From the NCBI RefSeq assembly GCF_003574655.1, contig NZ_QNUM01000004.1, positions 310,001 to 374,000 on the forward strand: 64,000 bases of DNA, written 5' to 3'. This stretch comes from Cohaesibacter haloalkalitolerans. GTDB taxonomy: Bacteria; Pseudomonadota; Alphaproteobacteria; Rhizobiales; Cohaesibacteraceae. Position 1 is the first letter of the stretch. Every line of letters begins with the position of its first letter. The notes below the pieces were generated by a model that was not told the origin of the DNA, ran no database searches, and worked only from the letters and a program-made list of their open reading frames with translations. The position numbers and the translations under genes were made by a program. Of the stretch, positions 1 through 64,000 are shown in pieces.

Positions 1-917
1 CGGGCACGCGGATTGCGTTCCAGTTCTTCGTCATCCGGCCCGACCCCACCCTTGACAAGCATTTCAAAGCTCGGGTCCGGAATATCTTCTTCCGGCAGAT
101 AGCGAGATCCACCGGAACGGGTTTTCGTGCGCTCCTGAAAGAAGCGTTTGACAATTCTGTCTTCAAGGGAATGGAAGGTGACGACAACAAGCTTCCCGCC
201 GGGCTTCAGACATTTCTCTGCCGCAACAAGGCCATCGACCAGTTCGTCCAGCTCGCCATTGACGAAAATGCGCAGCGCCTGAAACACTCGTGTTGCCGGA
301 TGGATCTTCTGCTGCGGCTTGCGCCCGACAACGCGCTCGATCACATTGGCCAGATCCAGCGTGCGCGAAAAAGGCGTCACACCACGCCGCGCCAGAATGG
401 CACCAGCAATGCGGCGCGCCTGCTTTTCCTCGCCCAACTCGCGAAAAATCTGCACCAGCTCCGTCTCGGAATAACTGTTGATCACATCCGCAGCCGTTGC
501 ACCGCTCTGGGACATGCGCATGTCGAGCGGGCCATCATTCATGAAGGAAAAGCCGCGCTCTGCCTCGTCAAGCTGCATCGACGACACACCGATATCAAGC
601 ACCACAGCATCAAGCGGCGCGTGACCGGCAGCCTCGGCAATATCGGCCAGTTCACTGAAGCAGCCAGAAACAAATGCCAGCCGCTCACCATAGACACCTT
701 GCAGCTCTTTGGCCCGCATCGCCGCTTCCGGGTCACGATCAACACCCAGCACATTGGCGCCAGCCTTCAGGATGGCTTCGGAATAGCCACCAAAGCCGAA
801 GGTGCCATCAAGCACCCACTGCCCCGCCTGCGGGTCAAGCGCCGCAAGCACGGGCGCCAGCAACACCGGCACATGGCGAGCACCTTCAGGACCATCGACA
901 GTCAGATCCCGGTTCAT
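1..917 (-). CDS. rsmH: 16S rRNA (cytosine(1402)-N(4))-methyltransferase RsmH, 3' end outside window
   Basis: SAM-dependent enzyme that N4-methylates C1402 of 16S rRNA in the ribosomal P site. I translated it by hand from the ATG at 917. The N-terminus contains the HVPVLLAPVLAAL motif, then a SAM-binding GTFGFGGYSEAIL-like loop, and later a TFHSLEDRIVKRFF segment, all typical of the RsmH/MraW family. About 305 codons lie in the window and the frame runs off the left edge, so the C-terminus is missing. The start overlaps the mraZ stop by four bases (ATGA), indicating translational coupling in the division and cell-wall (dcw) cluster; ftsL, pbp and mur genes would be expected further left. Identification is firm; the exact end is not visible. 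Confidence 0.95.
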   Translation of the reverse strand, partial: MNRDLTVDGPEGARHVPVLLAPVLAALDPQAGQWVLDGTFGFGGYSEAILKAGANVLGVDRDPEAAMRAKELQGVYGERLAFVSGCFSELADIAEAAGHAPLDAVVLDIGVSSMQLDEAERGFSFMNDGPLDMRMSQSGATAADVINSYSETELVQIFRELGEEKQARRIAGAILARRGVTPFSRTLDLANVIERVVGRKPQQKIHPATRVFQALRIFVNGELDELVDGLVAAEKCLKPGGKLVVVTFHSLEDRIVKRFFQERTKTRSGGSRYLPEEDIPDPSFEMLVKGGVGPDDEELERNPRA

Positions 918-1405
918 GCAGCCCCTCCGCTTCCCGCTTCGCGCAGGGCCTTCCGACGGGCACTGAGCGAGGCACGCAGAGCCATGGCCTGCTTGGCCGC
1001 ATCAGCCTTGAAGATCTCGTATTTCTCAGGCTCCCAGATCTGGAACTTGTAGCCATGACCAACAAAGACCACTGCTTCAGTGATGCCGGTGTGCGCCTTG
1101 ATTTTCTCGCTCAATACCACGCGACCATCCTTGTCGATCTTCAAACTCTCACTCTCGCCCAGCAGCGCCGTTGCGAGAAACTCACGCTCTTCGGTGAAAA
1201 CATCGAAGGGCTCCAGATATTCATCAATTGCCTTGCGCAAACTCAGGCCACCGGCATCCACCGCAGCACGATCCATGGAAGGGCAGCAAAACAGGTTTTC
1301 ATGGCCTTCGCGCGCAAGAATCTGCCGATAAGGCGCCGGGATAGACACCCGCCCCTTTGAATCAAGCCGATTCACATAACTGGACACGAAATCGTCCATA
1401 CGCAC
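914..1405 (-). CDS. mraZ: Transcriptional regulator MraZ
   Basis: First gene of the dcw cluster: a DNA-binding protein that represses its own operon in the species where it was studied. The 163-residue product has two AbrB-like SpoVT repeats. The first, near the N-terminus, carries NRLDSKGRVSIPAPYR; the second, around residues 85-105, carries LKIDKDGRVVLSEKI. These are the hallmark DxKGRv motifs. Length is slightly above the usual ~150 because of an Ala/Arg-rich tail. Its stop overlaps the rsmH start. A set of TGGG-containing direct repeats with 10-bp period lies about 110-160 bp upstream and is a candidate autoregulatory site. Confidence 0.96.
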   Translation of the reverse strand: MRMDDFVSSYVNRLDSKGRVSIPAPYRQILAREGHENLFCCPSMDRAAVDAGGLSLRKAIDEYLEPFDVFTEEREFLATALLGESESLKIDKDGRVVLSEKIKAHTGITEAVVFVGHGYKFQIWEPEKYEIFKADAAKQAMALRASLSARRKALREAGSGGAA

Positions 1406-1810
1406 TGCCTTCAGAAAGCCTACACCGCCGCTTGCCTGCTCGCTGACACAGTCGCTGAACCGATTTTTCAGATTGGTTGGGTCATTTCTAACGACATGGT
1501 CTGAGCTTCGCTATAAATGGGATACCATGGGATCTTATGGGCGTCAACGGATTCCTATGGATTCCAAAGCCAGCAACAAGGGAGCCAATTCTAATAACGT
1601 TAACGTTAACAAAGAGTTGTTAAAAAGAAGGAAACGAGAGGGCAAAGAATTAGGGACGGGATAAGTATTTTGGCAATGACAGCCCAATCCGGAACCGCCT
1701 TGGCGACAAAAACCGCACACTGCTGAAGCAAATCAGCAGCGGCATGGAGAAAAGGATCTCCATTTCGTTAGCAACGACGAGAATTCCGGAGATTTTGGGA
1801 AGAAAAATAC
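1406..1810. other. Intergenic region upstream of mraZ and downstream of rnpB
   Basis: About 400 bp without a credible gene. It should contain the dcw promoter on the minus strand: a TTGACG-like -35 element overlaps the TGGG repeat block. It also holds the 3' flank of RNase P RNA, where a T-rich stretch follows the P1 helix on the minus strand. A small open frame at 1473-1664 has no ribosome binding site and a low-complexity C-terminus, so I do not call it. Confidence 0.6.
1517..1566. promoter_or_regulatory. Candidate MraZ operator (five 10-bp direct repeats)
   Basis: Read on the plus strand, ATGGG occurs at 1517, 1527 and 1537, followed by the degenerate copies ACGGA at 1547 and ATGGA at 1557, all in exact 10-bp register. 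Known MraZ sites in E. coli are TGGGN repeats separated by five bases, which is also a 10-bp period. Here the TGGG strand is opposite to mraZ transcription, so assignment is by spacing and position, not by orientation. Confidence 0.55.
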
Positions 1811-2192
1811 CAGTCGGTCTATAAGCCGGGTTTTGTACGGCAAGAACAAAGTCTCGCGTGGCAACCATTCATCTGCGACACCCATTGCTGAATGTCTCTA
1901 GCAACCCACCCGAATGACTGGCCTGAAAGCCGACTGAGCTTGCGCTCGCGCCATTCCTATTCGGTTTTGCTCCCGGTGGGGTTTACCCTGCCACCTTCAT
2001 TACTGAAGGCGCGGTGAGCTCTTGCCTCACCCTTTCACCCTTACCTGACCGAGGTCAGGCGGTTTGCTTTCTGTGGCACTTTCCCTGGAGTCGCCTCCGC
2101 CGGGCGTTACCCGGCACCGTGCTTTCATGGAGCCCGGACTTTCCTCACCGGATTGCTTTCGCGTGACCGGTGCGGCTGCCCGACCGACTGGT
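1811..2192 (-). ncRNA. rnpB: RNase P RNA (class A, alphaproteobacterial)
   Basis: Catalytic RNA that matures tRNA 5' ends. On the minus strand I see the conserved 5' core GAGGAAAGTCCGGGCTCC, a later GGGTAAACCCC-type element, the AGGGTGAAAGGGTGAGG-like region, and a conserved 3' end (ACCCGGCTTATAGACCGACT). The 5' CAGTCGGTC and 3' GACCGACTG pair perfectly to form helix P1, which sets the approximate ends. Total length of about 380 nt fits class A RNAs of Alphaproteobacteria. It lies just downstream of the MocR-type regulator on the same strand. Confidence 0.95.
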
Positions 2193-2224
2193 CCGATGGG
2201 AACTAAGCCCTAATTCGGCCAAGG

Positions 2225-3712
2225 TCAAGGGGCCATCTTGGAAAGCAGTGCGACCAGCTGTTGAACGCCGCGCCCGATTGCCTGCTCATTGCTGGCCGCA
2301 TAGCCCAGAAGCACCCCTGCCCGGGCGGCTCGCTGACCGGACCAGTAAAGGCCAGACATGGCCGACCCTTCAACACCGATCTCACCCATTGCCCTGACGA
2401 AATCCCGGTCATCAAGCCCCAGCGCCTTGCCGCAGAAATAGGCTGGCAACTGGATGCCGCCATCAGGCACGGTCGGCGCAAGCCAGTCCGCCGCCTCGCG
2501 CTTGAGCCTGTCTACCAGACAATCGCGCCGGTCCCGGTAAAGCCGGGTCATCCGCGACACATGGGCCTTCAGGTGCCCCTCCTCCAGAAAATCCTTCAAC
2601 GCCCATTGCACCACGACCGAAGGGACCGCACCGATATTGCGCAGGCAGCGGCGCATCGGCTCAACCAGCCTTTTGGGCACCACCAGATAGGCCACCCGTA
2701 ACCCGGGCATCAGTGCCTTGGAAAAGGTGCCCATATAGATGACCAGCCCGCGCCGGTCGAGCCCCTGCAGGCTCGATATGGGAGCACCGGAGAAATGAAA
2801 CTCACTGTCGTAATCATCTTCCAGAATGAAGCAGTCCTTCTGCTGGGCATAACGCAACAGCGCCAACCGCTCTTCAAGCGCCATGACCTTTCCGGTCGGA
2901 AACTGGTGTGAAGGCGAGCTGTAGATGAGTTGTGGCGAGATCGCCTCCAACCGGCCTTCCAGAAGGTCCTGACAGGGCGTCTCGTCATCAACCATGACCG
3001 GCAAGGTCCGCGCACCAACAGCCGCAAGGGCTGCTGACATGCCAGCATAACCCGGCTCTTCATGCAGCGCCACATCACCTTCATCGAGCAGCACACGGGC
3101 AACCAGATCCTGCGCCGCCTGCGCCGAGGAAAGGATCATCACCTGATCCACCTCCGCCACTACACCCCGCGCCGCGGACACATGGTCGAGGACCGCCTGC
3201 TTGAGCACAGGCAGTCCCGAATAGTGAGCGTAGCCCAACAGATATTCATGGGAGGCGACCTGCCTCGCCGCCCGTCGTAACAGACGCGCCCAGATATCGT
3301 GAGGAAACGCCCCGACCTCGGGCATGCCGGGCAGAAAGGTCAGCGCCCTCGGCAGGTCACGCCGCGGTACCGTCATCATGCGCCGGGCACTGTCCGACAG
3401 TCGCGGCTCGGGTATCGGCGCCTCTTGCTGGGCGGCACCATGACGCCCCCCCAAAAAACCGGAGGAGGCTGCACTCACCCGTGTACCGCGTCGCCCATCC
3501 GCATCGAGATAGCCCTCAAGCACCAGCTGTTCGTATGCGACCAGCACCGTGTTGCGCCCCACTTTCAGCTCGCTTGCCAACGTCCGCGAGGCAGGCAACC
3601 GTGCGCCCGGAACAAGCCTCCCCTGCTCGATCAACTGCCGTATCTGCAGGAACAGTTGTCGTGGCAACCCGTCCGCATCGGTGCGATCCAGGCTGATTTG
3701 ACCCGTCACCAT
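2225..3712 (-). CDS. MocR/PdxR-type regulator (GntR HTH fused to aminotransferase fold)
   Basis: A 495-residue fusion typical of the MocR subgroup of GntR regulators. An N-terminal winged helix (about residues 15-80) contains LPRQLFLQIRQLIEQGRL and LPASRTLASELKVGRNTV. A long linker leads into a class I aminotransferase domain (about 125-490), with the PLP-binding lysine in GTFSKALMPGLR near residue 332. Such proteins sense pyridoxal phosphate or a PLP adduct. The start is preceded by AGGGAG at six bases. It is divergent from a PNPOx-fold gene, which suggests a vitamin B6-linked regulon. Repeated TTTGGCTC half-sites overlap its ribosome binding site, so autoregulation is likely. The exact ligand is unknown. 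Confidence 0.88.
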   Translation of the reverse strand: MVTGQISLDRTDADGLPRQLFLQIRQLIEQGRLVPGARLPASRTLASELKVGRNTVLVAYEQLVLEGYLDADGRRGTRVSAASSGFLGGRHGAAQQEAPIPEPRLSDSARRMMTVPRRDLPRALTFLPGMPEVGAFPHDIWARLLRRAARQVASHEYLLGYAHYSGLPVLKQAVLDHVSAARGVVAEVDQVMILSSAQAAQDLVARVLLDEGDVALHEEPGYAGMSAALAAVGARTLPVMVDDETPCQDLLEGRLEAISPQLIYSSPSHQFPTGKVMALEERLALLRYAQQKDCFILEDDYDSEFHFSGAPISSLQGLDRRGLVIYMGTFSKALMPGLRVAYLVVPKRLVEPMRRCLRNIGAVPSVVVQWALKDFLEEGHLKAHVSRMTRLYRDRRDCLVDRLKREAADWLAPTVPDGGIQLPAYFCGKALGLDDRDFVRAMGEIGVEGSAMSGLYWSGQRAARAGVLLGYAASNEQAIGRGVQQLVALLSKMAP

Positions 3713-3713
3713 G

Positions 3714-3782
3714 TTTGGCTCCCTGAAATTGAAAGTTTTGGCTCTTCATTTAGAGCCATAATTACGCTTTTATCAAGCCAAA
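3714..3782. promoter_or_regulatory. Operator cluster between MocR regulator and PNPOx gene
   Basis: Four related half-sites sit in the 138-bp divergent region: TTTGGCT at 3714 and 3737, AGAGCCA at 3752 and AGCCAAA at 3776. The inner pair forms a perfect inverted repeat (TGGCTCT, six bases, AGAGCCA; 3739-3758), and the outer pair is roughly symmetric around it. MocR proteins commonly bind pairs of repeated sites between divergent genes, so this is the likely binding region. Confidence 0.6.
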
Positions 3783-3850
3783 CAACAACCGTCCCCATGC
3801 GGGCACCCTCTCGAAGGGCGATACCGCACATCTGACCAGAAGACCAACCA

Positions 3851-4537
3851 ATGACCAACGCACCAAACACCACCCACTCAGAAAAAGAGAGTTTCCCGAT
3901 CACCCCGACCAACAAGATTCGGGTTGCCAAGCGCGCCAACTACGACAAGGACACGCTGTTTGCCATTCTTGATGAAGGCCTCATCGCTCAGGTTGGTTTT
4001 GTACTCGATGACAAGCCGATCGTCCTGCCCATGGCCTATGGCCGCATCGGCGACCAGATCTATATTCACGGTGCCAAGGCGGCCCGCATGCTCAAGGCCC
4101 TGAAGGAAGGCGTGCCTGTCTGCCTTAATGTGACACTGGTTGATGGTCTGGTGCTCGGTCGCGCAGCCTTTCACCATACGATGAACTTTCGTTCGGCCAA
4201 CATCCATGGCACGGCGCGGCTGGTCGAAGACGAAAAGGAAAAATACGACGCCCTTGTCGCCGTCACCGACCATCTGGCTCCCGGACGCTGGGACGAGACG
4301 CGAGAAACCACGGCCAAGGAAATCGGAGCCACGACAGTAATCGCCGTTACCATCGAACAGGCCGCCTCGAAGATCCGTGCCGGAATGCCCATTGATGACG
4401 AAGCAGACTATGACCTCGACCACTGGGCTGGCATCGTCCCCATCAGCACCAGCTTCGGCCCCGCCATCAACGACGCCCGGCTCAAGGAAGGTGTTCCTGT
4501 AGCCAAGAGCATCCGTAAACTGACCAGTCGGCGCTGA
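3851..4537 (+). CDS. Pyridoxamine 5'-phosphate oxidase family (FMN-binding split barrel) protein
   Basis: A 228-residue protein of the PNPOx-like/NimA-type flavin-binding family. The region at about residues 20-150 has the family pattern: a lysine/arginine-rich start, a Tyr-Asp segment, LAxVGFVLDDKPIVLPMAYG and IYIHGAKAARMLKAL, then a strand with FHHTMNFRSANIHG. These split-barrel proteins usually bind FMN or F420. Some reduce nitro-compounds and others have no assigned substrate. Its position divergent from a PLP-sensing type regulator suggests a role linked to B6 vitamers, but it is not the canonical PdxH. No strong Shine-Dalgarno sequence precedes the ATG. Confidence 0.8.
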   Translation: MTNAPNTTHSEKESFPITPTNKIRVAKRANYDKDTLFAILDEGLIAQVGFVLDDKPIVLPMAYGRIGDQIYIHGAKAARMLKALKEGVPVCLNVTLVDGLVLGRAAFHHTMNFRSANIHGTARLVEDEKEKYDALVAVTDHLAPGRWDETRETTAKEIGATTVIAVTIEQAASKIRAGMPIDDEADYDLDHWAGIVPISTSFGPAINDARLKEGVPVAKSIRKLTSRR

Positions 4538-4961
4538 TATCTTACTGCGCATTACCGCGCAGAGCAGTAATTTTTCCGCAATCGTTGCCCAAACCCCATC
4601 GAGTGCAGTCAATAGAGAATGCCCACGGAGGAGCCGTCCTCCGTGGGCACTTGGCGTTTGGAAGGTTGCGCCCCCATGATGCCCTCCCCGGATCACAGGT
4701 TTGCGCAATCCCAAAATCGCAAGAAAAAGGCGCATTTGCGTCTCTCCTGTCAAATATAACAATCCAGTTTTCTAGTCATCAATAATCAAAACAAAATAGA
4801 AGGGACAACACTTCGCGGAAAACCCAATAGTTCTTCGCATCATCAAAAAGTGATGGGGTAATTTACCCAATGTAAACCAGTCTTTAAGAGAAAAAGCGAA
4901 AAGATTGACCTCAATTTATTCATGCATTCGGGCGCACCCAGCTCCCTTGATGAGGAATCCC
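4538..4961. other. Intergenic region with a strong hairpin
   Basis: A perfect 13-bp stem with a four-base loop lies at 4620-4649 (TGCCCACGGAGGA, gccg, TCCTCCGTGGGCA). It is not followed by a U-run, so it may act as a processing or Rho-assisted end of the upstream gene instead of a canonical terminator. The last 150 bases are AT-rich and presumably carry the promoter of the chemoreceptor gene. Confidence 0.6.
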
Positions 4962-6644
4962 ATGGCTTTTAAGAATCTATCCATTGTTCACAAGATGCTG
5001 AGCGTTGTTGCTCTTCTGAGTTTGGCCGCAGCAGGCATTGCCTGGGTCTCCTATTCACAGCTGACCGCCCTCTCCAACACCTTCTCCGAAGTCGGCCATA
5101 CCGAGGAAGCTGCCCGGGAAGCGATGGATCTGCGGATCGACATCGTCGCCATCTCCCGCATGACCTATCAGTTGGCCACCGAACCAAAGGAAGCTGCGGC
5201 TTATCACGCGCAGAACAAGAAGCGCGCCGACGAAATGCTTGGCCGCCTGCCGAAGCTGGAAAGCGTGGCAGACAACGCACAGAAACAACAGCTGCGGGAC
5301 ATAAAGACCTCGCTCAACGCCTATTTCGCCAAGATCGATCAGATGATCCGGACCGCCGAAAGCAACCCGGATGATGCAGCCGCAATCAAGGCAGGCCTCG
5401 ACAATGCCCTGACAGGACAACAGGACGTGACCGCCAAGGTCAAGATCTACAGCACCTATTCGGGCCAGTTGATGGCGACCAAACGGCAGAATTCAGCCGA
5501 GCACGCAGCTTTTGCATCGCAAAGCATCATGTTCACCGCCCTGATCGCCATCATCCTCGGAATAACCGTCGCCGTGCTGATCGCCAACTATGGCATTTCC
5601 CGCCCGATCAGCCGCATCGTCCGCACGCTGAAGGCGCTTGCCGAAGGAGCCACGGTTCAGGAGATTCAGGGAGCCGAGCGCAAGGACGAAATCGGCCAGC
5701 TGGCCAAGGCAGCGCTATTCTTCAAGGAGCAATCCGAAGAAAATCACCGCATGGCAGCCGAAAGCGAAGCCCAGAAGGCCCGGTCAGAAGAACAGCAGCG
5801 CAAGCTCCTGCACAAAATGGCTCAGGATTTCGAGCAGTCCGTCGGCGGCATCGTGAACAGTGTTTCCTCCGCCTCCTCGCAGTTGGAAGCCTTTGCCCGC
5901 GAAATGTATGCCAACGCCACCGAGACTTCCCGTCAGGCGGATACCGTTGCCTCCTCATCGCAGGAAGCGTCCGCCAACGTCGAAACCGTAGCCGCAGCCA
6001 CCGAAGAGCTGACCGCATCGGTGCAGGAGATTTCCGGCCAGGTCGATCAGTCCAACCAGATGTCACAGACCGCCGTGCGCGATGCGGATTCCGCCGCCGA
6101 GAAGGTTCACGGCCTATCCGCAGCAGCCCAGAAGATCGGCGACATTGTTGAACTCATCAACGGCATCGCCGAGCAGACCAACCTGCTGGCGCTCAACGCC
6201 ACCATCGAGGCCGCACGCGCTGGCGAAGCGGGCAAGGGTTTTGCCGTTGTGGCCGCCGAGGTCAAGCAGCTTGCTGACCAGACCAGCAAGGCAACAACGG
6301 AGATCGCCAACCAGATCACCGAAATTCAGGGATCTACGACGAATTCCGCCTCCGCCATCAATGGGGTCGCCCAGACGATCAACCAGATGAACCAGATCTC
6401 CGCAGCGGTTGCCGCAGCCGTCGAGGAGCAGGCCGCAGCGACCCACGAGATTGCTCGCAACGTTCAGCAGGCAGCATCAGGCACATCCGAGGTGACCAGC
6501 GCAATCGGCCTTGTAACAGACGCGGCTGGCCACTCCAGCAAGACCGCCAATCAGGTGCTGGCCGCCGCTGGCGAGCTGGCCAAACAGTCCGACAGCCTGC
6601 AAGCCGAACTGGAGAAATTCCTCTCCACCATCCGCGCGGCCTGA
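4962..6644 (+). CDS. Methyl-accepting chemotaxis protein
   Basis: Membrane chemoreceptor of about 560 residues. A first transmembrane segment lies at about residues 12-32 and a second at about 190-212 ([20 protein letters not shown]), enclosing a ~160-residue helical periplasmic sensor of unknown ligand. A HAMP domain follows ([18 protein letters not shown]), then the signalling domain with the hairpin core [19 protein letters not shown]. An ATG is possible 57 bases upstream in frame, but the chosen ATG follows GAGGAA and immediately precedes the basic and hydrophobic N-terminus. It stands alone, with no che genes nearby, and ends at a clear terminator. Confidence 0.93.
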
Positions 6645-6693
6645 TCGGCCTTGCGCCAACCGTTCATGCATCAGTTCTAGCAGGACCAGACAG

Positions 6694-6727
6694 GGAGCCC
6701 CGCCATCAGCCGGGCTCCTTTCTTTTT
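6694..6727 (+). terminator. Rho-independent terminator of the chemoreceptor gene
   Basis: GGAGCCC and GGGCTCC form a seven-base-pair stem with an 11-base loop, followed by TTTCTTTTT. It starts 50 bp after the stop codon. Confidence 0.85.
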
Positions 6728-6974
6728 GCGCAAGCGATCCGATTTCCCCCTCTCTCTAACCATGGCGGAGAAACACCAGCTTCACGCAGGATCTTGACAG
6801 ACCCTCGCGATACGCCTACATCCCCGCATGGTTGCAGACGCCAGCCGCTCGCAAGCCTTATGGCTATGGTGAAGGTCTGTTATCAAATCTGATAGTTTCA
6901 GCCCCACATGCATTTCATGCGGGTGGCAATGCGAGCCCCGTCCAAAGTAAGAAATGCGTTTCAAGGAGGCTGAG

Positions 6975-8384
6975 ATGTCATCAGACAGCTCAAGCGAACC
7001 ATCTGCGCGCAATTCCTTCACCCAAGGGTCCCTTGCCGCACTGTTTGCAAAAAACGCCCTACCCATCATTTTCGTGATGAGCATGAACGGCCTTTTGTCC
7101 GTCATGGATGCCATTTTCCTCGGCATCTATGTTGGGGCAGACGCCTTGGCTGCCGTCACCCTGATGTTCCCCGTCTACATGCTTGTCGTCGCCCTGTCGA
7201 CGCTCGTTTCAAGCGGCATGTCCTCACAGCTTGCCCGCCATCTGGGGGCCGGACAGATGGACCGGGCAAAACGCCTGTTCTCTGGCTCCCATGGCCTTGC
7301 CCTGCTCATCAGCGCCCTGCTGATTGTCAGCTTCATTCTGCTCGGCAACCGCATCGCCCTGCTCGCCGCTGGCGGCGATAGCCGGCTAAGTGCGATGGGT
7401 CTTGTCTATCTGCGGATCAACATCATGGCGACACCAGTGGCCTTCATTCTGGGTCTGCAGGCCGATGCCTTGCGCAACGAAGGCCGGGCACCGATGATGG
7501 CAGCCATGAGCCTTCTGGTCTCGCTTGCCAACATGCTGTTCAACTATATCCTGATCGCCCGTCTTGACATGGGCGTTGCCGGATCGGCCTATGGCACGGT
7601 GGCCGCGCAAGGGCTGGCACTGACTATCGTGCTGGGCTATCGCCATTGGGGAGCCAGCCCGTTGTCGGCGAGGGATATCATCCGGCACTCGCTCTTCTGC
7701 GACTGGCCGGACATCCTCAAACTCGGAGCGCCGCAGAGCCTGAGCTTCATCGGCATGTCGATCGTCTCGACGGCAACCATTGCCGCCATCCAGTGGATGG
7801 CCAGCCCTGACTATGCCGTCACCATCTCGGCCTTCGGCATCTCGACGCGCATCATGACCTTCTATTTCCTGCCGTTGCTCGGCCTGTCCTTTGCCATGCA
7901 ATCGATCACCGGCAACAATTACGGGGCAAGGCAATGGAAGAGATCAGACACCAGCCTGCGTATCGCCCTGTCACTGGCCCTGCTCTATTGCCTGGCAACC
8001 GAGATCATCTTCGTGTTCTTCGCAAAGCCGGTCGGGGCACTCTTTATCCAGGATCAGGCCGTGATAAAGGAAGTGGGCAGGATCATGCCGCTAACGACGC
8101 TGATGATCGTCTCGACGGGACCGGTGCTGGTCATTGCCGCCTATTTTCAGGCCATTGGAGACGCCAAACGGGCAGCGCTGCTCAGCCTGTCCAAATCCTA
8201 TATCTTCATGTTGCCACTGCTGTTTGCCATGCCGCTGTTGCTGGGAGAACAAGGCATATGGCTTGCCACCCCAGCCGCCGAGCTGATGCTGCTGGCGACA
8301 ACCACCCTCGTTCTGATGCGAACAGCACAGCAAAAGAACCGCAGATGGGGCCTGTTCACGGCTCCGGGAGAAACGGAACAATGA
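6975..8384 (+). CDS. MATE family efflux transporter
   Basis: Polytopic inner-membrane exporter of 469 residues with about 12 hydrophobic segments in two MatE halves, expected to extrude drugs or cationic metabolites using a Na+ or H+ gradient. N-terminal features include KNALPIIFVMSMNGLLSVMD and a GxLVSSGMSSQLARHLGAGQ segment, both typical of the family. An in-frame ATG lies 21 bases upstream, but the chosen ATG has AAGGAGG five bases before it. The stop overlaps the next gene by four bases (ATGA), so the two are translationally coupled. The substrate cannot be read from the sequence. Confidence 0.92.
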   Translation: MSSDSSSEPSARNSFTQGSLAALFAKNALPIIFVMSMNGLLSVMDAIFLGIYVGADALAAVTLMFPVYMLVVALSTLVSSGMSSQLARHLGAGQMDRAKRLFSGSHGLALLISALLIVSFILLGNRIALLAAGGDSRLSAMGLVYLRINIMATPVAFILGLQADALRNEGRAPMMAAMSLLVSLANMLFNYILIARLDMGVAGSAYGTVAAQGLALTIVLGYRHWGASPLSARDIIRHSLFCDWPDILKLGAPQSLSFIGMSIVSTATIAAIQWMASPDYAVTISAFGISTRIMTFYFLPLLGLSFAMQSITGNNYGARQWKRSDTSLRIALSLALLYCLATEIIFVFFAKPVGALFIQDQAVIKEVGRIMPLTTLMIVSTGPVLVIAAYFQAIGDAKRAALLSLSKSYIFMLPLLFAMPLLLGEQGIWLATPAAELMLLATTTLVLMRTAQQKNRRWGLFTAPGETEQ

Positions 8385-8809
8385 ACAGCATTCCAACATC
8401 GGCAGAAGAGGCCAAGAAACAGGCCCGTCTTCTGCGCAGCAAACTGAAGGAAGAGGGTGTCGAAGTCTCACACAGCAAATCGCTGGAGCTTGTGGCCCAG
8501 CAATATGGCTTTCGGGACTGGAACACCCTGTTTGCCCGCTTCGGCAATCGCCCTGTGCGAGACTGGCAGCAGGGAGACCGGGTATCCGGGCTCTATCTTT
8601 CCCAGAGCTTTGAAGCGGAAATCATCGCCGTCAAGAAGATCGGCGACGGCTGGTTCCGCCTGACCTTCCAGTTTGACAAACCGGTCGACGTCATCACCTT
8701 CGAGGGGATGAGCAACTATCGCAGCCGGACCTCACAGGTCATCGGCCCGGACGGCACAACCCGCGAGAAAACCTCCAACGGGCGTCCGCACATGGTGCTC
8801 GACATATAG
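8381..8809 (+). CDS. Glyoxalase-related (Glyoxalase_8-type) small protein
   Basis: A 142-residue soluble protein. The N-terminal half (residues 8-50: AKKQARLLRSKLKEEG, then LELVAQQYGFRDWNTLFAR) matches the domain annotated as glyoxalase-related, which often accompanies larger enzymes. The C-terminal half is a short beta-rich region. The start ATG overlaps the MATE stop, so it is probably co-expressed with the exporter. The frame is open far upstream, but that extension overlaps the transporter and has no ribosome binding site. The biochemical role of this family is not established. Confidence 0.75.
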   Translation: MNSIPTSAEEAKKQARLLRSKLKEEGVEVSHSKSLELVAQQYGFRDWNTLFARFGNRPVRDWQQGDRVSGLYLSQSFEAEIIAVKKIGDGWFRLTFQFDKPVDVITFEGMSNYRSRTSQVIGPDGTTREKTSNGRPHMVLDI

Positions 8810-8878
8810 CGCCAGCACAGGGACTTTCAGACCGGACACCCCGGCCTGAAAGCAAACAATCGCCCCGCAGGCAGTAGC

Positions 8879-9625
8879 TCAAAGCTTTGGCAGCGAGGCA
8901 TTCAGCTTGTAAAGGGTCGAGATAGTTGTTGCGTCAGCAACGCCATCCACCCGGTCAGGTCGGAAATGCAGCTGAAAGGCGCGCACGACCGTCTCGGTCT
9001 GGGCATCGAAGACCCCGGTGATCGGCGCATTATAGCCATAGATCGCCAGCATCGACTGCAGCGCCTGAATGGGCTGCCCCTCGTCTCCGAGCTGGAAGAA
9101 TCGCCCGACACCCATGGGGTCCGGATCAGCCCAATGGCCCACCCCGGCAGCGGCAAGCTGCTTCCACGGGAACTTGGGACCCGGATCAACCTTGCGCCCG
9201 GGCGATACATCGGAATGTCCCAGCACCCGATAATTCGGAATACCGTGTCGCGCAATGATGTCCATGCACAGCATGTGCAACACATCAAGCTGCTTCTCGG
9301 CAAAATCCTCATGCCCGGCGTTGGCTATCTCGATACCGATGGAACAGCTGTTGATGTCCTCCTCACCCTTCCAGTAGGACGATCCGGCGTGCCATGCCCG
9401 CTCTTTCTCGTCCACCAGCTGGAGGATCGAACCATCCCGGTTCAGGAAATAATGGGCAGAAACAGCGCTCTCGGGATTGCACAGCCAATCGAGCGCCTGA
9501 GCATCATCGTCCATGCCGGTATAGTGGAGCAAAAGCATGTCGACCTTGCGGCCATCCTTGCGCTCACCGAAATTGGGAGAGGGTTTATACACGCAGGCGC
9601 AATTCGTCGTTGCTTCGAACGGCAT
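8879..9625 (-). CDS. N-acetylmuramoyl-L-alanine amidase with peptidoglycan-binding domain
   Basis: Zinc amidase that cleaves the lactyl-amide bond between MurNAc and the stem peptide. An Amidase_2 domain spans about residues 20-165, with zinc-ligand segments LLLHYTGM, then GHSDVSPGRKVDPG, giving two histidines and an aspartate. A C-terminal PG_binding_1 domain (about 180-245) contains IQALQSMLAIYGY and VRAFQLHFRP. No signal peptide is evident, as in AmpD-like or AmiD-like cytoplasmic forms, so it may act in muropeptide recycling or be exported by another route. The chosen ATG has GGAG six bases upstream; the ATG 12 bases earlier lacks one. Confidence 0.9.
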   Translation of the reverse strand: MPFEATTNCACVYKPSPNFGERKDGRKVDMLLLHYTGMDDDAQALDWLCNPESAVSAHYFLNRDGSILQLVDEKERAWHAGSSYWKGEEDINSCSIGIEIANAGHEDFAEKQLDVLHMLCMDIIARHGIPNYRVLGHSDVSPGRKVDPGPKFPWKQLAAAGVGHWADPDPMGVGRFFQLGDEGQPIQALQSMLAIYGYNAPITGVFDAQTETVVRAFQLHFRPDRVDGVADATTISTLYKLNASLPKL

Positions 9626-9693
9626 GGCTATCTCCATGAAACAGCAAAAGGAACCGGGAATCTGACAGGTGGATCTGCCAGACCGACTGTTTC

Positions 9694-10404
9694 TTAGCGC
9701 AAGCCGCGTTCAATCTCAATCATTGACCAAGCGTTATTGATGGCCGCCAGCTTTTCGGTGGAGATTCGCACGAATTCCTCCGGCACGCCACGGGCGATCA
9801 GCCGATCGGGATGATTCTCCCGCACCAGTTTGCGATAGTGGCTCTTCAGCTCGGCATCACTCATGGACCGCTCAGCCTCCAGAAGCGTGTATGGATCCTG
9901 TTCGTCCGGCTTCACATGGCTCATCCTGATGCGTTCGAAACACCGTTCCGGAATGCCGAAGATCTCGGCGACATGCTCCAGATAGAGCATTTCCCTGTTG
10001 TGCATGACGCCATCAGCACCGGCGATCATGAACAGGCCATCCAGAATGTCGGCGAGTGTCTCCATGTCATCTTCATAAAGACCGGCAATCTGTCTGGCAT
10101 AGGCCTCGTATCCGGCCACATCCTGCTTGGCCAGATTGAACATCCGCGCCACATTGCGCTCTTCCCCGGCAGGGACGGAAAACAGCTTCTGGAACGCCAG
10201 AATTTCGTCCTGCGTGACAACACCGTCAGCCTTCGCCATCTTTGCAGACAACGCGATCATGGCCACCGTAAAGGTCAGTTGCTTGCGGTCCAGCCCACTG
10301 CCCAGTCCGCGCACGACAGACGTGACTTTCTCCACCAGTTGCGAAATGGCTTCGCTCTGCCGAAAATCTTCGATCAGGTTGCCGATGTGGCTCCAAATGC
10401 TCAT
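9694..10404 (-). CDS. TerB-like and J-domain protein (DjlA-like)
   Basis: A 236-residue protein. Residues about 45-145 form a TerB-type helical domain (VAMIALSAKMAKADGVV, then IAGADGVMHNREMLYL). Residues about 170-232 form a C-terminal J domain with the essential HPD motif in RENHPDRLIARG, which stimulates the DnaK ATPase. The order resembles DjlA, but no N-terminal transmembrane anchor is seen. AGGAG lies six bases before the ATG. The adjacent amidase gene is on the same strand 68 bp downstream, so the two may be co-transcribed. Likely a membrane- or envelope-stress co-chaperone (inference). Confidence 0.88.
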   Translation of the reverse strand: MSIWSHIGNLIEDFRQSEAISQLVEKVTSVVRGLGSGLDRKQLTFTVAMIALSAKMAKADGVVTQDEILAFQKLFSVPAGEERNVARMFNLAKQDVAGYEAYARQIAGLYEDDMETLADILDGLFMIAGADGVMHNREMLYLEHVAEIFGIPERCFERIRMSHVKPDEQDPYTLLEAERSMSDAELKSHYRKLVRENHPDRLIARGVPEEFVRISTEKLAAINNAWSMIEIERGLR

Positions 10405-10602
10405 GAGGTCTCCTGAAGGCCCACGAAATCACAGACAAATCATGTGCTTCGCTGGCCAATTTATGCGATCTCGAAGGGAATTACGAGCGATTGATAGCCA
10501 AAAAAAGGCAATTCCCTTTTATGGACAGCTTTCGGGGCCAAATTGGCAGGGGACCAAGTGTCACACCCGATGACCGGGGGCAGAAGGGCTGGTGGGCCGA
10601 TC

Positions 10603-11304
10603 CTACTGGCAGACGCGCCAGGTTCCGGATTTGCCATGCTCGCCATGATCGAGATGGATATGATCCTGATGATACTTGTCGCCGCCCGGACCGATCACGG
10701 TGGTGAAATAGCGACAGGCCGAGCGGTTGATTGCCCGCAGGAACCTGCCTGCCCGCCCGCCTCTGGGCCAGTCCTTCTTGATGGTCAGGACCGTGCCGTC
10801 CGCCAGCTTGAAGGCACCGATGTCGATGGCATTGGCGCGACCATGCTCGGACAGCTTTGCACCACGCTGATTGTTGCGCGGGCGGCATGAATAGGACGCG
10901 GCAATCTGGATTTCGACCACGGGCTGCCCCAGTTTCTGCAAGGCCAACGGCTGCACGCTCTCGCTGAAATACCGTTGAAGCTGGGAGGTCACGACACAGT
11001 TGATGGTCGCGTCCGTGTTGAACTGAACCGGGTTGTCACCGCCAAGAGCGACGACAGAGAAGGGCGCCAGATGGCCACAGCCGCCCCGGCTTTCAATTGG
11101 CGGCAGCGGCTGTGCACTGACCAGCCCCATGACGACAGCCGGGCAGACCTGATCGGAAATGGCAGGATCCGGCCAGATGGCCTCTTTCTGCAACACCTCC
11201 TGAGGGATTTCCTCGGCGTCATAAAAGCTTCCACATCCGGCCAGCAACAACAGCGCAAGAAGGCTGGAAAATGAAGGCCAGTTGCTGATCCTGTCCTTTT
11301 TCAT
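10603..11304 (-). CDS. Extensin-like C-terminal domain lipoprotein
   Basis: Envelope protein of 233 residues with a lipoprotein signal (MKKDRISNW, hydrophobic core, LLLLAGC lipobox near residue 24). The Extensin-like_C domain (about 60-230) has CPAVVMGLVS, ASYSCRPRNNQRGAKLSEHG with ANAIDIGAF, and HLDHGEHG near the end, with conserved cysteines and histidines that resemble zinc-dependent peptidoglycan peptidases. An alternative in-frame ATG at 11334 has AGGA nine bases upstream. Still earlier frames would overlap the divergent amidase gene. It is probably a cell-wall or polysaccharide-modifying protein; its activity is unproven. Confidence 0.85.
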   Translation of the reverse strand: MKKDRISNWPSFSSLLALLLLAGCGSFYDAEEIPQEVLQKEAIWPDPAISDQVCPAVVMGLVSAQPLPPIESRGGCGHLAPFSVVALGGDNPVQFNTDATINCVVTSQLQRYFSESVQPLALQKLGQPVVEIQIAASYSCRPRNNQRGAKLSEHGRANAIDIGAFKLADGTVLTIKKDWPRGGRAGRFLRAINRSACRYFTTVIGPGGDKYHQDHIHLDHGEHGKSGTWRVCQ

Positions 11305-11378
11305 GAGGTGATTCCCGCTTGCAGCCACATTCATTTGAGAGCATCCTGAAGAGAAAAGGTTAACATAAAGGCAGCGCA

Positions 11379-12677
11379 ATGAATGAAGCATCGCAAGCGA
11401 AAGATCTCGTCGCCCCGGTCAGCCTCCTCAAAACGCTCAAGGCGATTGACGCAGGAACCGTGACGCCATCCCAAGCCATAGAAGCCTGTTTGCAGCGCCT
11501 CGCCCTTCATGAAAAAGACATCCACGCCTTCGTCTCGATCAATGGTCACGCCGCCATGCAGGCCGAAAAGGCGGCCGGCCCACTGGCTGGCATCGGCATC
11601 GCCATCAAGGACATCATCGAGACCCGGGCCCTGCCCACCGAGTATAATTCCCCGATCTATCGCGGCCACGAACCGGCAAGAGACGCAGCCCTCGTCACCA
11701 TGTCCCGCAAAGCTGGCGGAACTGTGATCGGCAAATCCACCACGACGGAATTTGCCTTTCTGGATCCCGGCCCGACGCGCAACCCCCACAATCTGAAGCA
11801 CACGCCCGGCGGCTCTTCCTCCGGCTCGGCCGCAGCCGTTGCCGCAGGCATGGCCCATCTCGCCTTTGGCACCCAGACCGGAGGTTCGATCATCCGTCCG
11901 GCCTCCTATTGCGGCGTCACAGGCTACAAGCCGAGCTATGGCCTGCTGCCCAAGGTGGGCATCCTCGATTTTTCATGGACTCTCGACACCGCCGGACTGT
12001 TTGCCGCTGGCGTCGCCGACTGTGCCTTTGCCGCATCGGCCATCACCGGGCGCAACCTCAAGGTCGATCCCGAAGCCGAATTCCGACTGCCACGACTGGG
12101 GGTTGTCCGCTGCAGGACATGGCAGGAAGCCGACCCCGATTACGCCAAACGGTTTGAAGCCCTGCTCATCAGCCTCAGGCGCTTTGGAGCGGAAGTGGTT
12201 GATCTGGAACCAAGCGAGCATTTTCTCTGTGCCTTCAACTCACACCAGATCATTCAGGACTACGAAGCCGCCCAGTCGCTGGCATGGGAATATGAAGCCC
12301 ATCCCGACCAGTTGAGCCCGCTCCTGAAACAGACCCTCGACTTCGCCCAGACCATTACTCCGTCGGATTATGACGAGGCCCTGATCTGTACCCATGCGGC
12401 ACGGCGGGAAATCGCCGAGCAGTTCGAGGACATCGATGCCCTGCTCAGCCTCTCGGCGCCAGGGCCGGCGCCGCACGGGCTTGCCACCACCGGCTCACCG
12501 ATATTCAACCGGATCTGGACCCTGCTCGGCACCCCTAGCATCAACGTAACGGGCCTTTCAACCGACGACGGCCTGCCGCTGGGCGTTCAGCTCATCGGTC
12601 CGGTAGGCGAAGACCAGCACACCTTGCAGATCGCCTACTGGCTCGAAGGGGCAATCGGGCGTCATCTCGGGGCCTGA
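11379..12677 (+). CDS. Amidase signature family amidohydrolase
   Basis: Cytosolic amide hydrolase of 432 residues. The Ser-cisSer-Lys triad is visible as Lys77 (IAIKDII), Ser146 (PGGSSSGSAAAVAAG) and Ser170 (QTGGSIIRPASY); the spacings of 69 and 24 residues match malonamidase E2. It is shorter than GatA (~480) and no gatB/gatC genes are adjacent, so a stand-alone amidase is more likely than a transamidosome subunit. It diverges from the extensin-like gene with a 74-bp gap. The substrate is unknown; family members hydrolyse aliphatic or aromatic amides, allophanate and others. Confidence 0.9.
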   Translation: MNEASQAKDLVAPVSLLKTLKAIDAGTVTPSQAIEACLQRLALHEKDIHAFVSINGHAAMQAEKAAGPLAGIGIAIKDIIETRALPTEYNSPIYRGHEPARDAALVTMSRKAGGTVIGKSTTTEFAFLDPGPTRNPHNLKHTPGGSSSGSAAAVAAGMAHLAFGTQTGGSIIRPASYCGVTGYKPSYGLLPKVGILDFSWTLDTAGLFAAGVADCAFAASAITGRNLKVDPEAEFRLPRLGVVRCRTWQEADPDYAKRFEALLISLRRFGAEVVDLEPSEHFLCAFNSHQIIQDYEAAQSLAWEYEAHPDQLSPLLKQTLDFAQTITPSDYDEALICTHAARREIAEQFEDIDALLSLSAPGPAPHGLATTGSPIFNRIWTLLGTPSINVTGLSTDDGLPLGVQLIGPVGEDQHTLQIAYWLEGAIGRHLGA

Positions 12678-13075
12678 TGAGCCCCCGGTTATCAGCAACT
12701 CACTTTTGTCCGCAGCAGCCCTAGCATCGCGACACCCAACTCTCTGGCGGAATCCTCCGCCGGCATAGCGGGTAATCAGTGCCAAAACAGCCTCGAAACA
12801 GCCCATCCGATGGGCATATGCCCAATTCACAGGCAAAGAGACGAGAGACATTTTTGACAATTTCATGAATGCCGCAGCGCAACATATGCCATATATCCCC
12901 TGTTTTTATATCACAGGGATGTCCCCCTCCAACCCTAGGGCTGGCAAGGGTTTATTAACTTCCTGCCAAATCGGACACAGCGTTTCTGCGCGTTGCACCA
13001 ATTTTTTCATTTCGCGAAATCTGAAAGTTGCCGTAGACTTCAGCACGTGAAGGAAAGGCTTTTAGGAGTGACTAC
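12678..13075. other. Intergenic region before the 25-codon gene
   Basis: No credible gene is visible. It contains a perfect 12-bp palindrome ATTTCGCGAAAT (13009-13020) about 55 bp before the small gene start, which may be an operator for it. The remaining sequence shows no strong hairpin with a T-run. Confidence 0.5.
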
Positions 13076-13153
13076 ATGGTAAAATCTTTGAACATCATGT
13101 TTGTATGTGCGGCCTTTGTATTCATCGCTGCTATTGTCGTCGGAATTATTTAG
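13076..13153 (+). CDS. Putative 25-residue single-pass membrane peptide
   Basis: ATG preceded by AGGAG at seven bases, 25 codons, then TAG. The peptide begins MVKSLNIMF and is hydrophobic from about residue 6 to the end (FVCAAFVFIAAIVVGII), so it can span the inner membrane once with the lysine inside. A strong bidirectional terminator follows about 90 bp downstream, so the gene has its own transcription unit between convergent neighbours. No function is known to me. Such peptides usually act as small subunits or regulators of membrane complexes, but that is only inference. Below most annotation length cut-offs. Confidence 0.6.
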   Translation: MVKSLNIMFVCAAFVFIAAIVVGII

Positions 13154-13240
13154 GAGGAGGCGACGGCAATTGCTCAAGGCAGTGGGAGGCTGTCTTAATC
13201 ATACCCTTGAAAAGACACGTTTTATGCGCCCGATGCGCAC

Positions 13241-13270
13241 AAAAAGACCGGGAGTGATCCCGGTCTTTTT
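13241..13270. terminator. Bidirectional Rho-independent terminator
   Basis: Thirteen-base perfect inverted repeat (AAAAAGACCGGGA, gtga, TCCCGGTCTTTTT) between the 25-codon gene and the convergent metH. Both strands end in a T-run. Confidence 0.9.
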
Positions 13271-13349
13271 ACTTGTTGAATACTTCAAAAACGCAAAGCC
13301 TTTCGAATTAGGCAGAACCCCTTAGCAGCGCAAGGGGCAGGGCCTTGCC

Positions 13350-16300
13350 TCAAGCCCTGTAATTGAGGATCGGGGCAAGCCACTTTTCAGCCTCCGCAAG
13401 GCTCATGCCCTTGCGTTCAGCATAGTCGGCCACCTGATCCTTCTCGATCTTGCCAACCCCGAAATAATAGCTCTCCGGATGGGCCAGATAGATGCCGGAA
13501 ACGGCAGACCCGGGCACCATCGCACAGCTCTCGGTCAAACGAATGCCCGTCTGGGCCTCCGCGTCAAGCAGACTGAACAGAGTGCGTTTTTCCGTATGAT
13601 CCGGCTGAGCCGGATAGCCCGGAGCCGGACGGATGCCGTCATAGCGTTCCTCAATGATCTCCTCATTGCTGAGCGCCTCATCGGCGGCATACCCCCAATA
13701 GGTCCTGCGCACCTCGGCATGCATTGCCTCGGCGAAGGCTTCGGCCAGACGATCGGCCAGTGCTTGCAACAGGATCTTGGAATAGTCGTCGCCGGCGTCG
13801 TTGAAGGCCTTGGCACGCTCTGCCTCGCCAAAGCCGGTCGAGACGGCAAACCCACCGACATAGTCGGCAACGCCGCTGTCCTGAGGCGCCACGAAATCGC
13901 CAAGCGCAACATTAGCCCGAGCCGAACGGCCAGCCATCTGCTGACGCAGACCGAAGAAGCGGGCAGCCTCCTCGTTGCGACTGTCGTCCTTGTAGACCAC
14001 GATGTCATCGCCGACACTGTTGGCTGGCCACAGACCGATGACGCCACGAGCCGTTAGCCACTTTTCTTCCACGATGGCTTTCAGCATCTCCTGCGCATCA
14101 TGGAACAGGCTGGTGGCCGCTTCTCCATAGACTTCATCTTCCAGAATAGCCGGATAACGCCCCTTCATCTCCCAGGTGGAGAAGAACGGCGTCCAGTCGA
14201 TATAGGGCACCAGCGCCGCAAGATCGTAGGCTTCGAAAGCCTTGGTGCCGATGAACTGCGGCTTCGTCGGCGCATAGGCTGACCAGTCGATCTTGAAGCC
14301 GTTGTCCCGCGCCTGAGCAATCGACAGCCGGTTCTTCTTGTCCTGCGCCGCCTCATGCTTGGTCCGCACCTGAACGTAGGTATTCTTGATCTCGGCAACA
14401 TACTCGGCCTTTTCCCGCGACAACAGGCGCGTGGCCACGCCGACGGCGCGACTGGCATCGGTCACATAGATCGTCTGGCCGTTGTGGTAGTTCGGATCAA
14501 TCTTGACTGCCGTATGCACCTGCGAGGTCGTGGCACCACCGATGAGCAGCGGCTGGTCAAAGCCTTCGCGCTGCAATTCGGCAGCGACATGGCACATTTC
14601 GTCAAGCGATGGCGTGATAAGACCGGACAGGCCGATGATATCGACCTTTTCCCGCCGTGCAGCCTCGAGGATATCGTTGGCCGGAACCATCACTCCGAGA
14701 TCGACCACCTCATAGCCGTTGCACTGGAGCACGACGCCGACGATATTCTTGCCGATGTCATGGACGTCTCCCTTGACGGTAGCCATCAGAACCTTGCCAG
14801 CGCTGGTCTTCTCGCCAGCCTGTTCCTCTTCCATGAACGGCATCAGATAGGCCACGGCCTTCTTCATCACGCGTGCGGACTTAACCACCTGCGGCAGGAA
14901 CATCTTGCCATCGCCGAACAGGTCGCCGACCACATTCATGCCATCCATCAGCGGCCCCTCGATCACGTCCAGCGTGCGGATCGCCTTCTGGCGCGCTTCC
15001 TCGACATCTTCCTCGACAAAGTCGTTGATGCCCTTGACCAGCGCATATTCAAGTCGCTTCTCGACAGGCAGCTCGCGCCAGGCAAGATCGGCGACCTTGT
15101 GCTCGCCCTTCTGGTTGAGATAGCGCTCGGCGATCTCCAGCAACCGGTCGGTCGCATCGTCACGCCGGTTCATCACCACGTCCTCGATCCGCTCCAGAAG
15201 CTCCTTGTCGATCTGGTCGTAGACCATTAGCTGGCCAGCATTGACAATAGACATGTCCAGCCCGACCTTGATGGCGTGATAGAGAAACACCGAATGCATC
15301 GCCTCGCGGACAAGATTGTTGCCACGGAAGGAGAAGCTGAGGTTCGACAGCCCGCCGGACACATGCGCCCCGGGAAGATTTTCGCGAATCCACTTGGTGG
15401 CGTTGATGAAGTCGACGCCATAGTTGTTGTGTTCCTCGATGCCGGTGGCAACAGCAAAGACGTTCGGGTCGAAGATGATGTCTTCAGGCGGGAAGCCAAC
15501 CTCATTGACCAGAATGTCATAGCTCTTCTTGCATATGTTGATCTTCCGCTGGTAGCTGTCCGCCTGGCCGCTCTCGTCAAACGCCATCACCACCACAGCC
15601 GCGCCATGACGCAGGATGGTCTTGGCGTGCTCGACAAAGATCTCCTTGCCTTCCTTCATGGAGATGGAGTTGACAACGGACTTGCCCTGCAAACACTTGA
15701 GACCGGCCTCGATCACGCTCCATTTCGAGCTGTCGACCATCACCGGCACACGGGAGATGTCCGGCTCGGCAACGATGAGATTGAGGAAGGTCACCATGGC
15801 CTCTTCGGAATCAAGAAGCCCCTCGTCCATGTTGACGTCGATGATCTGGGCGCCGCTCTCCACCTGCTGGCGGGCAACATCAAGCGCCGCCTCATAGTCA
15901 CCTTCCTTGATCAACTTGCGGAACTTGGCCGAACCGGTCACGTTGGTGCGCTCACCGATGTTGACGAAATTCGTCTCCGGCGTCAGCGTGAAGGGCTCAA
16001 GGCCTGAAAGGCGCATGTAGGGCTTGATCTCCGGGATTTTGCGCGTCGGGTATTTCCGGACCGTGTCGGCAATCGCCTTGATATGCGGCGGGGTCGTACC
16101 GCAGCAGCCACCGACGATATTGATCAGACCATCGCGCGCAAAGCCGTCGATGATGCCGGCCATATGCTCCGGGCTCTCGTCATATTCGCCAAACTCGTTG
16201 GGCAACCCGGCGTTGGGATAGGTCGAGATCCTCGTTTCAGCCACTCGCGACAAGGCGTCGATATGCTGGCGCAGCTCAGCGGCACCAAGCGCACAGTTGA

Positions 16301-17048
16301 GCCCCACGGCAAACGGTTTGACGTGACGAATAGAATGATAGAAGGCTTCCGCCGTCTGGCCGGAAAGGGTGCGGCCGGACTTGTCGGTGATGGTACCGGA
16401 AATGATCACCGGCCAGCGCATGCCGCGTTCTTCGAACTCTTCCTCGATCGCGTAGAGCGCCGCCTTGGCGTTGAGCGTATCAAAGATGGTCTCGACGGCC
16501 AGCGCATCCGCACCACCATCCAGCAGCCCCTTGGCCGCTTCGCGATAGGCCTTCCTGAGATCATCAAAGCTGATGGCACGATATCCGGGGTTGTTCACAT
16601 CCGGCGAAATGGAGGCCGTGCGGTTGGTTGGCCCCATGGCACCGAGCACGAAACAATGACGGCCCGGCTGCTTGGCCTCAATCTCGTCAGCAGCCTCGCG
16701 CGCTATCTTGGCGCTCTCGAAGTTGATCTCATAGGCCAGTTGCTCCATGCCATAATCGGCCTGTGCAACCGTGGTGGCCGAGAAGGTATTGGTGCCGGCA
16801 AAGTCTGCCCCGGCCTCGTAATACTGCCGGTGAATGTCGCGAATGGCCTCGGGCTTGGTGATCGAGAGCAGATCGTTGTTGCCCTTGAGGTCCTTTTTCC
16901 AGTCCTTGAAGCGTTCCCCCCGGAAATCCTCTTCCGTCAGGCCAAGGCGCTGGATCATCGTCCCCATGGCACCATCAAAAATCAGAATGCGCTCGGATGC
17001 CACTCGGTTCAAACGCTCATAAGAAGGGCTGATTGGCAGGTTCGACAT
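13350..17048 (-). CDS. metH: Cobalamin-dependent methionine synthase MetH
   Basis: Transfers the methyl of 5-methyl-THF to homocysteine via cob(I)alamin. Full length (1232 residues, four modules). The homocysteine-binding barrel (about 1-330) contains [10 protein letters not shown] and the zinc cysteines of [10 protein letters not shown]. The pterin barrel (about 355-620) starts [14 protein letters not shown]. The cobalamin module has [11 protein letters not shown] near residue 762, with the cobalt-ligand histidine. The reactivation domain (about 900-1232) has RxSxxPAPGYPxQPDH-type sequence and ends [14 protein letters not shown]. Downstream of metF on the same strand, together supplying and using methyl-THF. 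The five-residue spacing AAGGA before ATG is weak. All key motifs look intact. Confidence 0.97.
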
Positions 17049-17078
17049 GATCAGGGTTCCTTAAACATCAACGGGAAG

Positions 17079-17099
17079 GAGCGGGCAGATGGCCCGCTC
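17079..17099. other. Hairpin in the metF-metH gap
   Basis: Perfect eight-base-pair inverted repeat GAGCGGGC/GCCCGCTC with a five-base loop, 30 bp upstream of metH. There is no T-run on either side, so it is not a simple terminator. It could tune metH translation or mark mRNA processing. It does not match a riboswitch fold that I recognise. Confidence 0.5.
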
Positions 17100-17186
17100 G
17101 ACTGGTCCCGACAGGGATTGGGTCTTTCAAGATTACGATGGCCTGTCGGCCTTCAACCCCGGGATATGTGCCCCAGGGCCGGTGCA

Positions 17187-18086
17187 CTAGGCCTTGACCG
17201 GTCGCATACCGAGCATGTGGCAGATCGCATAGCACAGGTTGGCCCGGTTCATCGTGTAGAAGTGGAAATCATCCACCCCGCGCGAGCGCAGGTCCTCAAC
17301 CTGTTCGGCTGCAATCGCAGCTGCCACCAGACGATGGGTTTCGGGATCCTCTTCCAGACCTTCAAACCGGTTTGCCAGCCATTGCGGCACACTCGCCCCG
17401 GCCTTGCCCGCGAACCCTGCAACCTGCGTGAAACTGTGGATCGGCAGGATGCCCGGTACGATGGGAATGAAGATCCCGGCCCGGCGAACCCGTTCAACAT
17501 AGGCTTCATAGAGGTCGTTGTCGAAAAAGAATTGCGTGATCGCACGGGTCGCCCCGGCATCCACCTTCTGACGCAGCATCTCGATGTCGGTCGCAAAGTC
17601 CGGGCTTTCCGGATGTTTCTCCGGATAGGCGGAAACGGAAACCTCGAAATCGCCGATCCGCTTGATGCCAGCCACCAGATCGGCAGCATTGATGTAGCCA
17701 CCTTCGTGGGGCACGTATTTCTCGCCGATTCCGGCAGCCGGATCGCCGCGAAGGGCCACGATATGCTTGACGCCAATTTCGGCGTAAGAGCGGATCACGG
17801 CGTCGACTTCCTCGCGGGTGGCACTGACGCATGTCAGATGCGCCGCAGCCGGAATCCCGGCCTCGGTGATGATGCGCTTGACCGTGGCATGGGTGCGCTC
17901 ACGGGTAGAACCACCAGCCCCATAGGTCACGGACACAAATTCGGGGCGCAAGGGAGCAAGACGCTCGACGCTGGCCCACAGGCTTTCTTCCATCTTCGGC
18001 GTCTTTGGAGGGAAGAACTCGAAGGAAATGTTGAGCTTGTGCGTTTCCTTGCTGCGGCGGCCGCTGCGTTCTGCATTATGGATCAT
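17187..18086 (-). CDS. metF: 5,10-methylenetetrahydrofolate reductase MetF
   Basis: FAD enzyme producing 5-methyl-THF for MetH. The 299-residue product matches the E. coli length (about 296). Motifs in order are SFEFFPPKTPKMEESLW (residues about 18-34), SVTYGAGGSTRERTH, HLTCVSATREEVD, IVALRGDPAAG and ITQFFFDNDLY, all conserved in the family. The frame is open 60 bases further upstream to another ATG, but that start has no ribosome binding site, whereas GAGAG lies before the chosen one. It sits between the ArsR-methyltransferase fusion (112 bp) and metH (138 bp), all minus strand, forming a methionine-cycle operon. Confidence 0.95.
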   Translation of the reverse strand: MIHNAERSGRRSKETHKLNISFEFFPPKTPKMEESLWASVERLAPLRPEFVSVTYGAGGSTRERTHATVKRIITEAGIPAAAHLTCVSATREEVDAVIRSYAEIGVKHIVALRGDPAAGIGEKYVPHEGGYINAADLVAGIKRIGDFEVSVSAYPEKHPESPDFATDIEMLRQKVDAGATRAITQFFFDNDLYEAYVERVRRAGIFIPIVPGILPIHSFTQVAGFAGKAGASVPQWLANRFEGLEEDPETHRLVAAAIAAEQVEDLRSRGVDDFHFYTMNRANLCYAICHMLGMRPVKA

Positions 18087-18197
18087 TGTTTTTCTCTCAT
18101 TCACGCAGGCATCTCCAGGAGGCAGAGCGCCGCGTTGTTTCAGCATTGGGAAGGCACCTGCGGAGCAGCACCCTCAATCGGTTTGTATATCCATCGA

Positions 18198-19163
18198 CTA
18201 TTCCGGCTTTTCGGCAAGCCAGATTGTGACGGTCAGGGCATCATCATGCTGATCGCATTCCAGCCCGGTCGGTTCCAGATCCCGTGCAACGGTCACCTCA
18301 AACCCGGCGTCATGCATCCAGCGGCGCATGGCATCATGGGAGAATCCCAACCGCCGGTGCGCGTGGTCCTTTCGTAAAAACTCATGATCATGCGGGGCAA
18401 AATCGACGACGAGAATGCGCCCGCCGGGCAACAGCACCCGCCCCGCTTCCTGCAGGGCTGCGGACGGATCGTCCAGATAATGCAACACCTGATGAATGGT
18501 GATCAGATCGAACTTGCGATCAAGGGTCGCCAGATCCAGAAGGTCCCCCTGCTGCACATGCAGATGGCCATGGTTGGGACCATCCAGACGGGAGCGGGCC
18601 ACCGCCAGCATGGAGCGGTTTGCATCCAGCCCCAACCCGTCGCGGCAGCGATCGGCCAGCAGCGACAGAATGCTGCCGGTTCCCGTTCCAAGATCAAGCA
18701 ACTGCCGGATGGGCCGATCGCCGAGCGTTTCCAGCACAGCCTGCTCAACCGCACTCTCGGGCACATGCAGAACGCGCAATTCGTCCCAGCGCTCCGCATT
18801 CTGGCGGAAATAGTCCGCCGCCTGCTGGGCATTGGCTTCCTTGATCTGGTGCAGCCGCTCAAGATCGCGCACGATCATTGCATCATCATGGTCGAGATGC
18901 CGCAGGGTTGCCGAAATCAGATCGCCCTTGGCCTCGTCCCGCGTCAGGCAGTAATAGACCCACGCCCCTTCGGGCAAACGCTCGACCAGACCGGATTCAT
19001 AAAGCAGCTTCAGATGGCGGGAAATGCGCGGCTGGCTCTGATGCAGAATAGCCGTCAGATCCTTGACCGACAGATCCCCTTCGGCAAGCAGCGCCAACAG
19101 GCGCAGACGGGTAGGTTCCCCACTTGCTTTCAACAATCCGACGATTTCATCCAACGACAGCAT
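18198..19163 (-). CDS. ArsR-family regulator fused to SAM-dependent methyltransferase domain
   Basis: A 321-residue two-domain protein. Residues about 1-90 form an ArsR/SmtB winged helix (LLKASGEPTRLRLLALLAEG, then LHQSQPRISRHLKLL). No Cys-type metal-binding ELCVC motif is seen. Residues about 145-310 form a class I methyltransferase fold with the SAM-binding LLDLGTGTGSIL loop and an HQVLHYLDDP segment. It heads the metF-metH transcription unit. ArsR-family regulators of methionine recycling that respond to S-adenosylhomocysteine (SahR) are known in Proteobacteria; the fused methyltransferase fold is a plausible SAM/SAH sensor here. GAGGTGA precedes the ATG. Whether the fused domain is catalytic is unknown. 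Confidence 0.85.
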   Translation of the reverse strand: MLSLDEIVGLLKASGEPTRLRLLALLAEGDLSVKDLTAILHQSQPRISRHLKLLYESGLVERLPEGAWVYYCLTRDEAKGDLISATLRHLDHDDAMIVRDLERLHQIKEANAQQAADYFRQNAERWDELRVLHVPESAVEQAVLETLGDRPIRQLLDLGTGTGSILSLLADRCRDGLGLDANRSMLAVARSRLDGPNHGHLHVQQGDLLDLATLDRKFDLITIHQVLHYLDDPSAALQEAGRVLLPGGRILVVDFAPHDHEFLRKDHAHRRLGFSHDAMRRWMHDAGFEVTVARDLEPTGLECDQHDDALTVTIWLAEKPE

Positions 19164-19180
19164 ATGATCACCTCAAAGAT

Positions 19181-19196
19181 ATAAAGATATCTTTAT
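19181..19196. promoter_or_regulatory. SahR/ArsR-type operator
   Basis: A perfect 16-bp palindrome, ATAAAGATATCTTTAT, lies 18 bp upstream of the regulator start codon and overlaps where its promoter or leader would be. The core AAGATATCTT resembles what I recall of SahR-type sites. Repression of the whole metF-metH unit from here is likely. Confidence 0.7.
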
Positions 19197-19346
19197 GACA
19201 TCAGAATTAGAAACACAAGAGTAATCATCCCCTGCTATCCACCATTTCGATGAATTGGGCGACAGGCGCGCCTTTGTCACGCAAAAGGCTTCGCGAGCAA
19301 GGCACCAACAACAATGGTCTTGAGAAGAAAGAAGAGCCGGCCAGGA

Positions 19347-19787
19347 TCAGGCTTCGAGCACCGCGTCGAAAGCCATCTGCGCCACACGGGGCACATCCTC
19401 ACTGGTTGCCAGATCGTACCACGGCAGATCGTCGGCATCATACCAGGCAGCTTCCAGCGCATCGTCACCGGCAACCGCCTCGCCTTCCTGCCATTCACAC
19501 AGGATAGCAATCAGCACATAGTGGAACTGCAAGCGGCCGGACTGGCCCTTGGAAAAGGTTTCAAGCGTCGTCAGGATCCGGTCTGCCCGCCCACGGACGC
19601 CTGTTTCCTCGAACAATTCCCGCTGGGCGGCCATTTGCAGGGTTTCCCCAAACTCGACCTTGCCACCAGGAAAGCCCCATTTGCCCGCATCGGGCGGATT
19701 GGCCCGCTTGACGAGCAGCACCTTGCGCTCCCTCACCACAAGGCTGAGCACAGCGACCACAGGCTTTTGCTTTTGATTGTCATTCAT
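19347..19787 (-). CDS. NUDIX hydrolase
   Basis: A 146-residue protein with a complete Nudix box at about residues 41-63: GGKVEFGETLQMAAQREL followed by FEETG, which fits GX5EX7REUXEEXGU. Members hydrolyse nucleoside diphosphates linked to another moiety. The N-terminal VVAVLSLVVRERKVLLVKRANPP and the short size resemble MutT/ADP-ribose-type hydrolases common in alphaproteobacteria. Substrate not assignable. It lies between the methionine unit and gapR on the same strand, with a 183-bp gap upstream of the ArsR gene's promoter. Confidence 0.9.
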   Translation of the reverse strand: MNDNQKQKPVVAVLSLVVRERKVLLVKRANPPDAGKWGFPGGKVEFGETLQMAAQRELFEETGVRGRADRILTTLETFSKGQSGRLQFHYVLIAILCEWQEGEAVAGDDALEAAWYDADDLPWYDLATSEDVPRVAQMAFDAVLEA

Positions 19788-19873
19788 GAGACTGGACGCC
19801 AGCGTAAAGGACGCGGGAAAGACAAGGAGAGGCGAGAAGCGGCCGACCCCGAGAAGCCGGCCACCAGATTAGC

Positions 19874-20131
19874 TTATTCAGCGCTCGGAGCCATGCCCAG
19901 AGCATGCAGATACAGGTCCAGAAGAGCTTCCATTTCCATCCGCTCATTGCTGTCCTGCTTGCGCATGCGGACAATCTGCCGCATCACCTTGACATCGTAG
20001 CCGTTGCCCTTGGCTTCAGCATAGACATCCTTGATATCGTCCGAGATCGCCTTTTTCTCTTCTTCCAGTCGTTCGATACGCTCCACAAAAGCGCGCAACT
20101 GATCTGCGGCGACACCACCAGTATTAGACAT
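19874..20131 (-). CDS. gapR: GapR-family nucleoid-associated protein (UPF0335/DUF2312)
   Basis: An 85-residue, mostly helical protein with heptad character: [49 protein letters not shown]. These are diagnostic of UPF0335. In Caulobacter the family member GapR binds overtwisted AT-rich DNA and supports replication and chromosome organisation. Here the length and sequence agree with that family. It is followed on the plus side, across a long gap, by DUF1036 and pyruvate kinase, a neighbourhood often seen in Hyphomicrobiales. Confidence 0.9.
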
Positions 20132-20873
20132 TCCCTACTCCACGTTTGGGTTCTGAAGCCATCATTCCGCCCTGGGCAGGGCAGACCGGATTCACATTAA
20201 CCGCTCTCTAACCAAATTCTATTGCGACAAGATTAACGCCGCCCATTATGGCAGCATCAAGCCCGGAGGCGCTTGTCGATCCGGCATCCACATATCAGAC
20301 ATGCTCGGCACTGACACGGACAAAGGGCAGCCGCATGACGAAAACCATGGATGACAGGTCCGGGCTTTCAGCTCCATCCCGCCACCAAAGGCCCTCACTG
20401 GCGCCTTCTCGATGCAGAGGCCCATCATAGTCAGCGAGCGTCGAGGAACAAGGGGGGAATTTGCCAAATCCGCTTTTTCCCGCAGGGAAAGTCACCTTGC
20501 CCCCACCCCGCACACATAAGACGAAAGACGCAACCGGTCCGCCCCTTTTGTACCCTACCATATCGCCGCCTTCCAAGTCATAATACCGACACCTTTCATG
20601 GCTACTCAGACGTCTGTCTTCGGCAACCCGGAGCGGCCTGGAGCAACCATGGAATCCGCAAATGGAGACCGGACACCGGACCGCCTAAGCCTCGACAACC
20701 TGCCTTTCTTCAAGAACAGGCCATCAAGTAGAACAACAGACAAAGAGCTGGATAACTCCCTCTTCATCGTGTCAAAAAAATTCAACTTATGTAGAATATA
20801 AACATTGACAATAGATGCACGAAACGCGAAACAGTTGGCGGCTCTCCTAGAAGAAAAGACGATACCGAGCCCG
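20132..20873. other. Long intergenic region without a confident gene
   Basis: About 740 bp. Open frames at 20295-20576 (minus, 93 codons) and 20598-20801 (plus, 67 codons) lack a ribosome binding site and recognisable domains. Base composition changes from GC-rich in the left part to AT-rich just before the DUF1036 gene, where its promoter should lie. No tRNA, repeat array or terminator is evident. Confidence 0.5.
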
Positions 20874-21332
20874 ATGTTTAACTGGAATCAAAAAGCAAAG
20901 ACTATTGCCCGATGCCTTGCTTCTTTTCATGGCAAGGAATTGGCTCTGACCATAACGTTCCTGATGGCCGGCAGCATGAACGCCGCGGCTGACCTGCGCG
21001 TCTGCAACAAGACTGGCAGTACTGTTGGCCTGGCCATCGGATATGAGTTGAAGGACGAATGGATCAGCGAGGGCTGGTGGAATCTGGACCCCAACCAATG
21101 CGAGACGGTGCTCAAGGGCCTGCTCGTAAAAACGCGCTATCTCGTTCACGCCATAGACTACGACAAGGGCGGTCAGTGGAACGGTGATTCATTCATGTGT
21201 ACCCAGGATCTGGAGTTCAAGATCAAAGGGACACAGGAATGCGTTGCAAGAGGATTTGAACGCACCGGCTTTTTCGAGATCGATACAGCCGGAAAACAAG
21301 ATTATACGGTTCAATTGACCGAACAAGAATAG
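20874..21332 (+). CDS. DUF1036 exported protein
   Basis: Conserved alphaproteobacterial protein of unknown function. The DUF1036 domain (about residues 38-140) has ADLRVCNKTGSTVGLAIGY, EGWWNLDPNQC and FERTGFFEIDT. A hydrophobic stretch (ELALTITFLMAGSMNAAA) before it reads as a signal peptide with a long basic N-region. The frame can be extended to a TTG 69 bases upstream; I prefer the ATG, but neither has a strong Shine-Dalgarno sequence. Its stop overlaps the AGGGAA of the pyk ribosome binding site, so it is probably coupled to pyruvate kinase. Function not known. Confidence 0.75.
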   Translation: MFNWNQKAKTIARCLASFHGKELALTITFLMAGSMNAAADLRVCNKTGSTVGLAIGYELKDEWISEGWWNLDPNQCETVLKGLLVKTRYLVHAIDYDKGGQWNGDSFMCTQDLEFKIKGTQECVARGFERTGFFEIDTAGKQDYTVQLTEQE

Positions 21333-21342
21333 GGAAACTGTC

Positions 21343-22785
21343 GTGACTGTAAGACGCAACCGGAAAGTAAAAATCCTGGCCACTCTGGGCCCGGCTTCAG
21401 AAAAGAAGGAACAAATCAAGCAACTCTTCCTGGCTGGCGCCGATGTTTTCCGCATCAACATGAGCCACTCCGATCACGAAACGCTGCGTAGCCGCGTGCG
21501 CCTGATCCGCGAAGTTGAGAAGGAAGTTGGACGTCCGATCGGCATTCTGGCCGACCTTCAGGGCCCGAAACTGCGTTTGGGCATCTTCGCCGACACCAAG
21601 GTTGAGCTGGTCAACGGCTCCCGCTTTTCGCTCGACAGCTCGGACAAGCCGGGCGATACCACCCGCGTTCAGCTGCCGCATCCTGAAATTTTCGGCTCCG
21701 TCAAGGAAGGCGACATCCTGTTGCTCGACGACGGCAAGGTTCGTCTGAGAACCGTTGGCACCACCGCAGACGCCATCCACACGGAAGTCGTCACCGGCGG
21801 CCCGATCTCCAACCGCAAGGGCATCAGCTTCCCGGATTCGACCCTGTCCTTCTCGGCTCTGACACCGAAAGACCGCGCCGACCTCGACGCAGCTGTTGAC
21901 GCCGAAGTGGACTGGATCGCCCTGTCCTTCGTTCAGCGCCCGGAAGACGTTGCCGAAGTGCGCAAGCTGTCCCGTGGCCGCACCGGCATCCTCTCCAAGA
22001 TCGAGAAACCGCAGGCTGTCGAACGCATTCACGAGATCATCGAGCTTTCCGACGCCATCATGGTTGCCCGTGGTGACCTTGGCGTTGAAATGCCTCTGGA
22101 AAAGGTTCCCGGCATCCAGAAGCAGATCACCCGTGCAGCCCGTCAGGCTGGCAAGCCGGTGGTTGTTGCTACCCAGATGCTGGAATCGATGATCAACTCA
22201 CCGATGCCAACCCGTGCAGAAGCTTCCGACGTTGCCACCGCCGTGTTCGAAGGCGCTGACGCAGTCATGCTGTCGGCAGAATCCGCTGCGGGTGACTATC
22301 CGTTCGAGGCTGTTGCGATGATGAACCGCATCGCCGAGGAAGTGGAACGCGATCCTTACTACACCAACATCATCTACGCCCAACGCGCAGAACCGGAAGC
22401 AACCGGCGCAGACGCCATTTCGGCTGCTGCCCGCCAGATCGCAGAAACGCTGCATCTGGCCACCATCGTCTGCTACACCTCTTCAGGCACCACCGGCCTT
22501 CGCGCTGCCCGCGAGCGACCGCAAACCCCGATCGTGGCCATCAGCCCGATCATCGGCACAGCTCGTCGTCTAGCTCTGGTCTGGGGCCTGCACTGCGTGG
22601 TATCCGAGGAAACCGGCATTCTGGACGAAATGGTCGACCGCGCCTGCAGCACCTCCTACAAGGTTGGTCTGGCAAAACCGGGTCAGCGCGTGATCATCAC
22701 CGCTGGCGTGCCTCTGGGCACCCCGGGCGCAACCAACATGCTGCGCATCGCCTTTGTTGGCAGTGACGGTCTGGGCGGCATCTGA
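21343..22785 (+). CDS. pyk: Pyruvate kinase
   Basis: Last step of glycolysis: phosphoenolpyruvate plus ADP to pyruvate and ATP. Starts at GTG with AGGGAA upstream. Of 480 residues, KILATLGPAS and FRINMSHS lie near the N-terminus. The active-site lysine region is ILSKIEKPQAVERI (about residue 213-226), followed by the signature IMVARGDLGVEMPLEKVP and ATQMLESMI. The C-terminal regulatory domain (about 345-480) is present. The start is 10 bp after DUF1036, and a strong terminator follows. Confidence 0.96.
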   Translation: MTVRRNRKVKILATLGPASEKKEQIKQLFLAGADVFRINMSHSDHETLRSRVRLIREVEKEVGRPIGILADLQGPKLRLGIFADTKVELVNGSRFSLDSSDKPGDTTRVQLPHPEIFGSVKEGDILLLDDGKVRLRTVGTTADAIHTEVVTGGPISNRKGISFPDSTLSFSALTPKDRADLDAAVDAEVDWIALSFVQRPEDVAEVRKLSRGRTGILSKIEKPQAVERIHEIIELSDAIMVARGDLGVEMPLEKVPGIQKQITRAARQAGKPVVVATQMLESMINSPMPTRAEASDVATAVFEGADAVMLSAESAAGDYPFEAVAMMNRIAEEVERDPYYTNIIYAQRAEPEATGADAISAAARQIAETLHLATIVCYTSSGTTGLRAARERPQTPIVAISPIIGTARRLALVWGLHCVVSEETGILDEMVDRACSTSYKVGLAKPGQRVIITAGVPLGTPGATNMLRIAFVGSDGLGGI

Positions 22786-22812
22786 GCCCCATCGTCGCAT
22801 CAGGAAGACAAG

Positions 22813-22842
22813 AAAAAGGCCGGTTTAAAACCGGCCTTTTTT
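22813..22842. terminator. Bidirectional terminator between pyk and the convergent chemoreceptor
   Basis: GGCCGGTTT/AAACCGGCC stem flanked by AAAAA on the left and TTTTTT on the right, so it can terminate transcription from both sides. Confidence 0.9.
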
Positions 22843-22867
22843 ATTGCGTTACCTTCGGTTCGGACGC

Positions 22868-24808
22868 CTACATCGCACGAACGCGCGCAATGAAGCCGGT
22901 CACCTTGTCCTTGAGCAGATCGGACTGGTCGCTCAATGTCTTCACCGCGCTGACGACATCCTCCGATGCCAGTCCGGCATTCCTGGAGGCATCGGAAACC
23001 TGAGCGACATTCTCGTTCACAAGTCCGGTTCCCTGAGCGGCCTGGTGAATGTTGCCGGAGATCTCCTGTGCGGTCGCATTCTGTTCATGGATGGCGTCGG
23101 AAATCGCGGACGAAATCGACTCCACCTTCTGAATGACCTGACTAACATCCTCGATAGAAAGGGAGGCTTCGCTGGTTGCGGCCTGAATCTCGGCGATCTG
23201 CCGCGAGATCTGCTCCGTAGCCTTAGAGGTCTGTCCGGCGAGCGCCTTCACCTCTCCGGCCACCACGGCAAATCCCTTGCCCGCCTCGCCGGCCCGCGCC
23301 GATTCAATGGTGGCATTGAGCGCAAGAAGATTGGTCTGTTCGGCAATCGAGGAAATCATTTCGACCACTTCACCAATCTTGCTGGCCGTCGCCGCAAGGC
23401 TCTGCATCTGCCTGTTGGTGCTGCCAACCTTGCCGACCGCTTCCTGGGCAGACAGGGAGGCAAAGCCGATCTGCTCGCTGATCTCGGCGATAGAACAGGT
23501 CATTTCTTCGGTTGCCGAGGCGATGGTCTGGACGCTGCCCATGGTCTGTGTCGATGCAGCCGAGGCAGAAGCCGCCTGCGTTGCCGTCTGCTCGGCCACC
23601 GCCGCCATGGCCTGCGCCGTAGCGTTGAGCTGGCGGGAAGACAGGGAAACCGCATTAACGATGCCACTAACCTGACTGTCGAACTCGTCAGCCAACCGCA
23701 TCATCATGTCACGCTTCTCTTTCTCGGCCCGCTGCTGCTTGGCCCCCTCTTCCGCTTCCAGATCCTTCTGCACCTTCACATTGCTATGCAGGATGGCCGC
23801 AATGGCACACAGGGCACCAATCTCATCGTCCTGCTTGCTGACCGGGATCGTCGTGTCGAGATTACCCTTGGCGATTTCACTCATCGCATCAGTGACGTCG
23901 TGGATGGGGCGGGTAATGGAGCGGATGACCAGCATACCTCCCCCCAACATCAGAAGCGTTGTCGCGATCAGAATACCCAGTGCGATCGCGTCCACCTGCG
24001 CCTCGATGGACGCCCGCTCCCTGAGCGCCTCCGCCAACTGGGCATCGGCCGCATCCTTCAATTGAGCCAGCTCGTTTGTAATAACAGCGGTTTGACTGCG
24101 ATAGGCCTCAACCTTGGACAACACATCCTGGTTGGCCCCGACCCACTTGAGAAACGTCTCGTGATAATTCTCCATCAGCGGCAGGATTTCACCCTTCACG
24201 CGCTGAGGAACCAGAGAGGCCGCCAGAACTGTCTGAAATTCACCGGTCCGCTTGTTGAAGCTTTCAACATACTTGGCTTCTTGCCGCAGCATGTAATCCT
24301 TCTCGTGCCGCCTGAGCATCAACATCTTGACCATAATGGCATCAACCGAAACGGAAGGATCAGCCGCAGCAACGTCTCCCAGCTTGGCCTCAACGGTCTT
24401 TACCGACAATCTGAGCGCGCCCTTAAGCCCCTCATTCTCATTAAGGCCCGCCACAGTGCGCGAGGCGACAATAACCTTGGCACCAGCAACAGCATCATCA
24501 ATATAGCTGAAAAGCTTGTTGGACTGATCGCCAAGCGAACCAAAGTCTTCCTTGCTTTGAGAAGCGGCATCCTCCATTTGCCCGACAATGGCTGGATCAC
24601 CCTTTTGCATGAACAGCTCGACCAGCGAGGCAATCTTGCCAACGCCCACCTCCGCCAGACTGAAAGCTGCCACATTCTCCTCGCCAAGCGTAGTCGCCTG
24701 CATGACCTGGCTTTTCCTGGCCTCTCCCCAATAAAAAGCACCAGATAGGACCACAAGGCCAATGAGGCCCAGCAATAAGATCCCCCAAATACGAAATTTC
24801 AATTTCAT
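22868..24808 (-). CDS. Methyl-accepting chemotaxis protein with long helical sensor domain
   Basis: Chemoreceptor of 646 residues. TM1 lies at about 6-27 ([21 protein letters not shown]), a ~255-residue all-helical periplasmic region follows, and TM2 lies at about 276-298. HAMP comes next ([20 protein letters not shown]), then the signalling domain with [19 protein letters not shown]. The size and helical character of the sensor fit a helical bimodular (HBM) type domain, which in Pseudomonas McpS binds organic acids; that is inference from length and pattern. The core differs from the first receptor in this window (IESARAG against IEAARAG). It stands alone, with a terminator at its 3' end. 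Confidence 0.92.
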
Positions 24809-25014
24809 GGATCACTCACCGTTTATGGAGAATAGTACTCTGATCACGCGTTTTACGGGATCTCTACGATGAATTTCACATAGAATAATTAGAGTTTCAT
24901 TACCAATTCTTGGGATAGCCAGTAAAAACATACACCAAAATGTATTTATATTTATACATAGACAAATAAAACATTGCACCCGACGAATACAACCGAGCCT
25001 ATACTGAAGGCAAC

Positions 25015-25050
25015 AAAAAACGCGCCAGAGAAAAGCTCTCAAGCGCGTTT
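25015..25050 (-). terminator. Terminator of rpmJ
   Basis: On the minus strand an AAACGCGC...GCGCGTTTTTT hairpin with an inner GAGAG/CTCTC stem and a T-run follows the rpmJ stop by about 35 bp. Confidence 0.85.
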
Positions 25051-25085
25051 GTTGTTTCGTCAACCAAAAATGGCCCGACGTTCAA

Positions 25086-25211
25086 TTAGCCCTGACGAGC
25101 CTTGAAACGTGGATTCTTTTTGTTGATGATGTATACACGACCCTTGCGGCGAACCATGCGGTTATCACGGTGACGCTGGGCAAGTGCTTTCAGAGAATTT
25201 TTGATTTTCAT
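25086..25211 (-). CDS. rpmJ: 50S ribosomal protein L36 (bL36)
   Basis: A 41-residue basic protein: [41 protein letters not shown]. This is the alphaproteobacterial, zinc-free (C-minus) form of bL36, with no Cys/His zinc ligands. An upstream extension of the frame is not credible; the family always starts at MKIK or MKVR. It is monocistronic, with its own terminator. Confidence 0.96.
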
Positions 25212-25601
25212 TGTCCCAAGCCTCGGCCAAAATCTGCGAAACAAAAAGCGCGCCGAGGCGCGCAAATTCGACCGGAAACTACGATTCCTGCCTGCCATTG
25301 TCAACCGGGAAAACGCTTCCTGCGGAAGGAATCCTGCAAATCCTTGTCATTTCCAGAACTTGTTGATTGAATCGGCCGCTCTACCATGCGGAAAAGCCCC
25401 GATTGAGGTCGATCGGGACTGGAAAGACGAACTCGTGAGGCCAATAAACGGAATAACGCCCCTGCCCAGGCCCTGAGAATCGCCAACAGACTTGCGAAAC
25501 CAGCATTGTTTACAACAAGGTCGGCTTCCGACATAATCCCGACGAAGCCGTCAAGCAAAAGACCGGCATCACAAGAAAAGACGACAGCGGGGAGAGAGAC
25601 A
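25212..25601. other. Divergent intergenic region between rpmJ and a small hypothetical gene
   Basis: About 390 bp; it should contain the rpmJ promoter (minus) and the promoter of the 104-residue gene (plus). No RNA gene or repeat recognised. Confidence 0.5.
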
Positions 25602-25916
25602 ATGCCTTTTGAACGGACTGGAGACCTCAACTGGCATCACAAGGAAGTGGTGCTGCTCGATCTCAAATGGGTCGACAAGACGATTGTGGTTTACGTCGAG
25701 ATGAAGCAGTTCGGCGATCAGGAGCACCAGGGGCATGCCCCCGCCATTGTTCTGACCCGGGAAAGCAAGGCTCGCAAGGAAGACATTTTGGTGGTTTCCG
25801 GACGGGCAACCGGACAGGTAATGGTGAGCCTTGGCAAGGAGGATCGGCTGGTCGGACGGATCAACCAGTCCAATCCCCATTCGGCCGGCACGGTCAAATG
25901 GCAGATCATGTGCTGA
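25602..25916 (+). CDS. Hypothetical 104-residue protein
   Basis: I do not recognise a family. The ATG has GGGGAGAG seven bases upstream, which decides the start; the frame is open about 96 bases further but without a ribosome binding site. The predicted protein is soluble and beta-rich with alternating charged and hydrophobic stretches (EVVLLDLKWVDKTIVVYVEM, EDILVVSGRATGQVMVSLG) and no signal peptide or membrane segment. It ends in Cys. No partner gene is close: rpmJ is divergent and the next small gene starts 180 bp downstream. Coding is supported by ribosome binding site, codon character and length. Confidence 0.6.
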   Translation: MPFERTGDLNWHHKEVVLLDLKWVDKTIVVYVEMKQFGDQEHQGHAPAIVLTRESKARKEDILVVSGRATGQVMVSLGKEDRLVGRINQSNPHSAGTVKWQIMC

Positions 25917-26095
25917 AGCCTCCAGCGCTCTCATCAACACAAAAGAGCGCCGGCATCGACACAACCTAACAAAACCTTTGCGAGCATTTCCGTAAATCAC
26001 CACTGGACAATCCGGTATCTTGCTTTAGGATCCCTGCCATCCGGAAACGTGGATTCCGGTGTCCAATCCGGTCCCGCTTCAGGGGAGACTGTTCT

Positions 26096-26308
26096 TTGTC
26101 TGACCAACCATTGCACACCGCCGACGCACTCGAAGGCAAGCGCCTGATAGAGGCTTTTTTTCATGGCGATCTCGATGCTTGCATGCATTTGCTGATCAAT
26201 GAGGCCCAGAAGAGAAACTACAGCTTCTCGGAGGAGACAAGGCGATTGTCCCATGCCAGCCTGTTCGCCGCGATGGACGACAATCAGACCGCTGCAGACG
26301 CTTCCTGA
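26096..26308 (+). CDS. Hypothetical 70-residue protein (TTG start)
   Basis: Begins at TTG with AGGGGAG eight bases upstream. Product MSDQPLHTADALEGKRL..., helical, acidic, no membrane segment, with HLLINEAQKRNYSFSEETRR in the middle. No family recognised. A hairpin with ACCTCCCC/GGGGAGGT stem lies 140 bp after the stop. Coding status is moderately supported by the ribosome binding site only. Confidence 0.45.
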   Translation: MSDQPLHTADALEGKRLIEAFFHGDLDACMHLLINEAQKRNYSFSEETRRLSHASLFAAMDDNQTAADAS

Positions 26309-26447
26309 GCGCATGGCTCCCGGAGATGACAAGCGGCGCTTTCCACCTCGTCTCGGGTAAACTTGAGAGATGACGCCCGTATTGCCCGTCATTGATCCGG
26401 CATCCCGACACGGCATCCCTTCCATATTATTCAGACAGTAAGTTATG

Positions 26448-26467
26448 ACCTCCCCCAGAGGGGAGGT
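26448..26467 (+). terminator. Possible terminator hairpin
   Basis: Eight-base-pair stem ACCTCCCC/GGGGAGGT with a four-base loop, followed by TTTATTGT. The T-run is weak; it would end transcripts coming from the 70-residue gene. Confidence 0.5.
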
Positions 26468-26480
26468 TTATTGTAGATAC

Positions 26481-26513
26481 AAAAAACCCTGTTGCCGACA
26501 GCGACAACAGGGT
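26481..26513 (-). terminator. Terminator of the ArsB/NhaD-type transporter gene
   Basis: On the minus strand, an ACCCTGTTG...CAACAGGGT stem followed by TTTTTTG, about 40 bp past the stop. Confidence 0.88.
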
Positions 26514-26553
26514 CAATGCAGTTTTGAGCCAGGCTCGCCTTGAGAGGCAATCC

Positions 26554-27897
26554 TCAGAAGTAGACGAAGTAGGCGAAGATGGCCGACAGCACGGTCGTAA
26601 AGAGCATCAGCGGGAACGCCAGCTTCATGAAGTCCATGAAGGAGATGCGCTGCCCGGCACGCTCTGCAAAGCTTGCCACCATCACGTTGGCGCTGGCACC
26701 GATCAGCGTGCCGTTGCCGCCAAGACATGCGCCAAGCGACAAGCACCACCACAGGGGCTCGATAGCCTGAGCGCCACCCAGATCGGCTTGCATCGCCTTG
26801 ATCAGCGGAATCATCGTGGCAACAAACGGAATGTTGTCAACGATGGCAGACAGCACCGCAGAGGCACCGAGAATGATCATGCCTGCCAGTTCGATGTTAG
26901 TGCCGGTCAGACCGAGCAGCTTTTCAGCCATGATCTTCAGAAGGCCGGTGTGCTCGACACCGAACACCAGAACGAACAGACCTAGGAAGAAGAAGATGGT
27001 TTCCCATTCAACCTGTTGGAAGGCATGGTGCACATTGTGAGACTGCTCTTCCGGCTTGCCACCGAAGCTGCGCAGCAGCAACAGGAAGGCAGCGCCGGTC
27101 AGGGCGATCGTGCCCGGTTCCCAGCCCTGGCCATGGCCCCAGATGAAGCCAGCAAGCACCAGAGCGAGCGTCAGCATGGATTTGGCGAGAAGTACCTTGT
27201 CTTCGATAGCTTCGAAGGCATTGTATTTCATCATCGCATCCTTGTCTTCCTGCGCCGCAGTCATCTTGCGACCCCAAAGGAGGTCGAAGAACAGAAGACA
27301 GATAATCAGGATGATCAGGGAGATCGGTCCAACCCATTCGACGAAGTCCATGAAGCCCAGACCAACAGCAGAACCGATCAGGATGTTCGGCGGGTCACCG
27401 ATCAGCGTCGAGGTGCCGCCGATGTTGGACGCAAAGATCTGCGAGAACAGGAAGGGATAGGCTTTCAGATTGAGCTGGTCAGTCAAGAGAAGAGTGACAG
27501 GCACAACCAGCAACACGGTCGTCACGTTATCGAGCAATGCAGAGAAAACAGCCGTCACGGTCGCCAATGCTGCAAGCAGCATCCGCGGATTGGCCTTGAC
27601 CGCCTTGGCGGTATAGATTGCAACGAACTGAAAGACCCCGGAATCCTTGGTAATGGCGACGATCACCATCATCCCCACAAGAAGGAAGATCGTATTGAAA
27701 TCGATACCTTCAACGACGAGTTCGAAGTTCAAAACACCGAGCAAGACCAGAAGCCCCGCCCCCAACAGGGAGACGATGGCGCGGTTGATCTTTTCAGAAA
27801 TAATGAAGAAGTAGGCAGCAATCAGAATTACCGTTGCCACAACAAGAGGCGACCATCCGAAGACCGCGCTCGTGGCTATTCCACTGGCGTGTTCCAT
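26554..27897 (-). CDS. ArsB/NhaD superfamily (SLC13-like) transporter
   Basis: Inner-membrane permease of 447 residues with about 11-12 hydrophobic helices. Characteristic repeats are ALLDNVTTVLLVVPVT with NIGGTSTLIGDPPNILIGSA in the first half and SAIVDNIPFVATMIPLI with GGNGTLIGASANVMV in the second. These are signatures of the ion-transporter (IT) superfamily that includes ArsB, NhaD and P-permeases. Without an arsenic operon nearby, an Na+/H+ antiporter or anion permease is as likely as arsenite export. Monocistronic with its own terminator; the upstream CBS gene on the same strand is 95 bp away. Confidence 0.85.
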   Translation of the reverse strand: MEHASGIATSAVFGWSPLVVATVILIAAYFFIISEKINRAIVSLLGAGLLVLLGVLNFELVVEGIDFNTIFLLVGMMVIVAITKDSGVFQFVAIYTAKAVKANPRMLLAALATVTAVFSALLDNVTTVLLVVPVTLLLTDQLNLKAYPFLFSQIFASNIGGTSTLIGDPPNILIGSAVGLGFMDFVEWVGPISLIILIICLLFFDLLWGRKMTAAQEDKDAMMKYNAFEAIEDKVLLAKSMLTLALVLAGFIWGHGQGWEPGTIALTGAAFLLLLRSFGGKPEEQSHNVHHAFQQVEWETIFFFLGLFVLVFGVEHTGLLKIMAEKLLGLTGTNIELAGMIILGASAVLSAIVDNIPFVATMIPLIKAMQADLGGAQAIEPLWWCLSLGACLGGNGTLIGASANVMVASFAERAGQRISFMDFMKLAFPLMLFTTVLSAIFAYFVYF

Positions 27898-27992
27898 TGA
27901 TAAACTAAGGCTCTTCTCATTATCTATATGGATGTGGGCAATCTTGTGCAGTCCACATCCAATAGAAGGTTATCTACTTCGCTGAGCCTACT

Positions 27993-28460
27993 TTAGCGGG
28001 ATGAATACTCGGCACGTTCCAGTTCAGCTATGGCGGATTGCTCCGTCACGATCCCCAGGAACCTGTTCGTATCCTTCTCCACAACGGACAGTGGACTGCC
28101 GTGTTTGGCCAGCTTGCGAATGCCCTCCCAAACCGACAGGTCGGGGCTGAGGACCATGGGATCCCGGTTCATTGCTTCGGTCACCGGCTTTTCCCGCAAC
28201 GCACGCAGACGACGCGCGATATCAGGTTTGGCGCCACGCACAAAACCAAGACGTTCAAGCCCGGACGGCATCCTGACGGAAACGGGAAGCATTTGTTTCA
28301 AAAGCGACTCGTACCCGAACATTCCCAAGAAAATGTTGTTTTCATCAAGAACCGGGGCAGTACGTATTTGCCGTGTTTCGAGAACTGCCATAGCTTCCTC
28401 GACAGTCTGATCGGGTGTCAAACTAACTACTTTATCGACCATTGCGTCTATGCAGGGCAC
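27993..28460 (-). CDS. CBS-domain pair protein
   Basis: A 155-residue protein built of two CBS motifs: MVDKVVSLTPDQTVEEAMAV to GMFGYESLL (about 7-65), then NRDPMVLSPDLSVWEGIRKL to GIVTEQSAIAELE (about 97-145). CBS pairs bind adenosine nucleotides. The start is GTG, selected because GGAGG lies six bases upstream; the frame is open 42 bases further to a TTG lacking a binding site. It precedes the transporter gene on the same strand, so it may sense nucleotide levels to regulate that transporter (inference from adjacency). Confidence 0.8.
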   Translation of the reverse strand: MPCIDAMVDKVVSLTPDQTVEEAMAVLETRQIRTAPVLDENNIFLGMFGYESLLKQMLPVSVRMPSGLERLGFVRGAKPDIARRLRALREKPVTEAMNRDPMVLSPDLSVWEGIRKLAKHGSPLSVVEKDTNRFLGIVTEQSAIAELERAEYSSR

Positions 28461-29106
28461 GGTAAACCTCCCTATGCTCTTTGGCGGTACGAACGACCGC
28501 AAATTTGGATGAGTATAGACTATACCCGATTTTCACGACATCCAAGGTTCATGCATGGTGTCGCCAGCGGCCAGGTTCAACTTATTCGAGCAAACCGGCA
28601 GCCACCCGATCTTCACAGCTCATGGCAACGGACCCTATTCAAGAGCGGTAAATTCCACAAGCTGTCTCTTAGGTGCAGTTCTTGTCACACTAAAGTTGTA
28701 GACAAAGAACCGCAGCAACCCTGACAATCCCATATTTCATCAGCCCGGACCGATCCATGTCAGACAGCCAGGGCAGGCGCCTTATAGACGGAGAGGCAGA
28801 AAGGTGCAATCGCGCCCCTTAAGTTTTTTTACCCACCAAAGTAATTAGTCGAAAGGTGTGGATGATCCAGATTCAAAAGGGAGGCCGCCACAGCCATGGC
28901 AAAAAAATGGCAACCATCTGAAACAAAAAGGAAAGAATCGCGAGCCGGACGCAATAGAAGTTCGAAGATGCTCCATAACGACAGAAATCGCGAAATCCAC
29001 ATTAGCTGTAGAGAAAGTCCCTCAAACTGCCCCAGACCTCCTTTCATCTTGCTGCCTTGCTGGGCTAACAAGAGGGAGAGACAGTAGATCTGAAGGAGTT
29101 CTTGCC
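28461..29106. other. Divergent intergenic region upstream of the kdsB-like gene
   Basis: About 650 bp with no credible gene. The KdsB frame is open upstream to 28858, but only the ATG with AAGGAG is credible. A T-rich tract near 28825 and AT-rich sequence around it are probable promoter material. Confidence 0.5.
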
Positions 29107-29889
29107 ATGTCAGTCGCGATTGTCATTCCTGCCCGGTACGGATCGAGCCGACTTCCCGGCAAGCCGATGTTGCCCATTCTCGGAACCAGCATGCTTGAGC
29201 GTGTCTGGCGAATCGCCAAGGCCACCAAGGGCTGCAGCCGAATCGTTATCAGCACCGAGGACGAGCGAATCATCGACCACGCCAAAAGCTTTGGTGCCGA
29301 AGCCATTCTGACCCCGGAAAGCTGCCGTAACGGCACCGAGCGTTCCTTTGCCACCATCAAGGCTGCCAACATCACTGAAGAGGCGATCATCAACTTTCAG
29401 GGCGACGCCGTTCTGACGCCGCCATGGGTCATTCAGGCCATGATCGACGAGTTTGAAAAATCGCAGGATGCTTTCGATATCGTCACCCCGGCCACCAGAA
29501 TGAGCGAGGAAGCAATCCAAAACCTTGCCGAGAGCAAGAAGATCAACCCGGCCAGCGGCACCACTGTTGTCTTCGACAAAAAATACAACGCACTCTATTT
29601 TTCCAAGAATATCCTGCCCTTCGTTCGCGCCAAGGGCTTTGCCTCGACCTATCGGCACATCGGCCTTTATGGCTATCGCCGCGGGGCACTCGAGCAGTAT
29701 GTCGCGCTTGAGCCCTCGCCGCTCGAACTGACCGAGGGGCTGGAGCAGCTGCGCGCCCTTGAATATGGCATGACTGTGCGCATCGTGATTGTCGATTACC
29801 AGAACCGGACTCACGCCTCCGTCGACGCCCTTGAGGATATCGGCATTGCCGAGGAAATCATCCGCCGCGAGGGAGAACTGGTGCTTTAG
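29107..29889 (+). CDS. KdsB-like CMP-sugar synthetase (3-deoxy-manno-octulosonate cytidylyltransferase family)
   Basis: Nucleotidyltransferase of 260 residues, slightly longer than KdsB (~245). The N-terminal IVIPARYGSSRLPGKPM is the CTP-binding motif. NGTER and FQGD follow at about 75 and 98-101, with YRHIGLYGYRRGAL in the middle. The family converts Kdo plus CTP to CMP-Kdo. An oddity: the canonical QGDEP is QGDAV here, and the gene is paired with a phosphatase instead of usual LPS genes, so it may be a paralogue acting on a different ulosonate. AAGGAG is eight bases before the ATG. Ten base pairs separate it from the next gene. Confidence 0.8.
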   Translation: MSVAIVIPARYGSSRLPGKPMLPILGTSMLERVWRIAKATKGCSRIVISTEDERIIDHAKSFGAEAILTPESCRNGTERSFATIKAANITEEAIINFQGDAVLTPPWVIQAMIDEFEKSQDAFDIVTPATRMSEEAIQNLAESKKINPASGTTVVFDKKYNALYFSKNILPFVRAKGFASTYRHIGLYGYRRGALEQYVALEPSPLELTEGLEQLRALEYGMTVRIVIVDYQNRTHASVDALEDIGIAEEIIRREGELVL

Positions 29890-29898
29890 GAGGCCATC

Positions 29899-30507
29899 AT
29901 GAAACTTGTGCTGATCAGGCATGGCAACACATTTGCAGCCAGCGACAAGGTCGTCTGGGTTGGCGCCCGGAGCGACCTGCCGCTGGTGCAGAAGGGCAAG
30001 GAGCAGGCCGAGGCAGTAGGTCGAGCGCTCGCCGACAGCGGCCTCAAACCATCGGCCATCTATTGCGGCCCTCTCAAGCGCACCGTGGAGACCGCCGACA
30101 TCGCCATGAAGACCGCAGGCTGGACCGGCATTGAGGTCACCATCAATGACGCCTTGAGAGAAATCGACTATGGCCTCTGGGAAGCCAGATCGAATGATGA
30201 CATCCGCAAGGACCATGGCGACGACGCCATCGACGGCTGGCAGAAAAGCAGCATCTGGCCGGAAGGCTTTGGCTGGAGCCCCGATCCGGCAACAATCCTT
30301 GCCAACTGGAACGCCATGATCGCCGAGATCGAAGCCGCTCACGGCCCCGACGCCACGGCCATCATCGTGACCAGCAACGGCATTCTGAGGATTGTCTCGC
30401 CGCACTATGGCATCCCAGCCAGCCAAGCCAAGGTCGGCACCGGTTGCATGTGTCTCATCGAAGAGGGCAAGGTCCGCATCTGGAACGCCAGGGACCTCAA
30501 AGGCTAG
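29899..30507 (+). CDS. Histidine phosphatase family protein with altered second histidine
   Basis: A 202-residue member of the phosphoglycerate mutase-like superfamily. The phospho-acceptor motif LIRHGNT is at residues 5-11, the supporting arginine is in GPLKRTVETA, and the acid is in LREIDYGLWEA. At the usual second histidine position (normally a THGG or SHGG loop) the sequence is VTSNGILR, with Asn instead of His. Catalysis may therefore be weak or use a different acid. It is 10 bp downstream of the kdsB-like gene and surely co-transcribed, which suggests it dephosphorylates the sugar precursor (inference). Confidence 0.85.
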   Translation: MKLVLIRHGNTFAASDKVVWVGARSDLPLVQKGKEQAEAVGRALADSGLKPSAIYCGPLKRTVETADIAMKTAGWTGIEVTINDALREIDYGLWEARSNDDIRKDHGDDAIDGWQKSSIWPEGFGWSPDPATILANWNAMIAEIEAAHGPDATAIIVTSNGILRIVSPHYGIPASQAKVGTGCMCLIEEGKVRIWNARDLKG

Positions 30508-30838
30508 CCCCCCTGCCCCGCCACAGGAGCGCCAGCCATATCAGCACGGAGTGCCAGCCCATTGACAGAGAGGAGCAAAGTGACAAGGATCTTTGCTCTT
30601 CTTCTCTCCCAAAGTGTGGCAATAGCTCAAAATGGCCTTTCCATGCTGGACAGGCCGCCTCAAATTGTTTCATCTACTCCCGTAGCGCCTCCTGCCCGGC
30701 CCGAAATATGCAAGAACAGTTGCGACCGGAACAGGCAAAACAGGTGGCTATGCTGCGGCACCAGACGCGACCGGACGTTCATTGATGCCGACCAAATCAA
30801 AACCGGACCTGCCACACGCGAGGATAAAGGAAGCCCTC
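30508..30838. other. Intergenic region with a doubtful signal-peptide ORF
   Basis: A GTG at 30580 has AGGAG four bases upstream and would encode a product beginning MTRIFALLLSQSVAIAQNG, which looks like a signal peptide. The frame then becomes Arg/Cys-rich and runs 160 bp into the next gene out of frame, ending at 30999. I regard it as unproven. The promoter of the ABC operon should lie in this region. Confidence 0.4.
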
Positions 30839-31666
30839 ATGACATCGCCGTTGAAACTCATGGCACTTGCTGCCGCCCTATCAGTCAGTGCCAGCACCGC
30901 ACTCGCTGCCGGACCATGCGCAACCGGCAAGACCCTTCACGACGGCACCTTGACCATCGCAACCGGCAACCCGGCCTATTTCCCATGGGTCATCGATGAT
31001 GCACCGGAAAGCGGCAAGGGCTTTGAAGCCGCCGTCGCCTATGCCGTTGCGGGCAAGATGGGGTTTGACGCCGACCATGTCAGCTGGGTGCGCGCCTCCT
31101 TCGACGAGTCGATCCAGCCCGGCGCCAAGAATTTCGACGTCAACATGCAGCAGTTTTCGATCACGGCCGATCGCGACAAGGTCGTCGATTTCTCAGCCCC
31201 CTACTACACCTCTGCCATGGCCGTGCTGACCACCAAGCAGATTGTTGAAGGCGGAGCCAAGCCGACGCTGGATTCGCTGAGGAAGCTGAAATGGGGAGCA
31301 CAGGCCTCCACCACCGCAGTGCCGATGCTCGTCGGTCTGGTCAACCCCGACAGCGACCCGATGCTCTACAATGACAATGCCGACGTCTCCGCCGCCCTTC
31401 AGGCTGGCCAGATCGACGCCGCCCTGTTCGATTTGCCGACAGCGCTGTTCCTGGCTGCTGTTACCGTCAACGACGGCGTCGTGCTGGGCCAGTTCCCGGC
31501 AGAGCGCTCGACCAACCCGGACCAGTTCGGCATGCTGATGGAAGAAGGCAACCCGCTGAAATTCTGCATTGACGAAGCCATCAACGCGCTCAAGCAGGAT
31601 GGCACTCTGGCCAAACTGGAAGCCACCTGGCTTGCCGAAAGCACTGGCGTACCGGTCATCAAGTGA
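30839..31666 (+). CDS. Amino-acid ABC transporter substrate-binding protein
   Basis: Periplasmic binding protein (SBP_bac_3 family) of 275 residues. Signal peptide of about 23 residues (LKLMALAAALSVSASTALAA). The mature part begins GPCATGKTLHDGTLTIATGN and contains the family segment FDVNMQQFSITADRDKVVDFSAPYY (in two parts). A conserved Cys pair (Cys near 26 and in LKFCIDEAINAL) is suggestive of a disulfide. The chosen ATG has AAGGA eight bases upstream. The stop TGA overlaps the permease ATG by one base. First gene of a three-gene transporter; the ligand is probably a polar amino acid, exact identity unknown. Confidence 0.88.
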   Translation: MTSPLKLMALAAALSVSASTALAAGPCATGKTLHDGTLTIATGNPAYFPWVIDDAPESGKGFEAAVAYAVAGKMGFDADHVSWVRASFDESIQPGAKNFDVNMQQFSITADRDKVVDFSAPYYTSAMAVLTTKQIVEGGAKPTLDSLRKLKWGAQASTTAVPMLVGLVNPDSDPMLYNDNADVSAALQAGQIDAALFDLPTALFLAAVTVNDGVVLGQFPAERSTNPDQFGMLMEEGNPLKFCIDEAINALKQDGTLAKLEATWLAESTGVPVIK

Positions 31667-32496
31667 TGTCGGATAGCAATAAGGGACCAACCCGTCGGCA
31701 GGCTCATGAGCGCAAGCTCAAACGCCGTTCGATGATCCTTGCCGCCATTTCCACCAGCGTCGTTGTCGCGGCGCTGGTGATCCTCATCCCGCTGACGCCG
31801 GGCTGGGAACGGGTCAAGCAGAGCTTCTTCAACTGGGACATCGTCGTTCGCACCTTTCCCAAGCTGCTCAATGCCTTCCTGCTGGATGTGGCGATCTTCG
31901 CCTGGTCCGTGCCGCTGATTGCCGCCCTCGGCCTTGCCATAGCCCTTGCCCGGGACGTACGCGACCCCGTTTTTTACCCGCTGCGCCTGTTCGGCATTCT
32001 CTATACCGACATTTTCCGCGGCGTGCCCGTGGTGCTGGTGGTCTATCTCATCGGCTTTGGCATCCCCGGTCTCGGCCTGCAGCGTCCGTTCAACTCCCCC
32101 TATCTATGGGGCACCGTGGCGCTTGTGCTCACCTATGCTGCCTATGTCGCCGAGATCTTCCGCTCAGGTATCGAAAGCATCCACGCCTCCCAGCGCAACG
32201 CCGCCCTGTCGCTTGGCATGTCGCCCTCGGACACCATGCGCTTTGTCATCCTGCCACAGGCAATCCGGCGCGTGGTCCCGGCGCAGATGAATATTCTCAT
32301 CGCCCTGCAAAAGGACGTGGCGCTGCTGTCCTTCATTGGACCGGTGGAGATTTTCCGTCAGGCCGGGGTATTCAAGTCGCTGCTGGCCAGCTTCACCCCA
32401 TATGTAGTTGCCGCCGCGATCTTCCTCGTTGTCACCATCCCGGCGACGCGGCTGGCTGACCATATGCTCGCCAAGCAAAATCGGGCCCGCTCATGA
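31666..32496 (+). CDS. Amino-acid ABC transporter permease
   Basis: Inner-membrane component of the HisM/GlnP type, 276 residues, with a basic N-terminus and about five transmembrane segments. The EAA loop that contacts the ATPase reads [20 protein letters not shown] (about residues 180-200), followed by [12 protein letters not shown]. Only one permease gene is present, so it would function as a homodimer. Its ATG overlaps the upstream stop (TGATG), and its own stop overlaps the ATPase start (ATGA), so all three genes are translationally coupled. Confidence 0.92.
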
Positions 32497-33227
32497 AACT
32501 GCAAGTCAAGAATGTCCATAAATCCTTTGGCCACACCAAGGTGCTCAACGGCATTTCGCTGGATGTTGCCGAAGGCGAGATGACCTGCCTCATCGGCGCA
32601 TCCGGCTCTGGCAAGTCAACGCTTCTGCGCTGTATAAACCTGCTCGAACCGGTCGATGATGGGGAAATCTGGCTCGACGGTGCCGAGATTGCCGACCCGG
32701 CGCTCGATCCCCAGCCGATCCGCCAGCGCATCGGCATCGTCTTCCAGTCCTTCAACCTCTTCCCGCACATGACTGCGGAGGAGAATGTGATGCTCGCCCC
32801 GCGCCGGATTTTCAAGACATCCCGCGATGCCTTGCGCCCCACCGTTGAAGAGCTGTTCGACCGCTTCGGCCTCAAGGACCGGATGCACCACTATCCCGAC
32901 CAGCTCTCCGGCGGACAACAGCAGCGCGTCGCCATCGTCCGGGCTCTGGCCATGAAGCCCGAGATCATGCTGTTTGACGAAATCACCTCGGCGCTCGACC
33001 CGGAGCTGGTCAATGAGGTGCTGCAGGTGCTCAAATCCCTCAAGCAGGACGGCATGACCATGGTGCTGGCCACCCATGAGATGGCATTTGCCCGTGATGT
33101 GGCCGACAAGGTCTGCTTTCTGGACAAGGGCAGCATTCTGGAACAGGGGACGCCCGCCGACATCTTCTCCAATCCCAGACAGGAACGCACCCGCGATTTT
33201 CTGGCCCGTGTGCTGGGACCGCGTTGA
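32493..33227 (+). CDS. Amino-acid ABC transporter ATP-binding protein
   Basis: ATPase subunit of 244 residues. Walker A is GASGSGKST (about 33-41), Q-loop in [13 protein letters not shown], signature LSGGQQQR (about 138), Walker [15 protein letters not shown], and H-loop TMVLATHEM. All are intact, and the sequence is closest to the GlnQ/HisP group. Its start overlaps the permease stop by four bases. No terminator is visible in the 20-bp gap before the convergent LysR gene. Confidence 0.95.
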
Positions 33228-33247
33228 GCTGTCCACAGGTGCAGCCC

Positions 33248-34135
33248 TCAGCTCGCTTCGTGACACAGTTGCAGAAACTCTCGGGCAGCCGGGCTCAGCG
33301 TACGCTCGCGGTGGCTGAGAGCCATGAAATCTCTTGGCGGAAACGGAATGTCGGCAAAGGTGATCTCGCCCGTAGCCACCAGCGGCCGGGCCGCCATGCG
33401 GGAGACAGCACCCGCATAGGCGCTGCCCACCAGAGCCGACAACACCGCCTCGTTGCTGGGGAATTCCAGCGCCAGCTTCAGGCTTTCCGGCGCCACCCCA
33501 AGGCGTTTCATCGCCGACTCGAAGGTGGAACGGGTGCCGGATCCTTGTTCGCGCATGATCCAGTATGTTTTGCGAATAAGGGGCAGATAGTCGGGCGCTG
33601 TGGCGTTTGCCAAGGGATGATCAGGCGCAATGACAATGGCGATTTCATCGTCTATCAGCTTGTCGGACCGCAACAGTGGCGCATCGACGTCCCCCTCCAC
33701 AAAGCCGATTTCCGCCTGCCCCTCCTCCACGGCATGCGTCACGGTCTGCGTGTTGCCCACCGTCAGATGCAGACTGATATCAGGATAGAGATCATGAAAA
33801 TGCACCATCCGCGAAGGCAGCCAGTAGCTGGCGATGGTCTGGCTGGCGTGGACATGCAGCACACCCCGCTTCAACCCGCCAAGCTCGCTCAACACCAGAG
33901 CCGCTGCATTGGCCCGGGCAAGTGTTGCCCTAGCTTCTTTCAGAAACAGCTCCCCGGCCACGGTCAGCTCGATGCCGCGCCCGACCCGGTCGAACAACCT
34001 CACATTGTGAAACCCTTCCAACGCCTTGATCGACGCGCTGACCGCCGACGGCGTCAGGCCAATCGCCTCCGCAGCCCGGGTGATGTGTTGGCGCTCGGCC
34101 ACGGCCACAAAGATCGTCAGTTGTTCAAGAGTCAT
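33248..34135 (-). CDS. LysR-family transcriptional regulator
   Basis: A 295-residue LTTR. The N-terminal HTH (about 1-60) starts MTLEQLTIFVAVAERQHITRAAEAIGLTPSAVSASIKAL (in parts) and is followed by a dimerisation helix and a ligand-binding domain (about 90-290). It is divergent from a YeiH-family transporter, the same arrangement as yeiE-yeiH in E. coli, and probably activates it. A CAACCATC/GATGGTTG inverted repeat frames the intergenic region. The effector is unknown. Confidence 0.92.
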   Translation of the reverse strand: MTLEQLTIFVAVAERQHITRAAEAIGLTPSAVSASIKALEGFHNVRLFDRVGRGIELTVAGELFLKEARATLARANAAALVLSELGGLKRGVLHVHASQTIASYWLPSRMVHFHDLYPDISLHLTVGNTQTVTHAVEEGQAEIGFVEGDVDAPLLRSDKLIDDEIAIVIAPDHPLANATAPDYLPLIRKTYWIMREQGSGTRSTFESAMKRLGVAPESLKLALEFPSNEAVLSALVGSAYAGAVSRMAARPLVATGEITFADIPFPPRDFMALSHRERTLSPAAREFLQLCHEAS

Positions 34136-34136
34136 T

Positions 34137-34210
34137 CAACCATCCAATTTTATTTCATAAAACATACTATATTATTCGATATTTTTGAAAGAAAAATTAT
34201 GAGATGGTTG
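34137..34210. promoter_or_regulatory. Divergent promoter region of LysR and YeiH genes with inverted repeat
   Basis: CAACCATC (34137-34144) and GATGGTTG (34203-34210) form an exact eight-base inverted repeat with 58 bases of AT-rich sequence between. The position fits an LTTR-controlled divergent promoter pair. Confidence 0.5.
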
Positions 34211-34241
34211 CGCCAATTTCAAGAATTCAAAAGAGACTTCA

Positions 34242-35273
34242 ATGCGTATCTGGCAATATATTCAATCAGTTCTTCCCGGCTTCCTGCTCTGTGTACTCAT
34301 CACCATCCTCGCCTATGGAGCGGAGTGGCTTGAGGTTCAGTTGACTGGCCACTGCTTTATGGATGCCCTGGTATTTTCAATCATTCTGGGCACCGCCGTC
34401 CATTCGATCCTGGGGATGAACCCGATGTTTCGCAAGGGCGTCAACTTCTCCGCAAAATATCTGCTCGAACTGGCCATCGTGCTGCTGGGCGCCTCGGTCA
34501 GCCTGACCATCATCCAGACTCTCGGCCCGCTCCTGCTACTGGTGGTAATCATCATCGTGGCGCTTGCCATCACCGCCAGCTACACCATCGGCCGGCTTTT
34601 GGGGCTGCCGGAAAAGCAGGCGATGCTGGTTGCCTGTGGCAACTCGATCTGTGGCAACTCGGCCATCGTTGCCATCGCCCCGGTGATTGACGCCGACTCC
34701 GAGGACATCGCCTCAGCCATTGCCTTTTCCGCCACTCTTGGCATCATCGTGGTGCTGGCGCTGCCCGCCTTTGCCAACAGCTTTGCCATCGACCCGCACC
34801 GCTTCGGCATCTTCGCCGGAATGACCGTCTATGCAGTCCCGCAAGTGCTGGCAGCCACGGCTCCGGTCAGTACCATCAGCGTCCATTTCGGCACGCTGGT
34901 AAAACTGATGCGCGTCTTGATGCTGGGGCCGGTCATTCTCATCCTCGGCGTTCGGGCCGGCAGAAAGGCAGAGATCGAAGCGGAGAAAAGCACCGGCAAG
35001 AGCCTCAGACTCAACCAACTGGTGCCATGGTTCATCATCGGCTTTTTCCTGATGATCGCCCTGCAGTCCCTCGGTGCCATCCCCGAAGTCGCCATGCCTC
35101 CGATCAAGAACGCCACCACCCTTCTAACCATCCTCTCGATGGCCGGGCTCGGGCTGATGGTCGACGTCAAGTCGGTCTTTGCCTCAAGTGGCCGGGTTCT
35201 GGCAACGGGCACCCTGTCCATCCTGTTCCTCGGCGCCCTCGGCGCGTCAGCCATTGCCCTGCTGTCCCTCTGA
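34242..35273 (+). CDS. YeiH family (UPF0324) putative sulfate exporter
   Basis: A 343-residue inner-membrane protein with about 10-11 hydrophobic segments. Family features seen are LLELAIVLLGASVSLTIIQ, the glycine/asparagine-rich CGNSICGNSAIVAIAPVI near residue 125-143, and TVYAVPQVLAATAPVS near 190-205. Members of this family are predicted to export sulfate or sulfonates; direct evidence is limited. The gene diverges from an LTTR. An inverted-repeat hairpin follows before the convergent M24 gene. Confidence 0.88.
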   Translation: MRIWQYIQSVLPGFLLCVLITILAYGAEWLEVQLTGHCFMDALVFSIILGTAVHSILGMNPMFRKGVNFSAKYLLELAIVLLGASVSLTIIQTLGPLLLLVVIIIVALAITASYTIGRLLGLPEKQAMLVACGNSICGNSAIVAIAPVIDADSEDIASAIAFSATLGIIVVLALPAFANSFAIDPHRFGIFAGMTVYAVPQVLAATAPVSTISVHFGTLVKLMRVLMLGPVILILGVRAGRKAEIEAEKSTGKSLRLNQLVPWFIIGFFLMIALQSLGAIPEVAMPPIKNATTLLTILSMAGLGLMVDVKSVFASSGRVLATGTLSILFLGALGASAIALLSL

Positions 35274-35295
35274 GCAATTAGAAAAAGCAAAATGA

Positions 35296-35324
35296 CTGAT
35301 GGCCTGAGAAAATCAGGCCATCAG
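35296..35324. other. Hairpin between convergent genes
   Basis: Twelve-base perfect stem CTGATGGCCTGA/TCAGGCCATCAG with a five-base loop between the YeiH and M24 stop codons. No T-run follows, but its position suggests it stabilises or defines both 3' ends. Confidence 0.55.
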
Positions 35325-35347
35325 AAAGCAATCAGGAAAGACCTCTG

Positions 35348-36484
35348 TCAGGCTTGGCTGCTGAGGAGCCTGCGTTCAAACTGCGTCAGGCGTTTGCCGC
35401 CATCCTCTGTCACCACTACGGTTTCGGAAAATCCGAGACCCTGCGCGGAGGCATAGAGGTGGAACACCATGCCGGTTTCAAGCGGCCAGTCCGATGTTGG
35501 CAGCAAGACCCGGGAAAAATCGCTACTCCGCGGGGTCCGGTTGTAGATCCCCAGCGTGTAGGCGGTGACATTCGGGAAGGCATCGCGCAGGCCTGATTTG
35601 AGCAAACCCTGCCGCAGGATGGCGTCGACCTGAGAGGCAACGGCACCGCTTTTCATTTCCACGATCTGCTGATCCTGAAGCGAGATCAGCATCCGGGCGG
35701 TCTCATCCATTTCCCGTGATGGCTGGCCGATGAAAATCGGGCGCATCAGGCGGGCGCAATAATGGGCGATCTTGGGGATCAGTTCCACATGCAGGATGTC
35801 ACCATCCTCAAGACGGTCATTGCCAAGGCCGCCATGGAGAAATTCATGGCCGCCGCTGGAGCGGACGATAGGGCCTACCTCGCCGGTGTCGGCCCCTTCC
35901 AGAAGATAGGTGCGGGCAGCAATGGCGGCAGCATCGCGCGGAGACATGCCAGCCCGGATGTCATGCACAATCGCTCCCATGGCCTTGTCGGCGATGGCGG
36001 CAGCTGCGCGCAACTGCTCCACCTCTCGCCCGGACTTGATCCAGCGGAGGGCATCGGAGGCATCGGGCAGGTCAACGAACACCGCCTGCGGCAACAGCTC
36101 CATCAGGCGGCGATAGCTACGGACAGTGAAGCTGTAGGAGTTGAAATCGACGCCAATGCGCGCCTTCTCCATCCCCAGAAGCTGCAGGACACCGGCGATT
36201 GCCAACTGTGGCTCTTCATGGTCCTCGAAGGTCACGATCCTTGCCACCAGATTGTTGCGGCGGCAGGGATCCTCATCAAGCTTTCTGAGCACATACACAG
36301 GCTCGCCGTCTTTGGGCAGCAGAACAACCCGGTACATCGTCTCGGACGGCGCATAGCCCGTCAGCCAAGTCATCAGTTCGGCGCAGTCAGCCAACAAGAT
36401 GTCCACGCCATGAGCATTCATCAGCGCCCGGGCCTTGCCCAGACGCCAGTCATATTCCTCACGCGGGAAAGCCATCTCAGGCAA
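35348..36484 (-). CDS. M24 (creatinase/prolidase fold) hydrolase lacking most metal ligands
   Basis: A 378-residue protein with an N-terminal creatinase domain (about 1-135) and a C-terminal pita-bread domain (about 145-375). In metal-dependent M24 peptidases five residues bind two metals. Here the first Asp is Glu234 (HVELIPKI), the second is Arg245 (HYCARLMR), the His position reads TAYTLGIYN, and the fourth ligand region reads FHLYAS; only the last Glu (GFSETVVVTEDG) remains. This resembles metal-free creatinase or ectoine hydrolase-type enzymes, which hydrolyse C-N bonds of small compounds. Its start overlaps the preceding M20 stop by eight bases. Last gene of the peptide-transport operon. 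Confidence 0.82.
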   Translation of the reverse strand: MPEMAFPREEYDWRLGKARALMNAHGVDILLADCAELMTWLTGYAPSETMYRVVLLPKDGEPVYVLRKLDEDPCRRNNLVARIVTFEDHEEPQLAIAGVLQLLGMEKARIGVDFNSYSFTVRSYRRLMELLPQAVFVDLPDASDALRWIKSGREVEQLRAAAAIADKAMGAIVHDIRAGMSPRDAAAIAARTYLLEGADTGEVGPIVRSSGGHEFLHGGLGNDRLEDGDILHVELIPKIAHYCARLMRPIFIGQPSREMDETARMLISLQDQQIVEMKSGAVASQVDAILRQGLLKSGLRDAFPNVTAYTLGIYNRTPRSSDFSRVLLPTSDWPLETGMVFHLYASAQGLGFSETVVVTEDGGKRLTQFERRLLSSQA

Positions 36485-37697
36485 CCTCGCAGATATCGAG
36501 AATGGTCAGCATGTATATGCGGATCATGTCGAGGAAGTCGGCAATGTCCACCCGCTCGTCCGGCATGGTGTTGTAGCGACCGCCCGGACCACAGACGATG
36601 CCTTCCATGCCCAGTTCATGGTAGAGGTGGCCAGCATCGCTGCCGTAAAAGCCGGTCGGCGTGATCGCGCCGGTCGGCTGCGGTTCGCCGCGCACGGTCT
36701 CATAGGCCTTGTTGATCGACTTGACGATCCGGGATTCCTTGGACACTTCGAAGGCAGGCATGGTCAGGCGACCCTCGGCGCTTTCGGGCAGGATGACTGC
36801 CTTGAGGCCAGGGAAGCGGCTTTCCAGCCCGTCCAACTCGGCCCGAAGGTCGGCAAGAACACCCTCGCGGGTCTGGCCGGGAGCATAGCGCGCGGTGCCC
36901 TTGAGACGGGCGAAGTCGGCCACCTGCGGCGGACGCCATTCGACGAGATCCTTGCCCAGCGCCCCATGCACGACGCCGATGTGGCCCCGGTTGATTCCCC
37001 TGTGCTCCTCGCTGAGAGCCCCCGAGAAGGTCATGGCATTGATCCGCGGAATGATGTCACAGGCAGCTGCGATGGCATCAACGGCTTCCTCTCGCTTGGA
37101 CAGATGGCGGGTGTTGCCCGTAAGCTCGATGGTGAAGGTCAGCGCTTCGGCATGCATTGTCACGGCCTGCAGGTCGCTCGGCTCGCTGTTGACGAAATAG
37201 TCCGCCTTGTAGCCGGCCCGGATGGCTGCCACGGTGCCCGGACCGCCCTGCAATTCGCCGACCACAAAGGTCAGGATCACATCGCCCTTGAGTTTGACTC
37301 CAGCATCGATCAGGGTTTTGACCGCGCAGAAATAGGCCGCGTCGCCCGACTTCATGTTGGAGACACCAATGCCATAGATGAACTTGTCATCGATCAGGCC
37401 GCCCCATGGATCAACGGTCCAGCCTTCCGTGACGGGATTGGTATCAAGATGGCCATTGAACAACAGGCTCTTGCCGCCGCCCTCGCCCTTCCATGTGCCG
37501 ATCGCATTGTAGCGCCGGCCTTCATCGAATGGCTGAAGATCGCTGGTGAGGCCCAGCTTTTCGAGCTCTTCGGCCATATAGCGGGCCAGCGCAACCTCGC
37601 CCTCGGTTTCCGAGTAGCTCTTGTGACGAACCATGCTTGCCAGAAAATCTAGGCAGGCCTTCTCGTCGACTTTTCCGATCAGTTCCCTGGGATCCAT
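36477..37697 (-). CDS. M20 family (ArgE/DapE) hydrolase with altered metal site
   Basis: A 406-residue amidohydrolase-type protein. His83-x-Asp85 in FNGHLDTNPV is intact. The bridging Asp of the usual ADMKGG motif is Asn114 (GVSNMKSGDAA), and the usual Asp-Glu-Glu is Gly-Glu148-Leu149 (VVGELQGGPG), so the catalytic-base Glu stays but one metal ligand is lost. Glu172 in SEPSD is kept. A lid domain (about 180-290) is present. The family cleaves acyl or peptide amide bonds; this member may use a single metal. It overlaps the M24 gene start by eight bases and follows the ABC ATPase by 50 bp. Confidence 0.82.
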   Translation of the reverse strand: MDPRELIGKVDEKACLDFLASMVRHKSYSETEGEVALARYMAEELEKLGLTSDLQPFDEGRRYNAIGTWKGEGGGKSLLFNGHLDTNPVTEGWTVDPWGGLIDDKFIYGIGVSNMKSGDAAYFCAVKTLIDAGVKLKGDVILTFVVGELQGGPGTVAAIRAGYKADYFVNSEPSDLQAVTMHAEALTFTIELTGNTRHLSKREEAVDAIAAACDIIPRINAMTFSGALSEEHRGINRGHIGVVHGALGKDLVEWRPPQVADFARLKGTARYAPGQTREGVLADLRAELDGLESRFPGLKAVILPESAEGRLTMPAFEVSKESRIVKSINKAYETVRGEPQPTGAITPTGFYGSDAGHLYHELGMEGIVCGPGGRYNTMPDERVDIADFLDMIRIYMLTILDICEVA

Positions 37698-37747
37698 TTC
37701 ATGTCCTTCTATGATCTCGCTTCACCTTGGTGAGATCCGTTGCTCCC

Positions 37748-39388
37748 TCAAGGAGCGCTGCGGGCAACCGGCACGGGGACAGCCTCCAGAAGCTGCCGGG
37801 TATAGGCGGCTCTCTGAGGGGCGGTGATGTCCCGGGTGGGGGCAATTTCGATAAGGTCGCCGCGATACATGACGGCGATCCGGTGAGCAATCTGACGCAC
37901 GAGGTTGAGGTCGTGGGTGATGAACAGATAGGCGGTGCCGAACTCCTCGCGCAGCTCCATCAGCAGCTCGATCACCGAAGCCTGCACCGAAACATCAAGC
38001 GCCGAGGTGATCTCGTCGCAGATGACCAGCTTGGGCTGAGAGGCAAAGGCACGGGCAATCGCCACGCGCTGCTTCTCGCCGCCCGACAACTGGTGCGGAT
38101 AGCGGGCCGCATAGGAGGCGGGCAGCTTGACCTGTTCGAGAAGACGGGAAATCTCGTCCCGCATCGCCTTGCCGGAATATTCCGTATAGAGCCGATAGGG
38201 GCGCGAGAGGATGTCGCCGATGGTCTTGCGCGGGTTGAGCGAGGCGTCCGGGTGCTGGAAGATGATCTGCACATCCCGGCGATAGGAATCACTCATGTCG
38301 GCAATGCTATGGATCGGGCGCCCTTCGAAGCGGATCTCGCCCTCGAATTTGTTGAGCCCCGTCATGGCCTTGGCCAGCGTTGACTTGCCCGAGCCGCTTT
38401 CCCCGACGATCCCGAGAATCTCTCCCGGCTGGATGGCCAGATTGACGGCCCGGTTGCCGGTCACATGATTGCCAGCCTTTTTGGAGAAGCGCCCGAAAAA
38501 CGGTTTGCGGCCATAGATGACGCTGACATTCTCGACCTCGGCCAAGGGCTTGGCCGCATAGTCCGGCTCACTGCCCGCAAGGCGGACGGAAGGATCAGGC
38601 ACGGCGGCAATGAGTTTTTTGGTGTAGGGATCCTGAGGCCGGGTGAAGATTTCACCCACCTTGCCCTGCTCGACAATCTCGCCCCGGTTGATCACCGACA
38701 CCCTGTGGGCGGTGCTGGCCACCAGCGCCAGATCATGGGAGATATAGAGAGAGGCAACGCCCGTTTCCTGCTGCAGCGACTGGAACAGCTCGAGGATCTG
38801 CCGCGAGGTGATGACATCCAGCGCCGTGGTCGGCTCGTCAAAGATGATCAATTCCGGATTGCAGGCAAAGGCGGTGGCGATCACCACACGCTGCTTCTCG
38901 CCCCCCGAAGCTTCATGCGGGTAGCGATGCATCATCTGCGCCGGGGTCTTCAGGCCCACATGGGCAAGCCGCGCTTCCGCTTCGGCCCAAGCCTGCTTCT
39001 TGCTCAGCCCCTGATGGCGGATCAGCACTTCGCTGATCTGGCGGCCAAGCGACAGGGTCGGATTGAGCGAGGTTGCCGGATCCTGAAAGACCATCGAAAT
39101 GCGCTTGCCACGAATGGCCTCGATCTCGCTGTTCGAACGCGCCATCAGATCCGAGCCATCAAAGCGGATGGTACCGGAAACCTCATGGGCGTTGCCCGGC
39201 AGATAGCGCATGATCGACCAGGCAAGCGACGACTTGCCCGAGCCGCTTTCGCCCACGAGCCCGACAATCTCGCCCGCGCCGATGCTCAGGCTGATATTCT
39301 TGAGCGCATGAAACGGGCCTTTGGCGGTCAGATAGTCGAGGCTGTAGCCTTCGACCGAGAGCACCGGAGCTGCTGTATCACTGGTCAT
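37748..39388 (-). CDS. Dipeptide/nickel-type ABC transporter ATPase, two NBDs in one chain
   Basis: A 546-residue fusion equivalent to DppD plus DppF. NBD1 (about 8-260) has Walker A GESGSGKSS, signature ASGGEKQR and Walker B IIFDEPTTALD. NBD2 (about 280-535) has Walker A GESGSGKST, signature LSGGEKQR and Walker [12 protein letters not shown]. Each half is followed by a DppD/F-like C-terminal extension, including PTRDITAPQRAAYTRQLL near the end. A longer in-frame start would overlap the permease gene. The chosen ATG has GGAG seven bases upstream. It energises the two permeases encoded directly upstream. Confidence 0.93.
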   Translation of the reverse strand: MTSDTAAPVLSVEGYSLDYLTAKGPFHALKNISLSIGAGEIVGLVGESGSGKSSLAWSIMRYLPGNAHEVSGTIRFDGSDLMARSNSEIEAIRGKRISMVFQDPATSLNPTLSLGRQISEVLIRHQGLSKKQAWAEAEARLAHVGLKTPAQMMHRYPHEASGGEKQRVVIATAFACNPELIIFDEPTTALDVITSRQILELFQSLQQETGVASLYISHDLALVASTAHRVSVINRGEIVEQGKVGEIFTRPQDPYTKKLIAAVPDPSVRLAGSEPDYAAKPLAEVENVSVIYGRKPFFGRFSKKAGNHVTGNRAVNLAIQPGEILGIVGESGSGKSTLAKAMTGLNKFEGEIRFEGRPIHSIADMSDSYRRDVQIIFQHPDASLNPRKTIGDILSRPYRLYTEYSGKAMRDEISRLLEQVKLPASYAARYPHQLSGGEKQRVAIARAFASQPKLVICDEITSALDVSVQASVIELLMELREEFGTAYLFITHDLNLVRQIAHRIAVMYRGDLIEIAPTRDITAPQRAAYTRQLLEAVPVPVARSAP

Positions 39389-39398
39389 TCCGGTCTCC

Positions 39399-40223
39399 TC
39401 ACGTTTTCGGGTTGAGCACATCGCGCAGACCATCGCCGAGCAGGTTGAACCCGATGGCGACCAATGCGATGGCAAGGCTTGGCCAGACCAGAATCCAGCT
39501 GGAGATATGCATGTAGCGGCGCGCCTCGGAGACCATCAGCCCCCATTCTTCAGACGGCGGCTGCGCCCCAAGACCAAGGAAGCTGAGCGTTGCGAACAGC
39601 ATGATGGCGAAGGACACGCGAATGGTCATTTCAACGATGATCGGTGCCACGGTGTTGGGCAGCATTTCCGACAGGACGATGAAATTCGGCTTCTCTCCGC
39701 GCGCAATGGCGGCGCTGACGAAATCCTGCTTGCGAGCCGACAGGGCAACCGCACGGCTGATGCGGGCCATGCCGGGGGCAAAGGCGATGGACACGGCCAG
39801 AAGCGCATTGATGTCGGAAGACCCGAGCAGGTTGACGATGATCAGCGCAAACAGCAGGCTCGGGATCGACATCACTGCGTCGACGGTACGCATGATGACC
39901 TCATCGGCCCGGCCACCAAGAAAGGCCGACGTGACCCCAACCAGAGCACCGACAACAGTGCCGATCAGGGTGGCCACCACTGCCATGATGACGGTGGAGC
40001 GGGCGCCAATCATCAACCGTGAGAAAATGTCCCGGCCATATTGATCGGTTCCCAGCAGAAAGTCGGCGCTGGGGCCCTTGAAGCGCGCCAGAATGGACAT
40101 GGCTTCGGGATCATGCGGGGCCAGATAGGGCCCGAAGGCCACGGCAACCAGCACCAGCAAGACGATGATGGTGCCGATCGCACCTTGCGGGGATCGCATC
40201 AGACGTTTGATAAAATCAGTCAT
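39399..40223 (-). CDS. Peptide-type ABC transporter permease (DppC-like)
   Basis: A 274-residue inner-membrane permease with a short cytosolic N-terminus, an N-terminal TM segment (GTIIVLLVLVAVAFGPYL) and the binding-protein-dependent domain (about 80-270). The DppC-type loop after TM1 contains LLGTDQYGRDIFSRLMIGA. The chosen ATG has GAGGA six bases upstream; the longer frame overlaps the preceding permease. Its start overlaps the upstream DppB-like gene by eight bases, and a 10-bp gap separates it from the ATPase. Confidence 0.93.
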   Translation of the reverse strand: MTDFIKRLMRSPQGAIGTIIVLLVLVAVAFGPYLAPHDPEAMSILARFKGPSADFLLGTDQYGRDIFSRLMIGARSTVIMAVVATLIGTVVGALVGVTSAFLGGRADEVIMRTVDAVMSIPSLLFALIIVNLLGSSDINALLAVSIAFAPGMARISRAVALSARKQDFVSAAIARGEKPNFIVLSEMLPNTVAPIIVEMTIRVSFAIMLFATLSFLGLGAQPPSEEWGLMVSEARRYMHISSWILVWPSLAIALVAIGFNLLGDGLRDVLNPKT

Positions 40224-41163
40224 ACTGGATCCTCTTGTCGAGCAGGGAATAGAGGATGTCGGCGATGAAATTGACCACACAATAGGTCGCCGCCATGATC
40301 AGCACACCCGCCTGAATCGACGGCAGGTCGCGAGCCTGAATGGCGATGATCAACTGGCGGCCAATGCCGGGAATGGCAAAGATCTCTTCCACCACGATCA
40401 CACCGCCGAGCAGATAGCCCACATCAAGTGCCACGATGGTGATCGTGGGCAGCAGCGCGTTGCGCAAGGCATGCCCCCAGAGAACCTGCCGTGAAGAAAG
40501 ACCCTTGAGACGCGCCGCACGGATATAGTCCGTATGCAGCACATCCACCATTTCCGATCGCACCATGCGCGAGACATGGGCCACCAGAATGATGGAAATG
40601 ACGGCAGCAGGCATGATCAGATGGGCGACCCCGTCCCAGAAATTCTCGGTGAGCGGCACATAGCCCGTCGGCGGCAGCAGTTTCCAGCGATCGGCAAGGA
40701 ACAGCAGCGCCAGCGTGGCCGTAACGAACTCTGGCAGAGACACGCCAACATAGGAAATGAGGCTGACAGCCATGTCAACAATCTTGCCACGACGCACCGC
40801 AGCGAGAATGCCCAGCGGCACGGCGATAAACAGCATCAGACAGATGGAAAAGAGAGCGAGAAGCAGCGAGCGGCTGAGAGCCTCGACCATGACGGGTCCG
40901 ACTGACAGCCCGGTGCGCAGCGAGGTTCCGAAATCACCCTGAAAGACACCGGCGATCCAGTGCAGATACTGCGTCCAGACCGGATTGTTCAGCCCCATCT
41001 GCTCCCGAAGCGCGGCAAGCGCTTCCTCGGTCGCGTTCTCGCCCAGCATCATCACCGCCGCATCGGCAGGCAGAATCTGGGTCATGGCGAAAACGATCAG
41101 CGACACGATCAGGAGCGTATAGAAAATCAGGGCCACCCGCTTTGTGAGATAGCTGGCAGACAA
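40216..41163 (-). CDS. Peptide-type ABC transporter permease (DppB-like)
   Basis: A 315-residue inner-membrane protein. N-terminal TM at about 9-28 (VALIFYTLLIVSLIVFAMT) followed by the family pattern LREQMGLNNPVWTQYLHWI. The membrane domain ends with the EAA-like AARLKGLSSRQVLWGHALRN and a GxxLGGVIVVEEIFAIPGIG segment, both diagnostic of DppB/NikB permeases. It is separated from the binding-protein gene by 100 bp and overlaps the next permease. Confidence 0.94.
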   Translation of the reverse strand: MSASYLTKRVALIFYTLLIVSLIVFAMTQILPADAAVMMLGENATEEALAALREQMGLNNPVWTQYLHWIAGVFQGDFGTSLRTGLSVGPVMVEALSRSLLLALFSICLMLFIAVPLGILAAVRRGKIVDMAVSLISYVGVSLPEFVTATLALLFLADRWKLLPPTGYVPLTENFWDGVAHLIMPAAVISIILVAHVSRMVRSEMVDVLHTDYIRAARLKGLSSRQVLWGHALRNALLPTITIVALDVGYLLGGVIVVEEIFAIPGIGRQLIIAIQARDLPSIQAGVLIMAATYCVVNFIADILYSLLDKRIQYD

Positions 41164-41263
41164 ATTACTATTCCTGTTGTTTGTCTCCGGCAGCCTGACA
41201 GCCCCAAGAGAGGGGACTTGGAACCGTCAGGCCGTCGGCAGCATTGAACATGCTACGGGGAAA

Positions 41264-42823
41264 TTATGACCGCGTCGGAGCCTTGTCCGTCAGCCATGCA
41301 TGGTCGAAACGGAACACGGAAGCGCGCGGATGGATATCATAGGCGGCAACCCAGGTCCGTTTGGCACCCAGCACATCAAAGAAGGTCGGGATGATGGATG
41401 GAACACCCTCATACTGAAGCTTCTGGGCTTCGGCATAAAGCTTGGCGCGGGTCGCTTCGTCGGCGGTGACACGGGCGGCGTTGACCGCCTTGTCAAAGTC
41501 CGAATTATCCCAGCGCGTTTCGTTCCACGCAGCATCGGAGGTGTAGAGCAATTTGAAGATACCGTCTTCGGTCGGCTGCATGTTGTAGAAGCCAACGTAG
41601 AAATTGCCCTTCTTCCAGACCTGATCCAGATAGGTGGCGTGTGGCATCGTCTGGACTTCGATGTCGAAGCCAGCCGGTTTGGCCATTTCGCGCAGGGCAA
41701 CGGCGAGCTGCGTGCGCAGGGCCGGCTTTTCAGAAGCCACCAGCGTAATCTTGATGCCATCGGCATAACCGGCATCAGCCAGCAGCTGCTTCGCCTTCGC
41801 GATGTCCGGCTTGCGCGCGGGCTGCTCGGAGAAGAAGCGATAGGCGTTGTTGATCGGCGTGTCGTTGCCTGCCGTGCCGAAGCCCTCGGTCACGAACTGA
41901 ATCATGGCTTCACGATCCACGGTCAGGGCAAGGGCCTGACGAACGCGCGGATCATCAAACGGCTTGACATCGCACCGCATGTTGACGTTGCAGAACTGGC
42001 CGGAAGCGACGCGCTGCAGGTCGACACCATCGGTGCCATCAAGGCGCATATACTCAGTCGGATCAAGGGTGGAAATCAGGTCGATCTCACCAGCAATGAG
42101 CGCGGAGCTCTCTGCGGTGGAATCCGGATAGACATTCAGCACGACCTTGTCGAGATAGGGGCGTTCCGGATCATAATAGTCCGGGTTGCGTTCAACCACG
42201 ACCTGACGGTCCGGCTCGAAGGAAACCAGCTTGAACGGGCCAGTGCCAACAGCTTCGCTGGAGAGTTTGTCAAGGCCACTCTCGATGATGGCGGCAGGAA
42301 CGATCTTGGCGTTCATGTAGGCTGTTGCTACCGGCATGTCGGCATAGGGGCCAGAGAGCTTGAAGACGACGGTGAGCTCATCCTTGGCAACGACGTCCTC
42401 GATCGGCCCAACGTTCTTGCGGCCGGGAGAGGCGGTATCCGGATTGAGGATTGCCTTGTAGGAAGCGACCACGTCAGCTGCGGTCAGTGCAGAGCCATCG
42501 TGGAACTTGACGCCCTTGCGCAGGATGAAGGTCCATTCGGTCAATTCTTCATTGGCGCTCCAGCTTTCAGCCAGATCGGCTTCCGGGCTCATGTCCACCT
42601 TGAGGCGGGTCAGGCCGCTGTAAAGCAGTTCGGCCAGCATGTATTCCGGGTTGACGCGGACAAGCAGCGGGTTGAGCACGCTGGTAGCCTGATCAATGGC
42701 CACACGCAGGGTGCCGCCTTTTACCGGAGCCTGCGCAAAGGCGGGCATGGAAAGAGAAAGGGTCGCCGAAGCTGCCACAAAGGCAGTTCCGAGGAGAAAA
42801 CGTCTGCGGGTTGTTTCAAGCAT
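41264..42823 (-). CDS. ABC transporter substrate-binding protein, SBP_bac_5 family
   Basis: Periplasmic solute receptor of 519 residues for peptides or related compounds. The N-terminus has a twin-arginine signal (ETTRRRFLLG, hydrophobic core, PAFAQA) so it is probably Tat-exported. The mature protein begins KGGTLRVAIDQATSVLNPLL; the family signature region TEWTFILRKGVKFHDGSALTAADV (split here) is at about 95-120. Two cysteines in the mature part are not obviously paired. AAGGAA lies six bases before the ATG; the upstream frame extension has no support. Downstream of the proximal M20 gene (38 bp). Confidence 0.93.
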   Translation of the reverse strand: MLETTRRRFLLGTAFVAASATLSLSMPAFAQAPVKGGTLRVAIDQATSVLNPLLVRVNPEYMLAELLYSGLTRLKVDMSPEADLAESWSANEELTEWTFILRKGVKFHDGSALTAADVVASYKAILNPDTASPGRKNVGPIEDVVAKDELTVVFKLSGPYADMPVATAYMNAKIVPAAIIESGLDKLSSEAVGTGPFKLVSFEPDRQVVVERNPDYYDPERPYLDKVVLNVYPDSTAESSALIAGEIDLISTLDPTEYMRLDGTDGVDLQRVASGQFCNVNMRCDVKPFDDPRVRQALALTVDREAMIQFVTEGFGTAGNDTPINNAYRFFSEQPARKPDIAKAKQLLADAGYADGIKITLVASEKPALRTQLAVALREMAKPAGFDIEVQTMPHATYLDQVWKKGNFYVGFYNMQPTEDGIFKLLYTSDAAWNETRWDNSDFDKAVNAARVTADEATRAKLYAEAQKLQYEGVPSIIPTFFDVLGAKRTWVAAYDIHPRASVFRFDHAWLTDKAPTRS

Positions 42824-42861
42824 TGGTGGTTCCTTCTTGAAGTGATTTTTGGCTGATATTC

Positions 42862-44178
42862 TTATTTTTGATCCGGATTCATATCCGGTTCGAAGTCTGC
42901 TGCCAGATAGGACAGCACGCTCTTGGCAAGCGCGATGATATCTGGCGAAGTTGTATGTTCGTCCGGGCCGTGGACATTGCTGGAAGGCCTCCCCAGCCCT
43001 CCCAACAGAATTTCCTGCATCACACCGGCCTGCTGGACATATCCGAAGTCCGAACAACTTGCGGCGCCCCATTTGGCAAAGTCCTTCTTGCGATAGCCAA
43101 ACCCTGCGCTAAGCGCCTTCTGCCAACGTGGCCAGTGGGCACCGTCCGGGTCTGCTGTCGGGGTCAGATGGGATGTCTGCTCGATGCCATAGGTGATCAT
43201 GTCGAGATCATCGAGAGCAGCATGAATGCATGCCTCGATCTCTGCACGGGCGTCCGCGTAGGTCTCTTCAGGCGCATAGCGCCGCCCGATCAGCAACTCG
43301 AAACGCCCCGGCACCTGCCCCGGCGCCGTCCCGCCATTGGCGGCGGCAATATAGAGCTGGGGCCGCAAGGGACCGTTCGCACCGGGAGCCGGCGCCAGTT
43401 TCGAAGCGCGCGCACCAACTTTTTCCTTGAGTGCCATGAGTGCATTCATCAGCGGGATGCTGGCTTCAATGGCATTGGCTCCTGCCCCGCTGCGGTTACC
43501 GTCACCCGCATGTACGGGCACGCCGCGAATGGTCAGCGTAAGTGCAAAGACACCAAAGCACCCGGCCCAGACGCGCGGCGCCGCAGAACCGTTGAAATTG
43601 AGAATATGCCCCTTGAGATAGCCCTGTTCCGCCAGATAGCGGATACCCGGATAGAGGCCGGATTCCTCATCGGTGCAAAACAGCAGCATCGGGTCATAGG
43701 CAAGCGGAACAGCATGATCCTTGGCCACCTTGAGCGCCAGATAACAGGCAGCCATGGTGCCCTTCATGTCCGCAGCGCCTAGTCCATAGAGCCGATCGTC
43801 CATCTTGGTCATGGCAAATGGCTCGAAGGTCCAGCCCGGTGCAACGGGAACCGTATCGACGTGGAAATAGAGCCCACAGACCGGCTTGCCCGTTACACGC
43901 TCACCAATAAGATTGATCCGTTCGCCAGACGCCTTGCCCGATCGGGTCTTCCAGAGACCTTCGGGCACCGACACCCGTTCGAAACCGAAAGACAGCGGTT
44001 CAAACAGCGATTGCGCCAGATCCGCAAACGCTCCATAGCCCTCTCCCGGAGGGAAAGTGGTATCGACAGCGATCATCCGAGCCAGTGCATCCTCTGCAGA
44101 ATTGACAGACTTCTCAATGGCTTCAAATGCCGGTTGCAAAGCTTGATGCGAGCGTAGAGAGTAACTTTTGTCTGACAC
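42862..44178 (-). CDS. M20 family (ArgE/DapE) metallohydrolase
   Basis: A 438-residue amidohydrolase and the first gene of the operon. His106-x-Asp108 (YFHVDTVP), Asp137 (GAADMKGT) and Glu171-Glu172 (CTDEESGL) follow the canonical M20 pattern; the final His is in NVHGPDEHTTSPDI. The position that usually carries Glu-Pro (fourth ligand, near residue 195) reads LNFNGSAA, which is unusual. The lid domain (about 205-330) is typical. It would deacylate or hydrolyse a small amide or dipeptide taken up by the transporter. Divergent from the GntR regulator with a 21-bp inverted repeat upstream. Confidence 0.88.
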   Translation of the reverse strand: MSDKSYSLRSHQALQPAFEAIEKSVNSAEDALARMIAVDTTFPPGEGYGAFADLAQSLFEPLSFGFERVSVPEGLWKTRSGKASGERINLIGERVTGKPVCGLYFHVDTVPVAPGWTFEPFAMTKMDDRLYGLGAADMKGTMAACYLALKVAKDHAVPLAYDPMLLFCTDEESGLYPGIRYLAEQGYLKGHILNFNGSAAPRVWAGCFGVFALTLTIRGVPVHAGDGNRSGAGANAIEASIPLMNALMALKEKVGARASKLAPAPGANGPLRPQLYIAAANGGTAPGQVPGRFELLIGRRYAPEETYADARAEIEACIHAALDDLDMITYGIEQTSHLTPTADPDGAHWPRWQKALSAGFGYRKKDFAKWGAASCSDFGYVQQAGVMQEILLGGLGRPSSNVHGPDEHTTSPDIIALAKSVLSYLAADFEPDMNPDQK

Positions 44179-44213
44179 CTTGTTGCCTCTGGATAGTGGA
44201 CGGCGACGAATGT

Positions 44214-44234
44214 TTTCTATAAACTATATAGAAA
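44214..44234. promoter_or_regulatory. GntR-type operator in the divergent promoter region
   Basis: A 21-bp inverted repeat, TTTCTATA, five bases, TATAGAAA, lies 36 bp upstream of the proximal M20 gene and 32 bp upstream of the GntR gene. GntR/UTRA repressors bind palindromes of this type and size. The AT content is well above the flanks. Confidence 0.7.
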
Positions 44235-44265
44235 TATATGCGAGCAAAAGAGATAGATTGTCAAT

Positions 44266-45060
44266 ATGAAAGATGACGAGACACTGATGGCCCTGTTCCC
44301 CCAGGCGACGCAGGAAGATGATTTTTCACCGTCCATGGCTGACCGGGCCCAACCCCTCTACCTCGTGGTCAAGAGACAAATCTTTGATGCTATCATGATG
44401 GGGAAATGGCCCGCTGGCACCGTCTTGCCCAGCGAAGTCGAACTGGCGCGGATGCTGCGCGTCTCTGTCGGAACCATCCGCCGGGCCCTCAGTGAGCTGA
44501 CCAATGAAGGCATGCTCAGCCGCCGTCGCAAGACCGGCACTGTGGTAACTGGTCGCACCCCCCAGCACAGCCTGCGCTTCTTCTTCCAGTATTTCCGTCT
44601 GCACGGACTGGACGGATCCCTGCAACATTCGCAGGCCAGAAACCTGTCGCTGGTTTTCGGAGAGGCGACGGATATCGAATCAGAAAACCTGAGCGTCGAA
44701 CCAGCCACCCCGGTGATGCGCCTGTCGCGTGTGCGCAGCGTTCACGACAAGCCCGTGATGGTGGAAACCGTAACGATGCCATCGGGCCAACTGGCCGATT
44801 TCCCGCGCAATGTGGAAGACGTCCCGGCCCTGCTCTATCTGTATCTGCTTGAGCATTACGACATTCGCATCTCGGCCGTGCGGGAAAAGATCGCGGCGGA
44901 ACTGGCCAATGAGGATGACCTCGTCCATCTGCAACTGGAAGCCCCGAGCGCCGTCTTGACGATCGAGGAAGTGGCCTATGATCAGACCGGCACCCCGGTG
45001 CTGTTCACCAAACACCGGGCGACCACCCGCAGCCATCGCTACATCAACGAATTGCAGTAG
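44266..45060 (+). CDS. GntR/UTRA family transcriptional regulator
   Basis: A 264-residue regulator. After an N-terminal tail, a GntR winged helix (about 28-95) has LYLVVKRQIFDAIMMGKWPAG (split) and LPSEVELARMLRVSVGTIRRALSEL, then the UTRA ligand-binding domain (about 110-262) of the HutC subfamily, ending SHRYINELQ. It is divergent from the M20-ABC-M20-M24 operon and is the likely repressor of it. The ligand is probably the transported compound or its breakdown product. A GNAT gene converges 29 bp downstream. Confidence 0.9.
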   Translation: MKDDETLMALFPQATQEDDFSPSMADRAQPLYLVVKRQIFDAIMMGKWPAGTVLPSEVELARMLRVSVGTIRRALSELTNEGMLSRRRKTGTVVTGRTPQHSLRFFFQYFRLHGLDGSLQHSQARNLSLVFGEATDIESENLSVEPATPVMRLSRVRSVHDKPVMVETVTMPSGQLADFPRNVEDVPALLYLYLLEHYDIRISAVREKIAAELANEDDLVHLQLEAPSAVLTIEEVAYDQTGTPVLFTKHRATTRSHRYINELQ

Positions 45061-45089
45061 GTCGTCGCAGCGCAACAGGCAGAGAGCAC

Positions 45090-45809
45090 TTACTCCTTGG
45101 CCACCAGAACCTGCCTGATGTCTTCCAGCCGCCTTGTCTGCCGGTTCCCGGCATCGAAATTGTCAGCGGCCAGCCATAGCTCGAATGCCTCTTTGAGGAG
45201 AGGCCACTCCTTGTCGATGACCGAGAACCAGGCCGTGTCCCGCGACCGGCCCTTGTAGATGATCGCCTGTCGGAAAATGCCTTCGAAGCTGAAGCCAAGC
45301 CGTTCCGCAGCCTTGCGTGATGGCGCGTTGAGGCTGTCGCATTTCCATTCATAACGACGATAGCCAAGATCCCCGAAGACATAGCCCATCAGCAGAAACT
45401 GCGCCTCGGTCGCTGCTGTCTTCTGTTTGAGCAAGGGAGAGAAGGCGACGTTGCCAACCTCGATCACGCCATTGGCCGGATCGATTCGCATCAGCGAGAA
45501 GGTGGCAACAGCCTTGCCTAGCGCCAGATCGATGATGGCATAATGTTTGGGATCCGGGCTTTGGGCCGCCGCTCGCAGATAGGCATCGAACCCATCGCGA
45601 CAGAGAAACGGACCACCGGTCATATAGGTCCAGTCGCGGCCGTCTGGCGCCGTCGCATAAGCCTCATAAAGATCACGTCCATGCCGGTCGGCATCAAGTG
45701 GCTCCAGCCGACAATACTGGCCTTTGAGCACGACATCTCCGGGGCGTGGGCGAGCCGACCAGTCCGGCAGGGCATCACCGATCGGTTGTCCGTATTGATT
45801 GACCGTCAT
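45090..45809 (-). CDS. GNAT family N-acetyltransferase (RimJ/RimL-like)
   Basis: A 239-residue acetyltransferase. The N-terminal part (CRLEPLDADRHGRDLYEAY) is RimJ-like. The acetyl-CoA fold spans about 40-200 and includes YEWKCDSLNAPSRKAAERLGFSFEGIFR (in parts), where the Asn-Ala-Ser-Arg-Ala-like segment is the conserved strand-helix of RimL proteins. A start 90 bases upstream is open but unsupported; the chosen ATG has GGGAG about nine bases upstream. Target unknown; ribosomal-protein, aminoglycoside-like or small amine acetylation are all possible. Converges with the GntR gene. Confidence 0.83.
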   Translation of the reverse strand: MTVNQYGQPIGDALPDWSARPRPGDVVLKGQYCRLEPLDADRHGRDLYEAYATAPDGRDWTYMTGGPFLCRDGFDAYLRAAAQSPDPKHYAIIDLALGKAVATFSLMRIDPANGVIEVGNVAFSPLLKQKTAATEAQFLLMGYVFGDLGYRRYEWKCDSLNAPSRKAAERLGFSFEGIFRQAIIYKGRSRDTAWFSVIDKEWPLLKEAFELWLAADNFDAGNRQTRRLEDIRQVLVAKE

Positions 45810-46115
45810 CTTGAGAACTCCCCGTTGGCAACACACTGCTTTGGCGCAACCATTCTTGCGGCTCATGCGCGGCATAGTAAGGCAGAATGGCGAAAACAAA
45901 AGACCCTTTCTCCCCTCACCCCCAGAGGAGAGCCGGTCACATCACCAAGCGCTTTGCGGGATGGGCGCACAGCGACTGAATTAAGATGAGAGGTCTTGTT
46001 TGCGGGCACAGGATAGCGGCCCTTCAGCCGGGGTAAAATGCAAAATTAGGCCGCCAAATTACAAAGCAGGCAGCGGCGATGATCCCATCCCCTCTTTCCT
46101 GCCGCATGGGGGCCG
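45810..46115. other. Intergenic region between GNAT and TetR genes
   Basis: About 300 bp. Pyrimidine-rich sequence near 45900-45930; no gene, hairpin-plus-T-run or repeat recognised. It should hold the GNAT promoter. Confidence 0.4.
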
Positions 46116-46712
46116 TCAGCGAGCCTCGAGAGCCAGCCTTTCGACCAGAAAATCCAGTTCCTGCTCCAGTTGATCACTCTTGAGACCGATAAAACGCCCT
46201 TCCATGCTGAAAGTCACCATCCCGTGCACGGCAGCAAAGCAGGTCCTGCTGCGAACAGACAACATCTCGGAGCCAAGCTGCGGATTGAGCGCCGCGATTT
46301 CCTGCCCGATCAGGTCCAGCAGTTTGACATTCTGCGTTCTGTGCTCTTCGGGAATGCTCGTATTGCCGGGAAGGTGATGATCAAACAGCCCACGCCAGAG
46401 GTTCGGTTGCTCAACCGCGAAATGCAAATAGCTGCGGGCCAGAATTTTCAACCGATCAAGCGGCGACCCCGGCTCCCGGATGGCCTCGACCATTCGTTGC
46501 CGTATCTGGTCGAGCGTCAGACTGTTCACCGCAATGATGAGCGCATCCACGTCAGGATAGTGCTTGTAAACGGACCCGACCGAATATCCCGCCTTGGCCG
46601 CAATTGTCCGGATCTGCAGGGCCTTCAGCCCTTCCTCCTGCATCAGCGACACAGCCGCTTCCAGCACTCGCCGCCCCGTCTCCAACCTTTTGGCCTCTTG
46701 TACGCCCGCCAT
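46116..46712 (-). CDS. TetR family transcriptional regulator
   Basis: A 198-residue regulator with the TetR HTH at about 15-60 (VLEAAVSLMQEEGLKALQIR then IAAKAGYSVGSVYKHYPDVDAL) and a C-terminal WHG-like TetR_C domain with a hydrophobic pocket. The chosen ATG has GGAG eight bases upstream; a start 30 bases earlier would read through the operator. It is divergent from the YiaAB and Aas-fusion genes, with two copies of an identical palindrome in the shared region, so repression of both directions is expected. A lipid or fatty-acid ligand would fit the neighbour (inference). Confidence 0.9.
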   Translation of the reverse strand: MAGVQEAKRLETGRRVLEAAVSLMQEEGLKALQIRTIAAKAGYSVGSVYKHYPDVDALIIAVNSLTLDQIRQRMVEAIREPGSPLDRLKILARSYLHFAVEQPNLWRGLFDHHLPGNTSIPEEHRTQNVKLLDLIGQEIAALNPQLGSEMLSVRSRTCFAAVHGMVTFSMEGRFIGLKSDQLEQELDFLVERLALEAR

Positions 46713-46735
46713 CAACCACGCTCCGATTTGAAAAT

Positions 46736-46805
46736 TGAACAATGTTCATTTTTAATTTGACTTTGCCAGAGAGATATGGCTTTGTCAAATAGTGAACAAT
46801 GTTCA
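46736..46805. promoter_or_regulatory. Two identical TetR operators flanking the divergent promoters
   Basis: TGAACAATGTTCA, a 13-bp palindrome, occurs at 46736-46748 and again at 46793-46805. The 44 bases between them themselves contain a symmetric ATTTGAC...GTCAAAT pair with promoter-like TTGACT/TTGACA hexamers on opposite strands. One operator sits at each promoter, consistent with autoregulation plus control of the plus-strand genes. Confidence 0.8.
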
Positions 46806-46846
46806 TTTTCATAGCACCCCAACCACAAACCGGAAAGGCAACGATC

Positions 46847-47122
46847 ATGCAGACCAACAGCATCAAGCATTCGGAAAGCTGGCACATCTTCACCATGGTG
46901 TCCTTTGCCATCGCAGTCGCAATGATGGCAGGCGGCATCTACTTCCTCGAAGCCAGCTTTTCCGCCAAGGGCTTTTACGCAATGGCAGCCATCATGCTCG
47001 TCCACACCTCCATCACCCTGACAAAGACATTGCGAGACAGGGAAGAGGCGGACAAGCTGCATAACCGGATAGAAGACGCCAAAACCGAAAAACTGCTGAT
47101 GAATGCAGGTCCGTCCGATTGA
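46847..47122 (+). CDS. YiaA/YiaB two-helix domain protein
   Basis: A 91-residue inner-membrane protein with two hydrophobic helices (WHIFTMVSFAIAVAMMAGGIYF and YAMAAIMLVHTSITLTKTL), the YiaAB two-helix domain, followed by a charged cytosolic tail. Function of the family is unknown. An earlier in-frame ATG overlaps the second TetR operator. The chosen start has AAAGG about nine bases upstream. First gene of the plus-strand transcript under the TetR operators; the Aas fusion starts 104 bp downstream. Confidence 0.82.
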   Translation: MQTNSIKHSESWHIFTMVSFAIAVAMMAGGIYFLEASFSAKGFYAMAAIMLVHTSITLTKTLRDREEADKLHNRIEDAKTEKLLMNAGPSD

Positions 47123-47225
47123 TCACAACCGCCCCGGAGCCATTGGCGGGAAAAGCCCCTGATGGTCACAATCACAGAAATTACAAGGCTGTCCCGACAG
47201 CCCGACTTTTTCAGGGAAAGAGATT

Positions 47226-50200
47226 ATGTCACAGTCATTGATGAAAAACCGGCGGTTCGCCCCTTTGTTCTGGACGCAGTTCCTGTCCGCCTTCAACGAT
47301 AACTTCCTCAAGAATGCTCTGGTTTTCCTGATCCTGTTCCGGGTATCGGACGGCTCGGCCACGTTCATTTCTCTGGCAGGTGGCATCTTCATTGCCCCCT
47401 TCCTGTTCCTGTCTGCTCTCGGGGGCCAGATCGCGGACCGCCACGACAAGGCTTCCGTTGCGCGAAAGTTGAAGCTGGCCGAGGCCGGAGCCGCCGTGTT
47501 GGCTGTCGGCGGCATGGCCCTGCATTCAATCCCGGTTCTGTTTGTTGCCCTGTTTCTGTTCGGCCTGATTTCCGCGCTGTTCAGCCCGATCAAATACGGC
47601 CTGCTGCCGGACCATCTGGAGCCTTCCGAGTTGCCCGCCGCCAACGCCTGGGTCGAGGCTGGCACATTTCTGGCCATTCTGGGTGGCACCATCGGTGCGG
47701 GCCTGCTGTTCACACAAGGGGCTGCAACCGTGATATTCGGCCCGGTGATGATCCTTCTGGCGATCGGCTGCTACGGCTTCAGCCGCTTCATTCCGGCCAC
47801 GGGAATCGCAGCCCCCGATCTCACGATCGATCGCAACATTCTGGCGTCAACCCGCAATATCCTGCGCGACCTCTACCGCGAGGAGCGTCTGTTCAAGGCG
47901 GCGGCAATGAACAGCTGGTTCTGGCTGACGGGTGCCATCATCATGTCGATCCTGCCGATATTGGTGAAAGACATTCTTGGCGGCGGAGAGCTGGCTGTGA
48001 CCTTCTTTCTGACCGTCTTTGCCCTGTCCATCGGTATCGGTTCGTCCCTTGCGGCCTGGTTGAGTTCGGGTCGGGTCAATCTTCTTCCCGCCCTCATCGG
48101 CACCGCTCTGATCGGCATCCTCTGCTACGATCTCTACACTGTGCTCGATGGCCTGCCGACCTTTGCCCCCGTGGAAAACCTGAGCGACTTTGTTGTCCGG
48201 CAAGGTGTCCTCCACGTGGCCTTCGATCTGGCTGGCCTTGCAATCGCCGGAGCGCTGCTGGTCGTCCCCACCTTTACCGCGCTGCAGACTTGGGCCAGGC
48301 CGGAACGCCGCGCCCGCACCATTGCCGGTGCCAATGCACTTGGCGCGGCCGTAATGGTTGTCGGGTCACTGTTGCTTGCCATCGCCCAGAACTTTGGCGC
48401 TTCGGTCGCCAATGTTATGCTGGCGCTGAGCGGCCTCAACGCACTGGCCCTGCTCGTGATGATCAAACTGACACCAACCAGCCCCTTCCGCGACCTTGTC
48501 TCGATCATCTACCGCTGCTTCTTCCGTATGGAGATCAAGGGCCTCGAAAATCTCGAGAAGGCGGGCGAAGCCCCGATCCTCGCCCTCAATCACGTCAGCT
48601 ATCTGGATGCCGCAGCAGCGCTGACCCTCACCGACAAGGCCCCAACCTTCGCCATCGACTATCAGATTGCCAGAATCTGGTGGGTACGTCCCTTCCTCAA
48701 GCTTGCCAATGCCCTGCCGATCAACCCGGCCAAACCGATGGCGACACGGTCCCTGATCAAGGTGGTCGAATCCGGTGAACCCATGGTGATTTTCCCTGAA
48801 GGCCGTCTCACTGTCACCGGTTCCCTCATGAAGGTCTACGATGGGGCCGCGATGGTTGCCGACAAGACCGGAGCAAAGGTCGTCCCGATCCGCATCGATG
48901 GACTGGAACGCACCCCCTTCTCCTATCTTAACCCCAGCCAGATCCGCAAAAGCCTCTTTCCCAAACTCAGGATCACCATTCTGGAGCCTCGCAGCCTTTC
49001 AGTCGACGCAGCCCTCAAAGGCAGAAAGCGCCGCGTGGCAGCAGGCACCAAACTATATGAGATCATGTCAGACCTGATGTTTCACACGTCAATGAATGAA
49101 AACGCCACGATCGTTGAGCGGATCATCGAAACAGCGCACGAACGAGGCATGTCCGGCCTAGCCCTGCAGGATCCGGTCAGCGGCAACCTCTCCTACAACA
49201 AGCTGCTGACGGGAACCAATGTTCTGGCGAGAAAATTCTCTCACCTTCTGGCAACGGAAGACACGGTCGGCGTGATGCTGCCCAACGCCAATGGTACGGT
49301 CGTCACCACCCTCGCCCTCATGTCAGCAGGCAAGGTGCCTGCCATGATCAACTTCTCTGCCGGTAGCAAGAATGTGCTCTCGGCCTGCCAGACCGCCAAG
49401 GTCACCAAGGTGCTGACCTCCCGCGCCTTCGTCACGCAGGCCAAGCTTGATGGTCTGGTTGCAGAAATCGGCAAGGAAATCGAGTTCATCTGGCTCGAAG
49501 ACATCCGTGCCGGCATTTCCATCCTGGAAAAGATCCGTGGTTCTCTGGGCCGCAATCGCCCACTGACCAGACGTTCCATCGACGACGTGGCCGTCATCCT
49601 GTTCACCTCCGGTTCCGAAGGTCGCCCCAAGGGCGTGGTGCTCAGCCACCGCAACATATTGGCCAATGCCACCCAGGCCGCCGCACGCATCGACTTCACA
49701 CCGACCGACAAACTGTTCAACGTGCTGCCGATGTTCCATTCCTTCGGGCTGACCGCTGGCACCATTCTGCCACTGGTCTCGGGCGTTCCGGTCTATCTCT
49801 ACCCCTCGCCCCTGCACTATCGCATCGTGCCCGAACTGATCTACGCATCGAACGCAACGATCCTGTTCGGCACGGACACATTCCTGTCCGGTTATGCCCG
49901 CACCGCCCATGCCTATGACTTCCGCTCGCTGCGCTATTGCTTTGCCGGTGCGGAGCCGGTCAAGACCTCAACCCAGATGACCTATATGCAGCGTTTTGGC
50001 CTGCGCATTCTGGAAGGCTATGGCGTCACCGAAGCCGCCCCCGTCATCGCCATCAACACGCCGATGTTCAACAAGGCTGGCTCCGTTGGCAAATTCATGC
50101 CCGGCATCGAATACCGGCTTGAGCCGGTGCCGGGGATCGACAACGGCAAACGCCTGAGCATTGCGGGGCCGAATATCATGATGGGCTATCTGCTGCATGA

Positions 50201-50624
50201 CCGGCCCGGCCAGTTGGTGCCGCTGGAAGGCGGCTGGCACGATACCGGCGATATCGTCGATATTGATGACGAGGGGTTTGTCACGATCAGGGGGCGTGCC
50301 AAGCGCTTTGCCAAGATCGGCGGAGAAATGGTTTCTCTGGCAGCGGTCGAGGAACTGGCCGGTGAATTGTGGCCTGGAACCCTGTCTGCCGTTGCCAGTG
50401 TCAAGGATGACCGCAAGGGTGAAAAGCTGGTGCTGATCACCGAACGGCCAGACGCCACGCGAACGGAGTTCCTCGATTTTGCCAAGCAGAAAGGCGCGCA
50501 GGACCTGATGATCCCTGCCGATGTCCGGGTGGTCTCCAAGGTTCCGGTTCTAGGATCGGGCAAGCTCGACTTCGCTGCCATCAACAAGCTCGTTGAGGAT
50601 CTGGAGCAGGGAAAAGCCGCCTGA
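47226..50624 (+). CDS. Fused lysophospholipid transporter / 2-acyl-GPE acyltransferase / acyl-ACP synthetase
   Basis: A 1132-residue three-module membrane protein for lysophospholipid recycling. Residues about 1-425 form an MFS (LplT-like) flippase with about 12 TMs and the RxxxxK-like cytoplasmic loop QIADRHDKASVARKLK. Residues about 430-640 form a PlsC acyltransferase with the NHxSYLD motif (His near 455, ALNHVSYLDAAAAL) and FPEGRLTVTG near 522. Residues about 650-1130 form an AMP-forming adenylation domain with FTSGSEGRPKGVVLSH near 792, YGVTEAAPV, and WHDTGDIVDIDDEGF. In E. coli these are two genes, lplT and aas. The fusion exists in other Proteobacteria. No ACP gene is nearby. Confidence 0.93.
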   Translation: MSQSLMKNRRFAPLFWTQFLSAFNDNFLKNALVFLILFRVSDGSATFISLAGGIFIAPFLFLSALGGQIADRHDKASVARKLKLAEAGAAVLAVGGMALHSIPVLFVALFLFGLISALFSPIKYGLLPDHLEPSELPAANAWVEAGTFLAILGGTIGAGLLFTQGAATVIFGPVMILLAIGCYGFSRFIPATGIAAPDLTIDRNILASTRNILRDLYREERLFKAAAMNSWFWLTGAIIMSILPILVKDILGGGELAVTFFLTVFALSIGIGSSLAAWLSSGRVNLLPALIGTALIGILCYDLYTVLDGLPTFAPVENLSDFVVRQGVLHVAFDLAGLAIAGALLVVPTFTALQTWARPERRARTIAGANALGAAVMVVGSLLLAIAQNFGASVANVMLALSGLNALALLVMIKLTPTSPFRDLVSIIYRCFFRMEIKGLENLEKAGEAPILALNHVSYLDAAAALTLTDKAPTFAIDYQIARIWWVRPFLKLANALPINPAKPMATRSLIKVVESGEPMVIFPEGRLTVTGSLMKVYDGAAMVADKTGAKVVPIRIDGLERTPFSYLNPSQIRKSLFPKLRITILEPRSLSVDAALKGRKRRVAAGTKLYEIMSDLMFHTSMNENATIVERIIETAHERGMSGLALQDPVSGNLSYNKLLTGTNVLARKFSHLLATEDTVGVMLPNANGTVVTTLALMSAGKVPAMINFSAGSKNVLSACQTAKVTKVLTSRAFVTQAKLDGLVAEIGKEIEFIWLEDIRAGISILEKIRGSLGRNRPLTRRSIDDVAVILFTSGSEGRPKGVVLSHRNILANATQAAARIDFTPTDKLFNVLPMFHSFGLTAGTILPLVSGVPVYLYPSPLHYRIVPELIYASNATILFGTDTFLSGYARTAHAYDFRSLRYCFAGAEPVKTSTQMTYMQRFGLRILEGYGVTEAAPVIAINTPMFNKAGSVGKFMPGIEYRLEPVPGIDNGKRLSIAGPNIMMGYLLHDRPGQLVPLEGGWHDTGDIVDIDDEGFVTIRGRAKRFAKIGGEMVSLAAVEELAGELWPGTLSAVASVKDDRKGEKLVLITERPDATRTEFLDFAKQKGAQDLMIPADVRVVSKVPVLGSGKLDFAAINKLVEDLEQGKAA

Positions 50625-50659
50625 CCAAATAGTCTTGGCCAGAGATCGGAGTATGAAAA

Positions 50660-50698
50660 ACCGGCACCGCAAGAGCAAGAAAGACTGCTTGCGGTGCC
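50660..50698 (-). terminator. Probable terminator of the 138-residue gene
   Basis: Eleven-base-pair stem GGCACCGCAAG/CTTGCGGTGCC with a 14-base loop. On the minus strand it is followed by GGTTTTTC. It lies between convergent stop codons. Confidence 0.6.
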
Positions 50699-50761
50699 TG
50701 GATCATCGTTCGGCGCCAATATCAGCCCCCTCAACAGGCCTGAAGCAAAACGCCTCACAGA

Positions 50762-51178
50762 TCACATGTCAAACAGATAGAAGCCGAGAAGGCCCAGAAT
50801 CCCGAAGAAGATCACATAGAACGCGAGGATGCTGAGCACGGACTTGCTGAAAGCCTTGTCCAGTTCACTCAGCTTGTCCTTGCCAAAAATCTGAAGAAAA
50901 TCGCTCTTGGACAGTTTTCCATGAACATTCGTTGCGCCCTTTTCACCCGCAGACAAAAGGCAAATACCATGTTTCGACACGGGAACATGGAACAAGGCAC
51001 CACATCGATATCCAAACCAATAACCGGACAGATCTGGGTCGGTTACCATTCCGACCAACCTGTGGCCAATCCCCTTGATCGTCACGAAACGTCCCGAATC
51101 CTGCTGGAGCGTTGCGTTGAGGGCATCAATTTTTTCCCGCTGGTTCATTACAGTGTCTTGCATGCTCTTATTATCCAT
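50762..51178 (-). CDS. Hypothetical protein with C-terminal membrane anchor
   Basis: I do not recognise the family. A 138-residue product with a soluble N-terminal region, a middle segment GRFVTIKGIGHRLVGMVTDP with a Gly/Tyr/Cys-rich GYWFGYRCGALFHVPV, and a C-terminal transmembrane helix (SILAFYVIFFGILGLLGFYLF). This topology fits a tail-anchored or C-in protein. Starts at 51178 or the in-frame ATG 15 bases later are both possible; neither has a strong binding site. It converges with the Aas fusion. No operon partner. Confidence 0.5.
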   Translation of the reverse strand: MDNKSMQDTVMNQREKIDALNATLQQDSGRFVTIKGIGHRLVGMVTDPDLSGYWFGYRCGALFHVPVSKHGICLLSAGEKGATNVHGKLSKSDFLQIFGKDKLSELDKAFSKSVLSILAFYVIFFGILGLLGFYLFDM

Positions 51179-51565
51179 TCTCGTAATAATAATGACTTGT
51201 GGTTTCAAATAATTGCCCGCCAATGGATCCAATATGAACTTTGGCTTCCGTGGCAGAATAAGCGAGGGCCGGAAGGGCTTGACGTCTCATTTAACAATGA
51301 CACCCGCCAATCGGCCCGATCTCGTTCCAGACAAGGACTTCACCCCGGCGCCCCACTGCAATCAGGGCATTGCCAGAACAACGCTGGAACATTGCTTCAT
51401 CGAAAGTGATGGATTGTCCGGGATCAGAAACAGGTTTTCTTGAACACCATCTTCTCCACATTTCTATTCAGAAAAATTATCAGTAATATTCCGTACAGTC
51501 AATTTTCGCCATACGCACAGCGACAGCTTCTTGAGCATAAACCAGCCAATTTTTTCTTTGCGCGG
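51179..51565. other. Intergenic region between the membrane-anchored ORF and the WYL regulator
   Basis: About 390 bp, AT-richer than neighbours toward 51480. Short frames here lack ribosome binding sites. No RNA, repeat or hairpin-plus-T-run recognised. Confidence 0.4.
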
Positions 51566-52528
51566 TCAGCGCTCATAAAGCGCAACCATATCCCTTGCCA
51601 CATCCGCCATCGCCTTGCGCAACTCCACCGGTTCCAGCACCTCCACCTCGCGACCAAGACGCAGGAACTCATAGACGGCTTGCTCCTTTGTGCCGCTTGG
51701 CAGCGTGACGGTGCGCCAGCCATTGGCGTCCGGTTCTGATGCCTCCATATGGGCGCGTCCATAGGCCGGGCTGATGCCTTTGAGGATGTGGAAACCCAGT
51801 TCGGAAACCCGCACAGTGGCCAGATGCGGATACATCTCCCGTTCCAACCGCTTCGCATTCTCCTGCCAATAGGAAGCCAGATCAAAATCAGACGGCCGGG
51901 TGAAACTCTCCGTTGTCACTTCCAGTGACTGGATGCGGCTGACACGGTAGGTTCTGACAGAGCCTTCCGTCAGCGCAGCCATATACCAGGCCCCGTTTTT
52001 CAAGATCAGGCCAATGGGGCGGGAAATGCGGGCTTTTTCTGCATGCCAGCTCCGGTAGGTCATGCGAATGACGAGACTGCGCCAGACTGCATCGGCGATC
52101 TCCCGGATAAAGGGTGGCTCTTCGGGTTCATCGAACCAGGCCGATGCATCCAGATGGAAGCGCTGGCGCATTTCCTCGGCCCCTTTGCGCAGGCTTTCCG
52201 GCAAGGCCACAACAAGCTTGTTTTGCGCGGCAGCCAAAATGGACCCAAGCCCGAGAATGGCGGCAGGACCGGACATGCCGGAAAAGACCAGCGCCTCGGC
52301 CTCCTCTGGCGACATGCCATTGAGACGGACACGATAGCCATCGAGCAGTCTATACCCCCCTTCAGGGCCGCGCTCGCTGTAGACCGGAATGCCCGCAGCG
52401 GCCAACGCATCAATGTCACGATAGATGGTTCTGAGAGAAACCTCGTTCTCCTCGGCGAGCCGCGTGGCTGTGGCGTGGCCTGCGGCTTGAAGCGTGGTCA
52501 GAATATTGATGAGGCGGCTGGCGCGCAT
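51566..52528 (-). CDS. WYL-domain (YafY/DeoR-type HTH) transcriptional regulator
   Basis: A 320-residue regulator. The N-terminal HTH_11 domain (about 1-60) starts MRASRLINILTTLQAAG and contains ENEVSLRTIYRDIDALAAAGIP. A WYL domain (about 130-215) has MTYRSWHAEKARISRPIGL and GAWYMAALTEG, and a WCX C-terminal extension follows. WYL domains bind nucleic acids or small ligands. GGGAGAG lies eight bases before the ATG; the frame opens at an upstream GTG inside that element. Divergent from a GST gene with tandem TGACAGG repeats between, a common arrangement for this family. Confidence 0.9.
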   Translation of the reverse strand: MRASRLINILTTLQAAGHATATRLAEENEVSLRTIYRDIDALAAAGIPVYSERGPEGGYRLLDGYRVRLNGMSPEEAEALVFSGMSGPAAILGLGSILAAAQNKLVVALPESLRKGAEEMRQRFHLDASAWFDEPEEPPFIREIADAVWRSLVIRMTYRSWHAEKARISRPIGLILKNGAWYMAALTEGSVRTYRVSRIQSLEVTTESFTRPSDFDLASYWQENAKRLEREMYPHLATVRVSELGFHILKGISPAYGRAHMEASEPDANGWRTVTLPSGTKEQAVYEFLRLGREVEVLEPVELRKAMADVARDMVALYER

Positions 52529-52566
52529 GGATAACTCTCCCTTTTGCACATTACCTTAAACAAACC

Positions 52567-52583
52567 TGACAGGATTTGACAGG
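52567..52583. promoter_or_regulatory. Tandem TGACAGG repeats in the WYL-GST divergent region
   Basis: TGACAGG occurs at 52567 and 52577, exactly one helical turn apart, with a CCTG in front that also gives partial dyad symmetry. Located 39 bp upstream of the regulator start; candidate binding site of the WYL protein. Confidence 0.5.
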
Positions 52584-52650
52584 TATGGCCGCGTATCTTG
52601 TGGTCCTTATCAGAAAGCCCATTCGAACCCCGATCAAACGAGACGACGCC

Positions 52651-53298
52651 ATGACCACAAAGACAGATCTCACCTTTTATCATTGCCCACAAACGCGCTC
52701 GACCACCACGCGCATCATCCTTGATGAGCTTGGGGTCACATATGACATGCACGTGATGAACTTGAAGGCCAAGGAAAACCGCCAGCCCGACTATCTCAAG
52801 ATCAATCCTCTGGGCAAGGTGCCAGCCATCAAACATGGCGAAACGATCATTACCGAACAGATCGCCATTGCCATCTATCTGGGGGATCTTTTCCCCGAAG
52901 CAGGTTTGGCACCAGCCATGTCCGAGCCGGACCGTGGCACCTATTTGCGCTGGCTGGTCTATTATGCTGCCTGCTTCGAGCCTGCCTTGATCGACAAATC
53001 ACAGTCACGAGACCCCGGCCCGGAAACCATGGCCGTCTATGGCAGTTATGACCAGATGGTCAACGTGCTGGAAACCGCCCTGTCGCATGGTCCCTATGTA
53101 CTGGGAGAGCGCTTCAGCATCGCCGATCTACAATGGGGATCTGCCCTGCACTGGACAATGATGTTTGGCCTGCTGCCGGAAAAACCGGTTTTCACGGCCT
53201 ATCGAGACCGCATCATCGCACGCCCGATCTTCCAGCGTGTCCTGCAGGATGAACAACGTCTGGCAGAGGCCTTTCCAACCGATGCGAGCCAGAGCTGA
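52651..53298 (+). CDS. Glutathione S-transferase family protein
   Basis: A 215-residue GST. The N-terminal thioredoxin-like domain (about 4-80) has LTFYHCPQTRSTTTRIILDELG, with the active-site Ser/Thr region, and INPLGKVPAIKHGETIITEQIAIAIYL, the cis-Pro and Glu-Ser-like glutathione-binding site (here Glu-Gln). The C-terminal helical domain (about 90-200) contains FSIADLQWGSALHW. It is divergent from the WYL regulator, which probably controls it. An open frame 75 bases upstream lacks support. Substrate unknown. Confidence 0.88.
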   Translation: MTTKTDLTFYHCPQTRSTTTRIILDELGVTYDMHVMNLKAKENRQPDYLKINPLGKVPAIKHGETIITEQIAIAIYLGDLFPEAGLAPAMSEPDRGTYLRWLVYYAACFEPALIDKSQSRDPGPETMAVYGSYDQMVNVLETALSHGPYVLGERFSIADLQWGSALHWTMMFGLLPEKPVFTAYRDRIIARPIFQRVLQDEQRLAEAFPTDASQS

Positions 53299-53333
53299 CG
53301 CCTGCCTCACCCGGCCTTTCACCAGTCAAACAG

Positions 53334-53369
53334 ATACGGCCCCGGAGCTGTCGAGCACCGGAGCCGTAT
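53334..53369. other. Hairpin between convergent GST and DoxX genes
   Basis: ATACGGC and GCCGTAT pair with a nested CCGG/CCGG stem. There is no T-run, so it is a weak or factor-assisted terminator at best. Confidence 0.45.
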
Positions 53370-53418
53370 GAAAGACGCATCCTATTTGAGCGTCCATGGT
53401 CAGCAGGGCCGGGACGGA

Positions 53419-53850
53419 TCAGGCCGTCAGGGCCAGCGCACCACCACCGAGCAGAACCTGTACAAGCAGGGCAACGGCCCAGAAAGCGGGATATTCCCAG
53501 CCGCCATTTGCGTTCGTGAACCAGAAACCGTTTTTGCCGTGTGCAAGAATGGCAGCGCCAAGCAGCGTCGGGATCAGCAGCAGAGCAACCAGGCTGGTCT
53601 GGAAGCCAAGGATCAGGGCAATGCCACCGAGGGTTTCAGCAGCAATGGTCAGATAGGCAAACCAGCCCGGAACACCCAGCGATGCAAAGAAGCCAGCGGC
53701 ACCTTTAGGCGTGAAGATGAAATATTTCAGATAGGCGTGTGCCAGAAAAAGGCCACCAAGCGAGACCCGCAGCAACAGGGCGGCAAGGGCGATAGCGTTT
53801 TCAGAACCGGCTCCAGCGAAGCCAAGGAAATTGGAAGAAAGGTCGATCAT
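53419..53850 (-). CDS. DoxX family membrane protein
   Basis: A 143-residue inner-membrane protein with four TM segments. DoxX features: LLLRVSLGGLFLAHAYLKYF, the GxxxFASLGVPGWFAYLT segment, AETLGGIALILGFQTS and the final LVQVLLGGGAL. Related proteins are subunits of quinol oxidases or sulfur/thiosulfate oxidation systems, and many have no known role. The chosen ATG has GAGGAC eight bases upstream. Monocistronic, convergent with the GST gene. Confidence 0.85.
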   Translation of the reverse strand: MIDLSSNFLGFAGAGSENAIALAALLLRVSLGGLFLAHAYLKYFIFTPKGAAGFFASLGVPGWFAYLTIAAETLGGIALILGFQTSLVALLLIPTLLGAAILAHGKNGFWFTNANGGWEYPAFWAVALLVQVLLGGGALALTA

Positions 53851-54017
53851 TTGTTTTGTCCTCATCATTGCCGCAGGTCGCGGCGTTTCGTTGAAGCAAA
53901 GATAGACCTTTCCAATTAAGATTGAAATGTTGAAAGTAAGGAATTACTATCTTCATTTCATACTCAATAAAGGACATCAAATGAAGTCCGTTGCGAGCGC
54001 CATACGATCTGCTCGAT

Positions 54018-55619
54018 TCAGAAGATCACGAGATCCGGCGAAAACTGGTAGAGCCAGGTTTCCGTCAGGGGCTTGCCATCCAGTGACATGTACATTCTGA
54101 GATCGGCAAGCTCTCCGGGCATGATTTCCAGATCGAAACTGGCGCGCCAAACATTGCCGTTTGGCACCGGTTCGCAGAAGGCCCGGCTTACAGAGCCTGC
54201 ACTGGTGGTCACATTGACATCGGGGAATACCCCGTATGGGATCTGGGTCATCACTGGCGGCCGGTCAAATTCTACGGCGAACTTGTACACATTGGCCGGG
54301 CGCGGCTTTCCGGGCTGGCCACCACGCCCGATGCGGGTTGCTATTGTCTGGGCAACATTGGTTGCCTCATAGGGCTCAGTGTTGAGCCAATGCAGCTTGT
54401 AATGCAGGCTGTAGCTTTTGCCCGCAACCGCCGGGTCGGCAGGAACCCAATAGGCTCCGATATTGTCGTGTATCTCGTCGTCGGTCGGGATTTCGAGCAA
54501 TTGCACGGCACCCTTTCCAAGAGGGCTCAGAGGCTCGACCCACAGGCAGGGGCGGCGGTCGTACATGACGCCGTCACGGAAATGATCAAAATTGCGATCC
54601 CTCTGCAGCAGGCCAAAGCCTTGCGGATTATCATCCGAGAATGCCGAGATGCGCATCGAAGACGGATTATTGAGCGGACGCCAGATGCGTTCACCCGAGC
54701 CGGTCCACATGGCAAGACCGTCGGAATCGTGAACTTCCGGACGCCAGTCCTTCAGCCGCTCGCGACCATACTCGCCATACCAGAACATCGATGTCAGGGG
54801 CATCAGACCAAGGCGCTCGATATCCTTGCGCAGGAACAGCGCGGCCTCCACTTCCATCGTCACTCCCTTGTCACGGTCAAGACCGCGCCAGAGCTTGAAC
54901 CGATAGGCACCGGTGATGCTGGGGCCATCAAGAAGCGCACACACAACGACCGGAGCATTTGGGTCCGATTGCTCTGCGATGTAAAACTCCGTGAAGTCGG
55001 GAAACTCCTCGCCGCTTGAGGGAACCGCCGCATTGATCAGGGCGCCACGGGCAGAGAGGCCATATTGTCCCGCAGCCCCGATGGCACGGAAATAGGATGC
55101 GCCAAGGAAGGCAACCCAGTCCTGATGATCCCAGTCATCGGCCTCATGCCATTCCTGCAGCCGGAAACCAGCAAAACCTGCATCGGATGGCAACTGGCGA
55201 GCGGGGCTATCTTCCGGCATCTCGAACAGATCCGGGTTATAGGCGATCAGCCGTGCCTTGTCGCCTTCAACCAGGTGCATCTTGACCCGCTTGGTGAAAT
55301 ACTGCCCAAGATGGAAGAACTCCAGCGGATAGGCCGCAGCGCCCTCGGTATCCGGGCTTCCGGAGAACAGCGAACGCTGGGGCTTGAACTTCAGCTTTCC
55401 ATGCTGCTCATAGTCGATCTGCTGAACGATTTCCGGGCGCGGGCGATAGGGCGCTTCATAGTCGACCCCGGCCATGGCGCGCGCACGGTCGATCAGAGCT
55501 TCATAGGAAAATGGCTGTGTGTCTTCAGCTGCCAGACTATAACGCAGGCTGAATGGCATGGTGGCAAAGCTGGCAGCCAGAGCGGTGTTGCGCAGCAGGG
55601 TTCGTCGACTGAGTGTCAT
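54018..55619 (-). CDS. Periplasmic glucan biosynthesis protein OpgD/MdoG family
   Basis: A 533-residue protein of osmoregulated periplasmic glucan synthesis. A Tat signal lies at the N-terminus (SRRTLLRNTALAASFATMPF, SLAAED). The OpgG/MdoG domain follows, with FSYEALIDRARAMA, FFHLGQYFTKRVKMHLVEG and SMFWYGEYGRERLKDWRPE. OpgD in E. coli is Tat-exported and about 551 residues, so length and signal support OpgD over OpgG. No opgH (glucosyltransferase) gene is in the window. A TTG 9 bases upstream is possible; the ATG is preferred. It likely shapes branching of the cyclic or linear glucan. Confidence 0.88.
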   Translation of the reverse strand: MTLSRRTLLRNTALAASFATMPFSLRYSLAAEDTQPFSYEALIDRARAMAGVDYEAPYRPRPEIVQQIDYEQHGKLKFKPQRSLFSGSPDTEGAAAYPLEFFHLGQYFTKRVKMHLVEGDKARLIAYNPDLFEMPEDSPARQLPSDAGFAGFRLQEWHEADDWDHQDWVAFLGASYFRAIGAAGQYGLSARGALINAAVPSSGEEFPDFTEFYIAEQSDPNAPVVVCALLDGPSITGAYRFKLWRGLDRDKGVTMEVEAALFLRKDIERLGLMPLTSMFWYGEYGRERLKDWRPEVHDSDGLAMWTGSGERIWRPLNNPSSMRISAFSDDNPQGFGLLQRDRNFDHFRDGVMYDRRPCLWVEPLSPLGKGAVQLLEIPTDDEIHDNIGAYWVPADPAVAGKSYSLHYKLHWLNTEPYEATNVAQTIATRIGRGGQPGKPRPANVYKFAVEFDRPPVMTQIPYGVFPDVNVTTSAGSVSRAFCEPVPNGNVWRASFDLEIMPGELADLRMYMSLDGKPLTETWLYQFSPDLVIF

Positions 55620-56132
55620 GGTGCCCAAGATCTACTATGCGATGGTGAGTTGTTACGATATGCCCCTCGCAGAAAGGCATGTCGGTTTCGGGAAACTGCG
55701 CCGGGTGATTTGGCAAATCCGGCAAGCCAAATCACTATCGGGAAGAAGATGATAAAAATTGGTTTCCAAGGTTCCCGGCACACCACAAAGCAGGATTCAA
55801 AAAGCGCGCTGCCCACCATTTTCTCCAAAGAGCCGCAATATGCATGGATCGGTGCCGGTTGCCATTAGCCTGCTATCGTGTTGCGTTAAAATAGCGATCT
55901 AACAATACAGGAACGTAAAATGAGGGCATCATCATAGCCATATCCCAATCGTCGTTGATACCGAATGTGATCTTGATTGCCGTTAAAAAACAAGCAGGCA
56001 TGCCGCCATGGCCAGCTTTTGCCAAAATGAAAAAAGCTTCCCATCGTTCGCCGACTGTTAGAGGTTCAAAGCATCGAAAGTGCATGAGATGCAAGTTGAT
56101 ATACGCATAATTGCAATCTAAAAGTCTTGGAA
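55620..56132. other. Divergent intergenic region between opgD-like and SulP genes
   Basis: About 510 bp. A minus-strand frame at 55873-56094 (73 codons) starts at ATG without a ribosome binding site and has no recognisable domain; its composition is protein-like, so it could be a remnant. No repeat or RNA is evident. The promoters of both genes should be here. Confidence 0.4.
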
Positions 56133-57956
56133 ATGATCATGGAGAGCGTAGAGTGCTCTGAGATCTCGCCGGACAAACGGCCCCGGGTTTCGGACAAAGG
56201 CCCGATACACCCACCGCATGAAACACATTGCATAATCCAGGAAAGCGTGGACATCGTGAGTTCCAAGATAAAGCATCAATACGTGTCACCAAGCTTTCTG
56301 GAGCTGTTTACTCCAAAGCTCATCACCGTTCTTCGGGAAGGCTATGGCCTGACGCATCTGAGAACCGATGCCATTGCCGGATTGACAGTTGCCATTGTCG
56401 CCCTGCCCCTGTCCATGGCCATCGCAATTGCTTCGGGAGCGTCCCCCGCCCAAGGCATCTACACGGCCATCGTGGGTGGCTTTTTCGTATCTCTGCTTGG
56501 CGGATCACGGTTTCAGATTGGCGGCCCTGCCGGAGCCTTCATCGTGCTGGTCGCCGCCACCGTCGCCGCCCACGGAATGGAAGGGCTGATACTGGCCACT
56601 TTTCTATCCGGGATCATGCTGGCGCTGGTCGGCCTTTTCCGCCTTGGAACATTCGTCAAATATATTCCCTTTCCGGTGACCGTCGGCTTTACCGCAGGGA
56701 TCGCCGTCATCATCTTTGCCAGTCAGCTCAAGGAACTGTTCGGTCTGTCCCTGGCCCACGAGCCGGGAGAATTGCTCGGCAAGCTTGAGGCACTGTGGAT
56801 GGCGCGGTCAAGCGTGACGCCGGACGCCATTGTCGTATCGGTCGGAACAATCGCCGTGATCCTTGGCCTCAAGACATGGTTCCCTCGCTGGCCGGGCATG
56901 CTGATCGCAGTGATACTGGCATCCCTCATCACAGCAGCGCTGGCGCTGCCGGTTCAAACCATCGGCACCAAATTCGGCGGCATCCCGTCAACCTTGCCAA
57001 TGCCGAACCTTCCTGCCCTGTCATTGAGCAAGGTCATCGCGGTCCTTCCTTCCGCCATTTCCTTCACCCTTTTGGGAGCCATTGAATCCCTCCTCTCCGC
57101 AGTGGTCGCCGACGGCATGACCGGACGGCGCCACCGCTCCAACTGTGAACTGGTGGCCCAGGGCGTTGCCAACATTTTCTCCTCCTGTTTCGGGGGCATC
57201 TGTGTGACGGGCACCATCGCTCGAACGGCAACCAACATTCGCTCCGGAGCCCATGGCCCGGTTGCAGGCATCCTCCATTCCCTGTTTCTCCTGTTTTTCG
57301 TTCTGGTGGCCGCACCACTTGCCTCCTACATTCCCCTTGCGGCTCTTGCGGGAATTCTGGCGGTCGTGGCATGGAACATGATCGAGAAGCCGGCAATCGC
57401 CATTCTGCTCCGCTCTGGCAGAGGCGAGGCAACGGTTCTGCTCGCGACCTTTTTCCTCACCATCTTCAGAGACCTCACCGAAGCGATTGTGGTTGGTATC
57501 GCGCTTGGCTCCCTGTTGTTCATCCAGCGCATGAGCCGCTCCACGGCCGTGACCACACAGACACCCTTTATGCCCAGAGACGAGGCAGACAATGCCCATC
57601 CGCGCGGGGATTATCATGAGGAAGCCGCAGAGAACCGCGACGTCGTGGTCTACCGGATATCCGGGGCGCTCTTCTTCGGAGCAACCGCATCAATTGGCTC
57701 GGTTCTGGACAGAATACAGGATCAGCACCGGGCGCTGATTGTCGATTTCTCGGCGGTTCCGTTTCTTGATTCAAGCGGCGCCAACATGATCGAAGGGTTG
57801 GCTCATAAAGCCCACAAACAGGGCATTGCCTTGTGGCTGACAGGAGCCAGCCATGACATCCGGCGGTCCTTCATCCGGCACGGCATCCGCAAACCACTTG
57901 TGCGATATGCAGCAACCATAGATGAAGCATTGAAGGCGGCAGATCGCACAGGCTGA
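56133..57956 (+). CDS. SulP family inorganic anion transporter with STAS domain
   Basis: About 607 residues. The N-terminal 50 or so are variable and the exact start is uncertain: ATG at 56133 or 56139, or GTG codons further in. The transporter domain (about 60-470) has AIAGLTVAIVALPLSMAIAI and ASGASPAQGIYTAIVGGF, then QIGGPAGAFIVLVAAT, the SulP signature. The C-terminal STAS domain (about 500-600) has VYRISGALFFGATASIGSVL and VDFSAVPFLDSSGANMIEGL. The family carries sulfate, bicarbonate or other anions. No cysteine-synthesis gene is adjacent. Confidence 0.9.
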   Translation: MIMESVECSEISPDKRPRVSDKGPIHPPHETHCIIQESVDIVSSKIKHQYVSPSFLELFTPKLITVLREGYGLTHLRTDAIAGLTVAIVALPLSMAIAIASGASPAQGIYTAIVGGFFVSLLGGSRFQIGGPAGAFIVLVAATVAAHGMEGLILATFLSGIMLALVGLFRLGTFVKYIPFPVTVGFTAGIAVIIFASQLKELFGLSLAHEPGELLGKLEALWMARSSVTPDAIVVSVGTIAVILGLKTWFPRWPGMLIAVILASLITAALALPVQTIGTKFGGIPSTLPMPNLPALSLSKVIAVLPSAISFTLLGAIESLLSAVVADGMTGRRHRSNCELVAQGVANIFSSCFGGICVTGTIARTATNIRSGAHGPVAGILHSLFLLFFVLVAAPLASYIPLAALAGILAVVAWNMIEKPAIAILLRSGRGEATVLLATFFLTIFRDLTEAIVVGIALGSLLFIQRMSRSTAVTTQTPFMPRDEADNAHPRGDYHEEAAENRDVVVYRISGALFFGATASIGSVLDRIQDQHRALIVDFSAVPFLDSSGANMIEGLAHKAHKQGIALWLTGASHDIRRSFIRHGIRKPLVRYAATIDEALKAADRTG

Positions 57957-58075
57957 CAGATCCGACAACCACAAAGAGAAGTCGGCATGACACGCCTGTG
58001 TAGAACAGAGATTGTAATTTCTATGTAGAAGAGTATCTTTTTATAGAACTCTCATGAATAGAAATCAGATTCTCT

Positions 58076-58222
58076 GTGCCAGAATATTTTGCTCATACCG
58101 GCAATGATCCTTGCAAAAAGGATTGGCAGCCTCTTTCGGTGCATCTCAACAATGTTGCTCACATGGCAAGGCTGTTGGCTGTCTCTGCAAGAGTGGAGGA
58201 GGCAGCCTTTCTTGCCGGTCTT
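58076..58222 (+). pseudogene. N-terminal remnant of CRISPR-associated nuclease Cas3 (HD domain)
   Basis: From a GTG, the first 49 codons read PEYFAHTGNDPCKKDWQPL, SVHLNNVAHMARLLA, EEAAFLAGL. This pattern (Y-x-A-H near the start, W-Q-P-L-x-x-H-L-x-x-V-A, then A-x-L-A-G-L) is typical of the beginning of the Cas3 HD nuclease. In intact proteins LAGL is followed by LHDLGK carrying the HD motif. Here the similarity stops and an unrelated reading continues, so the catalytic part is missing. Identification rests on about 49 residues of pattern recognition. No other cas gene or repeat array is in the window. Confidence 0.6.
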
Positions 58223-58355
58223 CCCGCGAAGAAAACACTCAGCTCTCGGCTGGAAAAGCCCCTTGGCTTTCGAGAGAAAAGCAGCCTAAATGAGTACACG
58301 CAGCGGAACCGTGACAGGTCCAGATTGCAAAAGCTACAGAATTGGACATGGAGGA

Positions 58356-58550
58356 ATGATCCGCCGAATCCAACCAGAAGATATGGCCACTCAAGTGTTA
58401 TCTGTCTGGAAACATCCCTCTTTTCCCATGCTAAATGGAAATCAGGAGGGTCTCTTGAACAACCGGTTCACGATGAACCTGCGAGAACTTCGTTACAGAG
58501 GCGGCCCGAAAATCTATAGCATTGTTTTCATTGAGGAAAGGATGGTGGGC
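58356..58550 (+). pseudogene. Possible degraded GNAT acetyltransferase fragment
   Basis: From ATG the frame reads MIRRIQPEDMATQVLSVWKH, like the first helix of small GNAT proteins, and later NLRELRYRGGPKIYSIVFIE then ERMVGV, resembling the following strand pair. The middle is unalignable. The frame runs straight into the tRNA-Val 3' end and stops inside it. Similarity is weak and short. The fragment lies beside the Cas3 remnant, as part of a decayed stretch between SulP and the tRNA gene. Confidence 0.35.
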
Positions 58551-58617
58551 GTAACTGGGATTGAACCAGTGACCCCTACGATGTCAACGTAGTGCTCTCC
58601 CGCTGAGCTATACGCCC
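58543..58617 (-). tRNA. tRNA-Val(GAC)
   Basis: On the minus strand the cloverleaf closes completely: acceptor GGGCGTA/TACGCCC, D-arm GCTCAGCGGGAGAGC, anticodon stem CTACG/CGTAG with loop TTGACAT (anticodon GAC), T-arm ACTGG-TTCAATC-CCAGT, discriminator A and an encoded CCA. Length 75 with CCA. Confidence 0.96.
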
Positions 58618-58787
58618 ATCCTTGGTCGGCTGCGTCACTTGCAGCCTGTGCGGTGAGAAGGCTTCTACCGCCCTGAAAGAGGGATTGCAACCCCCCTTTT
58701 ATCATTCTGTCATGAAAGAGCCGAGAAGCTGTGAAAAACCTTCTGCGGCTTCCTTCCTGTCGCCGTTTGGCGAACAATGTCGGCCAC

Positions 58788-59147
58788 TTAAGCGGCCAGC
58801 ATTTTCCCGACTTCGTTGACCAGATCTCTCAGGTGGAACGGTTTGGAGAGAACCTTGGCGTCCTTTGGCGTGTTGCTGTCCGGATTGAGCGCAACGGCTG
58901 CAAAGCCGGTGATAAACATCACCTTGAGGTCCGGATCCAGTTCCGTTGCCCGACGGGCCAGTTCGATGCCATCCATCTCCGGCATCACGATATCGGTCAG
59001 CAGAAGCGTAAATGGCTCCTCTCGCAGGCGATCATAGGCGCTTTTCCCGTTGTCGAACGAGACGACTTCATATCCCGCATTCTGCAACGCGCGCGCCAGA
59101 AAACGGCGCATATCATTGTCATCTTCAGCAAGCAAAATCTGCGACAT
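58788..59147 (-). CDS. cpdR: Response regulator CpdR
   Basis: A 119-residue stand-alone receiver. Acidic pocket EDD at about 7-9, phosphorylation Asp in LLLTDIVMPEMDG near residue 51, the T in FITGF, and the lysine of VLSKPF. The C-terminal FAAVALNPDSN and KDAKVLSKPFHLRDLV match CpdR, the ClpXP adaptor-control protein that in Caulobacter, when unphosphorylated, directs proteolysis of cell-cycle factors. The frame is open upstream to 59189, but family members begin as chosen. Divergent from the N-formylglutamate amidohydrolase gene. Confidence 0.93.
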   Translation of the reverse strand: MSQILLAEDDNDMRRFLARALQNAGYEVVSFDNGKSAYDRLREEPFTLLLTDIVMPEMDGIELARRATELDPDLKVMFITGFAAVALNPDSNTPKDAKVLSKPFHLRDLVNEVGKMLAA

Positions 59148-59519
59148 GGTTTCTTTTTCTCCAGCCCGCTGGCGGGCATCTTTCGGCAAATTCGTCTCAA
59201 CCCTAACTCGGGATACAGTGACTTACCATACAAGGCCCTACGAGTAAAAATCCGGTGAACCAAACGGCATTTCAACCACAGTCTTGTTCATTTGGCCGGA
59301 ATTCCGCCCATTTTCCCTGTAAGGAACGCTCCCAATTTAGATAATATTGAAATACACTTCCCTGACAAGAGAGAAGATAAGCCGAATCAGGTTTTTGACT
59401 TGCAATTCGGCATCAATCCGGCAGAATCGCAAGATAGTGGCATAAAGCCGTAAGCGCCCTTCACCGGAAGGCAAGGGCAGTCGCAAGACCCCGCAACCGA
59501 ACATAAGACAGAGAAAACG
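59148..59519. other. Divergent intergenic region between cpdR and N-formylglutamate amidohydrolase
   Basis: About 370 bp with the two promoters. No gene, repeat or hairpin recognised. Confidence 0.45.
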
Positions 59520-60422
59520 TTGAGCCCAGAACAGTTTCAGCCCACAGACATACTCGATGAACCCTTCTGGATCGAGCGACCTGAGCAGCAGCTGGCCCCG
59601 TTCCTGTTCAACTCTCCCCATTCCGGCCGTTGCTACACCGCCGACTTCAAGAATTCCAGCCGCCTGACCGAGCTCGAACTGCGCAGCTCGGAAGATTCCT
59701 ATATCGATCTGCTCTATGCCAGGGCGCCGTCCTGTGGCGTGCCCTTGATGGCGGCCAATTTCCCGCGCGCCTTTCTGGATCTCAATCGGGAGCCCTATGA
59801 GCTGGATCCAATCGTCTTCAGCGATCCCCTGCCCTCCTATGCCAAAACATCCGGCGCTCGCGTTGGCAGCGGCCTTGGCACCATCGCCCGCATCGTTTCC
59901 GAGCGCAAGGAAATCTATCGCCACAAACTGAGCCTGCAAGAGGGTCTTGACCGGATCGAGACTCTCTACAAGCCCTATCATCAGGCCTTGCGACGGGAAC
60001 TGGCGCTGGCGCATGTCAATTTCGGTTATGCCTGCCTCATCGATTGCCACTCGATGCCGTCCCGGGTGTTCCAGAATGCCAACCCGAACAATCGTCCGGA
60101 CATCGTTCTGGGTGATCGCTTCGGAACCAGTTGCCATCCTTCACTGATCAACTCGGCCAAAAGCATTCTCGGCCATCTGGGCCTCAGGGTGGAAATCAAC
60201 CGGCCCTACGCCGGTGGTTTCATCACCCAGCACTACGGGCGCCCCATCAAGGGACTGCACGCCTTGCAGATCGAAATCGATCGCAGCCTCTACATGAATG
60301 AAGAAACGTTTGAGCCCCTGCCCCATTTTGCCGAACTCGTTGAGTTGCTCGGTCGCTTCACGGACATGCTGATGCAATGCGCCAGTGATGCCCTCTACCC
60401 GACAGCGGCGGCGGCTGAGTAG
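59520..60422 (+). CDS. N-formylglutamate amidohydrolase family protein
   Basis: A 300-residue cytosolic hydrolase starting at TTG (MSPEQFQPTDILDEPFWIE). The FGase motif set is present: NSPHSGRCYTADF near residue 30, VPLMAANFPRAFLDLNREPYELD (split here) near 75-95, LIDCHSMPSRV near 165, and LQIEIDRSLYMNE near 245. The family cleaves N-formylglutamate at the end of one histidine-degradation route, or uses related substrates, since no hut genes are nearby. It is divergent from cpdR. The gene ends before an sRNA candidate on the opposite strand. Confidence 0.88.
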   Translation: MSPEQFQPTDILDEPFWIERPEQQLAPFLFNSPHSGRCYTADFKNSSRLTELELRSSEDSYIDLLYARAPSCGVPLMAANFPRAFLDLNREPYELDPIVFSDPLPSYAKTSGARVGSGLGTIARIVSERKEIYRHKLSLQEGLDRIETLYKPYHQALRRELALAHVNFGYACLIDCHSMPSRVFQNANPNNRPDIVLGDRFGTSCHPSLINSAKSILGHLGLRVEINRPYAGGFITQHYGRPIKGLHALQIEIDRSLYMNEETFEPLPHFAELVELLGRFTDMLMQCASDALYPTAAAAE

Positions 60423-60528
60423 CCCGACCTAGCCTTCCCCCTGTCTGCCACCAGACGCGCGCCTGCCTTCAAACTCAGGCGCGAGGTTACCCTCAGGCAC
60501 CTTCTTGGAAGCAACTGTTTTCACAAAG

Positions 60529-60614
60529 AAAAAAGGGCCGCTGCAAGCGGCCCGAAAAGTCTAAGGAGGAAACGCCCAGCAAGGGCGGCGGGAAAAATGT
60601 TCCGCAAGAACACT
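60529..60614 (-). ncRNA. mmgR/suhB-like small RNA candidate
   Basis: On the minus strand an ~86-nt unit has three stems: TGTTC/GAACA with a five-base loop, CGCCC/GGGCG with loop TTGCT, and a terminator GGGCCGC/GCGGCCC with loop TTGCA followed by TTTTTT. Between stems two and three is the unpaired segment TTTCCTCCTTAGAC. I recall that the alphaproteobacterial mmgR (alpha-r8, Rfam suhB) family has a single-stranded UUUCCUCCCU-like motif before its terminator, which could pair with ribosome binding sites. The terminator cannot serve any protein gene, since none on the minus strand lies upstream within 1.7 kb. Promoter not clearly visible. Confidence 0.65.
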
Positions 60615-61089
60615 TTCGCATTTACACAAAAGATAGTCAAACAGGCACTGCACAATATTTAATCACACACTAGGCCAAACTTTAAGAATTCCCTCGCCTG
60701 ATTAGAGCCACTTCAAGCAAGAGGTTGAAACTGATATGTATTTTCCCGCAATCCCCGACAAATCCGTGATTAATTATTAGTGTGCACAATTTTTAGGCTC
60801 ACATATTTTTCTTCTGATTCTGCCAGAATTTTCACCACAGGGACCCAAAGAATTACGTAATTTTACGCAATTTCTTTCGATTTCAAAGGCAGCCTCCCCA
60901 GACTCACCCCAATATGGCAGTTTGTCCAACCGACGCCCTCAGACCTCAGTCTGGCGCTTTCGCCCCAACCAAGGCACCAAACCTCAAATGCGCCTTGCCT
61001 TGCGCAATACCGGAACGGCAGCCTTGACAACGCCCCGGCGTGCGGTTTCTAGTGAGGCCAAACAGAACACCTGCCCGAAGGACTTTCCC
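60615..61089. other. Intergenic region before the threonine aldolase gene
   Basis: AT-rich in its first 270 bp, which suggests promoters on both strands: the sRNA to the left and the aldolase to the right. A TTGACT hexamer on the minus strand (complement of 60635-60640) lies about 21 bp upstream of the predicted sRNA start. No gene recognised. Confidence 0.45.
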
Positions 61090-62142
61090 ATGTATTTTGC
61101 CAGTGACAACTGGGCCGGAGCATCCGAGCCCATCATGAACGCCTTGGCGCGGCACAGATCCGGCTTTGAGCCCGCCTATGGCGAAGGAGCCCTGAGCGAG
61201 GCGATTGAGAAGAAGTTTCAGGAGATCTTTGAAACCGACTGCACTGTCTTCGTCGTCGCCACGGGAACGGCAGCCAACGCGCTGGCCCTCTCTGCACTCA
61301 CAGGCCCGGCGGGCACGGTCTTCTGTCACAAGGAAGCCCACATCCGGGTTGATGAATGCGGTGCTCCGGAATTCCTCACCTCAGGCGCCCGCATGTGGGG
61401 AATTGACGGCAAATATGGCAAGCTCGATCCGGCAGCGCTGGCAATCGGCTTTCAGGAAGTGCCGCATGGGGTCGTGCACCACGGTCAGCCCAGCGCTGTT
61501 TCGCTGACGCAGGCAACAGAAGTCGGCACTCTCTACAGCATCGACGAAATCACCAGCCTCACGGCACAGGCCAAAAGCAATGGTCTTGCCGTGCATATGG
61601 ATGGTGCCCGCTTTGCCAATGCGCTGGTCTCATTGGGTGTCACGCCCGCTGAAATGACATGGAAGGCCGGGGTCGACGTGCTGTCCTTCGGGGCCACGAA
61701 AAACGGTGCCTGGTGTGCCGAAGCGGTGGTCTTCTTCAACAAGGATTATACGCGCGACTTCATGTATCGCCGCAAACGGGCCGGGCAGCTGTTTTCCAAG
61801 ATGCGCTTTGCGGCTGCCCAGTTCGAGGGCTACTTCGAAAATGACCACTGGCTGGACAATGCCCGCCATTCCAACGCCTTGGCCGCCCGGCTCGCTGATG
61901 GCCTCAACGCCCTTGACCATAGCCGCACCGCCTGGCCCTGCCAGTCAAACGAAGTCTTTGCCATCGTACCAAAGAGCAAGGCCAGCGCCGCAGAAGCTGC
62001 GGGTGCCGTGTTCCATAGCTGGCCAACCTTCGGCCTTGCACCGGAAGACTGCCCGGCAGAAGACGAATGTCTTTTGCGTCTGGTCACATCCTTTGCCACC
62101 ACGAGCGAGGATGTCGACAGCTTTCTTGACTGCATGAAGTAG
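61090..62142 (+). CDS. Low-specificity L-threonine aldolase (beta-eliminating lyase family)
   Basis: PLP enzyme that cleaves L-threonine (and allo-threonine) to glycine and acetaldehyde. Of 350 residues, FASDNWAGASEPIMNAL begins the family, VVATGTAANALALSAL binds the cofactor phosphate, HMDGARFANALVSLG carries the PLP-contacting Asp, and the lysine that forms the Schiff base is in LSFGATKNGAWCAEAV near 200. The frame is open 168 bases upstream, but the chosen ATG follows AAGGAC and matches the family N-terminus. It stands alone, so a role in glycine or threonine catabolism is assumed. Confidence 0.92.
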   Translation: MYFASDNWAGASEPIMNALARHRSGFEPAYGEGALSEAIEKKFQEIFETDCTVFVVATGTAANALALSALTGPAGTVFCHKEAHIRVDECGAPEFLTSGARMWGIDGKYGKLDPAALAIGFQEVPHGVVHHGQPSAVSLTQATEVGTLYSIDEITSLTAQAKSNGLAVHMDGARFANALVSLGVTPAEMTWKAGVDVLSFGATKNGAWCAEAVVFFNKDYTRDFMYRRKRAGQLFSKMRFAAAQFEGYFENDHWLDNARHSNALAARLADGLNALDHSRTAWPCQSNEVFAIVPKSKASAAEAAGAVFHSWPTFGLAPEDCPAEDECLLRLVTSFATTSEDVDSFLDCMK

Positions 62143-62192
62143 CAAGGCCAGCGGCCACCTTTGCGACGGACCGCGCAGCAGGTACGGATAAC

Positions 62193-62225
62193 AAAAAAGC
62201 GCTCGACCTTGCGGAAGAGCGCTTT
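62193..62225 (-). terminator. Terminator of the hsp20 gene
   Basis: AAAGCGCTC/GAGCGCTTT stem with an 11-base loop. On the minus strand it is followed by TTTTTTGTT. It lies about 140 bp beyond the hsp20 stop; read from the plus side, it also follows the aldolase gene but with only a short T-run. Confidence 0.8.
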
Positions 62226-62366
62226 CCTGTGAGAGTGACTGCCGGAAGAAGCGGCATCAAACGAGCTTCCCCCGACACTCGATCTTGGGACGAAGAAGCG
62301 TGGGTAGCCTGTTAAAGGCAACCAGTCGCGCCCGGCCGCGAAAGCCGGGCAGCAATGTGTCGGAGA

Positions 62367-62840
62367 TTAATGCGTTGAGCCTTCGATCACGGTTGGATCG
62401 TTTTCCTTGCCAGAGGAGCGGATCTCGATCTGGCGCGGTTTCATGGCTTCCGGAATCTCGCGTTTGAGATCGATGTGGAGCAGGCCATGTTCCATGCTTG
62501 CCCCTTCAACCAGCATGTAGTCGGCGAGCTGGAACTGACGTTCAAATGCACGGGACGCGATACCGCGGTGCAGATAGTCCTTGTCCTTCTCGGTTTCATC
62601 GACAACCTTTTCACCGGTTACCTTCAAAGTGTTCTGTTTCACTTCGATGGTCAGATCCTTTTCGGAGAATCCGGCAACGGCCATCGAGATCCGATAGGAA
62701 TTCTCGGCCAGACGTTCAATGTTGTAAGGTGGGTAGCTTGGAGCGCTGCTATCCGGGCCGGTTACGGAATCCAGCATCGAGAAGAGCTTGTCGAAACCGA
62801 CGGTAGAGCGATAAAGCGGGGTAAGATCATAGCTACGCAT
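62367..62840 (-). CDS. Hsp20 family small heat-shock protein (IbpA-like)
   Basis: A 157-residue chaperone that holds unfolded proteins as large oligomers. After a ~38-residue N-terminal arm (YDLTPLYRSTVGFDKLFSML), the alpha-crystallin domain (about 40-130) contains YPPYNIERLAENSYRISMAV, DLTIEVKQNTLKVTGEK and YLHRGIASRAFERQFQLAD. The GLLHIDLKREIPE strand includes the IxI-type region, followed by an acidic tail. The chosen ATG has GGAGG eight bases upstream; an earlier frame overlaps the leader. Its leader folds like a ROSE RNA thermometer. Terminator to the left. Confidence 0.95.
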   Translation of the reverse strand: MRSYDLTPLYRSTVGFDKLFSMLDSVTGPDSSAPSYPPYNIERLAENSYRISMAVAGFSEKDLTIEVKQNTLKVTGEKVVDETEKDKDYLHRGIASRAFERQFQLADYMLVEGASMEHGLLHIDLKREIPEAMKPRQIEIRSSGKENDPTVIEGSTH

Positions 62841-62935
62841 GATAAAGTCCTCCTTTGAGCGACAAATGTGCGTTCTTTGCGGTGCCCCTTCCCCCGTTCT
62901 GTGGCAGGAAGGGAATGAAGCCGGAGCCATCTGGC
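62841..62935 (-). promoter_or_regulatory. ROSE-like RNA thermometer in the hsp20 leader
   Basis: The last hairpin pairs GTCGCTC (62863-62857) with GAGGAC (62852-62847), leaving one bulged G opposite the Shine-Dalgarno GGAGG. The TCGCT segment matches the conserved U(U/C)GCU of ROSE elements, whose melting frees the ribosome binding site on heating. Upstream in the leader, a CCCTTCC/GGAAGGG stem and a GGAG/CTCC hairpin provide the additional stems typical of these leaders. Seen directly: the pairing and the bulge; the function is by analogy. Confidence 0.8.
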
Positions 62936-63165
62936 CTCCGACACCAATCGATATGGAAATGCGCCCGGAGCATTTCAAGACCTTCCTGAAATTTTCTCAA
63001 AAATGGCAGAAATATGCCAATAAGAGCAGGCCGCCACACAATCGCCATGTCCTTGAACTCGACATGAACAGCACCTTCCGAATGGGTTCATATGGCTCTT
63101 GCTAACCTGATTTCACAACAACGATGGCAGAACCAAACCCAACTGGAAAAAGGAAAGGCAAGACC

Positions 63166-63864
63166 ATGAAACTGACAGCAATCGCGCTTCCGCTCCTCGT
63201 CGCATTCACCGTTTGCTCGCCAGCAATTGCGCAGGACAACACCCGATATCCGTATCAATATCTGCGCCATGGCCAGACACTTCCGGCCGAGGCAACCCGC
63301 CCCGGCAAGGCAGCCCCTAAGGCCACGCAGAACAAGGCGGCCCCTCGTCAGGGCATCCGGGAGAAGACCGTAGAAAAGAAAATCGTCGAGCGGAAGGTCA
63401 TCCGGCAGACCGTTATCCAGCAGCCTAGAGGTGAAAAGATCCGGCAGGTTGAGCGCAGGCAGCCGCAGGTGGACAACCGTCAGGACCGGATCACCCGTAC
63501 CATTCGCAAGCACGGTTTCTATGACATCAGGAATTTCGTCAAGAGAGGCGATGTCGCTTCACTGACAGCCCGGAACAAGGATGGCATACTCTTCAATCTG
63601 AAGATCGACAGCCGCTCAGGGCTGATCCTGAAGAGCTGGCGGGTCAAGGAAACGCGCCCAGCGCCACGTCACACGGAAAACGGTTGGCGGCCCGGAAGCC
63701 AGCGCCCCAACGCAAATCAGTGGCGCCCAAACAATAACCGGGATTATCGCTATCCCCGTCAGGGCTACTATGAAAACCAGCGCTCGGGAGACGTTCGCTA
63801 CCACGCCTATTACACCCCATACGGCTATTCTCACCGCGACAGGACGCCGTTCTGGTCCTACTGA
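63166..63864 (+). CDS. Secreted PepSY-like basic protein
   Basis: A 232-residue exported protein. Signal peptide MKLTAIALPLLVAFTVCSPAIA, mature start QDNTRYPYQ. Residues about 30-100 are rich in Lys/Arg/Gln (EKTVEKKIVERKVIRQTVIQ). A PepSY-like fold follows at about 105-165 (TRTIRKHGFYDIRNFVKRGD, DGILFNLKIDSRSGLILKSW), and a Tyr/Asn/Arg-rich tail ends YGYSHRDRTPFWSY. Such small proteins are often in the periplasm or cell surface, possibly as inhibitors or structural factors; a role is not known. The chosen ATG follows GGAAAGG; an upstream in-frame ATG is weaker. Confidence 0.75.
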   Translation: MKLTAIALPLLVAFTVCSPAIAQDNTRYPYQYLRHGQTLPAEATRPGKAAPKATQNKAAPRQGIREKTVEKKIVERKVIRQTVIQQPRGEKIRQVERRQPQVDNRQDRITRTIRKHGFYDIRNFVKRGDVASLTARNKDGILFNLKIDSRSGLILKSWRVKETRPAPRHTENGWRPGSQRPNANQWRPNNNRDYRYPRQGYYENQRSGDVRYHAYYTPYGYSHRDRTPFWSY

Positions 63865-63884
63865 TTAAGCCCGACTTTCCCGTC

Positions 63885-63912
63885 TGATCGACCCCGCCCA
63901 AGGGGTCGATCA
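63885..63912. other. Hairpin downstream of the PepSY-like gene
   Basis: Perfect 11-base stem TGATCGACCCC/GGGGTCGATCA with a six-base loop, without a T-run. Probably the 3' end of the preceding transcript. The last 90 bases of the window contain no recognisable feature. Confidence 0.5.
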
Positions 63913-64000
63913 CGCTGCAGAGGCTCCTTCTGTGCGCCACGATCAGGTCCATCAGTGTTAGCCGTGAAAAAACCGCGCCAACCCGATTTTCTCCTCCCAT

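Follow-up and report, generated by a model that had tools for sequence, protein, structure and literature searches.

The window, a stretch of 64,000 nucleotides from Cohaesibacter haloalkalitolerans, contains an operon of seven genes on the minus strand (44178-35348) and a divergent GntR/UTRA regulator gene. The gene order is M20a, solute-binding protein (SBP), PermB, PermC, ATPase, M20b and M24. The features are as follows.

35296..35324, minus strand: terminator-like hairpin 3' of M24 (12-pair stem and T tail)
35348..36475, minus strand: M24, hydrolase of the DoeA/creatinase type that lacks the dinuclear metal site (residues H217, E234, R245, Y309, H342, Y344, S353, E354), from alignments and a model
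36477..37697, minus strand: M20b, hydrolase of the M20 family with a single predicted metal site (residues H83, N114, E148, L149, E172, T377), from alignments and structure comparison
37748..39388, minus strand: fused two-domain ATPase of the DF type, GsiA-like, from family models and E. coli comparison
39399..40223, minus strand: permease C (PermC), best NCBIfam model DdpC (258.5 of 434 bits), from family models and E. coli comparison
40216..41163, minus strand: permease B (PermB), DppB-like, from family models and E. coli comparison
41264..42823, minus strand: family-5 SBP with a twin-arginine signal (MLETTRRRFLLG), lacking the DppA anchors R383 and D436, from domain search and alignment
42862..44178, minus strand: M20a, M20 hydrolase in which Asn196 occupies a metal-ligand position, from domain search and alignments
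44214..44234, no strand: 21-bp palindrome TTTCTATA-N5-TATAGAAA, unique in the genome, predicted operator common to both transcripts
44266..45060, plus strand: GntR/UTRA (HutC-type) regulator, divergent from the operon, Pfam GntR and UTRA both over the Pfam cut-offs

Gene content, single strand and order agree with an earlier note on this DNA, as does the spacing: with refined starts (M24 starts at ATG 36475), genes overlap or lie at most 100 bp apart. The gaps are 38 bp (M20a-SBP), 100 bp (SBP-PermB), about 10 bp (PermC-ATPase), 50 bp (ATPase-M20b) and 1 bp (M20b-M24), and PermB and PermC overlap by 8 bp. The hairpin after M24 is called terminator-like on its stem length and position, because the scan found seven such sites against a shuffle mean of 7.8, i.e. 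no excess over shuffles.

The palindrome that had been reported between the operon and the regulator gene was confirmed, and its exact form occurs once in the 5-Mb genome; with up to three mismatches, 0.01 occurrences are expected in the window. Related sites were found in the corresponding intergenic gap of 18 of 21 other loci inspected, 13 by a search with the arms and five by eye. The best NCBIfam model of the regulator is TIGR02018, with 84.1 bits where 220 are required, and HutC itself is thereby ruled out.

The peptide-type transporter

The transporter belongs to the same class as the peptide transporters Dpp, Opp and Gsi, from which the operon differs by its dedicated hydrolases and by an SBP without the DppA anchors. 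Among five E. coli transporters, the closest proteins are GsiA for the ATPase (42%), DppB for PermB (38%) and DppA for the SBP (26%), and PermC has its best match in DdpC. An assignment of the whole transporter to Ddp was rejected, as PermC alone is nearest to that system. The E. coli ddpXABCDF operon also encodes a peptide-type ABC transporter, and in ten Pantoea/Sodalis plasmids a ddpX gene has the same place behind the operon. However, ddp contains neither an M20 or M24 hydrolase nor a divergent GntR gene, and DdpA keeps the Asp anchor that our SBP lacks.

According to PMC12136057, an Arg and an Asp of DppA bind the carboxyl and amino groups of the dipeptide. Both residues are missing in all 16 aligned SBPs, and the Asp common to DdpA, DppA and OppA is missing in the SBP, also at the two loci with ddpX (L073 and L077). 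GsiB and NikA likewise lack the dipeptide anchors, a point against reading the operon as a pathway for a non-peptide compound. The earlier note had proposed an unusual compound in place of ordinary dipeptides; the missing anchors and the fixed changes in the hydrolases fit this, but judging from the alignments the absence of the anchors rules out the DppA binding mode only.

Metal-binding residues of the three hydrolases

Three hydrolase families are combined in one operon, and each has lost its usual metal site partly or wholly in a fixed way. The counts out of 121 rows given below describe close relatives, because only the best 120 matches per family were used.

M20a departs from the canonical dinuclear M20 ligand set (bridging Asp, Glu-Glu, fifth Glu/Asp, last His) at a single position, where Asn196 replaces the Glu/Asp ligand, while the other ligands, the general base and the lid His are kept. 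It had been described as mostly canonical, which is correct for all ligands but this one, the Asn having been overlooked. Asn196 is present in 121 of 121 rows (close relatives, best 120 of 827 matches).

M20b deviates further from this set. The bridging Asp is replaced by N114, a Glu by L149 and the last metal His by T377, with H83, E148 and E172 kept, and these changes are predicted to leave one metal site. The first two replacements were known from the earlier note; the third had been missed. All seven canonical M20 proteins aligned have His in the column of T377. The last His of M20a falls in a different column from T377 in one alignment and in the same column in another. Asn114, Leu149 and Thr377 are present in all 121 M20b rows (close relatives, best 120 of 2345 matches), and in L072, a distant relative (32%), the corresponding residues are His, Leu and Ser.

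Judged by aligned residues, 5-nitroanthranilate aminohydrolase, an M20-fold enzyme that releases ammonia from 5-nitroanthranilate, appears to have the same metal-site pattern as M20b. However, it is only 22% identical and not the single closest M20 protein: DapE 7uoi scores 102.9 bits against 75.9 bits, and 3pfo reaches a Z of 39.6, above that of the aminohydrolase. The fact that the aminohydrolase is not the closest protein to M20b overall is another point against reading the operon as a pathway for a non-peptide compound.

In M24, the five ligand columns D, D, H, E and E, defined by alignment with four canonical M24 proteins that this genome also encodes, are occupied by E234, R245, Y309, Y344 and S353. 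Therefore no ligand is kept exactly, where one of five had been claimed; E354 sits one residue past the last column, and E234 is a like-charged change at the first Asp column. The five-ligand dinuclear site of prolidase and Xaa-Pro peptidases is thus absent. The HMMER alignment agrees with the alignment with the canonical proteins; for the fourth prolidase ligand HMMER gives E336, the canonical proteins Y344. Among close relatives (best 120 of 310 matches), E234, R245, Y309 and Y344 are present in 121 of 121 rows; in a separate alignment, S353 is present in 22 of 22.

The proposed likeness to creatinase and ectoine hydrolase is borne out by the model: fold and residues are nearest to the solved ectoine hydrolase DoeA, then to creatinase, with the metal ligands replaced. 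DoeA/EutD shares the M24 fold at 26% identity, but has other residues where M24 has the fixed R245 and Y344, and its operon partners are different.

Recurrence of the gene set

The neighbourhood survey suggested in the earlier note shows that the set is not confined to this genome. The divergent GntR gene followed by M20a, SBP, PermB, PermC, DF-type ATPase and M20b was found in 21 of the 32 loci examined, where the presence of M20b is partly by construction, because most of these loci were found with M20b. M24 is also present in 13 of the 21, and the GntR orthologue adjoins M20a in 21 of the 32. The hosts of operon-type loci include alpha-, beta- and gammaproteobacteria, among them plant-associated and marine bacteria, and the loci are often on plasmids. 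The named neighbourhoods were drawn from a plasmid collection, because the M24 search of genome contigs gave one distant locus. M20b is likely the core enzyme of the pathway and M24 accessory.

Members of these families carry source names such as acetylornithine deacetylase, succinyl-diaminopimelate desuccinylase and Xaa-Pro dipeptidase. The literature matches listed, including those for ddpX with Pantoea and for 5-nitroanthranilate, hold nothing on the operon. Deducing the substrate from accessory genes failed, as these differ between locus variants.

What the operon may degrade

On balance, we lean towards reading the operon and the divergent GntR gene as a ligand-induced pathway for the import and hydrolysis of a small compound that contains hydrolysable C-N bonds and is either N-blocked or not a peptide. 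The twin-arginine SBP would capture the periplasmic ligand for import through the B/C/DF transporter. M20b may then make the first cut, using a single metal at site 1 (H83, N114, E172) and E148 as the base, and M20a would cleave a related or later bond. M24, where present, might act like ectoine hydrolase and, with no need for the usual metal pair, open a group resembling an amidine, a guanidine or a lactam. The GntR protein on the palindrome is predicted to repress both transcripts and to leave once the ligand or a product binds.

A rather unlikely alternative is the scavenging of D-amino-acid or cell-wall peptides, in which peptides with D-residues are imported and trimmed by the hydrolases and DdpX finishes D-Ala-D-Ala where present. 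About 1.15 kb behind M20b, ddpX is found in ten of the 60 plasmid records listed as containing M20b (hosts Pantoea/Sodalis), after M24 in both of the two plasmids inspected, and two tested products score over the curated D-Ala-D-Ala dipeptidase cut-off. This arrangement points to D-amino-acid peptides and away from the import of a non-peptide compound. The DdpC-likeness of PermC, by family model and by E. coli comparison, fits as well. However, only two of the 32 loci (L073 and L077) contain ddpX, their SBPs like ours lack the shared Asp, and PermB, ATPase and SBP are not nearest to Ddp. A tblastn search with DdpX found no ddpX in the window, and neither did a family search in the genome, a weak test because E. 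coli, which has the gene, was absent from its listing.

It is improbable that the operon serves the catabolism of aminopolycarboxylates or N-substituted aspartates (imidodisuccinate/EDDS-like), with M20b and M24 acting beside C-N lyases. In one genome (G331, L049) the two hydrolases have as neighbours relatives of IDS-epimerase (2hp0 being the best PDB match), of agmatinase/metformin hydrolase and of the argininosuccinate-lyase family of 6g3d/6rx8, which we take to be EDDS lyase, although the PDB record itself names argininosuccinate lyase; the genes of another (G262, L051) match by size and order alone. According to PMC7312458, ligands of the EDTA type can be bound by a family-5 SBP. Against this, the epimerase, lyase and agmatinase-type genes are all missing from the window operon, and at those loci M20b is 60-63% identical while the transporter is more distant (SBP 36%).

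We give equally little credence to an ordinary di- or oligopeptide operon with merely drifted peptidases. The Dpp/Opp-type transporter and three peptidase-family hydrolases would suit it, but the SBP lacks the DppA anchors and the hydrolase changes are identical in 121 rows per family of close relatives, which speaks for selection. Ectoine or creatine catabolism, to which the DoeA- and creatinase-like M24 points, is very improbable and was rejected on the curated equivalog cut-offs (TIGR02993 115.9 of 613 bits, NF038259 109.9 of 575, no over-cut-off match in the genome) and on the partners missing from the operon, an AstE-type (DoeB/EutE) gene and a full MocR-type regulator (EnuR).

Returning to the import and hydrolysis of an N-blocked or non-peptide compound, a broader and more tentative proposal is that M20b founds a widespread single-metal M20 family with an Asn-Leu-Thr signature, possibly attacking a non-peptide C-N bond like 5-nitroanthranilate aminohydrolase. 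Plasmids would then have spread the operon among alpha-, beta- and gammaproteobacteria, and it might serve to break down an N-blocked nitrogen compound that is abundant in plants, soil and sea but unrecognised so far. If the favoured reading of the operon is right, current names such as acetylornithine deacetylase mislead for many proteins. The operon would suit a search for a new nutrient pathway, and the recurring palindrome would simplify an inducer screen. Through its binding protein, its inducer and a knock-out, it would offer a handle to find the compound to which plant-associated bacteria and marine ones devote a pathway, often one carried on plasmids.

Operon anatomy and predicted operator

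The operon is real and conserved; its general kind is known, and its hydrolase sites are unusual and fixed. The literature listings that we searched contain no description of it, and any function or substrate given here is a proposal. The anatomy proposed in the earlier note was right. The genes are separated by at most 100 bp, and a terminator-like hairpin lies 3' of the M24 gene.

44178 to 35348, minus strand: seven-gene run of M20a, SBP (family-5 solute-binding protein), permease B, permease C, fused DF ATPase, M20b and M24
44266-45060, divergent from the operon: GntR/UTRA gene
44214-44234, between the start codons of the GntR gene and M20a: palindrome TTTCTATA-N5-TATAGAAA

The palindrome has one exact copy in the 5.0 Mb genome; allowing up to three mismatches, the chance expectation for the window is 0.01 copies. 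For 22 loci we examined the intergenic gap that separates the GntR gene from the operon. Six gaps, four of them from Cohaesibacter including the window, have a perfect palindrome whose arms are at least 8 long; eight have a version with 6-7-bp arms, and five a related core, judged by eye; in the remaining gaps (L046, L048, L050) no clear palindrome was found. The core is the same in the Pantoea, Sodalis and Duffyella sites. We infer that the GntR protein binds the palindrome, a predicted operator. Elsewhere in the window, a 1132-aa protein (47226-50624) combines three parts in one chain: major-facilitator domain, acyltransferase and AMP-binding enzyme.

Metal sites of the hydrolases

M20a and M20b were each aligned with their 120 best listed relatives, and the ligand roles of the two-metal site are those of carboxypeptidase G2. 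All 121 rows (query and best 120 listed) keep H83, D85, N114, E148, L149, E172, H198 and T377 in M20b, and H106, D108, D137, E171, E172, N196, H223 and H403 in M20a. Judged from these columns, site 1 is retained in M20b (His, Asn for Asp, Glu), and both ligands private to site 2 are gone (Leu and Thr stand there instead); in M20a, site 2 is retained and the site-1 Glu/Asp is replaced by Asn. Thus, the two enzymes are altered at opposite sites. As a control we used the 22 M20 matches in the same genome, 12 of which were recovered as proteins. After leaving out M20a, M20b, a misaligned protein (L089) and a paralogue of M20b (L104), which has the same changes as M20b, eight remained, and all eight keep Asp, Glu-Glu, Glu/Asp and His.

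Two residue statements of the earlier note need mending. It had left the M24 protein one of five metal ligands, and the mended count is none at the exact columns. The odds of the readings are unchanged, because the loss of the metal site is only fuller, not different.

Gene content and distribution

M20b-like proteins (E <=1e-60) were sought at three levels, counting the own genome each time: 17 of 397 genomes from the order, 10 of 385 from the class and 2 of 398 in the phylum sample have one, and the last two belong to the same order. Within the genus, 5 of 18 genomes, again counting the own genome, carry M24 at 87% or higher. On plasmids, M20b (E <=1e-50) occurs in 62 records, from Rhizobium (29), Pantoea (13), Neorhizobium (6), Agrobacterium, Duffyella, Variovorax, Roseomonas, Sodalis, Azospirillum, Paracoccus and others. 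Given such varied plasmid hosts, the gene set has likely moved between classes.

We compared 32 loci: the window, 14 and 8 stretches from genome searches, and nine of the 62 plasmid records. A divergent GntR gene with M20a-SBP-B-C-DF-M20b, the full set, is present in 21. An M24 gene (at least 46%) directly follows M20b in 13 of these and is absent from seven (L045, L047, L065, L068, L074, L080, L081); in the Pantoea soli plasmid (L078) it is a 35% remnant at 13227-13931, annotated as two short hypothetical genes, with the rest of the operon annotated whole. Among the 11 loci outside the full set, one is cut by a contig end (L067), one gave no GntR match (L069), two lack M20a but have the transporter and M20b (L050 and Variovorax L075), two are a paralogous cluster with other M24 genes (L042, L053), two have a divergent transporter (L049, L051) and three have M20b without this transporter set (L070, L071 and L072, the last at 32%).

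M20b adjoins the transporter in 27 of the 32 loci. Because most loci had been gathered with M20b as query, we also searched the order with M20a. It is present in 11 of 397 genomes, always less than 7 kb from the M20b of the same genome, and has no match in 6 of the 17 genomes carrying M20b. Since in these genomes M20a was never found without M20b, but M20b was found without M20a, M20b is probably the core enzyme. One Cohaesibacter M20a match (G014:C2:117080-118390) has one reported in-frame TAA and is otherwise 88% identical.

Binding protein, ddpX and variant clusters

The binding proteins of 16 loci were aligned with DppA, OppA, DdpA, GsiB and NikA of E. coli. PMC12136057 gives DppA R383 and D436 roles in holding the dipeptide. 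The column of D436, the amino-group Asp, is a gap in all 16 proteins, whereas the Asp lines up in OppA and DdpA; the column of R383, the carboxyl-group Arg, holds Ser in 15 and Ala in one. If the alignment holds, this excludes the DppA binding mode, not every peptide, because GsiB and NikA also lack both anchors. Fifteen of the 16 show a twin-arginine signal. PMC7312458 demonstrates aminopolycarboxylate binding by a protein of this class.

The strongest pointer to D-amino-acid peptides as substrate, partly against our main reading, is the D-Ala-D-Ala dipeptidase gene ddpX. Ten plasmids, from Pantoea dispersa (eight), Pantoea sp. SOD02 and Sodalis praecaptivus, carry it some 1.15 kb past M20b, and in the two that were read it comes after M24. 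Two DdpX proteins scored 283.1 and 271 bits against a curated cut-off of 176; identity between the query and E. coli DdpX is 64%. The negatives of the whole-genome PF01427 search are weak, since E. coli, whose K-12 strain has ddpX, was missing among the listed controls.

Our main reading remains import and hydrolysis of an N-blocked or non-peptide C-N compound. The paralogous cluster of the own genome (G000:C18:110035-127329; L042, L109), with an SBP5 transporter, holds an M20b paralogue (68%), three DoeA-like M24 genes, and glutamine-amidotransferase-like, DapA-like and SDR genes. Beside it, in the opposite direction, lie M20, LamB/YcsF (PxpA-type) and class-III aminotransferase genes. On another contig (G000:C24:115138-121395, L110), an M24 gene adjoins an M20 gene and two carboxyltransferase-domain (5-oxoprolinase-type) genes, with hydroxyacid-dehydrogenase-, LamB/YcsF- and TRAP-like genes seen by eye.

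In genome G331 (L049), the neighbours of M20b and M24 include an M28 peptidase and relatives of IDS-epimerase, of argininosuccinate lyase, and of agmatinase or metformin hydrolase; this cluster may encode a pathway acting on a guanidino compound or an N-substituted aspartate. It also contains an M20 gene and a divergent peptide-type transporter; the lyase relative is argininosuccinate/EDDS-lyase-like, and the ureohydrolase-like gene has, by eye, lost one usual metal His position. Genome G262 (L051) resembles it by gene size and order. In genome G750 (L071), three AstE/AspA-type genes lie within a few kb of M20b, and the stretch 9348-19733 also has an SBP_bac_6/8-type ABC transporter and an amidohydrolase near this M20b relative. 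The partners in these clusters (C18, G331, G750) differ too much for a single substrate to be named, but they are consistent with a family of pathways that handle N-substituted compounds.
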